A DNA stretch of 64,000 bases from Anagrus nilaparvatae (lineage: Eukaryota; Arthropoda; Insecta; Hymenoptera; Mymaridae): NCBI GenBank assembly GCA_022575985.1, contig JAKSXM010000014.1:310001-374000 (forward strand). Direction: 5' to 3'. A program made the position numbers and the translations under genes. Numbering within the stretch: position 1 is the stretch's first letter; every line of letters begins with the position of its first letter. The notes under the pieces were generated by a model. That model was not told the origin of the DNA. It worked only from the letters and a program-made list of their open reading frames with translations, and did no database searches. Shown piece after piece: positions 1 through 64,000 of the stretch.

Positions 1-1039
1 ATCGATTTTAAAAAAAAAATTATTATTTTACGATGAAAATCAAGCGGATAATGCATGTTTAAGGTTCAGAAACAGGCTTTTTTCAATAAAATTTCAATCT
101 TTTTTAAGAAGAATTTGAGCAAAATCTTAAATTGACGATAACTTGGCTAAATTACATCGTAAAAAGAAAAGTTTTTTTTTCTTCTGGAGTGGTTTTTCCC
201 TGGCAATCATATTTTTTTATCTATCTTTTAAAATTTTATTTACCTAAAAAGTTATTTTGAAAATTTGGGGTAGCTCAGATACGAAAAACACGGTTTTTGA
301 CATAAAAGTAAAAAAATCTGTTTGGCACCTATCACCGATTTCTTGTTCACGATTTTTTTCGGTTTTCTGAAGGTTCAAACTATCTGAAAACACGGGTCAT
401 ATCGATGTGCCCTCAAAAAAAAAATTTACGATTCCAGGCTCGAATTAAGTATCACTTTTAAAATAATTGCTCATATGTGTTTCAACTACAGATTAAAATA
501 AAATTGAAAATGTTTATTAATTGAAATAAACATTGCAATCTTCTTTTTGGGGCATTTATGAACAGCCTCCTAAATTATAAAAAGTTAAGTGGAAATTGTT
601 ACTTCTATTTTTATGTTACACAGATTATCATGATTAACTTCTTTATACTTTATATACTTTATTGACTGCAAAATTTATTTTTTCAAATAATGAACACATA
701 AAAATTGTGTATAATTATTAAATTCTTTTATCATGAAGAAAAATAATATTTCAAATTAAAAGCATTGAAATTTTCATAATTTTTTTCAAAATATGTCTGT
801 CGTAAATTACAAAAAACTATTTTTAAATTAAAAAAAAAAAACAATAAAAAAATTATCAATGGCTATTTTCATAATTTTAGGGATAATACAGGTATATTAT
901 TTTATCACGTGTCTCGCATTCGGAATAATTTCTAGTAAAATCGTCATTTAACAAGTTTTAAAAGCAAAAAATTAACATCCACATTTACGTTAAACCACTC
1001 ACGTAAAAATATTAAGCTTAAAGACGTATGTCCGTGGAG
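1..1039. other. AT-rich intergenic DNA with a diverged repeat copy
   Basis: No coding region is supported here. The first 260 bases resemble a stretch near 15340-15600: both carry a 'gatgaaaat' block and, further on, 'atcgtaaaaagaaaagtttt'. This is probably an old fragment of the same repeat family. Confidence 0.4.
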
Positions 1040-1432
1040 TGAAACAGACATATAGTTCTTTTCGGACCTCTTTCTCCCTCTCGCGATTTTCATATAAAAA
1101 ACTCCAAAATGGTTTTGTTTATATTTCTGTAAATAAACACCTAGGAGCTTTGAAACTTTAGCTATGAGTTTTTATAATAATAAATTATATTTTTACCAAA
1201 TATTATTAATATCTGTTCTGTAAATTTTTTGTTTGGAGAACATATATCTTTCTTTCTCACAATTTTCGGACCTCTTGCTTCCTCGCGCGTATTCACCGTT
1301 AGAGATTTTAAAATGTTTTTATTTATATTTCTGTAAATAAACATCTAGGAGCTTTGAAATTTTGGCTATGAGTTTTCACAATAATAATATATATTTTTAC
1401 TAAATATTATTAAAATCTGTTCTGTAAATATA
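1040..1432. repeat. Imperfect tandem duplication, about 204-bp unit
   Basis: Two copies lie side by side at an offset of about 204 bases, for example 'cggacctctt' motifs near 1063 and 1267. Each is followed by the block 'taggagctttgaaa' and an AT-rich end reading 'atctgttctgtaaat'. An ORF of 60 codons on the minus strand lies inside it and has no recognisable protein character. This is non-coding repeat DNA. Confidence 0.7.
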
Positions 1433-1852
1433 TCACGGACATACTACCTTAATTTTGGGTAAGCTTACTCAAAATTAAGCTTAATCCTTTTACGTGGGCA
1501 TACAAAACTAAAAAAAATATTATTCTTTATATTGACAATATTGACATTGGTATATAAAACTTTGCGGTCAGGAAAAAAATTCTGTAATAATCATTATTTT
1601 GGTATTTTCAAAATTCGAATATTTTAAAATCTTGAGCAATGAAATAAGTAAGCGATGATATATTACATATGAATTAAGTAATTGCTGTTTCACATTTTTG
1701 CTGGTATTCATTTAATATGTACTTGAATCTGTACAGTAATTAGTAATTTTGTACTCAATCAAAAATTTCAAGTTAATCCACTTAACTAAAACACTGTTAC
1801 TTGAATTATAAATATTGTTTCCCTTTTTATTACTTCTAATTTTAATATTTTA

Positions 1853-3429
1853 CCCGACGAATTTTCGAAATATCTCTTATGATCTCCGCTGATCTTTTTA
1901 GATCTCCGGAGATCTCCAGAAATCAGAAGTGATCGCAAATTTCAGGTGATTTCTTTAGTTCTCTGGAGATCTCCGGAGATCTCCGGAAATCACTTTTGAT
2001 CTCTGGAGATTACTGGAGATTAAAATAGATCTAAAGTGATCTCCAGAGATCACTGAGGTAAAAAAAAAAGTTCGAAAAATTTAGAAAGAATATTTAGAAT
2101 CATTAAGCAAAGTTGTAAAATGATAAGCATAATAGATTTACCTTATTTTTTGACTTTATTTAAATTTGAAAAATGATACTATTAGTTATTTTACTAAAAC
2201 CTTATGAAAATATCAAAAAGTACAGCATTAAGTTTACTAATTTTTATAATAAATATAATTATTGGAATCGTCTCAGTAAGAAATACAATTAATAGAAATA
2301 CAAAAGGTAAATGAATAAAAAAAATTAGTTATTTGATCATTAATAATTTTAATAAATATTTATAATTTTAATTACAATATATTAATAATAAACTGGAAGT
2401 ACCTAGGACAGTACAGAAGTACCTAGGGACCATTGGTGCAGAATTTTTAAGAATTCATTGTAAAAATTAATAAAAAATAAATTCATATTATTTAAAAAAC
2501 TATAATAATTTAAAAATTTAATTAATTTAGTTCACTTTGATGTCTAAGCAGCATGATTTCTATAATAAAAATCTAAATATAAATATTTGGATATAAATAT
2601 TTATATTATGAACACAATAGATACTTTATTATCAATGTTATAAGTGAACATGTTCCATGCTCGTTGGTTGTGTAGTTACACAAACCGGTTATAAATTTTT
2701 TGTTTTATAATCAGATGAAAAAGTACTTTTCGTGGTAATAAACTTAATTATAAAAATCTCAAAAATTAGCTAGATAAGTAAAAAATTATTAATTTTTTTA
2801 TTTTATAAATAGATTATAAAGTACCTCACATGGTAATAATTATTGTTATTATAAAAATGAATTATAATTATTTGTTTATAGAAATTGTTGACTATGTTAA
2901 CTAATATTAATATATTGTAATTAAAATTATAAATATTTATTAAAATTATTAATGATCAAATAACTAATTTTTTTTATTCATTTACCTTTTGTATTTCTAT
3001 TAATTGTATTTCTTACTGAGACGATTCCAATAATTATATTTATTATAAAAATTAGTAAACTTAATTCTGTACTTTTTGATATTTTCATAAGGTTTCAGTA
3101 AAATAACTAATAGTATCATTTTTCAAATTTAAATAAAGTCAAAAAATAAGGTAAATCTATTATGCTTATCATTTTACAACTTTGCTTAATGATTCTAAAT
3201 ATTCTTTCTAAATTTTTCGAACTTTTTTTTTTACCTCAGTGATCTCTGGAGATCACTTTAGATCTATTTTAATCTCCAGTAATCTCCAGAGATCAAAAGT
3301 GATTTCCGGAGATCTCCGGAGATCTCCAGAGAACTAAAGAAATCACCTGAAATTTGCGATCAAAAGTGATCTCCGGAGATCTAAAAAGATCAGCGGAGAT
3401 CATAAGAGATATTTCGAAAATTCGTCGGG
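1853..3429. mobile_element. Foldback / long-TIR DNA element, Harbinger-like TTA target site
   Basis: The ends are inverted copies: the left begins CCCGACGAATTTTCG and the right ends with its complement. The arms run about 530 bp (1853 to about 2388, and about 2903 to 3429) around a loop of about 510 bp. The trinucleotide TTA flanks both ends (1850-1852 and 3430-3432), matching the TWA target duplication of PIF/Harbinger elements. The outer 200 bp of each arm is packed with GATCTCCGGAGATC-type palindromes. There is no transposase ORF, so it is non-autonomous. It lies just beyond the last visible exon of the minus-strand MULE gene. Superfamily assignment rests only on the 3-bp target site. Confidence 0.75.
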
Positions 3430-3588
3430 TTACGAACAATTTTGACTTAATTTCATTGCTTCTTTTACATTTTACAGCAATTATAACATTTTAAAGAATA
3501 CAATAATTTTATAAACAGGCCAATCAACTAGGTTATAAATTATAAATTAAACCAGCAAAAATGTTTAGAACATTAAATTGGCAATTAC

Positions 3589-6500
3589 CTTTCTCTACAG
3601 TACGTCTTTTTCGTATCTTTTTTGATTGTTTCCCATCTTTGTTTCTCTTTTTATTCTTATTTCGCTTCCTTTGATTTCCTGGAACAAATTTGTAGAAAGA
3701 AATTGAATGAAAGTTAATTATCTTTAATCTTAAAATATAATTAAATTTATTTTTTAATCGCAAACTAAGACTGACTAAATCTAATTATTTGTATTATATT
3801 TTTTTACCTTTTGCCTTTTTCGATGTTGACACTATCAGATTATTTTCGTCAACATTTATCGACCTTGTTTCAGCTTGGGATATTTCTACAGTTTCTATTT
3901 CAAAAAATAATTTAACAAATTACTTTCTTTCATTCTATAAAAGCTGGATATTTTTTTACATGGCTATTTTAGTAAATATTTGTATTTTTAAAATATAATA
4001 GTCTTTAATTTCAATAATCACAGAAAACATATATTTTGAAAATTAATAAAATTAATTCATTGATTTATTTAAATGATTTTTAATTATTTTTGTAAATCTA
4101 TTATTTCATTGAATGAAATATTTAATCAAAATAAAAAAAAACGATAATTTAAAATTTTCGTTTCTTAATTTCTAAAAAAAAATTATAAAAAATTTAATAG
4201 CTAAGCATTCATTTTTTATCATTAAGTTATACAAAATAATTTAATAAAATTAGGCTTTCAAAAAATCAAAGAAATCGAGTGTTACAAACTACCATATGCT
4301 TATAAATTATTAATTTCCTTTAATACAGTATTTAATGACTGATCGCAAATTCAAAATAAGCATTAAAGAAATTAACAAGGATAGTTAAAATAAATGGTAA
4401 AATTATAAAACTTTTTAATCTATTCATTTTATCTTTCTTAAGCATAGTAAAATGATAACTTGCCTGAAAGAGTTGATGATGGCACGCTAGTTTGTTGACT
4501 ACTTTCCAGTTTATTAAGCCAGAGCATTCTTCTGGCAGCAACTACGCGTGGATCTGCTTGGTCGGTAACTTTTTTCAAAAATAAAATAATGGAAATTTTA
4601 ATTAATCCTTTTTCAACCACCACGTTAGATTTACAACTTTTTATCACTTACTAGCCTAATTAACAGTTTGCGAACTTTCCTCTATAATTTCTTCTGGTTG
4701 ACTTGTTGAAGGAATAGTTTCAGAAGTACCTTAAAATTTTTTTTCCATTATTCATTTACTTCAATTTATAATTTTTTTTCAAAATTTTTTCTTACCTAGT
4801 ACTTCTTGTTGTTGAATTACACTTTCAAATGTATCAATTGTTGTTGACACTGCATTCATTTTACAAAATTAATATACAAATTAATTTACAGTGAGTAAAA
4901 TTACTATTTAATTTTATAAAAATAATCTAAAATATTTACGTACAGATACTAACTTCATTAGAATGAATATCATTTACATTGGCTTCCAACGAGGTGTTTG
5001 CACCTGAAATATTTGTTTGACAAGAATTAATTTATATTACATGTTTATCAGCCAGGCAGTTTTAAATTTTCATAGTTTTTCGATTACTGAGTTAAATTAA
5101 ATGTTTGCTACCAAAATAATAAAAACTAAAGTTCATTCAATCGTTTTTCAGAGTTGACATTGATACATTAAAACATAAGTGTCCATGGATTGGTGGAAGT
5201 AGATTGAATTGGCCAAATTAAGTAACGATTTGGTAACTTTTTAGACTCTAGATATGTCATCTAATTAATTGCTAATCGAGAATTAATATAACTTCGAGGC
5301 TAATACTTATGTAAATTAATAAAAAAATTAATCGTTTTCTATTTTAATTATTACTTACTTGCACTTTCAGAAATTACATGCCTTTCTTCTCCCAAATCTA
5401 AAAAAATAAGTGGCATCCATTTGAATAAAAAAACATGAGTTAATAAAAAAAGAAAAGAATTCAACTACTCAAAATAATTTATTTAATCACATTAAATGTG
5501 AAACCCTTTTTGCAAAATTATTACCTAAAGTCAAGTCAACTATTGGTTCTGAAATAAAAAATTCTTTAATTTAAAATACTGATTTCAGAGTATAGGATAA
5601 TTATCACAAATTTTTGTACCTTCTATAGACGATAGCCTGAGAATCAGTGAACCTGAAATTATTATAAAAATTATTATAGATTTACACTTGCGTTTAGATA
5701 TTAGTAATTTTTAAATATATATTACCTTCGACATCTTCCTGAAAGTTCGTAGACTCTACAATAATATCGAAAATAAAACATTAATTTTTATACGTATATT
5801 ACTGTATTATTTAAGTACTAACTAGTTTATAAAATTTGAAATTGATTATAAGTCCATATATTAATAAAACAACAATTTAAATATTCTATTTTTCTTTATA
5901 GTAAGCATATTTTATTAATATTTTACTTTTTATAATTACATTTTTGACTTTTCTTATTCATCTAATATTACGTAAGCTTATGAACAATATCTATTTGTTT
6001 AAAAAATATTAGAATCATATACATTTGTTATTTATTTCATTCTTTTTTTTTTTTTTTTTTTTTTTTTTAAGGATATTATAATACACGTATACAGTAATCA
6101 GATAATAACATAGACCATTCTTTTAGAAATTACTAACAGCTGAAGCAGTGCTATTGAGATACAACTGCATTTAATACTTTGCTTTATAACTAAAAAAAAT
6201 ATCAAAATAACAAATGTTTATACAATTAATATTTTTTAGGCACTCTTAATCTTACATTTTGTTTATTACAATTTCAAACTGTGCAAGTAATTTAAAACAA
6301 TTATTAGTTAAATACTTTTTATCTTTTACCTTCTGTACTTTGCTCTAAATTTATCGAGGCAGTAGATTGTCCATGATTTCTTGTTTGTTGCCCTTAAAAA
6401 AGAGTATTTTTTAACATAATTTTGTTTTAATATTTTTTGGTTTATATAATTACTAACATGTATCTCTGCGAACATCAAAATAAGAATGATCTTCATTTTC

Positions 6501-9500
6501 AGACTCTGAAAAAAATTAATACAATTTTTATAAAAAAATTAATACAATTTTTATAAAAAAATTAATACAATTTTTATAAGGCATACTTTCAGTTGTTTAA
6601 ATTAAATTACCTGAATCAGACACTACAAAAGATTCCCTTGAATTTACACGTTCATCGTGGTCTTCTTGCCCTTCAGCTCTCAAAGATGCTCTTAATGGAA
6701 CTAACAGTTATATTAAAAAATGTTATTAAATAACGTGTATTGTTAATTAAATTACAAATAAATTTACATTACCTCCACTTTCAATAGCTGAATTATTTAA
6801 CCTTCCATTCAATCGACTATGAAGATTCATGCTGAAATTTAGCTGCCTTGAAGAATTTCTTACATCAACGCGTTCCTCATGAATTTCTTGTTGTTCACTA
6901 CTCGATACTGATATTTCCGCAACTAGAAATTATGATAATATTAATAAATATGTTGTTTAATAATCTTAACGCGTATAATTTATTACATAATAAATTAATA
7001 ATAATGAATTTCAATTACCTCTTCTTTCAATAATTGCATTAATAGGCCTTAAATTCCATCGAATATTGAGATTTATATTTGAATTTGGCTGCCTTGAAGA
7101 GTTTCTTATATCTGAAGTTTCCTCATGGGTTTCTTGTTGTCTAATACTCGATATGGATATTTCTGGAACTAAAAATTATAATAATATTAATAAATCTTAT
7201 TGCATGAAGTGTATTGTTTATTACATTACAAATGAATTATTATTACCTCCATTTTCAATAGTTGAATTATTTAATCTTACATTCAATCGATTTTGAAGAT
7301 TCACATTTGCATTTGGCTGCCTTGAAGAATTTCTTACATCTATACGTTCCTCGTGAATTTCTTGTTGTTCACTACTCGATACTGATATTTCTGTAACTAG
7401 AAAATATAATAATATTAATAAATATGTTGTTTAATAACGCATATAATTTATTACATAATAAATGAATTTCAATTACCTCTCCTTTCGATTATTGCATTAT
7501 TAGGCCTTAAATTCCATCGACTATTGAGATTTATATTTGAATTTGACTGCCTTGAAGAGTTTCTTATATCTGAAGTTTCCTCATGGGTTTCTTGTTGTCT
7601 AATACTCGATATGGATATTCCTGGAACTAAAAATTATAATAATATTAATAAATGCTATTACATAAAGTGTACTGTTTATTACATTACAAATGAATTTTCA
7701 TTACCTCCACTTTCAATAGTTGAATTATTAAATCTTACATTCAATCGATTATGAAGATTCACATTTGCATTTGGATGCCTTGAAGAATTTCTTACATCTA
7801 CACGTTCCTCATGAATTTCTTGTTGCTCACTACTCGATACTAATATTTCTGCAATTAGAAAATATATTAATATTAATAAATATATTTTTAATACAGTGAA
7901 TTATTTATTACAATATACATAAATTTAAATTACCTCCTCTTTCGACAACTGAATTGTTGTGCCTTCTATTTAATCTATTTTGACGATTTGTATTTATACT
8001 TCCAGCATGGGTTTGTTGCTGCTGCATGTTCTGTGTAGATCTTAATGAAACTGAAGAATATGAAATCAATAACTATTTTAGTAAACTACTTATTTATAAA
8101 ACTCTTAATAATTTTCATATACCTCTTCTTTCATTGATTGCCATTTGTCCTCCATTTATATTTTCATCCTCTTCAGAGTCACCTTAAAGGAAGTTTATAT
8201 AAACATTTTTTTTCTTTCAATTTTAATATAATTTATTTATTACCTTCTGCAGAATCTGCTGAGTCGCTTACATCTGGACTCTCTGAAAATTTTAAATCCA
8301 ATTATTTTAGAAAAGTATTATTTATCTAAGTTCGTGTACATTAAGTTTGACATGCTAGGTTATCTGTGGTACAGTATCTAAAATTAAGTAGTGTAAATAC
8401 AACATGACGTTTTTTTTAAATATCAAAAATCAAAATTTAAAGATATTTGTTAAATAAACAAATGAAAATAATAATTAAAAGTTTTATATATTAGAATTTA
8501 AAAGACCGATGACATACAATAGTTTCATTTTTTTCAATAAGAATATTGCATTTATCGTTGCATTCCCTAATAAATATAAAAAAATTGTGTCCAATTTATA
8601 TTAACTTTTGAATATCTAATAACACATACCTACTGGTATATTTCTTCTTGTCTGAGTACGCCGAGCATTACCTCTTGGTCGACCTTAAAAAAATTTTTAT
8701 AATCTCATTTACTCAAATATTAAATTTAATTGACTAAATTAATAAAAATAAGCATTTAAAAGCGCCACTTAAATTAAAGTTTTTGAAAAAATATAGAAAA
8801 TAACTTTTTTGTTATGATATAACGTTCCTTTCATTTTTTAGAAAATATTTTAAAAAACTTTTTACAATTGTTTAAATAAACAATTGAAAAAAACGAATTA
8901 AATTAACTTTAAGCCATTTAAATTGACTTTAGAAAGCAAAATTAAGTTACGTTTTGAAATCTAACATTCAATAATAAGTAGAAACCATCTGATCTTTTGA
9001 TGCAAAATAAAGGAAATTAGATTTTTTATCTCACATATTGCAACTTCTTAAAGCTTGCTTGAAATTTTGGAAGACAGAAAAATTACACCATATACCTGGT
9101 CTTCCTCTTCTTAAGTTATTAGGCTGCTGGTTGAGTTGCTGCTGCTCAATACCAATTCTCGAAACTTCGTTACTCAACATTCCCTCTTGCTGTTGAATTG
9201 AGCCACTTGTTTGTCTTGAACCAAGTGTTTGCCTTGAACCACCTGTTTGTATCGAGCCACCAGGTAAACCTGATCATAGGAGTAATATTTATTATTTATA
9301 TAGCAAGGCTTACAGACACTATCATAGGATTCTTGAGCAACATTACTAAATTGAAAATTGATGCAGAATTACAAATTCAAATTATTTTTTAAAACACCAA
9401 GTGTTATTTGATATTTTATGTTCAAAATATAATAATTTTAATTGAATGATTTTTGTTTTACAAGAACTTGCTAACTGTAACATGTATATTACTTTTAGAC

Positions 9501-10208
9501 TTTATTTTGAATGTCATTATTTTAAAATTTTAAGCTCATCACATCAGTTCAAACTTGAGTGGATTTCACAAAGGAATAAAGATAAGAATTTTAGCGAACA
9601 AAAGTTTTTCTTCTTTTTCAATGTGAAAAATTCATGAGAAAACTGTTTATAATTAATACATGGTCGATACATGGTACATGATTCAGCAAATTTAGCAATA
9701 ATATTAATCAAATTTTTTTATCAAATATTTCAAAATTGATTTTTTGATCCATGGATTAGAATTTTTAGGATTCAATTTTCAATTCTAAACTAACTCAAAA
9801 ATTTACCTGGACATTCATAAAATTAACTTTTATCAGAAACAATAAACTTTTCTTTACAGTTAAATTTGCAATTATAACTTACTATAAAAATACGGAACAT
9901 CTTCTTGAATGCGTTGTCTTCTAACTAGATCTGGATCAATTTGAAATTCTGGATCATCTCCTAGAAATTTATTTCTAAGTTTAAAGCAAATACTTTTTAA
10001 ATAAAAAACCACAGATAATATAATTAAAATATTTGCTTACTACGATTCAACATGGAATCGAAATTTACTTTGTACTCTACTGGAACTTCTTCTTGAAAAT
10101 CTGAAAGTTTCAAATCTTCCAATTTTGATAAAATATTTCCTTTAAATCTATCTGCTAGTTGTAAAAATTCATTGATTCTTATTGTGCCATTATCTAGTTT
10201 TAACCAAG
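3589..10208 (-). CDS. 25-exon symmetric micro-exon array, 3' half of the FLYWCH/MULE gene
   Basis: Exons E7-E31 by high..low coordinate: 10208-10041, 9960-9883, 9269-9096, 8683-8630, 8282-8244, 8182-8123, 8050-7934, 7848-7705, 7626-7477, 7390-7247, 7168-7019, 6922-6773, 6700-6611, 6505-6458, 6392-6330, 5755-5726, 5652-5620, 5548-5525, 5397-5359, 5003-4944, 4849-4796, 4729-4652, 4568-4464, 3894-3808, 3678-3589. Every exon has AG before it and GT (once GC) after it. Every length is a multiple of 3 (24-174 nt) and every junction is phase 1, giving 743 codons. The chain is rich in Ser, Asn, Gln and Glu. It has a Gln-rich exon (9269-9096), an AT-hook-like RRGRPGRPRG spanning the next junction, and a Lys/Arg-rich last exon resembling a nuclear signal. 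Breaks: E28 holds an in-frame TAG (4658-4656), and E7 does not match the phase of E6. No 3' end was found. Function is unknown; a DNA-binding extension of the transposase is inference. Confidence 0.7.
6014..6068. repeat. Poly-T tract inside an intron
   Basis: A run of more than 25 T residues ends at 6068, inside the intron between exons 6392-6330 and 5755-5726. In the minus-strand sense this is a poly-A run. It may mark the tail of an old retro-insertion, but no target duplication was identified. Confidence 0.6.
6514..6579. repeat. Three tandem copies of a 23-bp AT-rich unit
   Basis: The unit reads 'attaatacaatttttataa' plus A residues, three times, just 5' of exon 6505-6458 on the minus strand. 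It lies within the intron and so leaves the coding frame untouched. Confidence 0.8.
6773..7848 (-). repeat. Tandem duplication of a two-exon (A+B) coding module
   Basis: Exons 7848-7705, 7390-7247 and 6922-6773 are type A, sharing SSEQQEIHEER and a RNSSRQ-like core. Exons 7626-7477 and 7168-7019 are type B, sharing SIRQQETHEETSDIRNSSR. Types alternate A-B-A-B-A with introns of about 78 bp. The A+B unit recurs at an offset of 458 bp. Two 76-codon plus-strand ORFs over the B exons are antisense shadows of this duplication. The high similarity, introns included, points to recent unequal crossing-over. Confidence 0.85.
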
Positions 10209-10296
10209 CTGAACAAACAAGAAGTATGAAAGAAAAATATCACAATCAAATCTATTTAAAGTTATTAAAAGAAATTATTTTAAAAAATAATTATAC

Positions 10297-13200
10297 CATC
10301 TTTTATTAAGCTGCTTCTTAACTCTGTTGAATACTTCTCTGGTCTGGACACTATGATTATTTAACAATTTTTCAGCATCGTCCCAAGCACTGGTTACCAA
10401 AATTTTAAGTTGAACTAAAAAATTGTTCAAAGTATTCAATATATTGAGCATTTAAATTTAATATATTTTAAATTATTTTTATGTTACAAAATTTTAAAAC
10501 AATTAATACAAATTACTTTTATAATAACATACGTTATAAATAATATGAATATTAATAGTTTTATTTGTCGAATAAATACGTTTTTTTTGTAAAATTAATA
10601 AGGAATAAAATATACTGACGTATCCATTGCCATGGTGCACTTTTAATTCCTAAGGTATGTTGCTGACGGTTATTGTACCCCTCGATAAAATTATTAGTTC
10701 GCCTATGAAGCCCAAATATACTAAATCCTTCTGGTTTTACTTGTTCTATCCAATAAGATTCATAATACTTATAAATATCATTCAGTTCGTCGCGGATTAT
10801 TGGATCTTGTGGTAGATTTAATTTCAAACGCTGAAATTCTGTTGGAATCATTTCAGCAGGCAAATAGGCAAGTGAAAATAATCTGGTGTAGAATTCCGGT
10901 ATGATAATATCAAGCTTTATTAATTCATCCATTCCATATTCTTTGCCTTTTCTAAATATACACTGAAATATAAAATAATAGTAAATATTATTTTAAATTA
11001 ATAATTTCTTTTTTTTTTTATTTTAAAATATTTGATGCGTGAAAGATGGGTCCACTGAAAATAATTATAACTTCGTATTGTTAGCCTGACATTTACTTGA
11101 AGCAAATCAATGTATAATTATTTTATATTTAAATACTAAATATTAAAATTGAAATCAGTATTATAATTTTACATTTAAATCCATATATTATACATTCGAT
11201 TTTTTTGTTTAATCAAATAAAAGCTTTTTTCTGTTAATCAAAAATTTAAAAATCAACAACATTTGACTTACTCTATCATAGTGTACTAAACAACCAGCAA
11301 TTCTTGCAGTTTCAAAATTACTTTTTATTGCATTACGAAGTGGACATTCATAGTCGGTTAAGATCAAGTCTGGGAAACATCTTGTTAAGATGAAATGTCT
11401 TATATAAAAAAATACAGCTTGGTATGCTTCTTCGGTTTTGCGAGACATCAAGGCCCACACAAATGGCAATATCTAAAAATAATTTCATGAAAAATAAATT
11501 TTATAGATATTATAAAATTAAATTATTTTAACTTTTTACATAGCTGCAAAAATATTTGTGTCTAAAACAAAAATTATATAATCAAAAATAATTTTTAATT
11601 TTGAAGTAAAATATATTACGATCCTAGGCCACAAAAATAAAGGATGATCCTAATCGCATAAATTGCATCTGAGGCGAAGCCGAGGATGGTAAACTATGAT
11701 TTTGGTCATTCTTTGTTTATGGACGAGGGTCGTATAAAATTTTTCTGCGTTTTTTCGGCGTCAAGAAAACACGTCTTTGCCGGACACTCAGCGTTCGAGA
11801 AATACGAGCTTTCGGGCCACAAACCAGAAAAAATTCTTATGTTAATAATATATTACTGCAAGTAGTATAAATTGCAGTTGAAAGAAAACTGGATTTATCA
11901 TGTTAAAATATTATATAATGCATTTTCTAACACCTAGTTTAAATTATTTTATAAATATCACATTTTTTTCATTTAAAATATCACGTTTTTTACATTTAAA
12001 ACTGTTTGAATTCTCAACTGAAATTCGAGATAATTATTTGATTTCAAACCAGTCATCAGTTTTATGAAAATACTTTTATTTAAAGAAAGTTTAAAAAGAT
12101 CGGTAGAATATTAAAAAGCGTCATTTTTATTTCTTGCAACAGATACTAAATATTTTATTTAAACTTTGAGTTTTTGTTGGTAAATACTTTTTTATAGTTG
12201 TAGGCCCTTGATTACTTCAAAATTTAAAATAAATAAATTTTTCATTATACGCTGCAAAAAATATCTACTTTCTTACTTCCGGGCGATCTTTTTTTCGCTT
12301 TTAATGAAAAACTATGTTTTGAACACGGGAAAAAATGTAGGAAATTTTACTTTCAATGCTGTCTGCACTCGTTCGCTACGCTCACTCGTGCATACAACTG
12401 CATTGAAAGCAAAATCCTATTTTTTTCCCCTTCTTGAACAAATACATATTTATATTTAAAAAAAAATTTTTTTTTAATTCTTGAAAGCTTTTCTATATCA
12501 ATAAAATTATTTAATCAATTCGTATATTCCTCGGCAAAATTTAATCAAGGACCAATTTTCAAATGTTTCCGTAACACGGTATATAAAGAAAATAAAATAA
12601 ATTTTGATACTTTTTTTTATTTTATGAAGTTTTATAACGTAAGCCTCACAGTGTGGTAAAAAAAAAACGACAAAAATCGGCTTCAGCGCAATTTCTTATG
12701 AAAAAAAATTCTGTTGGATGGAAAATGACCGTTTTTGTGTTTACTAAATGATAGGCACTCGAGTTAAAAAAAAATTTTTTCATTACACGCTGCAAAAAAG
12801 GTCTACTTTCCTACTTTCGGGCGAACTTTTTTTCGCTTTTTATGAAAAAGTATGTGTTGAACACGGGAAAAAATGTAGGAAATTTTACTTTTAATGCTGT
12901 CTGCACTCGTTCGCTACGCTCACTCGTGCATACAACTGCATTGAAAGCCAAATCCTACTTTTTTTCCTTTGTTGAACTAATAGATATTTTAAAAAAATTT
13001 TTTTAGCTGCTAAATAAAAAACGCTGCCAAGTGATTGGCACTATGGTTCCTCATTAACAATAGCAAAATATTTATAATGGTCTATTTTATCTAATAAAAA
13101 TTATAATTTGAGATATCAGTATTTCATAAAAAAAAGTTAAATACCGTATTTTATAAGAAAAAAAATGTTGCTGTGATTTAATGTTTTTTATTTAACAATT

Positions 13201-16200
13201 TTTTAGAAAAAAATTTTCAATAAACTAGGTATTACACTTAAAAAAAAAACAATATTACAGATTTTTTAATTTTTTTGTTTTATTAATATTGAGAAAAAAA
13301 TTTTGAAAAAATTCGGTATCAGATCAAAAAAATTACTATGAATAAGCTTTCTAAAACTATTACTCTCATAGAAATTAATTAGGTACTACGTCCGAACAAA
13401 AAAAAAATTTGGTATTCTTTGTATTTTTTTGTGAAAAAAATTTTGGGAAAAAAATTTTCAAAAAATTTATTATCAGATTTGAGATATCGAGTAAAAACTA
13501 TACTTTCAAATATAAGTACTATTATGGAAATAAATGAGATATTACACCTAAATTACAAAAAAAAAAAAGTATTTTGAAATCTCTTGATAAAAAAATTTTT
13601 GAAAAAAAAGTTAGATCTTAATTCCATAATGGTTGTTAAATACCACCGATTGCAAAATTTTCAAATATTAGTACTTTCATGGAATTAAAGGAAGTATTAC
13701 ACTAAAAAAAAAAAAAAATATTACAGATTTTTTAATTTTTTTGACTTTTTAATTTTGAGAAAAAAATTTTGAAAAAATTAAGTTTCAGGTCCAAAAAATT
13801 ACTATAAACGATATTTCTAAAACTAGTACTCTCATAGAAATCAATTAGGTACTACATCCAAAAATAAAAAAAAATTAAGTTTTTTTTGTATTTTTTGGTA
13901 AAAAAAATTTTGAGAAAAAAATTTTCAAAAAATTAGTTATCAGATTCGAGATATCGAGTAAAAATTGTACTTTCAAATATAAGTACTTTCATGGAAATAA
14001 ATTAGGTATTACATCCAAATTAAAAAAAAAAAAATAGTTTGAGATTTTTTGATGAAAAAATTTTGGAAAAAAAAATTAGGTCTTAATTCCATAATGGTTG
14101 TGAAATATCACCGGTTACAATATTTTCAGATATTCGTACTTTCATAGAAAAAAATTAAGTATTACGTCCTAAAAAAAAAAAAAATTTGGCATTTTTTGTA
14201 TTTTTTGGCAACAAAAATTTTGAGAAAAAAATTTTAAAAAAATTAAGTATCAGGTCCAAAAAAATGCTATAAACGATATTTCTAAAACTAGTACTTCCAC
14301 AGAAATAAATTAAGTGCTGCGTCCGTAAAGAAAAAAAAAATTGGTATTTTTTGTATTTTTTGGTAAAAAAAAATTTTGAGAAAAAATTTTTCAAAAAATT
14401 AGTTATCAGATTCGAGATATCGAGTAAAAATCGTACTTTCAAATATAAGTACTTTCGTGGAAATAAATGAGGTATTACATCCAAATTAAAAAAAAAAAAA
14501 AGTAGTTTGAGATTTTTTGATGAAAAAATTTTTGAAAAAAAAATTAGGTCTTAATTCCATAATGGTTGTGAAATTTCACCGGTTACATACATACACACAC
14601 ACACACACGCACACACACACACACACACACATACAGACTTTTTTTAAAAACCGGTTTTTTAGCTTTCTGAGGTCCCAAAACGTGCTTATATGCCAAAAAA
14701 TCAAAAATCAAAATTTAATCTATCACAAAGGTTCCTCTATGAGGAACCAAAAAAAAAAAATTCTGTTTTTTACCATAGAGTCTGTCTTAGCCAAAACAGC
14801 AATGGTGGGCAGGTGGGTCGTCGGATCGGCCTCAAATTTCCCCCATGTTTTTATAACATCAAGACAGGAAAATCTTGAAATTTTTAGCCCTCTAGGTCTT
14901 AAACAGCCCTAGTTATGGCTAATCAAACTCATTGGGTGGCTCTCAACCAGCGTTAATACTTTTTTGGAAAATTCGAAAAAATAATAAATTATAGCTTAAA
15001 AAAATATTCTGAAAGAATATATATACTAGGAAAACCTTCAGTAAATTCATTTCTGCCATTAGTTTTTCGGAAAAACTCCGGGAACCTCCGGAAAATGGGA
15101 AATGTGTTTTTGGAAAAACCGAAATATCTCATTTGCCGCCATTTTTTTTTAAATTTTTTTCAACCGAAATACCATCGATCATACCAAAACATTTTCTATT
15201 TCGGCCATTAAGGAGCGATTTTAGTCAGTTTTAGATTGTTTTTAGATTGTTCTTAATACTTATATATGTAATAAACCATAAGGGGTTACATAAAATGCCT
15301 TTTTTCATTAAGAATCGAATAGCCAGGGAAAAAATAGTTGAAAATAAAAAATGAAATTGCTTTTTATGATGAAAATTAACCGAGCTATGGTCAAATAAAG
15401 ATACTGTCAGAATTTACCATGTTCAAACCAATTCGAATTTTAGGGTTCATAACGACATTATAACTTGAGAATTGCATAACTCGCTTATATTTTATCGTAA
15501 AAAGAAAAGTTTTGGATTATTATCGAATACTTTTTTCCTTGGCTATTCGTTTATCTAAGAAAAAAATTTTATTATTTTATTGTCAGAAATTTATTTTTTA
15601 TTTTTATTGTCAGAAATTTGAGGCCAATCCGACGACCCACCTGTCCACCATCGCTGTTTTGGCTAAGACAGACTCTATGGTAAAAAACAGAATTTTTTTT
15701 TTCATTTAGCAGCTAATACTTCAAGAAAGGAAGCCCAAAATTACTTTAAAGTGACGATTATGTCGATCACAGGCCAATGGTGGTTGAAAATAAAACTTGA
15801 GAAGACATACTTTAAGATTAAGTATACTTTTATCGGCCATCGTGGATGAAAGTGCCAAATAATTAGGACAAAAACAAAGTTTTTCAGTTTTTTCAAAATA
15901 TCTCATTAACGGCTCAAAATATAAAAAATTTACCTCAATAAAAAAATGATGGCGAGAAAAATTTACAAAAAAAATGTTATTACAAATTTTTTCATAGGAA
16001 CATTATTTTCCACGGAAAATTATAATTAAATTAGCGCAAAATAACATGTTTTGGAAAAATAAAATTTTTTACTGCTTTAGAGTGCTAATGATTGATAAAA
16101 TGAAAAAAATCCGTGTACCTGTAGTGGAAATATTGTGGTTACTGGAATTACGCCTGTAACAGACGGAATTCCGCTTCGGATTACCGGAATTTTTTTTTTT

Positions 16201-19200
16201 TGCTCAAACGATTGAAAATAACTTGAAACTTAAAAAATTTAAAATAAAAATTGTTTTTCTAAAATAAATTCCTTTTTTCATCGTATCAATGCGAGGAAAT
16301 GTCTTTGCAAGTCTAAATTAAATAGCGGAATTCCAAATAACTAGGGCAAAAAGAAAGTTTTTTTAGTTTTTTCAAAATATCTCTTTAACGGTTAAAAATA
16401 TAAAAAATTTACCCCAATAAAAAAACGATGGCGAGAAAAATTTACAAAAAAAATGTTATAACAAATTTTTTCGTAGGAACATTATTTTCCACGGAAAATG
16501 AAAATAAAGTTAGCGCAAAATAACATGCTTATTGGAAAAATAAAATTTTTTACTGGTTTACAGTGCTAAAGATAGATGAAATGAAAAATAATCCGTTTAC
16601 CTTTAGCGGAAATATTATGGTTACCGGAATAATGCCTGTAATTAACGGAATTCCGCTCAGGGTTACCGGAAAATTTTTTTTGCTGAAACGATTGAAAATA
16701 ACTTAAAACGTAAAAAAATAAAATAAAAATTGTTTTTCTAAAATAATTCCTTTTTCTCATCATATCAATGCGAGGAAATTGCAAGTTTAAATATTTGTTT
16801 TTTTTTATTACGTGACTTTGTATTAAAAAAAAGATACAGAGTTGCAAAATAAAACAATTTATTTTTCATTAAAATACATTAATACATTAGTAATTAACAA
16901 ATTTACTTCAAATATGTTAATATATAAATAAACTCCAATTTTTTCTTATAAACTTGTAAAATATAGACGCTATACATAGACAGCTGGGTAGTCTACTAAG
17001 TCTATATAAGTATACTTATAGTCTACGCGCGCAGACGCACTATGTATTCGAGAGAGGGAACATACACACAAAACCGGACTCTTTTGAATACCTCAAAACA
17101 AAGCGTGAAATCATGCGTGAAAAAATGCCATTTATTTTTGTCCAATAATACATATATGAATTTTAACCACAAAAATAAGAAGAAGAACTATTCCTTTAAT
17201 GAACCCATTTAAAAAATTTTAAAAAATCGATACCATCTTTTCACAATTCTCATTTGAAAAAAAAATAAAAATAAGATTTTTTTACATTTTCTTGTTCAAT
17301 TATTGGCCAAAAACAAAAAAAGTAAAAAAGAAACGCAAATTTTTTTTTTAACCCTTTAAAGTAGATAAAATTTGCAAAAAAATAAGCCAAGAATCACATT
17401 TATAAGTAAAATTTAAGTACCTTAAATAGTTACTTTATTTTTAAAATGCGATTTTATGCATTTTTTTTAATTTCCGGGAGCTCTCGAAAATTTGCCTCAT
17501 TTTTGCGTATCGAAATATGTGAATTTTTTTTAATGTGAAATAACGGCCCCAACTAATACTAAAAACAATGGAATAAAAATTTTTTTAAAATTTTTAGTTG
17601 AACACCCTCATATTTTTGGCAGAAAAAAAATAAAATTGCTTTTATCCTCGTCTAGCCAAAAAGACAAAAAAAATTTTTTTTTTTTTTTTTTAATAATTTT
17701 TTTCTACACCAATAAGTATTCATCTTTCGATAAATACATCGTTTTTTTTTTGTGCGAAAAGTTAAATGATAAAAAAAAGTAATTTTTACCGCGCGAAGGC
17801 GTTTTTTTGTAAGCAACATACACAGTATCTTGCGCGTTTAAGAGGATCTCACTTACATTTTTAAACTTAATTTTCCGTGGAAAATAATGTTCCTACGAAA
17901 AAAATTGTAATAACATTTTTTTCGTAAATTTTTCTCGCCATTATTTTTTTATTGGAGTGAATTTTTTATATTTTGAACCGTTAACGAGATATTTTGAAAA
18001 AACTGAAAAAACTTTGTTTTTGTCCTAATTATTTGGCACTTTCATCCACGATGGCCGATAAAAGTATACTTTATCTAAAAGTATGTCTTCTCAAGTTTTA
18101 TTTTCAACCACCATTGGCCTTTGATCGACATAATCGGGACTTTAAGTCTCCCTTTCTTGAACTATAAAAAATTTAAAAAAAAAAAATTTTTTTTACTCGA
18201 GTGCCATCATTTAGTACACACAAAAACGGTCATTTTTCATCTAACAGATTTTTTTTTCATAAGAAATTGCGCTGAAGCCGATTTTTGTCCCTTTTTTTTT
18301 TTACCACACTGTGAGCCTGTCACTGGAATTTCTCCCCTTTGCTTTTCAGCTTACGCTTGTATTGAACTCTTTTATTTAATTTTTAAATTAAATACTTTTT
18401 AATGTAACCAATATTTACAAAAAAATATTATTTAATAAAATTTTTTCTACAAAATTAAGCAATAACAAATTTAAGATACTATTTGACTACACTCAGGCAT
18501 TTATAATTCACACAGAGTAACTTTTGAGGGTAATCCTAGTGGAGTGGGTTAATGAATGTTTATTGCATATATTTTTTTTCTTTCTGTTAACAACATCACA
18601 GAAACGAATTAATATCTTTAGTTACATTTCTTAATTAATCTACAAATTGAATAATCGTATCGATCGGACGAGAGGAATATCCTAAAAACGGAACATTTTT
18701 GGAAATGCAGAAAACGTTAATTTATTTTTTGAATTTTGAAGTGCTTACAAGCAAATACCTACTATTAAAAAAATGTTTACATTCTTTATCTAGTCTGTTT
18801 CGGCCATTTCTACGAACAATTTTAAGAATAGAATATAATTTTTAAATACTTTTTGAAGGGTGTTAATCTATCCATAAGAAAATAATTTACAAGCTTTCAT
18901 CAACAAATCAAAATTTATTTTTATACGTTATTTGAGCTATTTCAATATTTTAGTTTATTAATTTTTTTGTTTTAATAAACACTAGAATACTTAAATTACT
19001 TATAAATGGTTTTGGATGGTATTACAAAAACATTCAAACTGTTGCCTTATTCTACCATCAAATTAAGGATCTTTTTGCTTTATTAATAGATTGATACCTT
19101 AACAATAGTTTTTGTCTGAAGTTTTAGTATATTAAATCTTACTTGTAGAATGTATGCATAAAGACATCAGTTTTTAACATAAATACTTACATAACCGAGA

Positions 19201-20336
19201 AATTCAGCCATCATTGTGAATAATTGATAACACTCTCTTATATACTTAGGTCGGGACGCATATGTAGCATCAGCAATAAATATTTTGCAATTCTGTATAT
19301 ACTTATTGACAAAATCTTCGTTATAAAAGACAATATGATTATCTCCATTTTCATCTGTTATTAATTCTGATTTTAAATGTCCATTTTTTAACTTCAGTAC
19401 TGGCTCATATTGTATATCATTAAGTTGCTCAAAAAATTCTAAAAAGGATCTAGGTGATCTTGGATACTTCATGCGACGCCAACGCTTCATGGATCTTCTT
19501 AAACTATCAAAAGATTCATGGGCTGGTGCCTCTTCGTGTCTAAGCAAACATGAAAAATAAAAAGTGTGATTACAAAAGTTTTCATTTTAAGGGTAAATAA
19601 TGAAAGAGTTTATGTGCCTAAAGCTTCACAAGACTTTAAGACCATTTACGTGTGAATTTTTAAATTTCTTCAAAATAACTTATGCTTTGAAAGTAAAAAT
19701 ACTTATTACTTATACTTACAATAATGAAACCAGATCATACAGTTCCTTCAAGCGCCAATACTGTTGCTGGCACATTTCTTTTATAGTTTCACGAAACAAC
19801 GTTCTTGCTTCTACTGCAGTAATTTTATGACATCCCGAACTATGCTCTGGACTATTTTCTGGTATTCTTACACTACCATCAACAAACACTGCCTTAGCAA
19901 AACAGTTTTTCGTTGCACATTTTAGGTAGCTGAAATTTATTTTCATATTCACATATTTATTTTAAATCAAAGAAAATTTTTTTTCTCAATTTTTTTATGA
20001 AAATTACACACCAAACCTAAAAGAGTTTTTTCTGCGTAACAAAAAACTCTTTTAGGTTTGGTGTGTATGGTTATTTAAAAGAACTTTTTTTTGGTTAGTA
20101 AAAAAGTCGGCTATCAATTAGTATTTGAGTCAAAATAAACTTTTGAATATCAATGCACACATACATTTGAGTATAAATTTGTTGCTAATAAAGAATAAAT
20201 GTTTTCATTACCTAACCAATTTGTCATCCCTTCTTCGATTATATGTTTTATTTTGGTGGTAGACCCGACTTTGAAATATCCTTAAAGATTTTTTTATTGA
20301 GCATTTGTTCCTTCGACTTCTTTGTTGGGAAGGCAT
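10297..20336 (-). CDS. FLYWCH zinc-finger / MULE transposase (5' half of gene)
   Basis: Six exons: 20336-20212, 19929-19720, 19539-19191, 11472-11272, 10962-10620 and 10414-10297. Phases agree at all five junctions, giving 448 codons from ATG at 20336. A basic N-terminus precedes a FLYWCH-type finger, about residues 30-75: YLKCATKNC followed by PEHSSGC supplies the Cys and His ligands, split by intron 1. The MULE core follows: first Asp in KIFIADATY (D202), second in LILTDYE (D268), the CLVHYDR motif, then Glu in RTNNFIEGYNNR (E389). The DDE set is therefore complete. MULE transposases of the Mutator superfamily cut and paste DNA in the nucleus. Intron 3 (19190-11473) is swollen by nested transposons. 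E6 ends in phase 2 whereas E7 is open only after phase 1. Splicing them gives a short tail ending KRCLVKTR and a stop. An element-borne or a domesticated gene are both possible; no terminal repeats were found. Confidence 0.85.
11473..12240. other. 5' part of intron-3 insert, with a GC-richer repeat fragment
   Basis: Within intron 3 of the MULE gene (its 3' end in the minus-strand sense). Positions 11625-11835 are GC-richer than their surroundings and include 'gaggcgaagccgagg', resembling a complementary block near 60960 ('gcttcgcctcgg'). It is probably a transposon fragment. No coding region is supported. Confidence 0.4.
12244..12990. repeat. Two direct copies of a ~205-bp repeat
   Basis: Copies at 12244-12450 and 12783-12990 share 'cgctgcaaaaaa', the block 'ttcgctacgctcactcgtg' and a closing 'ttgaac' region. 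The 83-codon ORF at 12208-12459 lies over the first copy and is not gene-like. The second copy lies just inside the terminal repeat of the larger element starting near 12642. Confidence 0.75.
13190..14560. repeat. Tandem array of ~465-bp units
   Basis: About three units repeat with a period near 465-470 bp. Landmarks are 'gtactacgtccg' near 13383, a related form near 13848 and 'gtgctgcgtccg' near 14310, with 'attacatccaaattaaaaaa' near 14006 and 14472. Long A/T runs and G-poor sequence make the 109- and 131-codon ORFs here chance products. Diverged reverse-oriented copies occur at 28860-29440. Confidence 0.75.
14585..14633. repeat. (CA)n microsatellite
   Basis: An almost pure CA dinucleotide run with one 'cgc' interruption, lying at the end of the ~465-bp tandem array. 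Confidence 0.95.
14761..15692. mobile_element. Short foldback element, ~80-bp inverted ends
   Basis: The left arm (14761-14840) and right arm (15613-15692) are inverted copies containing 'accatagagtctgtcttagc' and its complement. The spacer of about 770 bp has no coding potential. This is a MITE-like element nested inside the 12642-18316 insert. Confidence 0.7.
15770..18123. repeat. Inverted and direct copies of a ~340-bp repeat
   Basis: The block at about 15770-16110 recurs as a partial direct copy at 16330-16560 and as an inverted copy at about 17860-18123. All share 'gatggcgagaaaaattta' or its complement and a 'ttttccacggaaaat' block. The inverted pair gives a hairpin with a loop of about 1.7 kb. 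Part of the nested insert in intron 3. Confidence 0.75.
18317..19190. other. AT-rich part of intron 3, no gene seen
   Basis: This is the remaining intron 3 sequence next to exon 3 of the MULE gene. Its donor reads gtaagtat right after 19191. No reading frame or recognised repeat is supported. Confidence 0.5.
20006..20066. repeat. Perfect 26-bp stem hairpin in intron 1 of the MULE gene
   Basis: Positions 20006-20031 and 20041-20066 are exact inverted copies ('acacaccaaacctaaaagag' plus six T) around the 9-base loop ctgcgtaac. It lies in the intron between 20212 and 19929. It could be the remnant of a tiny MITE, a structured intronic RNA or a small-RNA precursor. The perfect stem suggests recent origin or selection. 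Confidence 0.85.
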
Positions 20337-20596
20337 TTTTGCCTGAGAAATAAAATAAATCCTATATTATTAAACAATCTTAAATTTATTTTTACGTTAC
20401 CCAAATATTACAGTAAATCGTAGTCAGAATTTTGGTTATTTTCTCGGTTATTTTGTATTTTAAGTTGGCGATTTTTATTGCCAAACATTGTGTTTATTTA
20501 TATGACGTTTATATGACAGTCGTCCAAAAATGTATTATTAAAAATTATTTAAAATGTTTTCAAAAGGAGGTAAAAAAAAAAATAAATAAATACTTG
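20337..20596. other. Region upstream of the MULE gene start
   Basis: Just upstream of the ATG at 20336 (minus strand) the sequence reads tttctcag then gcaaaa. That could be a 3' splice site, so a 5' untranslated exon may lie further upstream. No clear promoter motif was identified. Confidence 0.3.
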
Positions 20597-21605
20597 CAAA
20601 GTGGGATCGGAAGATTTGTGTCGCCAAATTACAATCTATAGTTATGGATGACTTGAATATGTTGAAAAAACACCCAAGAGGCCCTCCGTTTATTCCAACG
20701 CACCTTCTAGGCCTAGAAACACAGGGCTCAATGTTATAAAATAGGTTTTTAAGCAATTTTCCAAATTACGCTGTCTCATTGTATTTCAACGAAAAACACT
20801 TCCAGTTTATCTACTTTATTTTTGTATAAATGATATCTTTTATTTCTCGTAAATCGCAAATTTTTATCGCCAACTCTCTCATCACTATAGTTGATAAACT
20901 AAATGTTCATGTTTGGCCCAAACTGACCTATTTTTAAATTGTTGCTAAAATCGTAAGTTTTGATAAAAATTTTTTACTCGTTCATTTTGCTTTAGACGTT
21001 CCCGAGATATGACTCCAGAAAGATAGCGATAAAATATTATTTTTTTTTAACCTTTAATTGAGACTATGTCTTTAAATTACCATAACTGCTAAACGAACGA
21101 TCGAAAAGTAAGAAGTAAAAAATTTTTGGAATCTTAGAGCTCATACAAAAATTTTTAGACCTGCAAGACCTATTTTTGGCATTTGGCTTATGAATTATAG
21201 CGATGAGGGAACCGGTAATAAAAAATTGCGTTTACATATCTAGGGCAAAAAAAGCCTATTTTCTGCCCTAGGAAGACGGCTTTTTTTGCCCATTATTTGT
21301 AAAACCATGTTTTAAATCATGGCGAAAAAAGGGGGTTGACTTTTGCAATTTGTCCCTTATTTAAAAAATAGCTATTTACGGATAATGAAAGGTATTACTT
21401 ACACGAAAAAAATTAGAGCAGCTGGAAGTATTCTTGAAATGCTTCGAGACAGCATCATTTGGAAAATTGTCTAAAAAACCTTTTTATAACATTGAGCCCT
21501 ACGTTTCGAGACCCAAAAGGTTTTTTCAATATATTAAAGTCATCCAAAACTATTTAACTATAAATTTTAATTTGGCGACCCAAATATTCCGGTATCACTT
21601 TGTTA
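20597..21605. mobile_element. Foldback element, ~200-bp imperfect inverted ends
   Basis: The left end at about 20597 ('caaagtgggatcgg') and the right end at about 21605 ('ccggtatcactttg') are inverted and diverged. The arms share 'gtcgccaaatta', 'ggatgactt' and the 'acattgagccct' complement. The spacer holds no coding region. Short ORFs at 20432-20756 and 21434-21664 overlap the arms and are not genes. Confidence 0.65.
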
Positions 21606-22023
21606 GTGCTTTTATTAAACAAAAAATTGTTGTCATAAAACTTTTAAAATATTATGAAAATTAATAAAATTAAGAAAATGTGATTGTCACATACTTTTTG
21701 GAATTAGTCACAAGATTAAAAATTATTTATAATTTTAAAATCATTCCCCCAAATTCTTGATTAGTGACCCCAAAAAACCCTTATAGACCAATTCTTTGTC
21801 AAATCTAGAAACTCAGATTGCAAATACATAAAAAATACCCCTTTTTGGGTGTAATTTTTACAAATTTAAGGGTGTTCCGCAAATATCTCGTGGAAAATAC
21901 CCCTATTTTCGTTATCAGCGACCCAAAAAATCTCATGTTGGCCAGTGAAAAAACACCGCAATTTGATTGGAGTAAATGGCACAAGCTTTTAAACTTTATA
22001 AGTATATTTATGTAATATATATA
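21606..22023. other. Intergenic repeats, no gene
   Basis: Contains two blocks of the form 'tagtgaccccaaaaaaccc' and 'cagcgacccaaaaaatc', related to sequences at 60290-60820. Otherwise AT-rich with nothing supported. Confidence 0.4.
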
Positions 22024-23065
22024 TATGGGCGATTATTTCTCAACCCGGGCACCCCCCTCTGTCCAAAAATAGTGGCAACTTAAAAAGATTTTGGTTCTCT
22101 CAAATTGACTGGAAAAGGGTCTAGTTTTTATTCTCTTTGGCCTTTTCAACTCTGTAAATCTACTGGGCCCATTTTAGGCACTGAGCAGCAGCAGGTCGAC
22201 ATTTTAAAAACAGAAAAATTGAAATAAAAGTTGATTAACGGTAAGTTTTTTGAAATTTTTTTCTCTTAAAAGTTGTTATTTATTAAAACAAAGAAAATGA
22301 GACCACTTGCGTGGTAATTGGTTGATTTCTTAAAAACTTTTGTGTGTGCTATGTAGTTTTTAAAAATGTGTAAAAAACGGCTACTTTGACTGATAATCTG
22401 AACCTTGACTCTGAACCTACATATCCAAAATAAAAAAGTTTTAGTGCAAAATGGTAGTCTTTTAAGTGTACCAAATATCAGAAGATTTGATCGAGTAGTT
22501 TCAGATTTAGCAATTTTAAGGGTAATTCTGAAACAAATTTTGACCCATTTTTTTAAGAGAATTAATACCCGAAAATTGCTAAATCCGAAACTACTCGATC
22601 AAATCCCCTGATATTTGGCACACTTATCATGTATCAAAATACTACCATTTTGCACTAAAACTTTTTTATTTTGGATATGTAGGTTGGGAGATATCATCAG
22701 TCAAAGTAGCCGTTTTTTACCCATTTTTAAAAACTACATAGCACCCACAAAACTTTTTAAGAAATCAACCAATTACCACGCAAGTGGTCTCATCTTCTTT
22801 GCGTTAATAAATAACAACTTTTAAGAGAAAAAAATTTCAAAAAACTTACCGTTAATCTATTTTTATTTCAATTTTTCTGTTTTTAAAATGTCGACCTGCT
22901 GCTGCTCAGTGCCTAAAATGGGCACAGTAGATTTACAGAGTTGAAAAGACCAATGAGAATAAAAAACTAGACCCTTTTCCAGTCAATTTGAGAAAACCAA
23001 AATCTTTTTAAGTTGCCACCATTTTTGCAGAGGGGGGTGGCCGGGTTGAGAAATAATCTCCCATA
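22024..23065. mobile_element. 1.04-kb near-complete foldback (hairpin) element
   Basis: The left terminus TATGGGCGATTATTTCTC and the right terminus (complement TATGGGAGATTATTTCTC) are inverted. The arms run almost to the centre (about 22024-22523 and 22562-23065) with a loop of about 40 bases. Landmarks include 'cagcagcaggtcgac' and its inverse. No coding capacity. An AT dinucleotide run abuts the left end, so the target site is ambiguous. Confidence 0.8.
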
Positions 23066-23311
23066 TTATATCTTAATACCATATATCTTTGAAAATTTAT
23101 TTGTCTGTCTGTTTGAACATTCTGAAGTTATATTTGGTCGGCAAGAACAACATTCATTATTTTTATTCTTTAAGTTATTTTTTATTATATTTCAATACGA
23201 ACCAAATATATGAGCATGTGTAAATAAAAATCTACTACCCTCGTACCGTGTCGGTCACATTAGAAACGCGAAACTTGAAATATATACACCAACATTTAAA
23301 TATACTATAAG

Positions 23312-23349
<38 letters not shown>

Positions 23350-24397
23350 TATAAATATATATGTTACGGGTAAAGTCCGATCTCTGGATAAAGCTAGTAC
23401 TATGTGGTTACAGCTAGCTTTATCCAAGCTGTGTTGGATAAAGTCCGGTTCTCGACAATTTTTATTTTATTTTTTTTTCAACATTAACCGGTATCGCTTG
23501 GATAAAGCTAACTTTATCCAAGTGAGCTGAATAAAGCCCGATTCATATTTTGCAAAAAATCAATGAATAAAACAGTCACATTGCAATTTTCATGGATATT
23601 TGCTTTTTAAACGACCATAAATTTTAAATTAGGTTCAGATATCATAAAATATGTAATATTTTATAGTTTTTTAAAGATAGTTTCTCATTAACATGCTTTT
23701 ACAACGTTTTAGTAGTAAAAGTTTTTGAGAAGGTTTCTAAAAGCTTTCTAAAACGTTTTTAAAACCTTTTTCCTGATTTTTACCGATTTTCATTTACAAA
23801 TCGGCACACTACATCAAATTGTTTATAAATTTTTTTTTTTAGATATTAATTTTATGACCTGAACTTTCATATTCGAGCTAGTATTTTTCTCTACGGGCAG
23901 TTTGGGAAATAAGAAACACCCTAATATATATATATTTTCACCGTATTAGCCTATGTAATTGGTGGCAACACTTAGAAAATAGTAAATAAGTTGTAATTTT
24001 TGGAATTTATTTTCTTTAGTAATTGCAAGTTTTTTCATCCGGTATTTTAAAATCAAAGCAAGTTTCTAAAATAACTGCCAGATATTATATATATATACTA
24101 GTATTAAGCGCGCGTCGCGCGCAAAATGATTTAAAACTATCAACCTTAATTATTTTCTTAAATACCAAAATTTATTCTTACTTTAATTTTTTTATTCATA
24201 TCAACTACTCGACGTACTATAACTAACCTCAAAAATAATAAAAATATAATATAAACAATAAAACAATTAATTTTAACCTATTAACAATGAAATTTATATG
24301 AGCCAATCAGAATGCCTCTTTAGCTATAACAATGTACATAGTTACTGTTGCGATCAACATGTCCTTTTTAAAAAAGGATATATATATATATATATAT
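23066..24397. repeat. AT-dinucleotide runs and GGATAAAG palindromes
   Basis: Contains a TA microsatellite near 23315-23345. Several copies of a 'ggataaagct' motif in both orientations occur between 23388 and 23522, including 'ttggataaagctaactttat' and 'gctagctttatcc'. A GC palindrome 'gcgcgcgtcgcgcgc' sits near 24108-24122 in otherwise AT-rich DNA. No gene is supported. Confidence 0.6.
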
Positions 24398-25072
24398 TAC
24401 TTTACCTACTTTTGAAAAAGTATAATATTTTATGGGATTGACACTATATTTTCCTTGCGAATTTTCTGTTATATTTTTTTAAGGATACTTTTTCAAATTA
24501 GGCTAAAGAATTTATTGATATCTAGAATTAGCCTGGGATGTCTATTTTTTTTTAATATATTTTTTCAAATAAGTGTAAAGAATTTATTGATATCTTGGAT
24601 TAGCCTGGGATTCCTAAGATTTTTTTATACATTGGACATCTCAAATTTACATTACACCTTTTGTTGCTTTTTTTCTATCCCTGCCGGATCCGTAAGGCAA
24701 TAATTAAATTCTGCATAATGAATATTATCAAAATGCTAAACTTAAAAATTATTTTTTTATTGAAAATATTGGCTTGCAGACCCGGCAGGGATAGAAAAAA
24801 AGCAACAAAAGGTGTAATGTAAATTTGAGATGTCTAATGTATAAAAAAATCTTAGGAATCCCAGGCTAATCCAAGATATCAATAAATTCTTTACACTTAT
24901 TTGAAAAAATATATTAAAAAAAAATAGACATCCCAGGCTAATTCTAGATATCAATAAATTCTTTAGCCTAATTTGAAAAAGTATCCTTAAAAAAATATAA
25001 CAGAAAATTCGCAAGGAAAATATAGTGTCAATCCCATAAAATATTATACTTTTTCAAAAGTAGGTAAAGTAA
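24398..25072. mobile_element. Foldback element with ~300-bp near-identical arms
   Basis: The arms at about 24398-24697 and 24770-25072 are inverted and almost identical. The spacer is only about 70 bp. Both arms encode the same roughly 80-codon ORF on opposite strands, which is the expected artefact of such a palindrome. The ends read TTACTTTACCTACTTTTG and its complement. If transcribed, it would fold into a long, nearly perfect duplex. Confidence 0.85.
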
Positions 25073-25530
25073 GTAAAGATATCATAACAGTCGCAAGGTT
25101 TAAAAAAAAAACAATGAGATGCAACTAATAAAACTATAAAAAAAAAGAATAAAAAACGCTGCCAAATTATGGCCACTACGATTCCTCAAGCAATGACAAA
25201 TATTCAATATGAGTTGAACATTTTTACCATGTGTCATATCTGAGAAATAAGGTGACACAATCTTATTATTTATGTAAAAAAATAAGAAAAATTAAAAATT
25301 TTTTTAATCAAGTATCAGATCCGAGAAATCAAGTAAAAACGATAATTTCCTAGAATTAATACTTTCAGAGAAAAAGTTAATTACAATTAATAATTGTAAT
25401 TTAAATTTGTTTTATTTTTACTTTTGTTGCCGCCTTAATTAATTTATAATAATCAAAATAACAGTTTTATTCTATCATTGTCGATTTTCGAAGATTGGCC
25501 TAGGTCTCATGCGAGAGAAAAACCATTTTG

Positions 25531-25745
25531 GGTAAGAGGTCTTATGAAACAGCGACTGTTTGGGCCAAAAGGTCATTTTGACCTAAAATGACTATTTTGG
25601 GTAAGAGGTCTTATACAATTGTGACTGTTAGGGATAAAATGGCCACTTTATCCCAAAAAGACCATTTTGGGTAAGAAATTTTATACAACAACAATGGCTT
25701 AGGCCAAAAGGTCACTTTGGCCCAAAAAGTCCACTGTTGCCCAAA
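25531..25745. repeat. Minisatellite, about three ~75-bp units
   Basis: Three diverged units contain 'attttgggtaagaggtctta' or a variant, followed by 'ggccaaaaggtca'-like blocks. The G-rich and C-rich sub-blocks alternate. Non-coding. Confidence 0.7.
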
Positions 25746-25829
25746 GGGATCAAGCGACAGCGGCGGCAGCGTTTATAACTTTATAATATATAGATATTAC
25801 ATATATTAGAAATTTTGTAGATACTTTTA

Positions 25830-28060
25830 GGGCTGATTCCATGTGAAAAGTACGTTGACCTCCAGATGGGGTCTTCCGATTGGGCCGTAACTTTGCACAG
25901 GTGATTATATATATAAAATGTCCTCATTCCCCAAATTTTACGTCTTAAAATCATTTCTAGACGTCTTTGTGAATTTTTGAAAATTGGGACCGATTTTAAA
26001 GCTCTCAGCCACCAACTTTTGCTTCATTATATAAAAGCATGAAGAAATGTTAAAAATACTATTAGAAAAATGGTTTCCATCGAAAATTTCCCTGGCTATC
26101 TGAATTTTTAAACCGTTTTTTAACATTTTCACGTCGAAACCTGGAAAATTGGAAAATGTGAGCCGTACCGGCTGTAGCTCATAACTCAAAACCCGTCACT
26201 TCAAATAACTTCAAACTGGGAGTAGAGACAGGGTATTCCATATACTTTCACCTGGTATTAATATAGATATGGGTATTTTCACATACGGAAAAGTTATAAC
26301 GATAATTAGTTAAATTTTCCGATTTTGAAAATGCAAATTTAGCGAAAAAAGCTATATTTATATGCAAATTTAGGCAGAACCGATTTCATATGTAAAATTT
26401 ATCAGAAAATAAATTTTTTTTTAATCCCTTTAAACCTTTTCTATTGATATATATAGTCAATTCTACGAAATTAGATTTTTTATAAGAAACTATTCATGTA
26501 ATTATTAGTGAAAATGACCTAATAGGAAAACAAATGTCTGGAATTTTGAAAAATCAATTTTGGCTGGATTAAGTATGTTAAACTATGACACCTTACCAAT
26601 TTTTATGGTTCTGGAGTAAAAACTTTTGACATAGCAGCTGTTTTTTGAATTAAAAATATTTTCAAATTTTTAAAGTAAATCTGAGTAAATTTTGTATTTT
26701 AATTTTTTTACACTCTGAACAGAGCTCAAAAACTATTTTCAATCGTAGGAAATAGCTGAATCTTCTTACTGCGAGTAATTTCGGCTGTCAGTTTTTGGAA
26801 AAACATCGAGAAAGCTGAATAAAACTAAAATTCTAAAAGAAAATTTTTTTTTTATGTGGATTTTTAATTATTATATTTTATAATTATTTGTTTTTTAAGT
26901 TTTTCAAAACTAAAAAGGTTAAATACCCAGATATAGAAATTTTAAAAAAGAATTATAATTTTCTTTTAGAAAAACAATAATTTTAAGTGCAACAAAAAAG
27001 AAAAGAATTTCCCAGTGTTTGAAAAATCCACATTAAAAAAAAAAAATTTTTTTAGAATTTAAGTGTTATTCAGCTTTCTCGATGTTTTCCCAAAAACTGA
27101 CAGCCGAAATTACTCGCAGTAAGAAGATTCAGCTATTTCCTACGATTGAAAATAGTTTTTGAGGTCTGTTCAGAGTGTAAAAAAATTAAAATACAAAATT
27201 TACTCAGATTTACTTTAAAAATTTGAAAATATTTTTAATTCAAAAAACAGCTGCCATGTCAAAAGTTTTTACTCCAGAACCATAAAAATTGGTAAGGTGT
27301 TATAGTTTAACATACTTAATCCAGCCAAAATTGATTTTTCAAAATTCCAGACATTTGTTTTCCTATTAGGTCATTTTCACTAATAATTACATGAATAGTT
27401 TCTTATAAAAAATCTAATTTCGTAGAATTGACTATATATATCAATAGAAAAGGTTTAAAGGGATTAAAAAAAAATTTATTTTCTGATAAATTTTACATAT
27501 GAAATCGGTTCTGCCTAAATTTGCATATAAATATAGCTTTTTTCGCTAAATTTGCATTTTCAAAATCGGAAAATTTAACTAATTATCGTTATAACTTTTC
27601 CGTATGTGAAAATACCCATATCTATATTAATACCAGGTGAAAGTATATGGAATACCCTATCTCTGCTCCCAGTTTGAAGTTATTTGAAGTGACGGGTTTT
27701 GAGTTATGAGCTACAGCCGGTACGGCTCACATTTTCCAATTTTCCAGGTTTCGACGTGAAAATGTTAAAAAACGGTTTAAAAATTCAGATAGCCAGGGAA
27801 ATTTTCGATCTAAACCATTTTTCTAATAGTATTTTTAACATTTCTTCATGCTTTTATATAATGAACAAAAGTTGGTGGCTGAGAGCTTTAAAATCGGTCC
27901 CAATTTTCAAAAATTCACAGAGACGGCTAGAAATGATTTTAAGACGTAAAATTTGGGGAGTGAGGACATTTTATATATATAATCACCTGTGAAAAGTTAC
28001 AGCCCAATCGGAAGATTCCATCTGGAGGTCAACGTACGTTTCACATGGAATCAGTCTTAG
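25830..28060. mobile_element. 2.2-kb foldback element with ~1-kb arms
   Basis: The left end ('gggctgattccatgtgaaa') and right end are inverted. The arms at about 25830-26870 and 27030-28060 match closely along their whole length, around a loop of about 160 bases. The same reading frame (starting MSYELQPVRLTF) appears on opposite strands in both arms. It has no homology I recognise and is probably an incidental ORF within a non-autonomous element. This is the longest simple hairpin in the window. Confidence 0.85.
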
Positions 28061-30478
28061 AGGTTTTTTATTTACATACCGGGTGACAAAACTTAAAATT
28101 ACTAAAGAAAATAAATTCCCAAAATTATAACACGGAACTAGGTTCACGTCTAATTGTTTTCATTTATTTTGAAAAATTTTTTAAATTCAAGGTGATAAAA
28201 AAATTGAAAACAAATAATAATGATTATTTAAGGAGTTATGATCCTAAATAAAAATGATGACATAACTAAATGAAACTGGAAATAATTATTAAAGTTAAAC
28301 ATTTAAACATTGAAAGTTAAATATTTTTAAAGCTTAATAAATTTATTATCACATTAATTTTTTTTATTCCAATTTAAATTAGGCTGTTTAACATTGCTCT
28401 TATAGAAATTCATATTCGCAGCTTACCAAAAGTAAGATAACGATACACAGGGACATAAAACTAATTAAATATGACAAATAAATTGTCAAACATTATATTT
28501 CTAATTTATTTAAGTTACCACATTTAATCATTAATTATTTAGTATAATATCAGTTCAACTATTTTTAAATAAATAAATATCTATGAAGTTAAAAAATGAA
28601 TTAAAACTAAAACATCTTGTTTTCAGTCAATAGCCAACTAAAAATTAACAACTTTTTTTCTACTTTTTATCAATTATTATTGTGACTGTTTCATCAGTCT
28701 TTTAAAGGTAAGTATAAAATATAAAATAATAATTATAAAAAATATAAAAATTGCAAAAAAATGTAGAAAGAAGTTGTTGATTTTTGGATAATTAATAAAA
28801 ATCATCTTGTGCAGATAGATGTGTGTGTGTATGTATGCATACATGTATGCATGTCTATAACCGTACATTTACTTTTTTTTTTTAATTTGGATGTAAAATC
28901 TTATTTATTTCTGTAAAAGTACTTATATTTGAAATAATGGTATTTACTCGATATCTCGAATCTGATAATTAATTTTTTTTTAATTTTTTCCCAAACATTT
29001 TTTCACAAAAACATACAAAAAACACCAAATTTTTTTTTTTCTTTGGATACAGTAATTTATTTATTTCTATTACTAATCTGTTTCCATGGGAGTTCTAGTT
29101 TTAGGAACCTCGTTTAATAGTAACTTTTTGGATCTGTTACTTAATTATTGTTAAATTTTTTTCTTAAATTAAAAAAAAAAATACAAAAAAACTGCAATAT
29201 TTTTTTTTTTTTGGTCTAATACCTCATTTAATTCTATGAAAGTACTAATATCTGAAAATATGGTTTTTACTCGATATCTCGAATCGAATATTTAATTTTT
29301 TTTTAATTTTTTGTATAAAAAAGTAAAATAAAACCGAAATATTTTTTTTCTTTTTGGATGTAGTACCTAATTTTTCCCTATGAAACCACTTGTTTATAGA
29401 ATTATCGATTTTAGTCTATATCTCTAATTGATATTTATAAAATAATTAAATATGATAAAAAAATTAAATATGATAAATAAGCAATTAAAGATTAGATTAT
29501 GTTTTTAATTTATTTTACCTATAAAATACCACATTTATATAATAATTATTAAAAACTAAGTTAGTATTGTCTAAAATAATAACGTTTTTTCATATTTTGC
29601 AAAATTAAAGTAATTTTTTTTTTCATTCATATTACAAAATAAAATAATTTTTAAATATTTTTACGACTCATTTTTTTATTTTAAATAGCACTTTAAAAAA
29701 AATAGAATTGGTTTTATTCTGAATATTGAGATCATTAGAATTTTTAATAATTATTTAATAATCAAAATCTTTTTTTTGTTCTCTTTACGATAATAGCAAA
29801 TACCTGAACAGAATTTATTACGGTGAATTTAATATTATTCACTGAGGCCCAAAAAATAAAAAAAAATTTCAAGCATATAGAATTTCAAAGTATACTATAA
29901 AAATATTAAAAACAAAAACAACATTTTTTTCCAGCATTAGATATAGAATTTTGTAATTGAAAAGCTTAACCTTGTGAATTAATGAAATTCTTATTACCAG
30001 ACACTACTCGGAGTACTGGTCCATATATGGAACATTCCCAGAGCAAAATAAATTAACGAAAAAAATATTACCCTTTGCAGAGCTACCACAAAGATCATTT
30101 TCCATATTGTATTGCACATGTTAACCCATTAGCAACCCTAATCGACAATTCGTGGACAAATGAATTTTAGTATGAATAAATAAATATTTTGGACTCAAAA
30201 TACTTGAAAATCTGGGCTGCTCTTTCGTTTTTAAAGATATTTAACTTTTAGATAATGCTATATCCACCCCTAATGAAGATTTAATTTCCTTATATTCATC
30301 TGTCCAAGAATGGTTTATTAGGTGTTAATGGGTTAAAAAGAACTAATGTTTAATTTATTAAGGATGACTCTAATTAGATATATTATGGAGCTTGTTAAAT
30401 AAACAATTTGGCACAACATCCCTTATGAAAAACATCTCACACTTATTTTTTTTAAATTTATTTTCTTTATTTTCTAAT
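28061..30478. other. AT-rich intergenic DNA with reverse copies of a repeat
   Basis: 28860-29440 holds diverged, reverse-oriented copies of the ~465-bp repeat at 13190-14560, recognisable by 'ttactcgatatctcgaat'. A short alternating 'tgtatgcatacatgtatgca' run lies near 28830. No coding region is supported. Confidence 0.5.
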
Positions 30479-32367
30479 ATTTATTATAATTTACATTTAC
30501 ATATACGCTTTGGTAATGGACATGAACTATTAAAATAAATAGTATTTTAATTTTGTAAGCAAAAAAAAATATATTTTGACTCACTATTAAGTATTAAAGT
30601 TTTTAATTTAAGAAAATTTTAAAATTTATTAATTGCGAGTATTATAATCAAAGTATTTAATAAAATTAGACAAATTATTTGCTAATAGAAAATACAGAAT
30701 GGTATTATTTGATAAAGCAAAATGAAAAATATAAATATCAATAATTATTTTCATGTTTTTATAAATTTACTTTATCTTTTGCTCTTGTTAAGTTACTTTA
30801 AAATATTTACTTTAAACAAAAAACAAACTGATAGACATATGTAATATTCACTTTTAAAAAATGTCATACTTTACTCACCAATGAAAAAGCTGCAAAAACT
30901 TGATAATACTTTCAATGTAGCTTACAAGGGAAGTATAATTTCAGTTGATTTAATGCAGATCAGCTCCTTTAATAAAGAAACCTATAAAAAAATAATAATA
31001 GAAAAATTTGATAACAGGACATTAAATTATTAACAATAAATTTTTTAAGATTAGACGATATTTTTATTTGTCAAATTTTTTTCTAAATTAAACATTTCCT
31101 ACTAAAATCTTTCTCGATGATTTTTTGTTTTCATTAAAAATACATTTTACACTATTTATATAACAATTAGTAACTAAAACAATTTAATGCATTTAATACG
31201 CTTTTGTAATATGCATGAACTATTAAAATAAATAGTTTTTTAGTTTTGTAAGCAAAAAACAAACATATTGAGACAAATTATTTGCTAATAGAAACTATAC
31301 AGAATGGTATTATTTGATAAAGCGAAATGAAAAATATAAATATCAATAATTATTTTCATGTTTTTATAAATTTACTTTATCTTTTGCTCTTGTTAAGTTA
31401 CTTTAAAATATTTACTTTATACAAAAAACAAACTAATAGACATATGTAATATTCACTTTTAAAAAATTTCATACTTTACTCACCAATGAAAAAGCTACAA
31501 AAACTTGATAATCCTTTCAATGTAGCTTACAAGGGAAGTATAATTTCAGTTGATTTAATGCAGATCAGCTCCTTTAATAAAGAAACCTATAAAAAAATAA
31601 TAATAGAAAAATTTGATAACAGGACATTAAATTATTAACAATAAATTTTTTAAAATTAGACGTAATTTTTATAAACAGTCAATTTTTTTTCTCATTTAAA
31701 CAATTCCTACTAAAATCTTTCTCGATAATTTTTTGTTTTCATTAAAATTACATTTTACATTATTTATATAAAAATTAGTAACTAAAACAATTTATTTAAT
31801 GCAGTTAGTTTGTTATTTTTAAAAACAAAATTGGTTTGTGAGTCCAGAGTAAAATACAAATTTGAAAATTAAAAAATGCAAAAGTTACAAATGTTTAAAT
31901 ATTAGTATATTTATGTAAGAATAAATCTACTTTATTAATTATAATTTAATTAAAATCATATAACTTCAAATTCTGTTTTAATTCTTTTTTAATCAACCTT
32001 ACTTACCAAATTAGGAACATCTATTTTGTTGTTTGATAAAAATTAAATCAATGAAAAATTTTGCTTGTGAAAGAATACTTCAATTATAAACCTTCAAAAT
32101 TTTTACTCGGATTCCTATAACAAATAACATGTATTGCATTATAGCATCATATATAAGCAATAAATTTTTAATATTGACAAAATAGAACAAATAAAAAAAA
32201 ATATGAAACAAATGAAAATAAAATTGACAGTACTTTTTAAATAATTGAAATTATTAATTTGAGAATATACTAATGATTATTTGATTTTTTACTCATTTTA
32301 AAAAATGTAAATTGATTAAATTCAATAAGTAATAGTATTACTATTATTATCAGACATTCAAAAACTT

Positions 32368-32570
32368 ACCAGTTGAAAAAACAGAAAAAAAAATTATAAT
32401 ATACCAAGCACCATCAGCATCCTAGGAGACCAGACACATTACTGACTTCTCCAGCAGGATTGGCATAAAATGGACACAAACGCGCATATGCAACCACAAT
32501 GATTTAAGCGGGAAATAATATAGAAGGCAGCGCCACGCAACTTGGCAACAAAAAAAATACAATCTTATGA
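32368..32570 (-). other. Possible 5' non-coding exon or promoter region
   Basis: A locally GC-richer segment in AT-rich DNA, containing several CG dinucleotides ('aacgcgcatatgcaacc'). On the minus strand it ends in a strong donor CTG|gtaagt at 32367. It could be the first exon of a non-coding transcript through the downstream 103-bp exon-like copies. This is inference from splice consensus and composition alone. Confidence 0.3.
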
Positions 32571-34790
32571 TAATTTTTTTGATACGTTACATTAATTATA
32601 AATTATATAAGAATTCTTACTCTTATAATTTACCAAAAAAATATAAAACAGAATTTATTAAATCAAATAATACAAACTTTATTGGCTAATTACATGTGAT
32701 TATCGATTTTTTTCGAAAACTAACTGCTCTCGTATATACTGCACAGCAACGGCGGTAACCCACTCCGAATGAATATGCGCACAATTGCGCATCGAAATTA
32801 CATATTATGGTAGCAAAATTTAAATTTATTTTTGTGCAGTTTGCATTGAAAAATGATAAAATTATTAACTTAAAAATTACATAATACTCAAATATAATGC
32901 TAAAAATTATTGTGATTTTTATACCTACTTATGAAAAGAATTAGATATATATTTTACATTGATACTTAAAAATATAGTTTAATATATTCAACAAACTAAT
33001 AAGACCTACTCACAACTTTGATTGTTGTTATTTGTTTACCCATCGACTGAAGGAAATCAAAAATTCTACATAAAACTACTATATTAGTCTACATACTTAT
33101 ATTTAATAATAAAAATTTAACTCCAGTAGTGATGTATAATTTAAATAAATAAAAACACAAACTGTCAAAAATTTTAAGTAGGTTTTTTTATATCTGAATT
33201 TAGAATACGTTATAAAGTACATTTACTCAAAACTTCACACTAACTTTTTTAAATCTTCAGTTGAATTTGAAATGATATTTTGAACCTGTCTTGCAGAAAA
33301 TAATCTTATATCATCATCGAAGAACTTTCATCCTGCAGTTAATCCACATGCAGTGCTAAAACAAATATTATAAATATTGTAGGCCAATTATATTAAAACT
33401 TTTTAGGTTTTGAAAATTTTGAAATTGGAAATTTTACCTAACTTGTATACAATTGCCATGTTGTCCTACTAAAGTTGCAGAATACAAATGCATATCTGAG
33501 TGGTAAATATTGAAGAAATTTAGTGTGAAATTAAGATGTCATTATTTACACTAGAGTTACATGTAAGACTTGCACAAGAGTTGGTTGTTGATTATAAAAA
33601 GTGCTGATAGTGACCGAGCTATCATATTAAATTGATCAGACCTTGTAGTAGTCATAGCAAATGGACAATTTCAATTTTTTTAGAATGTTATTAATTATTG
33701 CTTGATGAACCTGTAAAATATGATGAATACTTTTTTTAATAAGAATTATAAGTATTATAACTAAGAAAAAATATTAATATGTTTGTAACAAACACAAATC
33801 TCATAATTAAAGAACACATTTAAAAAAAATAATTACTTTTTAAAACTAATATTGCATAGAGTTATTGTTATAGAAAACACAAATTTTACTGAATTATTAA
33901 TTAATATAAATTTACAAAAATATTTTACTGAATTCTTAATTAATAAAAATTTAATAAAAAAAATTTTTTGAATTAATGCATCTGGTACTCAGAAACGTGC
34001 TGTACGTCACTTTTGCAAAAAAAACGATAATGAGCCATATATTATTTTAAATTAAAAATTTATTACATTTTACAAGTAAATTACAATTACAATCAAAATT
34101 ATTAATTGATTTTGAAATTCTTACATGCATAAACTGCTTTTTTATTATTTACTTAATTTTAATAAGTAATTTATTTAAAATGTAAAATCAAAAATTAATT
34201 TTATTTATTGTTTTTTAACTGCCTTTAAAAATGTTTTCATTTGCATTTAAAAAGTTTAATTGATTTTTAAAAAAGCTGCATTAAAAATTGTTTAAAAATA
34301 TAAAATTAATTTAATATTGTACTCACCTGTAAAAGTAGTATAAATTTATGAAGAAATCATAATATTATTTACAAAAAAAAAAAATAAAGTATATACCTAT
34401 ATAATTGTATAAAAATTATAATTATAATATAATTATAATTTAATTATAATATAATTATCATTTTATAAAAATTACTATTAGCATATCATCATAAAATTAT
34501 TTATTGTTATCAACTTTTTTTAGTTTAATGTATATAGATACCCTTTAATTTGGATATTAAGGAAGAATAGAAAATGAACTTTAATTATTAAGAAAAAAGG
34601 GTAAAAAAATTAAAATATGAAATAAAATAAATAAGAACAGCTGATTTCTGGTATAAAGAAAAATAAAATTGATTTTTTATTATTTATTTTTTTCTTGTAA
34701 AAAGTATAAAAAATTACAATATTTTAAAAACCACAATATATACATTTTTTAATATTAATATTTACATAAAAATATAATTTTTAAAAATAT
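32571..34790. other. AT-rich DNA around the decayed fragments
   Basis: Apart from the fragments at 33240-33730, only simple AT-rich sequence is seen, including an inverted 'tataattataat' run near 34410-34455. No RNA gene or intact ORF is supported. Confidence 0.4.
33240..33730 (-). pseudogene. Unrecognised decayed coding fragments
   Basis: Three protein-like pieces lie in order on the minus strand. The first, near 33690-33560, includes MTTTRSDQFNMIARSLSAL. The second, near 33540-33440, includes SATLVGQHGNCIQ. The third, near 33360-33240, includes KFFDDDIRLFSARQVQNII and is interrupted by a stop. The pieces sit in different frames or are separated by intron-like gaps. I do not recognise the family. 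Stops and frame changes indicate a dead copy. Confidence 0.45.
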
Positions 34791-36226
34791 AAAATATTAG
34801 CAAATAATCTTTTACATTTTGATGCACAGCTTACATTACACATAGAAAATTATTATAAAAAACCAAATGTTGATTGTTTATAAATTATATAAAAAACTAA
34901 ATTAATAAATTCTACTGTTACTTAAATATTTTTAGATTGTTATTTTTTGCTAAATGAAACTACAGAGTGGTATCATTTAATAAAGCGAATTACTGTCTTG
35001 TTTGCTCTTATTAAATTTCTTAAAATTATTTAGCATATAAAAAAAATTAAATTGATAAAGATATTAACTTGTCAATTCCATACTTTACTCACCAATGAAA
35101 AATCTGGAAACAGTTGATAATTATTTAATTGCAACTAGCAGAGTAATATTTCATTTGTCGAGTTTAATTAGTTGCAGGTTTGAATTAAACGCTGATCAGT
35201 TTTTTGAGTAAATCTCCACAAAGATAACTATTGAAGAAAAATTTCATTTACATGATGCTCAATTCTTTATAATAAATTATAAGAAATAGATGTTTTTATC
35301 TGTATACTTTTTGTTGGAGTAAATGTTTATACAAAAATTTATTTAATGACTTACAGAAAAATCTTAACAGAATATACAAATTTTTTGTCTTCTATTATAC
35401 ACTCATGATCATCATGTATTTTGTAAGATTTATTATAATAGTAAAAAAAAAAAACATTTAAAAAAATGATGACATGAAAAAAAATTGGAATCCGAGTCCA
35501 GCATAACATCAAAATTTTGCAACCTTAGAAGGAATTAAACCTTTAAATAATATTTATGTGCAAGAATCAATAAGGTTCTTAAAATTAAATACTTAAAACT
35601 TTTAGGTTTCATAACATTCATGAGTAACTTACCTTACCAAAATAGAAAGATCTTTAGCTGTTATAAAAAAAAACACGATAAAAGTTTCTGCTGGGGAATA
35701 TGAAGAAATCGATGAAAGTCCTTAAAGTTTTGATTCTGTTTACTATAGACAAACTTATACATGCATTTCATTAACATCACAACTGGTAATAAAACATTTA
35801 ATAATTAAAAAATAGTTATTTTAATATATTTTAAAAAAATGGAAGAAATGAAAATTAAATTGTCACTAATTAAGATTGAACATATGAATAATATTAATTT
35901 TATGGTTAAAATGTTTATAGTTTATTTAATTACAAATTATTTAAATCATTGAATTGAGAGTATATTTAATTTAATTTTTTAATTATTTTTAAAAACATAA
36001 ATACACACAAATATAACTTTAATATTTGTTTTATTATCAGACGTATAAGACTTACCAGAAAACATAGGAAAACAACATCGTCTCAATCTCAATAATCTCA
36101 ATAAAACTATCAGAATCCTCAAAGTTTTCATATAAAATGTCAAATTATATAAAATTATGCTTCTATTGTACATACCTAAAATCTGAATGCAATTTGTCAA
36201 TACTAAATAATCAACATTGCAATGAT

Positions 36227-36952
36227 TTAAATTGGGCATACTAGTTGTGGTCGCTCATCTTCATCTTCATTCAGTGGATAATTCAGCACCATATCATAAT
36301 AAGTGTTAGCACACTCCTCACATGATATTATGTGCCCACAAGGCGTGAAGATTACATTTCTTGGATTATCATAACATATGAGGCACAACAAATGATTATT
36401 TGCCACAACCACTTCTTGTATGGCTTCAAATTCATTACCTTCTGCAGCATTTAATCTGGCTTCAGCTTGCTCTCTTTCAGCGATTGCCTGAACCCGAGCA
36501 ACTTCAGCAGCTACTGCATTTCTTTCTGCTAAGACACGAGCAGCATCAGCTGCTGTTGCTGCAGCTTCGGCTTGCTCTCTGAAGCTTATTGCCTGCAGCA
36601 AAGCAACTTCATTAGCTGCTGAGTCCTCTTCGGCTGCTCTTCGAGCAGCGTCAGCTGCTGCTGTTGCAGCTTCAGCCTCAACCTTTGCTGCATTAGACAA
36701 TGCTGCTTCATTTTCTGCTTTGTTTAACAAGGATTGTTGTTGAGCAAGTTTTTTATCTTTGTAAAAGCATCTTTTACAATGTTTCGATCTGTAACATGAT
36801 AAATAGTTGTATGATTTTTAAAGCACTTATTTAAATCATGTAATATATATAATTAATATATACCAATAAGTAATTGGTACTTACGTATTTTTTAAAAAAT
36901 TTTTGTGATTCTTTTTGCCTTTTCGTTTGTTTGGTTTTTTTGCCATATTTAT
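36227..36952 (-). CDS. Ala-rich coiled-coil RING-finger protein, RING truncated
   Basis: Two exons: 36952-36885 (ATG at 36946) and 36788-36227, phase-compatible, giving 207 residues. A Lys-rich N-terminus (KKPNKRKGKK) is followed by a CKRCFYK motif. Next is a long Ala/Glu/Arg-rich coiled coil (about residues 40-150) built from two similar ~33-residue blocks around REQAEA and TAADAAR. A C-terminal RING follows: CLIC, then PCGH, then CEEC, then VCPI. RING proteins usually act as E3 ubiquitin ligases. Here the stop follows CPI directly, so the eighth zinc ligand (CPxC) is missing. The partial gene at 63859-63999 has the same tail with CPVC intact. An upstream ATGAAA|gtaagt (37313-37308) could splice in and add four residues in frame. 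Confidence 0.75.
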
Positions 36953-37307
36953 CTGAAAAATAAAAAAATTTCAATATTATAATTGGTTAAAGATTTTGAA
37001 TTTAAATGTTAAGCATTCCTTTGTTTCGGATACTTCTTTATACAAGTGTAATAAAAATAAAAGCAGGAGAAAATTATTAAAAAAATTTAAATTGAAAGAA
37101 TTTTTTTATTAAATGCTTCAAAAGGTATGAAATGGGCATGCGGAATAGAATATAATTATAGAATATATAACTTAATGCAAAATACAACTTATGAATAAAA
37201 CAAAAAAGTACCATTTTATTTTTTTAAATTACATATTTAGTATATGGATTATTGAAAACATTATTTAAAAGAGATTAATTAAAGAAATTAATAATTAATA
37301 AACTTAC

Positions 37308-37313
37308 TTTCAT
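37308..37313 (-). other. Possible upstream start exon of the RING gene
   Basis: On the minus strand ATGAAA is followed by gtaagt. The next acceptor (tttttcag before 36952) would join it to ATAAATATG in the same frame, giving M-K-I-N-M. Whether translation begins here or at 36946 cannot be decided. The ATG may also be untranslated leader. Confidence 0.35.
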
Positions 37314-38040
37314 GTTTTATTTATTCTGCCTTTTTCACAACTCCTAGTTATTTATATAAAAAGTATGTATAATTGATAAAATTTTTTATCAAAATATAAT
37401 AAAGAAAAATTTAAAGTCAAACTAAGTTATAAAATTCTAAAAAATATATCTTTAATTATTGTGGATACCGTGGTAGATATTTGAACGTTAGGGCGAATCT
37501 AGCTGCACTGAACAAGAGCTGAGACAGCATAGATCCCCAAAGTAAATGTTGCGCCGGCGCGACTAGGTCCCAAAAACATGAGCAGGGGTAATATCGCGGC
37601 AAAATTTGAATTATGTTAATTAATTTTAAATGAATTTCCAAAAATTACAACCCTTAAAAGATTTCTAAATTTAAAAAAAAACATTCGTTTTTAGCATGTA
37701 ATTAATGTGTATATATAAGCAATTTTATGTATATTAATATGATTATAAGTATATAAAATAGCTTATCTAAATTGGTTTTTAAAAAGTTTATTTTTAAATG
37801 TTTTTTATATTTTTTGGATTATAATTTAACACTGATGATAAAATTATAAACTTTAATTGACAATAAATTGCATTCTTATATACCTTAGAATAATTGAAAT
37901 ACAAGAATCATCATAATGTTTTTTAAATTATTCAACATGCATATATACATTTAGGAACTTGAACATTATTCTTATACCATGTTTAAAATACAATTCATTT
38001 TAATTAAAATCAACAGTTATTTTGCACAGATCTCATAAAA
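37314..38040. other. Intergenic region upstream of the RING gene
   Basis: 37456-37641 is a little GC-richer, with 'ttgcgccggcgcgac' as a short CG-rich palindromic block. The 61-codon ORF there is not recognisable. No gene is supported. Confidence 0.35.
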
Positions 38041-38056
38041 TTATAATTAAATTAAA

Positions 38057-38220
38057 ATGAGTGGTACTACCGGAGAACAGGGTGTTGGAATGATTTCTGA
38101 GCCAACAAATAGTAATTATTGAAAAACAAGCATTGCAAACGTTTAGAGATATAGGATACGATTGTTGTACAAAAACATCTTTTAAAAAATAATCTAATGT
38201 AAAAAAAAAAAAAAAACAGT
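38057..38220 (+). pseudogene. Small frameshifted ORF followed by poly-A, possible retrocopy
   Basis: The plus strand reads MSGTTGEQGVGMISEPTNSN and then a stop. A one-base frame change continues as IIEKQALQTFRDIGYDCC before the next stop. About 15 bases later a run of 17 or so A residues begins. A short ORF with a frameshift and an A-tail looks like a processed, decayed gene copy. The parent is not recognised. Confidence 0.4.
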
Positions 38221-38425
38221 TGTATTTATTTATAAAAAATCATTGTTTTTTTTTTGGTTTGTTTGAATATTAATTTCAGTTGCAATATTAATAAAAAAGC
38301 ATTAATTAATGATAAATAATGTTTTATTTTGAAATTTTTTAACTGAATTAATTGATAAATTTTTTGCTTAATTATTTTTATTTTATTTGCTTAATTTTAA
38401 ATAAAGTAAATGTAAATGAAATATA

Positions 38426-38942
38426 GGGTCTACTTGGAACCTACACATTTCGAACTTGCACATCTATTTTCTTACACATTTTATTACACGAAAAAAATAT
38501 AACACATTAAATAAATTACGAAAATAAAACTTACACAAGTGTAGGAAAATTAATAATTAAATATTAATTGTAAAACAATATGAAAATTATAAAAATATAT
38601 AAAATATTTACTTATTAATAAAACAATATGAAAATTATAAAAATATATACAATATTTAATTATTAATTTATAACCTACACTTGTGTAAGATTTATTTTGG
38701 TAATTTATTTAATGTGTAATATATAATTCCTGTAATAAAATGTGTTTAGGCTCACACACAAACTCATGGAGCACACGAGCAGGAGCAACAGTAGCATATA
38801 GTGGGAGTTAGAATAAAGGGGCTAAAGAGGAGAAAAAATATCAATCCCACTTTATTCAATATTGCTCCTGCCCATGAGTTTGTGTGTGAGCCTTAAGAAA
38901 ATAGATGTGAAAGTTTGAAATGTGTAGGTTCCGAGTAGACCC
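38426..38942. mobile_element. hAT-like non-autonomous element with 8-bp TSD
   Basis: The left end GGGTCTACTTGGAACC and the right end (complement GGGTCTACTCGGAACC) form inverted repeats of about 50 bp. The flanks are identical octamers GAAATATA (38418-38425 and 38943-38950), the target duplication length of hAT elements. An inner inverted pair ('ggctcacacacaaactcatg' and its complement) adds a second stem. There is no ORF. It abuts the outer end of the giant inverted repeat. Confidence 0.8.
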
Positions 38943-39260
38943 GAAATATATATACAGGGAGTTCCTCGACCGGTAGTAAACTATATCTATATATATAAAA
39001 AAGAGTTAAGCCAATAGGAACGCTTTATTTAAAAATTTTTAAAATCGCATGGTAAGTAGAGCGGCGGTAGATATGTCGGTAATAAAGTTAACGATAATAT
39101 TTAATTGAACCCGGAAACAAGTTGGTATCACCTCAGCAGTCTGCTGGGTGCACCGGCAAAAAAAAACAAACAAATAAAGAGGTTATGCTATGCTATAGTA
39201 ATTAAATTTAAATTAGTTAATTATTAAAATAATGTTATAGTGTTATAAATAAAAAATTAA

Positions 39261-39870
39261 TGCCTTCGTTATTTAATTACGAGCAAGAAGAATCAGATCA
39301 AGTTCTGTTTTATGGTTCGTATGAAAAAATCCTTTAGATTTTATGGAGATAGAGTCAAGATCAAATTTTCTTCAGTTTTAATAGTTTATGATGCACAATG
39401 AATCTTTATTTGTTGTTAACTTTGGAAGCTTAAAAATGCATTACTTAGAAAAGCCTGTTAACGATGCATCAAATAATTTCCAGGTGCGTTTTTCCTGTTA
39501 ATTTATCATGTTTTAAAAACTTAAATAATTAAATATTTTGTATTAGGTTTTAATTTCTTTGACCAATGAAGATTGGCGTGATTATCTAGCAGTACAGTTA
39601 GTCCAGTTACATTTTGCAACCTATTATCTTAAAAGTCTAATTTCATAAGTTCTTGATAACGGATGATCCTTTTTTACCTCAAATAAGATTGATCGGACCT
39701 TCACTTGCAATCAGTTTAACAGGTAAATTTATTTAAATATCATTATTTTTATTGTATTTTTATTAAATTAAATTTTTAGATACCCGTTTGTCCAAGATTC
39801 TTGTAATAGTACATAGTATTTCAATACCTGGAGATGACGATTAAGAGACACCAGAATTAACTCAAGTAAC
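39261..39870 (+). pseudogene. VPS13-like fragment, left arm
   Basis: Exon-like pieces in order: MPSLFNYEQEESDQVLFYG from 39261; a piece near 39390-39482 with ESLFVVNFGSLKMHYLEKP ending at a donor; 39547-39721 with VLISLTNEDWRDYLAV and, after frame breaks, DPFLPQIRLIGPSLAI; then 39780-39870 with DTRLSKILVIVHSISIPGDD. This pattern (LPxI.., then a D-R-L helix, then SIPxP-like) resembles part of VPS13, a bridge-like lipid-transfer protein at membrane contacts. Stops interrupt it. The right arm has the matching inverse copy. Family call is from remembered motif only. Confidence 0.5.
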
Positions 39871-40239
39871 AATTGTAATTTTTTTAATTTGTTTAATTGT
39901 GTTAATAAATAATAATTAAAATTAAATTTGTATCATTACAGTCTGAATATTTATCTTAGTTGTCAATTTATAAGAGTCTTTGTCAAGCAAAATAAAAAAA
40001 AAAAGCAATAAGATCAAGAATTAACAACTTTAATGAAATAAACAACTGATTTAGAAGTTAAATTTGTCATCAAAGGTTAAAAATTCATCATAAAATCTAA
40101 TTTATTAATTTTTGTAATAAGATAACCGATACTGGATTAACTTTTATAACGTCACTTTCAAAATTAATAAAATATTACACATAAAATTTTTGTATAAGGT
40201 AACAGGTTCATCGTTAAAATTTATAATAAATATTAAATA

Positions 40240-40530
40240 TTTTAAAGAGTTATATTGCTACAATATGTGTAAAATTAATATTACAAATTATCATTGTGAA
40301 AGTAGCGAAGGTTTATGTTAATCACTAAAAAATTTAAAATTTCTAGAAAAATTAGATATAAGTTTTTGTGATAATAAAATATTAAATGAAGTTATTCATA
40401 TGGCTATTAAAGCAATTGATAGAAGAGATAAAAATAAATATTTAAAGTAATTTATGGCGACAAAAATTTTTTTAAATCTTATTTTCAGATGGCTCCATTT
40501 GTAGCAGCTATTGAAATTAATTAATATTTC
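40240..40530 (+). pseudogene. LRR gene fragment, left arm
   Basis: Reading from about 40327 gives SLKNLKFLEKLDISFCDNKI and continues to an IKAIDRRDK segment before a stop. It matches the C-terminal part of the minus-strand LRR copy at 48812-49640. Only about one and a half repeats survive. Confidence 0.6.
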
Positions 40531-40741
40531 ACAATATTTAATTTTCATACCTTTTATAAATTTATACAATGAAAAAATTTGAAAAAATATTATTTTGGTG
40601 TTTATAATTTTTTAATTGATAAGAATATCTTTATAAGCAATTAATAATTGTATAAGAACTTATTGTACAAATTTTTTAAGATGAATAAATAAAATGATTA
40701 TTTGATATTAATATTTTAATTTTAAAATTAAGAAAAAATAA

Positions 40742-41300
40742 ATGCATGATGCATAGAGAGATTTTTTTGTTTTTTAAATTAATGAAATTTTATTTTTTTA
40801 AATACATGATGTCTGTAAGAATAACTATTTTATCAGACAAAAAAAAAATACTGAAATTAAATAAAAGCTATTAGTATGAAATACAAAAACAGCTGTGCAT
40901 GAACGGATATGTTTATAAAAATAAATATCCATTTATAATGTACTTCTTATTTTTATTAGTAGTGAAAATTAATATAAAACATTTAGTACAAAAAAATAAA
41001 TGCATCATGCATTGAGAGATTTTTTTTTTTTTTTAATTTATGAAATATTTTTTTTTTTTTTTACAGACATCATGTCTGTAATAATAAATAGGTATTTATG
41101 AGATAAAAAAAAAAATTGAAATTTAATTAAAGCTATTGTTTTAGGCATTCAGGTACACTAAAGCATTTGTAAATATTTGTCATATGGACCATGAAAATTA
41201 TCTTTGTATACATTTATAAAAAAAAATCTCTCTTTGCATGATGTCTGAAATAATAACTATTTTATGAGATTATAAAAAAATAACTGAAATTAAATTAAAG
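40742..41300. repeat. Tandem ~240-bp units with 'gcatagagagattttttt'
   Basis: About three diverged copies start near 40742, 40998 and 41219. They share 'catgatgcatagagagat'-like and 'acatgatgtctgtaa'-like blocks plus long T runs. Related inverted sequence occurs in the right arm near 47600-48420. Confidence 0.65.
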
Positions 41301-41499
41301 CTATTAGTAAGTACAGGGATGCAGATACACTAAAGCATTATTTAAACCATGAAAATAATCTTTGTTCATAGTTATCGCACAATGAAATAATATCAATAAA
41401 ATTAAAATTAACTTAAAAATAATAATCTTGTTATGAATCAAGTTGTTCATATTAAATATCTAATTGAACTTCTTTTAGTAATATTAATTTTGATCTAAT

Positions 41500-41830
41500 T
41501 GAACTTCTTTGAATAACATTAATGTTGATATTTTATCTTAATCAGCCAGTTAATTTTATAAGCTTTAAAGCTTTTATAATTAGTTTATATCTTGACGATC
41601 ACTTTTTATTTTATAGGCTTCTTGAATAAAATTTTGAGACAATTTTTCCCAACCACTAACATAAATTTCTTCTAAATTCACAGCTGCTTTTATAATATAA
41701 GATTCATTAGCAAGATTTTAATTTGAAATATCAAAAATTTTAAATTCTGGTAATAGCAAGACAATATTTACATACACCTTTAGAAATAAATGAACCATCA
41801 AAATTAACTAATTTCTACATAATATAAATA
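41500..41830 (-). pseudogene. Second LRR fragment, left arm
   Basis: Minus-strand counterpart of the plus-strand fragment at 47780-48065. Only scattered LRR-like words survive. It is called from the inverted match rather than from its own reading frame. Confidence 0.4.
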
Positions 41831-41879
41831 TTAAAATATTACAATATTGTAATTTAAAAAAGTAATATACACAATAATC

Positions 41880-42260
41880 AAATTCGAAATTTAATTACTT
41901 GAAGTATATCAAGACAAGGTATCCATTGTCTGTCGCCAACAGTTCTTGCTCTTGTAGTACATGTTTAGGATAACTAAACCAAAAATTTAATAAATGATTT
42001 TCATCTTTAAATAAAGTTTCACCAAAAACATTATCAGCAATTTTAATACTACCATCTAAGAACAAAGTACCCATTAAAGCTTTAAAACATGTCTTAGCTC
42101 TAAATAATGGCATGAATCACTTCCATAAGCATAAAGCATATATTGGTATAAGAAAATTTTTACTAGTTTGTGGAATTTATGGGAACATAAATAACGGGTG
42201 CCTAGAATAAAAATTTAAATAAATTCTATGCCCAAAATTATTATGTGTTAAATTTTACCT
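41880..42260 (-). pseudogene. Drosha (RNase III) fragment
   Basis: The minus strand encodes CFKALMGTLFLDGSIKIADN, then VFGETLFKDENHLLNF and YPKHVLQEQE, which matches the first RNase III domain region of Drosha, the nuclear pri-miRNA processing enzyme. Just upstream, in another frame, QYMLYAYGSDSCHYLELRH fits the preceding Drosha segment. Downstream, GDRQWIPCLDILQVIKF is again in a shifted frame. At least two frameshifts mark it as dead. The edge of this fragment also appears, inverted, in the right arm near 47660. Confidence 0.7.
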
Positions 42261-42890
42261 TGATTTTGACTGATAATTCAATGCAAGTTACAATCTCTTG
42301 TGCATCTTTAATATTTGCTTTTTTAGTTTCAGCTGCTGTTGCTGAAGCTTCTTTAATAGCTTGTTGAGCTGCTTAAAAATTATTCAAAACATTATGAAAA
42401 AAATTTCAAAAAAACTTAATACTTTTAACATTAAATTATTTTAATAATATAAATTTTAAATTTACCATAACCGAAGTTTCAAAAGCATTAAGAAATACAA
42501 CCTCGATAACAACCCATCATATAATTTTAATTGACATATTGTTTTTATCTACATCATCAGGCTCAATTAATATTGTACATTATTGTGTGAAGTATTTAGG
42601 ATTAGTTGGAAAAAATATCAATATAATTTTTGGCTTACTATCTATAAGCTTTAAAATTTTATTATGCCTCAATTCGTTTCCCTCTTGCTTGTAAATCAAT
42701 ATAAAATTGTTTAAAATTACTAATAATAATAAGAATATGCAATGGTGAAGCAATTTAACGAGTATATTATTAATCTACCATCAGTATATGAGCAAGTGAT
42801 AATCAGTATTTAAATTGATTTGTTATAGTAAAATATAAATTCTGGAATTTCATCCGTATCAATGATTGACGTACTTATAAGTCACTAACT
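42260..42890 (-). pseudogene. Uncharacterised coding-like fragment and spacer
   Basis: The minus strand has an exon-like stretch near 42380-42260 reading AAQQAIKEASATAAETKKAN and ending at IKgtaaaa, a donor-like site. The family is not recognised. The remainder to 42890 is AT-rich with no supported gene. Confidence 0.35.
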
Positions 42891-42899
42891 TCTGGATGA

Positions 42900-43510
<611 letters not shown>

Positions 43511-43727
43511 GATGCTGTTTGTCATTATTAATTTTTTCAAGCGTTATAAGATAAATATTTATAAGGAAAAGGAATTTTCACAAATTTTACATGATTAATT
43601 TTTCTCACCTGAATGAATTTTATGATGTTCTTTTAGACTATTCAATAGAGCAAACAAATATCCACACATTTCACAATTGTTAGGTTCTTGTCATCTTGGA
43701 GTTAAGGGTATTGGTATACTTACAATA

Positions 43728-45075
43728 TTAGTGTAATAGCTGCTCGAAATGTTTGCCATCATTATCAATACATAATTGTAGTCTCCTATTAAAATTCTGA
43801 GTTGCATTTCTTATGGTTTCAGGAGAAATATCAGCAAATGCTTGATGAATACGTTGTAATGTTTCTTGTCTATTGCTGGTATCACCTGCATAAACAACAT
43901 TTTTTACATGACCCCATAAGAAATAATCATTAGCATTCAAGTCTGGGCTACGAGGGGGCCAAGCTATTCCTTCACTTCCTCTTCCAATCCATCGACCTGG
44001 AAATATTATATCTAAGTATCCTCTAACTTCTACTGACCAATGAGGAGGGGCCCCATCTTGAATTAATATTAGTTGATTTCTAATATGAGGTGGTAAATTT
44101 GCTCTATCGATTAAAATATTCAAATCATTTTGTAGAAACTGTAAATAATTCTGTCCATTTAATCTACGAGGTAATTCAAATGGTCCAATCTGCAATAAAA
44201 AATTTATAAGATTAAAAAAAAAAAATTAATTGTTTCAGAAATTTGTTGAAATAAATTTTTTCCATACGATTTTGTCATCAACTACTGCAGCCCAAATATT
44301 AATAGACCATTGGTACTGAAAATTAGATTCTCTTACTAATCTGAAATAATTTTGAGTAATAAAATTAATGAAATACTGATATAAACTCGCTGACACAGTT
44401 ATAATAATAAAATAATCACTTCAAATACTTTTTAGTTTATGAATAATAGATTTTTTAATTTTCTTACCGAGGATTCTGATCAGCCCAAGTTACATGGTTT
44501 CTGCTGTTGAACATTCCGTTTGGAGTGAATGTACACTCATCAGTAAATAAAAGCCATGGCACCTGTATCCTTCCTGCTAAAATTTCTTCTAGAAGATCTA
44601 TACAAAATATAAGCCTGGTTAGGTAATCATTTGGTCCATTTAACGCTTGTACTTTTTGATAATGATATGGATGCATTCCATTTCTTATCAATATTCTGCA
44701 TATCATAGTATGGTAAGTTCCTAAGCGAACTGCGCAAACCCTGGTACTTAAATTTTTAGCATTCTCTTCATCATGATAAGCAGCTAATACTAAATGTACA
44801 AGTTCTTGGGAAATCTCTTCATTTGGTCCTCCATATTGATGAGTTGGTAGCAAATTACCATTTTTTCTCATTCGAGCATCAAGCCTTGCAAATACTCGAT
44901 AGTCAGGATATCTTTCTTGAAATTGATTCCTTTCTCGGAATATATCTTTTGCACGGTATTCGTTAAAATTTGCGAGCACTAAGCAACAATACATTTCTAA
45001 ATAATCTTCTAATGAGTATTCCATATGTGCTTTGTAAATAATCATGTTTAGCATAACATCTTCATCGTCTGCCAT
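43728..45075 (-). CDS. Tc1/mariner-superfamily transposase (DD37D), intact
   Basis: Three exons: 45075-44468, 44340-44268 and 44189-43728, in phase, 380 residues from ATG at 45075. The N-terminal part (about residues 20-75) has the helix-turn-helix-like segment common in insect copies: SLEDYLEMYCCLVLANFNEY then RERNQFQERYPDYR. Catalytic residues are D179 in FTDECTF, D272 in LIQDGAPPH and D310 in PPRSPDLNANDYF, with 37 residues between the last two. WPPRSPDL and DYFLWG are signature words of the superfamily, which cuts and pastes DNA at TA sites. No stop or frameshift is seen, in contrast to the dead fragments around it. Terminal repeats were not located. It lies in the centre of the giant inverted repeat. 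Confidence 0.85.
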
Positions 45076-45829
45076 GTTTAAATGTGAAAATGCAGGTAAA
45101 TAAAGGTAGATCGATTTTTTATTACAATTTTACACAATTTAAAATAAATCTTTAATCAGATGAACTAATTAAAACAAAAAAATATGTCTAAAAACTTATA
45201 AATGTTTAAGAGACTTAAATTTCTAAAACGACACTGTAAGCACTTGATCACATTCTGTTACAAATCGGCAGATCTTTAACTAGATTCTTCCATTCGATTT
45301 TACGCAAATAGGTACATTCTCAGATAAACTTTCCCCGAGACCGGGTATGCAAGAATTCAAAGGGCGCGAAAATTTAAATTTGTATAGACCTTTACATACG
45401 TACAATATGGCAGCCTCATTATAAGAAATTGATTTGAAAAAGAAATTCATGGTAGAGCCAAGCATATAGTTAACGCCACATTTTTACAAATATCTCACTG
45501 AGAGTATTATGTGCTGCTATTATTGAACATAAACTTTTTTTTTCACAATTTAATCATCTTTGGAGCAAAAAATATAAAAAAAATTTAATTTTTCAAAGTA
45601 TTTTTATAAAACGTAAAATTTTTTTTCTAGAAAATATAATTTTTTGATCACGTAATATGTCTTGTACTTATTTTTGGGCCATTAGTTCAGTAAAAAAAAA
45701 AAAAATTAATTAAAAATTGTTTTTTTTTTTTTATTAAAAATAAATTTTGGGGTTTTAAAAAAATAAAAAAATCTTTACTTAGAAAGCATTTAATGATGTG
45801 TTAAAAAATTAACTGATACAGAATTTTAA

Positions 45830-46444
45830 GGTGGCTCGCTCATCAGGAGTACAGACATAAGGTTAAATTGTTCTTGTAAATTAAGGCCAACTGAATCCGA
45901 CGGTACCAAACTTTTTTGACCCATCCAAATTTTCGAGAAAAACGAGTTAAAGTTTCAAAAAAATACACGTGTTCTTATGGGAGAAATTTTGAAACGAAAT
46001 TTTTAAGCCAGAGAGGGCATGAATGGAACCGGTGACGTTTTAAACTAGACCATTTATAGATTCAGATTAAATTTTGCTGTACCCTTGTAGCCAGGCAAAA
46101 ATAAATTTTTGCTAATTAACCTACACAGTCAGCAAAAAACGTTTCCAAAACATTTCAAGAGTAAACTAAAATTATAAGCAGAAAAGTTTCCTGTTGTTTA
46201 CATAAAATTTTCAAAAAATTAAAAACATTGATTTATTTGCATTCTTTGTTTTTGTATGCTATTATAAATAAAATTCGTTTTTTAGCATTTCAGAAAAAGT
46301 GGACATGGAAACATCTCAAAAACGTTTCCGTTTACATTTTTAATAATAATTGAAACATTTAAATAATTTTAGTATTTGATACAATTAGGATACAATTAAG
46401 AAAAATTGTGACTGAACTTGACTGTGGATCATGAATGAGCCGCC
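45830..46444. mobile_element. 615-bp non-autonomous element flanked by TTAA
   Basis: The terminal inverted repeats GGTGGCTCGCTCAT and ATGAATGAGCCGCC are directly flanked by TTAA (45826-45829 and 46445-46448). That is the target-site signature of piggyBac-type transposition. The interior lacks a transposase. The terminal bases differ from classic piggyBac ends, so the superfamily is suggested by the target site only. Confidence 0.7.
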
Positions 46445-46815
46445 TTAAAGGATTAAAATGTCTTACATAGTGTCTAATATAGGCATTGCGGATTGCGATG
46501 CTAGATATAGGGGGCGCAACTCACTTCCATCCGTAAACATCTTTCCTCCTCTTTAAAGTTTATCATCAAAAAAAGTATTAAAAAAATTGTATTTTTTTGA
46601 GTATATTTTCTTTTTTTGCAAAGAAAATACTTTAAACAAAAATTGTTGATCGTATTGTTTCGAAGAATTCGCCATTTTTTTATTTAAGGTAAATATTGCC
46701 CTTGATCATTGTTTACAAGATTTGAAAAAGTAATTGAATACAGAAAAAAGCTTTTATTAACATCGCAGGTTTTATTTTTATTAACGTCTTACTTTTTAAC
46801 GCATTTCTATTGATT

Positions 46816-47333
46816 ATGAATGATAATATAAATATTAACAACGAATCGCCAATCCGGCATAAAGTATTTTTGTGTATGCGAGCTGAATTTCATCCAAGTA
46901 TTTGGAGAACAGTTGATCCAAATTTTAATAATGATTATTTTAACAGGGGTGTATATGAAACTCTTACCGAAGAAATGAATCAAGAGTTTGGAAAACATAA
47001 ATTTAATTGTGAGTAAGATATTTAAAAATGTATAAGTATTATTATTGAATAATAAAAAAATAAGACTAAAAAAAATAAAATTTGTATAGTTAAAATTTAC
47101 AGGTTTTATGCCCTTTAAAATAAGTAAATTTTGTACTTATTATATTATTAATAATTTCAGATATCAAGGTCCAGAGCATGTGGAATAATTTAAAAAGTGC
47201 TTTTTCTCGAGCATTCAGAAAACAAGGCTTGCAGAATCGTTATTACCTGAAATATTATCTATTATATCTTCAAGCAGAAAAGCAACGACAATTAGAAGCT
47301 GAAATAAATAATCCGCATAATAATGAAAATTAG
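46816..47333 (+). CDS. MADF-domain protein, two exons, intact
   Basis: Exon 1 is 46816-47008 and exon 2 is 47161-47333. The donor is T|gtgagt, the acceptor aatttcag, phase 1, 121 residues. Residues about 18-85 look like a MADF domain: HPSIWRTVDPNFNNDYFN, then ETLTEEMNQEF, then SMWNNLKSAFSRAFRKQ. This is the trihelix-like, Myb-related DNA-binding fold of insect regulators. The C-terminal ~35 residues are Tyr/Gln/Glu-rich. MADF or Myb-like proteins are also the second gene of PIF/Harbinger transposons, so this may be an orphaned accessory gene. No transposase partner is next to it. I chose the ATG at 46816; no upstream in-frame ATG is apparent. Confidence 0.7.
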
Positions 47334-47335
47334 AA

Positions 47336-47565
47336 CTAGAAAAATTTTGCATTCACAAGAAATCCAGATTTACAAATGTGAAAACTGTGAAAAAGAGTTG
47401 AAGTTTTCAAGACCTCTTCAGCTTTATGAAATGATTCACAAAGGTGAAAAGCCTTGTAAATGTAAAAATTTATGTATTTATCCAGAAGTAAGCCACTTAC
47501 AAAAGCATTTATTAAAAATTCACATTGGTGAAGAACTGAAAGAAATGATACAGACAATTTTTTAA
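47336..47565 (+). pseudogene. C2H2 zinc-finger fragment, plus strand
   Basis: Reads IYKCENCEKELKFSRPLQLY, then HKGEKPCKCKN and HLQKHLLKIHIGEE. It retains partial C2H2 knuckles and TGEKP-type linkers but has lost cysteines in the second finger. It begins immediately after the MADF stop codon and is the opposite-strand relative of the 42900-43510 debris, so it belongs to the inverted structure. Confidence 0.6.
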
Positions 47566-47779
47566 TTTAATTTCAGTTTTGTTTTTTTTTATATCATAAA
47601 ATAGTTATTATTACAGACATGATGCATAGAGAGATGTTTTTTTGTAAAATGTATGAGCAATAACTGTTAGCGACAGACAATGGATAACTAGTTTTGATAT
47701 GCTTTAATTAAATTTTGAATTTGATTATTGTGTATATTACTTTTTTAAATTACAATATTTTAATATTTAATATTTATAT

Positions 47780-48065
47780 TCTGTAGAAATTAGTTAATTT
47801 TGGTGGTTCATTTACTTCTAAAGGTTTAAATACTGTACTGTTATTACCAAAACTTAAAATTTTTGATATTTCAAATTAAAATCTTGCCAATTAATCTTAT
47901 ACTTATGTTAGCGGTTGGGAAAATATGTCTAAAAATTATATTGAAGAAGCTTATAAAATAAAAAGTGATCGTCAAGATAAACACATTAAAGCTTTTAAAA
48001 TTAACTGGTTTAGATAAAAATAAAATATCAAAATTAATATTATTAAAAGAAGTTCACTTAGATAT
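47780..48065 (+). pseudogene. LRR fragment, right arm inner part
   Basis: Plus-strand words FTSKGLNTVLLLPKLKIFDI and, after a stop, GWENMSKNYIEEAYKIKSD resemble leucine-rich-repeat protein sequence. Inverse partner of 41500-41830. Broken by stops. Confidence 0.5.
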
Positions 48066-48319
48066 TTAATATGAACAACTTGATTCATAACAAGATTATA
48101 ATTTTTAAGTTAATTTTAATTTCATTGATATTATTTTATTGTGCGATAACTGAGCAAAGATAATTTTCATGGTCCATATGACAAATAATATTTTTTACAA
48201 ATGCTTTAGTGTATCTGCATGCCTATACTTACTAATAGCTTTAATTAAATTTCAGTTTAGTTTTTTTTTTAATCAAATCAAATAGTTATTATTACAGACA
48301 GTTATTATATCATGTCTGT

Positions 48320-48420
48320 AAAAAAATAAAATTTCATACATTTACAACAACAAAAAAAATCCCTCTATGCATCATGTATAGAGATTTTGTTGTTGTAAAT
48401 GTATGAAATTTTATTTTTTT
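48320..48420. repeat. 36-bp perfect-stem hairpin
   Basis: 48320-48355 and 48385-48420 are exact inverted copies ('atttcatacatttacaac' within A-rich flanks). The loop of about 29 bases has a further ctctat/atagag pair. It contains the 'tgcatcatgtatagag' core of the arm satellite, so it likely arose from two inverted satellite units. Confidence 0.8.
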
Positions 48421-48811
48421 GTACTAAATGTTGTATCTTAATTTTCACTACTAATAAAAATAAGAAGTACATTATAAATTGATATTAATTATTTTAAATA
48501 TATCCTTTCATGCACAGCTGTTTTTGTATTTCATATGGGTAGATATAATAAGTATTTCTTTTCAATTATTTTCAGTAGTTTTAACATTTATTAAAATTAA
48601 AATATAAATATCAAATAATCATTTTATTAATTCATCTTTAAAAATTTTTACAAAAAGAAGTTCTTATACAATTATTAATTACTTATTAAGATATTCTAAT
48701 CAATTAAAAAATTTTAAATACCAAAAATATAATTTTTTTTGTCACATTCTTTCACTTTATAAATTCATAAAAGGGATAAAAATTAAATGTATACTGTAAA
48801 AAAATATAAAT

Positions 48812-49640
48812 TCATTCAATAGCTGATACAAGTGGAGTCATCTTAAAATAAGATTTAAAAAAATTTTTGTCGCTATGAATTATTTTTAATAATATATTTT
48901 TGTCTCTTGTATCAATTGCTTTAATAGCCATATGCATAACTTCATTTAAGATTTTATTATCACAAAAACTAATATCTAATTTTTCAAGATATTTATAATT
49001 TTTTATGAATTCACATAAACCTGCACTACTTTTACACTTATAATTTTTAATATTAGTTTTACACATATTGTAGCAATATAACTCTTTAAACTCTTTAATA
49101 TGTATTATAAATTTAAACGATGAACCTTTTACCTTAAACAAAAATTGTATATGTAATATTTTAAATTTTTGAATTGATGTTATAAAACTTAATCCAGTAT
49201 CGATTATCTTATTACAAAAATTAAGATTTATAGCTTTTAAATTTTTACAGTGATTTGATAATGTTTCTAATTGATATTGTATCATCTATATCGCTATGAG
49301 ATAAATCTAGTGTTTCAAGTTTACTTAGTTTTTGAAATATTTGACAGTCTATTACCAATGAAAAATCAATTGAATTTTGTAGAGTTATATTTCTAAAAAG
49401 TTAAATTTTGACAATAATTTATAATAGATTCAAGAATAATTCCAGAAATCATAAAATTGTTTAATCCAAGTGTTGTTAATTTGTTCAAACTTTTCAAAAT
49501 ATTAATCAAATTATTTGAAGATACATTACAATTATTTAATACAAATTTTTCAATTGAATCATTAAAAAATGGTTTGATATTTTTACTATCAATTTGAAAA
49601 TTTTTAGCTTTTGAGATTAAACCTTTTATATTAATATAAG
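48812..49640 (-). pseudogene. Leucine-rich-repeat (F-box-type) gene remnant, right arm
   Basis: Three frames together read as one LRR protein: IEKFVLNNCNVSSNNLINIL and LTTLGLNNFMISGIILESI (about 49620-49410), LSKLETLDLSHSDIDD (about 49330-49270), then CKNLKAINLNFCNKIIDTGL and EKLDISFCDNKILNEV (to 48812). The CxxLxxLxLxxC spacing is that of the cysteine-containing LRRs found in F-box substrate receptors. No F-box is visible. At least two frameshifts break it. The C-terminal repeat is also found in the left arm. Confidence 0.65.
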
Positions 49641-51150
49641 TTTTTCAATAACAATTTCATAAAAGATATACACAGACATTCACAATTTTAATGATTATTG
49701 TACGCATATTATTATTTACAATTTTCGTTCAAAAGAAACAATATTTTAACTTTGAGTCACACTTATTAAGAAAGTTATTTTACTATACAAGAATTAACTA
49801 TTTTGGAAGCAGGAATTTTTTAACTGTATGTACATGAATAGTCTTATAAAAAAATATGTAAGTACATCCTAAGTATTTTTTGTACTTAATTAAATGATGT
49901 TTTGTATCACTTTGAGATTTATTGGAAGAAAATTCATAATTTTAATTACTTAAAAAATTTTATAACATATAGCATGCGATTTTGTCTACTTGTTGGTGTG
50001 TATAGTCCATGTGGATCTCCATAAACTGGTTCGAAAGCAGAAAATACTCTTGAAGGCGATCCTGGAGTACTTTGACTAGATGCATTTGTTGTATTCATTG
50101 TCGGACAAGGTGTTTTTTTAGGAGCAGGAGAATAATTTTCTTAATTTTTTAGTACCTAATGTTTCAATTATCACAGCTTCTCTAGTATAAGCTTCTACTA
50201 GAATTGTATTTTGAAATACATGTAAGACTACAACACCTTCCCCGGCATTCCAAATATCCAAAATTCGCTGAATTTTTTTTTATTATTATTAACTTTCTTT
50301 TGATCTCTTGAGACCTTTAATTTAAAAGCATCGTAAAGATGAGCATAAGGTCTAGAGCGTTTTCCTTTTCCAACATAGAAAATTGCAGAAAGAAATTTTT
50401 CCAATTTTTCAGACAAACTTAAAAGTTTTGATCTTCTAGGTAAATCTCTTGTTATTCTTGGATCCAGTAAAAAATAATTAAATGAATTTTTGTAGTTTCC
50501 TTCACGCCATTTTCTTGTTGGATCAGGTGCAAAAAATTCTGAAAACATTTGTGGCTCAATAGCTTCATAATCATTAAGATTTTTTATCCATTCAATAGAC
50601 AACATAGAAGATCATATTAATTTTTTTTCTGAATCAATTTGATTTAAGTTTTGAGATAAATGTAATGGAGACTTTCTTTCATATAACTTATTTTGGGATT
50701 CCAATCTATGCAATCGTTTAAGATATAAATGATGAGTTGTGTTTGTGATTGGTCCTGGATTTTCTCCATGATGAATCAATCTCTCCCTTAAAGTTTGATT
50801 ATCTAAATGTAATTTTTCTATTGGTATAGGTTCTGATGTTACTGAACTACATGAATAAAAAGACGTATTCATTTTTGAGGATGCACTAGAATAAAGAAAT
50901 TTTCATAAGATAAAAGATCTTAACTTTTTATTTTCAAATAACTAATATAATTCTATTATTAAAAATTTTGATTAATAAAATTTAAGATAACATATTTCTT
51001 TTAAAAATTTAAATCATTTGGTCTTGTTTATGCAACCTTTAAAATTTTAGTTTTTGAACATAATTAAATTTTTTCCGCAAATAAGCAGTTATACCTATTT
51101 GAGCCCTTTATAAGCCTTTTTTCTATCAAGAATTAATTTTTTTAAATTTT

Positions 51151-51213
51151 ATATACTTTGACTATAGATAAAAAAACTTAATTGTTTTAAGTTTTTGCTA
51201 TAGTCAAAGTATA
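51151..51213. repeat. Small hairpin (~25-bp stem)
   Basis: 'atactttgactatag' and its complement 'ctatagtcaaagtat' bracket A/T runs and a short loop. It lies next to the larger foldback element in the ANKLE1-like remnant. Confidence 0.7.
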
Positions 51214-51278
51214 AAAAAATAAAAATTAATTGTTTAATAATTAATCTAATTTTTTTATTGTTCGTCATATTTTAAATA

Positions 51279-51782
51279 ATTAATTAAGAATTGGTCTTTA
51301 CGAACAAAGATGTTAATAATACTACTACTGAATGTGGTATACATTTAAATACTCGACATAGTAGATATTAGTAACATATTCTTGGAAAATTTAATTGAAA
51401 AATTTTTCAATTTTTCAATAGTTTTTTGCAACTGAAAAATTGTATAATGATGTTATAAACACAAATAAATTAAAAAAAAGTGATATTAATAAATAATAAA
51501 TATTTCACAAAAATAAAATCAAAAATTTCTCTGGCATCTTTTTATTTTTGAGAAATATTTATTATTTATTAATATCACTTTTTTTCAATTTATTTGTGTT
51601 TACCTATAACATCATTACACAATTTTTCAGTTGCAAAAAATTATTGAAAAATTGAAAAATTTTTCAATTAAATTTTCCAAGAATATGTTACTGATATCTA
51701 CTATGTCGAGTATTTAAATGTATACCACATTCAGTAGTAGTATTCTTAACATCTTTGTTCGTAAAGACCAATTCTTAATTAA
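51279..51782. mobile_element. ~500-bp foldback element, ~240-bp arms
   Basis: The arms at about 51279-51525 and 51545-51782 are inverted near-copies, with outer end 'ttaagaattggtctttacga' and its complement. The loop is only about 20-35 bases. No coding capacity. It is inserted between the LEM-encoding ORF and the linker ORFs of the ANKLE1-like remnant. Confidence 0.8.
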
Positions 51783-51939
51783 TTAATTAATTGTTTAATT
51801 TTTTTTAAGACATTTTTTGTTAGAAATTTTTCATTTTTATTTACAAATTAACAATTTAAATATTTTTGGTTCTTGATAGGAAAAAATAAAAAATTAAAAT
51901 AAATAAGCTGTTATAAAATCTTACCAAGATCTACTAAAT

Positions 51940-52048
51940 GAATCCCTTCTTCTAAATTGTTGATCTTTGTAAATATCTGGACGAATGCAAAAAATGAATC
52001 CCTTCTTCTAAATTTGTTGATCTTTGTAAATATCTGAACGAATGCAAA
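51940..52048. repeat. Tandem duplication of ~54 bp in the ANKLE1-like remnant
   Basis: Two copies of a unit containing 'aatcccttcttctaaat' and 'gttgatctttgtaaatatct' lie end to end. They differ by one or two bases, so this is a recent local duplication. Confidence 0.8.
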
Positions 52049-53949
52049 AAGAATCTTCTTTAAATGATAAAACACTATCGCAAGATGATAAATTTGTGTT
52101 AATTGTATTATCTTCAGTTTTTGAAATACTTTTAATGATAGATAAAAAACTATTTGATGATTCAGATAATTTTGTTCGGCTATTGAAAAACTCTAAACTT
52201 GAATCTAAAGTTTTTTTATCTTTTGAATTTACATTACTTTTATTATCACCAACTTCATTATGACTAACACAATTTAAAACAGAAAAAGATTTATTTTTTG
52301 AAGAATCATCTTGCAATAATTTATCTTCATTTTTTCTCTGACTAATTGAATGAGATGATAAATCTTTAGATGAGTCAAGTAAACCAATACCAGACCCAAT
52401 ATGTGATTGATTCAATAAAGCATTGTTACAATTTCTGATAGAATTCTTTAGTTTTTGATGTATTTAAATCTTTTGCATCTAGTGTGTTATCTTTTTTGGT
52501 TAAATCATTTTCACTGTTTATATTTCTTCTCTCGATACTTTTTATGACTTGATCATAAGCTAATTTTTTTTTAGTTTCTTTTATTTCTGGAAAAAAATAT
52601 GATTTTCCTAATATTTTACTTTTTCTTTGACTTTGAATATCTTCAGATAATAAATTTATAATCTTATCACTAGCAGTGTCATAAACTTTTAATGTACTTT
52701 TTGGTTATTTATTGTTATTATTTTTAGTATTGTTTAAATGACTAGAAAAATACTTGTTTTGATTTTCAAATTGCGAATAATTTTTTTAATCGGAAGCTTT
52801 TACAAATCTCTTTGATATCTTAGCTTTTGTACTGCAAGATGTTCTTTTTTCATATAATTTACTCTTGGCCACTCTCTTTTTATCTGAATCTGTATTTAGC
52901 ATTAAATTTGATGATTTGCTTATGATCGTTTCGTCAGCTAATTTAGTTATTCTTTTTTTATCTGATACTGTTTTTAACATTAAATTTGGAGATTTACTAA
53001 TAATTGTTTCATCAGCCCAATTATTTATTTCGAAGGATTTTTCAGCATCTAATCTTTTAGGGCTTTTTTTACTTGGCGTTTTCATTCCCAAATCAAGTTT
53101 TTCAGCTAACTTTTTTTGTTGTAATATTTTAATAAATCTTTCGTTATTTGACTGAGAATATTTATTTTGCTGTTTTATAACTTCCAAAGTAGATTTTCTT
53201 CTGTTTAATTTTTCCTTTCCAAAAACTTCTACATTTTCGATACATTTTCCTTATCTTTTAATGGTCTGTTAAAAGTCATCACAATTTGCTTTCTTTTTGG
53301 ATAATTATTAAAAAAATTTCTTATTTTTTGTCTGCTATTACATGAAGATTTTTCTGTCAACGAAATATCACTTGATACACTAGTAGATATTTCTGATATA
53401 ATTTCATTAAGTATATTTTCTTCTTCTTCATCAGATGATTGTCTTTCTTTACTCATTGATATCATATTAGAATGATGAGTACTATTTGTTTTATTTAATT
53501 TATTTCGATATTCTTTCCTAATTGTTATTTGTTTATTTAAATCAGAAAATACTTCTGATGAAGTATTATCAGGCTCGTAATCAGTTGTGTTAACTGGAAT
53601 GCTTTCAATATTACTTGTTACTATTGATGTTTGACAAATATCCAATGAATTTAAAGATGCACATTCTGATATAACATATTCTGCTAATATTTCTCCGTTA
53701 TTAATTAAAATTTTATCTGGTTTAAAAGACATTGTTTAATTATTATTGCCTAAGTATTTTAAATTTAATGATTTATAAAATTATTACCTAATTCTAATTT
53801 ATACTTTGGTTCTTCATCGTTATTTTTCTCTTGTGAACAAAATTTTCTCAGTAAAGTTACAGCATTTTTATGATCTCAATGATAAAAATTTAATTTCAAT
53901 TATTATTAATTAACACAGTTGAAAAAATTAAAAAAATTACAATTGTAAC

Positions 53950-54370
53950 TTGAGTTAATTCTGGTGTCTTGTCATCTCCAGGCATTGAAATACTTTGTAC
54001 GATTGTAAGAACCTTGTACAAACGGGTATCTAAAAATTTAATTTAATAAAAATACAATAAAAATAATGATATTTAAATAAATTTACCTGTTAAATTGATT
54101 GCAAGTGGAGGTCCGATCAATCTGAGGTAAAAAAGGATCATCCGTTATCAAGCACTTATGAAATTGGACTTTTAAGATAATAGGTTGCAAAATTGTAACT
54201 AATGCATCACGCCAATATTCATTGGTCAAAGATATTCAAACCTAAGACAAAAAATTTAATTATTTAAGCTTTTAAAACATGTTAAATTACAAGAAAAAAC
54301 GTACCTGGAAATTATTTGATGTATCGTTAACAAAGCTTATCTAAAGGATTTTTTTCATACGAAACATAAA
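53950..54370 (-). pseudogene. VPS13-like fragment, right arm
   Basis: Inverse counterpart of 39261-39870. The last piece reads DTRLYKVLTIVQSISMPGDD followed by KTPELTQ, without the extra stop seen in the left copy. The earlier pieces are broken, for example around 54190-54240. In the minus-strand sense it directly precedes the ANKLE1-like remnant. The differing lesions in the two arms show they have decayed separately. Confidence 0.5.
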
Positions 54371-54690
54371 ATAGAAGTTGATACTAGGCATTAATTTTTT
54401 TATTTATAATACCATAACATTATTTTAATTAAAATTTCATTGCTAGCATCGCATAACCTCTTTATTTGTTTGTTTTTTTTACCCGGTGCACCCAGCAGAC
54501 TGCTGAGGTGATACCAACTTGTTTCCGGGTTCAATTACATATTATCGGTAACTTTATTACCGGCATATCTACCGCCGCTCTACTTACCATGCGATTTTAA
54601 AAATTTTTAAATAAAGCGTTCCTATTGGCCTAACTCTTTTTTATATATATAGATATAGTTTACTACCGGTCGAGGAACTCCCTGTATATA

Positions 54691-56040
54691 ATATATACAT
54701 ATTATATGTATATTATTTTTTTGTCAATCGGATCGCCTGTTGTGCTGATTTTTATTTTTGAATAGATTTTATTGGATCTTCCGCAATAAATCTTATTTTA
54801 TAAAATTTTTTTAAACTATTGTTACAATTATTCTGGAAATTCCAATTATTCATATTTTTTTCAATAGAGAATAAAGCCATATAAAGATACCGTCTCGTAA
54901 GCGTGTCTATAATGAGGGTTTATTTTTAAAGTTCTTTAGAAAAAAAAACGAGATTTACAAGCAGGATTAAAATATTAAGTATTCACTTTTATTTTTAAAT
55001 TATTTACACAATACTTAAGACTTTTTGCCTTTTCTGTCATCTTTTATAGGTATACTATAAAAAAAAAAGTATTTTAAAAGGGCTTTGATTTTTTAATCAT
55101 TGAAATAATATAAAAAAATGTCTATAAATTATACACAAAAAGAAATTTAATTTAGCAAGGAAAATATTACTTTTGCCAAAAGTTTAAACAGTTTGTAGTG
55201 AATGAAAAAAAATGCATACTAAAACAATCTCATTATGGCAACAATAATTTCAATTGTGTCCAAAAAATTTTTTTTATTTCAGAAACAAAGGGTTCCTTTT
55301 AAAAGTTGAACATATTGATAGCATAAGATTAGAGTGTTTGTAGTTGTTTGATTTAATAAATTAATTAAAATTAAAAACCAATTATAAATTTATGTAAGAA
55401 GATGTATGAAAAGAACATTTTTGAAAGTAACTCCTCTACCGCAACATTAAAAAAAATTTAGTTATTTTGCAAAATAACAAAATTAATTTACAATATCTTT
55501 TTGAAGAATGAAAACAAGAACCATCGCATGTAAAAAAAAAAATGAATTTAAAAATTAATAAAATCAATTCAGGAATTTCGTTCTTAAATTTGTACAATCT
55601 ATAATTAAATTATAATACTAATTAAATATTTTCTTATATTTTCTTCTCAATATTATTAATATTTCCTTATTTATAAAAATGATAAGTAAGTTGCATTAGT
55701 TCCAAACTTAATCGAATAATCAATTTTAATCCATATAATCAGAAGGCGAAAAAAAGTTTCATCTTTAGATCTCCATCGGTTTTCATTCAATAATGGGATT
55801 GGTAAATTTCGGAAGAAATTTTAATTTTTTTACAATTTCATTTTAATTAAATATTTACAAATTCTATAAAAATCTCGCCAAAAAATAATAAAAAAAAATA
55901 AAAGAAATTTTATTTTTATTCAATGTATTGTCTTTTTTTTCTTTTGTTTAAAATTTAAGCAAATTTTAAATTTTTTACAAGCGTATACCAATAATCATAA
56001 TTATACATAATAATCATAATTATATATACATATAATATAA
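54691..56040. other. AT-rich intergenic DNA
   Basis: No reading frame, RNA gene or clear repeat is supported between the right end of the giant inverted repeat and the GC-rich block at 56050. Confidence 0.5.
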
Positions 56041-56049
56041 TATATAATA

Positions 56050-57300
56050 TACTAGCTGCCTCCGGCTCGCTTCGCTCGCCCCGGCAGCCACCATGGGGGC
56101 TGCGCCCCCCTGGACCCCTGCGACTTTCTTTTTCCAAAAATATGTTGTTTTATGTTACTCAATATTTTGTAAAATAACCCTATTTTTACCCGAAGTATTA
56201 TCTAAAATTTACTGGATCATAAAAATTACGGGCATACGAACCCAGACTAATAATTAGTGATCAGCAATATAAAGCTTCGCTACCCTTCCATATACGATCC
56301 ACAAGCAGTCGTTGTGTCCCTCGCCTATCCATTCTAGGGTTCTGTTTGATGATAAAAGCTGTTCAAGTTTCTTTTAGTTACTATATTCAGTTACTACATC
56401 AGTGACTGATAAAAATTAGAAATATATATAATATTAGTCCTAAACTTTTATAATTTTCGAAAAATTATTGTATCTTTTGACAGATCGAACTGATCGCCTT
56501 GAAAATTTAGGTGGATACGTAAAAAATATACCCGAATCGAATGAAATTCTTTTTGATAGTAAAATTTTTCCTCGGTTTTTTGTTTTTTTGGTTTTTTTTA
56601 AAAATTTGATAAAAATTTTTTTCTTGATAATTCAGTTTTTTCAACATAAAAAATTTTTGTCATTATCAATCGAAAAGAAACCTAGCCTATGTTTTGACCC
56701 GTAATTTTAGCCGTCTTTTGCCGTAAACCCCGCGTCTCTACCTTTTGTCGTTTTCTAGTTTACCCATTTCGGACAAACATACAAAATTAAAGATTTATAT
56801 ATATATAGGATAGGATAGGATAGGATAGGATAGGATAGGATAGGATAGGATAGGATAGGATAGGATTAGTTCTAAACTTTTATAATTTTTGAAAAATGAT
56901 TGTAACTTTCGACAGATCGAACCGATTACCTTGAAAATTTAGGTGGATACGTAAAAAATATGCCCGAATCGAATAAAATTCTTTTTGATAGTAAAATTTT
57001 TCCTCGGTTTTCCGTTTTTTTGGTTTTTTTTCTAAAATTTGATAAAAATTTGTTTCTTGGAAATTCAGTTTTTTCAACATAAAAATTTTTTGTGGTTATC
57101 AATCGAAATAAAACCTAGCCTATGTTTTGACCCGTAATTTTTGCCGTCTTTTGCCGTAAACCCCATGTCTGTAGCTTTTATCGCGTTCTAGTTTACTCAT
57201 TTCGGACACACACACATAATTAAAGATTTATATATATATAGGACTAGCAAAAGTTGGAGGGGGGGGCTCCGCCCCCCCCTGTGTCACATTTCCTTCTGTT
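56050..57300. repeat. GC-rich block, duplicated ~370-bp repeat and (GGATA)n satellite
   Basis: 56050-56140 is an abrupt GC-rich island ('cggctcgcttcgctcgcccc'), typical of a dispersed repeat rather than a gene. Two copies of a unit with 'gatcgaactgatcgccttga' or a variant lie at about 56407-56806 and 56870-57240. They are separated by a pure GGATA pentanucleotide array (56807-56867). A second GC block ('ggggggctccgccccccc') follows at 57255-57280. The copies are direct, so the pair may be one element duplicated around the satellite. Confidence 0.7.
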
Positions 57301-57810
57301 TGTTTTGCTTCAAAAAATCATTTTTCATTGCAAATTTATAATTATGCAAACACATTCAAACTATTCAGAGCAGCGTAGGTGAAACATTAATGAAAAATTA
57401 TAGGTTCTGATTGATTCTCTAGTTATAATAGAGAAAATAAAAAAATTTAACTTAGTACGTATAAATTAGTGCCAAATTAAGTAATACCAATTCTGACAGT
57501 AAAATTTAATAATATTTTTTAGGTATTTCAATTTTTAAGCAAATTTACAAAAAATTTTATATATCCTAAAAATAGTAAAAATTGAATATCTCCAAAAGTA
57601 AGAAAGCTGAGTCAGAAAACTATAGCCTATGTTATCCGAATACTTTTATTCTTTATTATGACACTGGTTTCATATCAAGTGGTTCGGCGGTTCTTGAGTC
57701 ATTAGGGTACAGACAAACAGACAAACAGACAAACAAACAAACAAATATATAATATACAATAATATAATATACTATACCCTAAAATTTGAGTGGAATATAT
57801 ATAATATATA

Positions 57811-58974
57811 GTAAAAAATTTTTAAAATATTTTATAAAATTTTAAAGATACCTCCGTTTTGAATAAAAATTTCAGAGAATACGTAAAAATTAGTGCTGAA
57901 TTGAATACTATAAAGTGCGATACCAAAATTTTTCGATAGTATCGAGATATTTCAATTTTTGATAAAATTTTTAAAAAATGTTATCAAGTTCAAAAATACT
58001 AAAAATTAAATATCTCAAAAACTACGATTGCTAATCAGAAAATATAGGGCCTATGTCACCCGCATTTTTTTTTTCTTCATTTTGACGCCGGTTTCATGCC
58101 AATCGGTTCGGTGGTTCTTGAGTCATTAGGGTACAAACAAACAGACAAACAGACAAACAAACAAATAAATTTTCAAATATATATAGTATTAAGATATAGT
58201 AAAAAATTTTTAAAATATTTTATAAAATTTTAAAGATACCTCCGTTTTGAATAAAAATTTCAGAGAATACGTAAAAATTAGTGCTGAATTGAATACTATA
58301 AAGTGCGATACCAAAATTTTTCGATAGTATCGAGATATTTCAATTTTTGATAAAATTTTTAAAAAATGTTATCAAGTTCAAAAATACTAAAAATTAAATA
58401 TCTCAAAAACTACGATTGCTAATCAGAAAATATAGGGCCTATGTCACCCGCATTTTTTTTTTCTTCATTTTGACGCCGGTTTCATGCCAATCGGTTCGGT
58501 GGTTCTTGAGTCATTAGGGTACAAACAAACAGACAAACAGACAAACAAACAAATAAATTTTCAAATATATATAGTATTAAGATATAGTAAAAAATTTTTA
58601 AAATATTTTATAAAATTTTAAAGATACCTCCGTTTTGAATAAAAATTTCAGAGAATACGTAAAAATTAGTGCTGAATTGAATACTATAAAGTGCGATACC
58701 AAAATTTTTTGATAGTATCGAGATATTTCAATTTTTGATAAAATTTTTAAAAAATGTTATCAAGTTCAAAAATACTAAAAATTAAATATCTCAAAAACTA
58801 CGATTGCTAATCAGAAAATATAGGGCCTATGTCACCCGCATTTTTTTTTTCTTCATTTTGACGCCGGTTTCATGCCAATCGGTTCGGTGGTTCTTGAGTC
58901 ATTAGGGTACAAACAAACAGACAAACAGACAAACAAACAAATAAATTTTCAAATATATATAGTATTAAGATATA
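57811..58974. repeat. Three near-identical 388-bp tandem units
   Basis: Units start at 57811, 58199 and 58587, an exact 388-bp period with almost no differences. Each ends in a CAAACAGACAAACAGACAAA-type tail followed by an AT run. A diverged relative with the same tail lies just upstream (about 57340-57760). The tail resembles the 3' end of a short retro-element. The identity points to very recent amplification. Confidence 0.85.
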
Positions 58975-58979
58975 TAAGC

Positions 58980-61157
58980 TGACCCTTTCTCAGTATAAAC
59001 ATAACAGGATTTTTTTGGAAATAAATATATATGAAATCAATAAATAACACGTGGGTGAACAAGATGTTTTATTTTCTATTAAAATATTAAATATTACTCA
59101 TTTGCTTTTTTATCCATTTTTATTTATTTTTTATTGATCAGAATAATATTGAAAACTAAATCTCATAGTTTTTACATAAAAAATTGTAAAATAATCTTGT
59201 TTTTTTAATTTTTTTCTTTTTTTAGATAATAAAGTATGTGAATATAAAAATACTATTCGAATAGTATACCTATCAGAGACTATTATTATAATATAAATCT
59301 TTTTTCATTCAGCAAGCCGGTGTTTTGAGTATATATGTATAAATTTATTTGTATAACAATGAAATAAGAATTATATATAACAATCCAATAATACTTACCG
59401 CAGTTATTTTATTATTTTTTTCGAAAATGACTCCCACGATTTTTCTCAAAATTGTTATGAAAGAAGTTTTTAAACACAGGAATCGAAGGGGGTTGGTGAA
59501 AATGTTAAGAAAATTCATTTTGTGTAAATTTTTGTTCATCAAAAAATACATATAAGTAGTCAATATTTTACTGTTCAGTGTCAAAATCTTTTATTTTAAA
59601 AAGCGGATATCGCTTAATTCCACACGAATAGAAAAAATATATAGTCATGAATTTAAAACAAATTATTTTTAATTAATTAAATAATAAATTTTTTTCATTA
59701 TTATTAATTATTATTCTTTTTATATTTAACCCTCCGTGTGTCCTGCGTGTGTTTTTAATATCGCCCCGCTCGTTTTTTAAGTCCTTTGAAAATAATTTTT
59801 GGCAATAATTTGTTTTTTAAAGTATTAAATAAACATTTAAAAAACATGAAACAAAGTTATAGTCAAAATGTCAACTCAGTTTTTCCGCAAAACATTTTTT
59901 TTGACATATATTTCAAGCTTAAATCCCTAGAATATTTCCCCTCAGGGCCATTTTTACCGGCATGCCAAGTATGCCATTACGTAGGGCGTCAGCATTTTAA
60001 AAGGCACAAATTTTCCTGGGATACAAATTTTTATAGAATATTACGACCCATGGCCAGAAAAATAAAGAAGGATGGTAATTTACGTGCGATTTGGGCCATT
60101 CTCGGGCCATTCTTTACTTTTCTGGACACGGGATCGTAATATACTATTTAGAAAATATATTTTTTTTAAAACAAGTTTTATAATTTCATATTAGCTTTTT
60201 CAAAAGCATTTTAAAGTAATTTTAAAAAGAAATATGTAAAAGAAAAGTAAAATTTTCTTCAAGCCTTAATTTTTGTAGATCTGGGCTTCGGGTTCGGTTG
60301 TGAAGATTCGCTCTACTATAGGTTCTTTGGGTCGCTGAACACGGAAATCGGGGTCATTTCGTTAAGAAATAGGGGCTTCACCCTTAAATTTGCAAAAACT
60401 ACCCCCAAAAAGGGGTTTTTTACATACTCGCACTTTGAGCGCTCAGATTTTCACCATACGAGTTTTGTAGGTCACTGATAAAGAATTTCGACTTCTTTTT
60501 CATTAATAATCAATATTTTACCTTTAAAATAATTTTCGTACTTTTAGCATCCAGGATATGCTCATATAGGTTTTTTGGGTCGCTAATCAAGAATTTCGAC
60601 TTCTTTTTCATAAATAATAAATATTTCACCACAAAAAAGGAGTCGACATTCTTGAATAGCGACCCGAAAAACCTATATGGACATATCCTGGACGCTCAAA
60701 GTGCGTAAATAGCAAAAATACCTGTTTTAGGGGTAGTTTTAGCTATTTTAAGGGTGAAATATTGATTATTTATGAAAAAGAAGTCGAAATTCTTGATCAG
60801 CGAACCAAAAAACCCGTTTGGTGCAAATTTAAGCGTTCAAAGTACGAAAATGTTAGAAGAAACCCCTTTTTAAAACCTATAGTAAAGCAAATCTCGTATT
60901 CCCAAGTGAAAATACAACCCCCCTCCCCCTATTTTGACTGGAGTATATCTCATGAACCTGGCTTCGCCTCGGAAGGTAATTTTCTGCGATTTAGAGCTTT
61001 CTTTACTTTTTTGGACACAGTCTCGTAATTAATATACTATTATAATAACTGCTTGATTAAATTACCCTACAAATATCTGTTCAATAAAGCATACTAAATT
61101 TGACAATAGCGTTTATAAAAAAGAATAAAAATTGGCAGGGTTATTTGCACATACCTA
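58980..61157. other. Intergenic repeats, no gene supported
   Basis: Contains a copy of a repeat (59390-59560) related in direct orientation to 63070-63210; both read IFxKIVxKE and RKFI words on the plus strand. Inverted blocks at 60460-60820 carry 'gggtcgctaatcaagaattt' and its complement. Two plus-strand ORFs (59786-60139 and 60762-61028) end in the same FFTFLDT(G/V)S tail, which shows they are repeat ends rather than genes. Confidence 0.5.
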
Positions 61158-63034
61158 GGGTGATTGAACCAGTTAGTGACCAAAGTTCAAAAAGAGCAAA
61201 TTTAAGTGTAAATAAATAAACATTTTTAATGAATAATTTCTATTTTTTTTTTATTTTTGAAAATTTGGTAGTAGATTAACTAGAAAAACGCTATTATATT
61301 GTAAAAAATTTAAATTAAAACAAAAAATTCTCATTTCACCAATTAGTGACCACAGACCCCAATCAATGACCAATGAATCACCAACTAGTGACCTTTATTT
61401 TATTTATAATAAATATTGAAATAAAAAACTTCATATTTTTTTAAAAATTTGTCAAAACATGAAATTAAATTAAATTAAAAAGTAAGTTTTAATTATTAGA
61501 AGTCTAATTTAAAAAAAATAATAATAAAAAAAGTAACATATAACCTAGAGATATTATTAAAAAAAACTCATACTAAGTTTTATTTTGCACTTTATTATAA
61601 GAAACTAAGAACCAAAAAGTCTAATTCTTTTCACTTCATTATGTGAGTTAGTTTTATGTTGCTTTTGATACAAATCCTTATTTTCTTACTTTAAAAGTTA
61701 AATTTAAAAGTCCAATTTTTGCAAAGAAACAGTCAACTTTATTAATTGTCCTTTTTTTTGCACTGGCATAATTTTTTATTGTTTTATGAGAATTTTGGAA
61801 CTTACAGAAGACATATTATATATGAACTGTTACAACTTATCCAGCACTAAAGTATACCTTATGTTTGACAAGTTAACTTGTTTTTTATTTCAGGTTCTTC
61901 GCTTACTGCTTTATAGTAAACATTGATAATTGGGGTTCATCTGTAGTACACATTCACTACTAGCTTACTATTTTTAACTGTTTTTGATAATTGAAATTTT
62001 GGTACAACAATTTTGAGCCCTTGTAATTCATCGAGTACTTAAATGCCATGTTTAACCATTTTGAGTTATACGAATTGTAGTATATTAAGTTTTAATGATT
62101 TAAGCTGATCTAAATTTCATCAAATACTATTATATCATTAACTTTAGTTAAATTTAATAATATATTAGTATTCGATGAAATTCAGATGAGCTACAATAAT
62201 TCTAACTTGATATACCACTTTTTGTACAGCTTAAAATAGTTAACTATGGCATTTCAGTACTCGATGACAATCAGATGAACTTTATTTAAAACTGATTAAT
62301 ATAAAAAGAACTAAAATTTTATTATACACTATAAATTACACTATAAATATACAAATACACTATATGCAATAACTTTTCACTTTAATAATTTTTCTACTAT
62401 TTCTATATTTGGTACTTGTATTTTATAAAACAATGATTTAACTGTGAAAAAAAATATTTTTAAATAATTAATAAAGCTTTTAAAACTTAATTTTAATAAT
62501 AAAAATTAAACACGTTTTTAAAATTTTCACATTGTTAACATTGTTGTAGTTAAAAATAACAATATGTATAACCTCAAAATACGTTAAAATATAACTAACT
62601 GGTGAATACTTATTTTCCTAGATACCAAATCTTGACCACCTAATTAAATGAAAAATTAATAAATAATTAAGGTAAAATGCACTTAATTTTCTTAATATAA
62701 ATTATAAATTAACTTTTTTAATAAAAATATGACTATATTTTAAAATTTAACTTTTTATCAAAACCACTTTTAACAGGTTCTAGGGTTACCGCGGCAGACC
62801 TCTTTTGTGAGATTTTTACTATCTTTTCATCAAACTCCATAAAGAAATAATTTTTTTTTCTTAAAAGTAAAATTTTTTTCACAAAAAAAGTGTTTTGTTT
62901 GGAAAACGAAGGGTTATATTTTTTGATTTTTTTATGCAAAAGAAAAAATTTATTAATTAAAATTATTAAAAATGCTATAATACTCCTCCTCTGGTCATTA
63001 ATTGGGGGGTGCTCACTAATTGGTTCAATCACCC
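61158..63034. mobile_element. 1.88-kb TA-flanked element with Tc1/mariner-type ends
   Basis: The left end GGGTGATTGAACCAGTTAGT and the right end (complement GGGTGATTGAACCAATTAGT) are inverted and flanked by TA (61156-61157 and 63035-63036). Further inverted blocks lie inside (for example 'tcatcgagtactta' near 62026 and 'cagtactcgatgac' near 62256). There is no recognisable transposase; the 129-codon minus ORF at 62733-63122 crosses the right end. Non-autonomous. Confidence 0.75.
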
Positions 63035-63204
63035 TACTGAAAATTACTATTTGGAATTGAAATTTGCAATTTTTTGTTTCATTATGAATTATATTTTTCA
63101 AATTACTCCATCGATATTTCACAAAATTGTTATAAAAGAACTTTTTGAGAACAGGAATCCAAGGGAGTTGGTGAAAAATTTCAGAAAATTCATTTTCTGT
63201 TAAT

Positions 63205-63858
63205 TTTTTTGAATCAAAAATATATAGTCATTGGCTAATATCTGTTATAAAAAGTATATATTAAAAAATTGATCTCGTTGAATCCTACCTGCTCTTATAA
63301 AAACAATAAAATATAATGTAAATAAAATTGAAGCACGAGTCCAATGCAACTTATTTTTATTAACATAGGTAACATTTTGATATAAACATAATAAAACATA
63401 AAACATGAATTATAATATGTAAAGTTTTTTGTACATACTACTTAAAACAGTGAAGGCGATTCTATATTATTTAAAATCAAAGAAGAGTTAACTGTTTGAA
63501 TGACTATGCCTATATTGGCAATACTGACATTTCAAAGGATTTGCCTTGCAAAAATTTTTAGAATAAAAATAAAAAAATATAGTAACTAATTCTGGAATAA
63601 AAAAAACAGATATATCTAAGTTTGTAAATTAATTTTTATTAAAAATTATAGTTTATTCAGATACATGTAAGTTTGTTTATTTATGTTTTATTACAAATTA
63701 TAGTATTTTTAGTTACATTTAAAAAAATTACATTTTGAATATTTTAAAGAATTTTTAAAAAAAGATTTAAAAATATTTTGAAAACTACCATGTTATGTAA
63801 ATAATTATTATCATAAATATATCAAAGTATGTTTATAATAAATGTCTCGTTAAGGAGT
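63205..63858. other. Intergenic DNA downstream of the partial RING gene
   Basis: AT-rich; it would include the 3' untranslated region of the minus-strand RING gene. No other feature is supported. Confidence 0.4.
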
Positions 63859-63999
63859 TTACAAAAAAACACGTCTTGGCCTTTCTCTATTTAACAGTTC
63901 TCGACAAACTGGACATTCAAATCTTGGCTGCATATCTTCTTCGACGGTCAAGTCAACAACATTAAAAACGTTGTCATATAATTTACGTGCACAAACATT
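63859..63999 (-). CDS. RING-finger protein, C-terminal part (runs off the window)
   Basis: The minus strand reads, in frame from the window edge, NVCARKLYDNVFNVVDLTVE, then FECPVCRELLNRERPRR and a stop at 63861-63859. CPVC is the last zinc-ligand pair of a RING, and the cysteine near the edge would belong to the preceding CxxC. Spacing and sequence (CA..YD..., acidic stretch, then CP(V/I)) match the tail of the RING gene at 36227-36952, so the two are paralogs. The start and the coiled-coil region lie beyond 64000. Confidence 0.65.
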   Translation of the reverse strand, partial: NVCARKLYDNVFNVVDLTVEEDMQPRFECPVCRELLNRERPRRVFL

Positions 64000-64000
64000 A

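Follow-up and report, generated by a model that had tools for sequence, protein, structure and literature searches.

The minus strand of the window (the whole 64,000-nt stretch of Anagrus nilaparvatae DNA that was analysed) carries a series of exons, E1–E31, that opens with the body of a MULE transposase and runs on into a long array of exons sharing one phase (Table 1). E1–E6 comprise 448 codons and are open throughout. The MULE profile PF10551 is matched with E=1.7e-07 (32.0 bits against a curated cut-off of 27.6), which upholds the MULE identity proposed in an earlier sequence-only reading of this DNA. The catalytic D, D and E are kept, in IADATY (E3), LTDYEC (E4) and NNFIEGYN (E5); they align with D95, D160 and E279 of P0003, a protein of the parasitoid wasp Venturia canescens, and are invariant across a four-sequence alignment. 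As assembled, the frame breaks between E6, which ends in phase 2, and E7, which begins in phase 1, so that translation stops after 454 amino acids, six residues past E6. On the single-gene reading given below, this break would be either recent or an assembly error.

The same reading had described 25 consecutive exons with lengths divisible by 3 and identical phase-1 borders, and this description is borne out: 25 of 25 exons of E7–E31 (10208..3589) can be drawn behind an AG acceptor, as a multiple of 3 nt and with both borders in phase 1, a rule limited to the array and not followed by E1–E6. Donors are GT in 24 of the 25 and GC in E29. The GT donors of E20 and of the 54-nt form of E28 are weak, and extending E28 to 78 nt gives it a strong donor but brings in an in-frame TAG. 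The TAG in this strong-donor form, taken with the E6/E7 frame break, suggests that the gene copy may be decaying. Given the phase 1-1 borders, any array exon could be dropped or copied without harm to the frame. The word 'micro-exons', applied earlier to the array, suits the 13 exons of ≤81 nt (≤51 nt in six, ≤30 nt in two) but is overstated for the whole, since the mean length is 88 nt and 12 of the 25 exons exceed 81 nt; the 13 shorter exons contain 636 of the 2211 nt of array coding sequence. The intron between E7 and E8 is 80 nt long. No last exon was seen within the window, apart from a stop at 3533 that is reached by read-through if E31 is left unspliced.

Table 1. Exons and repeat of the Anagrus nilaparvatae locus, in window coordinates
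Feature	Position	Strand	Phase; length	Remarks and evidence
E1	20212..20336	-	2 out	First coding exon, ATG at 20336; donor GTAATG
E2	19720..19929	-		By eye FLYWCH-like; no FLYWCH in Pfam search
E3	19191..19539	-		MULE domain start, first catalytic Asp (IADATY); Pfam, alignment to P0003
E4	11272..11472	-		MULE domain, second Asp (LTDYE) and GC..H; its reading frame matches PF10551, E=1.1e-06
E5	10620..10962	-		MULE C-terminal part, Glu (NNFIEGYN); alignment to P0003
E6	10297..10414	-	2 out	Out of frame with E7
E7	10041..10208	-	1-1; 168 nt	Matches Venturia MULE protein directly behind E6 match
E8	9883..9960	-	1-1; 78 nt
E9	9096..9269	-	1-1; 174 nt	Internal 18-nt repeat
E10	8630..8683	-	1-1; 54 nt
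E11	8244..8282	-	1-1; 39 nt
E12	8123..8182	-	1-1; 60 nt
E13	7934..8050	-	1-1; 117 nt	Diverged member of duplicated family; shuffle test against E14–E18
E14	7705..7848	-	1-1; 144 nt	Duplicated, type A; acceptor lies 6 nt inside that of its sisters
E15	7477..7626	-	1-1; 150 nt	Duplicated, type B
E16	7247..7396	-	1-1; 150 nt	Duplicated, type A
E17	7019..7168	-	1-1; 150 nt	Duplicated, type B
E18	6773..6922	-	1-1; 150 nt	Duplicated, type A
E19	6611..6700	-	1-1; 90 nt	Probable diverged member of duplicated family; shuffle test against E14–E18
E20	6458..6505	-	1-1; 48 nt	Weak donor GTTAGT
E21	6330..6392	-	1-1; 63 nt
E22	5726..5755	-	1-1; 30 nt
E23	5620..5652	-	1-1; 33 nt	Least supported array exon; codon test p=0.94
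E24	5525..5548	-	1-1; 24 nt	Encodes IVDLT; codon test p=0.20
E25	5359..5397	-	1-1; 39 nt
E26	4944..5003	-	1-1; 60 nt	Codon test p=0.07
E27	4796..4849	-	1-1; 54 nt	Codon test p=0.18
E28, short form	4676..4729	-	1-1; 54 nt	Donor GTTCGC; extended to 4652 it has 78 nt, donor GTAAGT and an in-frame TAG
E29	4464..4568	-	1-1; 105 nt	GC donor
E30	3808..3894	-	1-1; 87 nt	Codon test p=0.09
E31	3589..3678	-	1-1; 90 nt	Strongly basic; unspliced, runs to stop at 3533
Tandem repeat	6987..7955	-	~228 and 458 nt	Unit is exon + intron; Tandem Repeats Finder

The phase 1-1 chain of E7–E31 lies far above chance expectation. With hand-set splice scores, the best such chain in 10300–3500 reached 44.3 bits with 11 exons, whereas the maximum in 200 dinucleotide shuffles was 7.3 bits with three exons, and the eight other phase combinations on the minus strand gave 0–12.4 bits. 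Seven of the 11 exons are as drawn, three use an acceptor 6 nt later and one is a different form of E31. A phase-blind scan, with a codon table trained on E1–E19, regained 16 of the 25 array exons, 13 of them as phase 1-1 and three (E8, E9 and E19) with a different splice site; it missed E20, E22, E23, E24, E26–E29 and E31. Outside the array the scan called phase 1-1 for 0 of 15 minus-strand and 1 of 5 plus-strand exons. GC content is 35.7% in array exons and 19.1% in their introns, and by codon position in the array frame it is 0.47/0.39/0.21. Codon use exceeded that of stop-free intron pieces at p≤0.05 in 20 of the 25 exons, the others being E23, E24, E26, E27 and E30, against a null that is small for some exons (two intron pieces for E7 and E9, 9–14 for E14–E18).

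Within the array, E13–E19 are related through in-frame exon duplication, an event that the sequence-only reading had held to be possible. E14–E18 alternate between two types, and the measured pairs are 76–95% identical in exons and 77–91% in introns. The five exons differ by substitutions alone, whereas indels are present in six of the seven intron pairs measured. Comparison of E13 with E14, E15, E16, E17 and E18 was equalled by 0, 1, 0, 21 and 0 of 2000 shuffles, respectively; for E19 the corresponding numbers were 3, 70, 4, 111 and 2 of 2000. The two closest duplicate pairs have dN/dS of 0.78 (eight changes) and 0.35 (seven changes), values that do not prove constraint because the changes are too few.

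Five relatives were found. E3–E7 aligned to Venturia P0003 in one stretch across the E6/E7 junction (36% over 368 residues, using a query with one placeholder residue at that junction). We set aside a score for E7 obtained with the placeholder (equalled by 4 of 2000 shuffles); with the placeholder removed, E7 alone matched P0003 at the same place behind the E6 match, more weakly, with 61 of 5000 shuffles as good. E6 alone was not significant (441 of 5000), and E7 alone gave no match to P0001, P0004 or P0005 (491, 325 and 1112 of 2000). E7 aligns to P0003 at the expected place. The claim that the array is fused behind a MULE transposase is overstated, with E6 and E7 out of frame as the DNA is assembled. 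P0003 and P0001, the closest of the five, combine PF10551 with a C-terminal RING (PF13920); no RING is annotated in P0002, P0004 or P0005. The array had been seen as a plain C-terminal tail, a view that the RING terminus of these two relatives does not support. In the predicted structure of P0003, a low-confidence model with mean pLDDT of 52.8, residues 370–571 have pLDDT <50 except residue 530, with a long helix and the RING region behind them; this suggests that a long disordered linker joins MULE to RING. Beyond E31, from 3588 to 1 (the window start), no RING was found. Elsewhere, RING sequences at 36 kb (a gene) and at 64 kb (a partial exon that ends like that of Venturia) show that such RINGs exist in the Anagrus nilaparvatae genome.

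The tail encoded by E7–E31 has no cysteine in 737 residues and is poorer in order-promoting residues than E1–E6 (23% against 36%). A protein search with the tail, a check proposed in the earlier reading, scored 7987 candidates and gave no homolog at E≤10. Viral and prokaryote contigs contained neither a relative nor a stretch identical to a piece of the tail, and Pfam yielded no known domain, only V-set at E=0.54. We dropped the notion that E8 and E30–31 are homologous to the Venturia linker, since shuffle tests were not significant (1113 of 2000 shuffles as good for E8, 430 of 2000 for the end of E7 with E8, and 518 of 2000 for E30–31). The tail has one strict SUMO-interacting motif, IVDLT in E24, found in 0.45% of shuffles; it fits the consensus for such motifs. 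The repeated ISVSSSEQQE of E14–E18 was initially likened to the SUMO-interacting motif of PML. A motif-rich tail was rejected, however: strict patterns fail at this repeat, and the loose core pattern occurs 3 times in the tail, fewer than the mean of 11.0 seen in shuffles. We keep E24 alone as a hint. SUMO-targeted ubiquitin ligases are recognized by several motifs plus a RING; here there is one strict motif, and no RING for this gene within the window. A literature search found nothing combining SUMO-interacting motif, IVDLT and RNF4.

We give about an even chance to the reading that E1–E31 are a single insect host gene derived from a MULE transposase, with E8–E31 encoding a disordered linker ahead of a C-terminal RING beyond the window start. 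E1–E7 would be the transposase body, with its D, D and E kept, and E8–E31 would be the counterpart of the linker between MULE and RING in relatives. On this reading E7–E31 would share a transcript with E1–E6, and a RING exon would follow E31. Since every linker exon has phase 1-1 borders, unequal exchange between introns can duplicate a unit of exon plus intron and leave the frame intact, and such duplication has happened for E13–E19. The protein may be DNA-bound, with an E3-ligase end (IAP-type RING), and its linker length and short motifs may vary by exon gain, loss and skipping; ligase activity and skipping are predictions. A further step, which we consider quite improbable, is that the linker is an evolving cassette array of phase-1 exons, at least one with a SUMO-binding motif, duplicated and perhaps skipped, that tunes target reading by a DNA-bound ubiquitin ligase, the wasp MULE-transposase-RING protein.

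A decaying gene, in which a MULE-derived gene expanded its linker, then lost its frame and is now a pseudogene with the array as a relic, is unlikely but a real prospect. It would account for the frame break at E6/E7, the TAG within the long form of E28, the weak or GC donors at E20, E28 and E29, and a window in which only the read-through stop ends the gene. However, E1–E6 are open, the array exons have a clear codon-position composition, E14–E18 have changed by substitutions alone as against indels in six of the seven intron pairs measured, and a single indel can be an assembly error. The frame break, like the failure to find a tail homolog, would also suit a split locus in which the MULE gene stops at E6 or E7 and E8–E31 make up a gene of their own. 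We judge this highly improbable: E7 has the phase of the array yet resembles a MULE protein at the expected place, and the short E7–E8 intron leaves little promoter room for a separate gene.

The array may instead generate diversity by exon skipping, many exon combinations yielding variant proteins as in schistosome micro-exon genes (MEGs). Phase 1-1 borders let every array exon be dropped, and the TAG-bearing E28 could be optional, but symmetry permits skipping without demonstrating it, nearly half of the exons are longer than those of MEGs, and nothing points to secretion. We regard this as very unlikely, and the exon lengths do not support the earlier suggestion that the gene works like a schistosome micro-exon gene. 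It is extremely unlikely that the array is part of a complete MULE transposon rather than of a host gene. Its D, D and E are intact, but there are no convincing terminal inverted repeats (the best match between 1–3588 and 20337–34000 is 39 nt at 82%), and none of the 25 longest among 130 inverted pairs in 1–24000 brackets the gene. Nor do we know of any MULE element with 17 kb and 30 introns. In favour of a transposon, a RING ORF adjoins the MULE transposase in Ghost of Myzus cerasi, and some MULEs lack terminal inverted repeats, according to excerpts of PMC6446971.

If E1–E31 form one intact gene, a phase-1 exon array lies within a transposase-derived, presumably nuclear protein rather than a secreted effector, and the gene clearly illustrates how a disordered linker grows by exon duplication. 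Such a gene would link same-phase exon runs to MULE-RING proteins and probably place Hymenoptera among the small number of groups from which long same-phase runs have been described. A literature search at the level of listings found no comparable transposase tail, nothing joining MULE transposase domain, wasp and exons, and little on MULE-RING proteins. The Anagrus gene is like P0003 and P0001 in its MULE domain with D, D, E and in the resemblance of E7 to P0003; it is unlike them in that no RING was found for it within the window and the linkers are not alignable. We know of no symmetric exon array in FHY3/FAR1. These are domesticated MULE transposases of plants (excerpt of PMC13306707); the Anagrus protein would likewise be a MULE-derived host protein, whereas FHY3/FAR1 are plant transcription factors.

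Exon runs of this kind occur in the bicycle genes of aphids and in the megacycle gene of Melanaphis sacchari. Bicycle genes have many small internal exons, nearly all starting at codon position 2 (phase-1 introns), and their protein length tracks the number of exons; the proteins carry CYC motifs and are putative secreted effectors, and the M. sacchari megacycle protein is built of 15 repeated units in which many introns fall at the same or similar places (excerpts of PMC9168663). The Anagrus array shares the phase-1 run, in 25 of 25 exons, but has a MULE transposase at its N-terminus, no cysteine or CYC motif in the tail, longer exons and no sign of secretion. We ruled out the tail as a bicycle gene on the absent cysteines and the transposase N-terminus. 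MEGs, described in the excerpts available as secreted and alternatively spliced, have exons of 3–81 bp (PMC10526429), a range outside which 12 of the 25 array exons and most of the array coding sequence fall. Part of the schistosome gene VAL-6 consists of small symmetric exons resembling those of MEGs, and VAL-6 may be a VAL gene combined with a MEG (excerpt of PMC4350168). The exon pattern is not without precedent: to the extent of these excerpts, phase-1 exon runs are already known from bicycle and megacycle genes and small symmetric exons from MEGs and VAL-6, and the Anagrus gene has the same general plan as VAL-6.

The sequence-only reading had described 25 consecutive micro-exons, each of a length divisible by 3 and with phase-1 borders, behind a MULE transposase. 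When these exons (E7–E31, numbered from the highest coordinates to the lowest) were re-drawn by acceptor, donor and frame, 25 of 25 retained both properties (phase 1-1). They total 2211 nt with a mean of 88 nt; 13 are no longer than 81 nt, six no longer than 51 nt and two no longer than 30 nt, so "micro-exon" is too strong a word for about half.

To compare this pattern with chance, chains of phase 1-1 exons were scored with hand-set splice scores across 10300–3500. The best chain reached 44.3 bits with 11 exons, seven as drawn, three with an acceptor 6 nt later and one being another form of E31, against a maximum of 7.3 bits and three exons in 200 dinucleotide shuffles. The other eight phase combinations on the same strand gave 0–12.4, and none of four comparison stretches (the region's plus strand and three others) exceeded 5.4 in any symmetric phase of the three. 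We conclude that the phase 1-1 array exceeds chance.

Features of the window, with their coordinates
Feature	Position	Strand	Details
Large foldback directly downstream of E31	1852–3430		arms 509 nt (96%), outer 63 nt (100%); carries GATCTCCGGA subrepeats
E7–E31 array	10208 to 3589	minus	25 exons
Run of 26 T (A on minus strand)	6043–6068		in intron E21–E22; possible alternative last exon ahead of it on minus strand (by eye)
E1–E6, with MULE domain	20336 to 10297	minus	448 residues; PF10551, E=1.7e-07
Second large inverted repeat	22023–23066		arms 273, 76, 39 nt among others, 93–96%
RING gene	36227–36880	minus	PF13920 zf-C3HC4_3, E=4.6e-11
Tandem repeat	42911–43370		159 nt, 2.9 copies, 95%; C2H2 zinc-finger-like reading frames in the region (by eye)
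Transposase in two reading frames	43728–45129	minus	weak DDE_3 match, E=0.027; "mariner-like" by eye
LEM-3-like GIY-YIG domain	50228–50902	minus	E=9.4e-21; more coding-like exons beyond, up to 53.7 kb
Repeated unit	57795–58974		388 nt ×3, 99%
Last part of RING exon	63862–64000	minus	ends CPVCRELLNRERPRRVFL; rest of gene outside window

A phase-blind scan using a codon table trained on E1–E19 picked up 16 of the 25, with 13 called as 1-1; E8, E9 and E19 appeared with a different splice site, and nine (E20, E22, E23, E24, E26–E29 and E31) were missed. Outside the array, the same scan called 1-1 for none of 15 minus-strand exons and one of five plus-strand exons. GC content is 35.7% in array exons versus 19.1% in introns. 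Read in the stated frame, the exons show declining GC across codon positions 1 to 3, the small exons E22–E28 included (0.49, 0.36, 0.21). With a codon table from E1–E6, 20 of 25 exons scored above stop-free intron pieces (p≤0.05), a null that is small for long exons (two pieces for E7 and E9, 9–14 for E14–E18); the other five, E23, E24, E26, E27 and E30, are based on splice sites and phase alone. We conclude that E7–E31 form a real, unusual exon array.

Duplication of exons without a shift in frame, which the same reading had named as possible, is evident in E14–E18, which are copies of phase 1-1 exon-plus-intron units. E14, E16 and E18 are of one type and E15 and E17 of a second, in units of ~228 and ~458 nt that each contain exon and intron. 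Identity is 94% between E14 and E16 (91% for the introns behind them) and 95% between E15 and E17 (90%). Indels occur in six of seven measured intron pairs and are absent from the E14–E18 exons, with the exception that the E14 acceptor lies 6 nt further in. E13 shows relatedness to each of the five (against E14 to E18 in turn, 0, 1, 0, 21 and 0 of 2000 shuffles scored as well), while E19 is clearest against E14, E16 and E18 (3, 4 and 2 of 2000) rather than E15 and E17 (70 and 111). Values of dN/dS for the two closest pairs, 0.78 (8 changes) and 0.35 (7 changes), neither show nor exclude constraint. Copying such an exon together with the adjoining intron leaves the frame unharmed, and this part of the mechanism, unlike exon skipping, is documented at the level of sequence.

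The transposase body retains the catalytic D, D and E, and no convincing inverted repeats were detected on either side of the gene. We take it to belong to the host, either as a gene or as what is left of one. A 684-aa MULE-domain protein of the parasitoid wasp Venturia canescens (P0003) aligns with E3–E7 in a single stretch of 368 residues (36% identity) that crosses the E6/E7 junction, where the query carried one placeholder residue. Without the placeholder, E7 alone matched the same place (P0003 341–365), although rechecking weakened the support from 4/2000 to 61/5000 shuffles as good. E6 alone fell directly before it (312–334) without significance (441/5000), and E7 alone gave no significant match to relatives P0001, P0004 or P0005. 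We kept our estimate despite the weaker score because the E7 match also falls at the expected place: E7, itself phase 1-1 and 80 nt from E8, is probably part of the MULE gene, which lends fair but not decisive support to attachment of the array through it. The proposed fusion is overstated, the junction being out of frame as assembled.

The phase is 2 at the end of E6 and 1 at the start of E7; among the alternative splice sites tried by eye, none joined them with the conserved region kept. Translation of the message as spliced from the assembly breaks off after 454 residues, six beyond the end of E6. Further on, two donors are available to E28: the strong GTAAGT brings a TAG into the exon and the weak GTTCGC leaves it out; the E29 donor is GC, the E20 donor is weak, and no clear last exon follows E31, which read through ends at 3533. 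Two accounts would cover these irregularities: damage to this gene copy, which may no longer work, or a one-base assembly error at E6 together with an E28 that is optional or terminal.

Protein searches returned five relatives: P0001 and P0003 combine MULE with RING (PF13920), and P0002 (found twice and named partial by its source), P0004 and P0005 have MULE alone. In the P0003 structure model, poor overall (mean pLDDT 52.8, four sequences), ~200 residues between MULE body and RING fall below pLDDT 50, followed by a long helix into the RING region; the RING resembles those of IAP proteins of solved structure (best BIRC3, E=8.5e-06). In the aphid Myzus cerasi, the Ghost element has a RING ORF beside its MULE transposase, as described in a Mutator element survey (PMC6446971). 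Within the window, the 36-kb RING gene has a basic start, an Ala-rich coiled coil and a RING that looks truncated, its frame stopping directly past CPI; the end of the 64-kb exon resembles the C-terminus of the Venturia protein. Each matches the P0003 RING, and the other piece, with 0/2000 shuffles as good, but since both lie far upstream they are not the RING of the array gene. No RING was found below 3589 in the window, where P0001 and P0003 served as tblastn queries (cut-off E<1), and the likely role of E8–E31 as a MULE–RING linker is therefore drawn from the relatives. Neither E8 (1113/2000 shuffles as good) nor E30–31 (518/2000) aligned with the Venturia linker, and the tail homologs that the earlier reading had looked to a protein search for did not appear (none at E≤10, 7987 scored candidates).

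The encoded tail is cysteine-free and disordered-looking, with 23% order-promoting residues versus 36% in E1–E6 and a very basic exon, E31, at its end. IVDLT, encoded by E24 (such a motif in 0.45% of shuffles), fits a SUMO-interacting motif; VVDLT occurs in the 64-kb RING piece (0.10%), and VIVIDDE in the linker of the Venturia protein (4.6%). The tail nevertheless has fewer matches to the loose hydrophobic core pattern than shuffles do (3 versus a mean of 11.0), and a SUMO-reading ubiquitin ligase is therefore only a possibility.

The exon pattern of the array has known parallels. The nearest precedent, judging from the account in PMC9168663 and absent from the sequence-only reading, is the aphid bicycle genes, in which nearly every internal exon begins at codon position 2, and which share the phase-1 pattern; the same account describes a megacycle gene with >100 microexons and 15 repeated units. 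Identity with bicycle genes was ruled out, the array tail having no cysteines. The suggested likeness to schistosome micro-exon genes (MEGs) holds for the small symmetric exons, which recur in one portion of VAL-6, proposed in PMC4350168 to combine a VAL gene with a MEG, but not for exon length, which makes the array gene atypical. The same-phase exon pattern is thus known; its occurrence inside a MULE-derived gene, probably of a hymenopteran to judge solely from the Venturia match, appears new in the literature searched.
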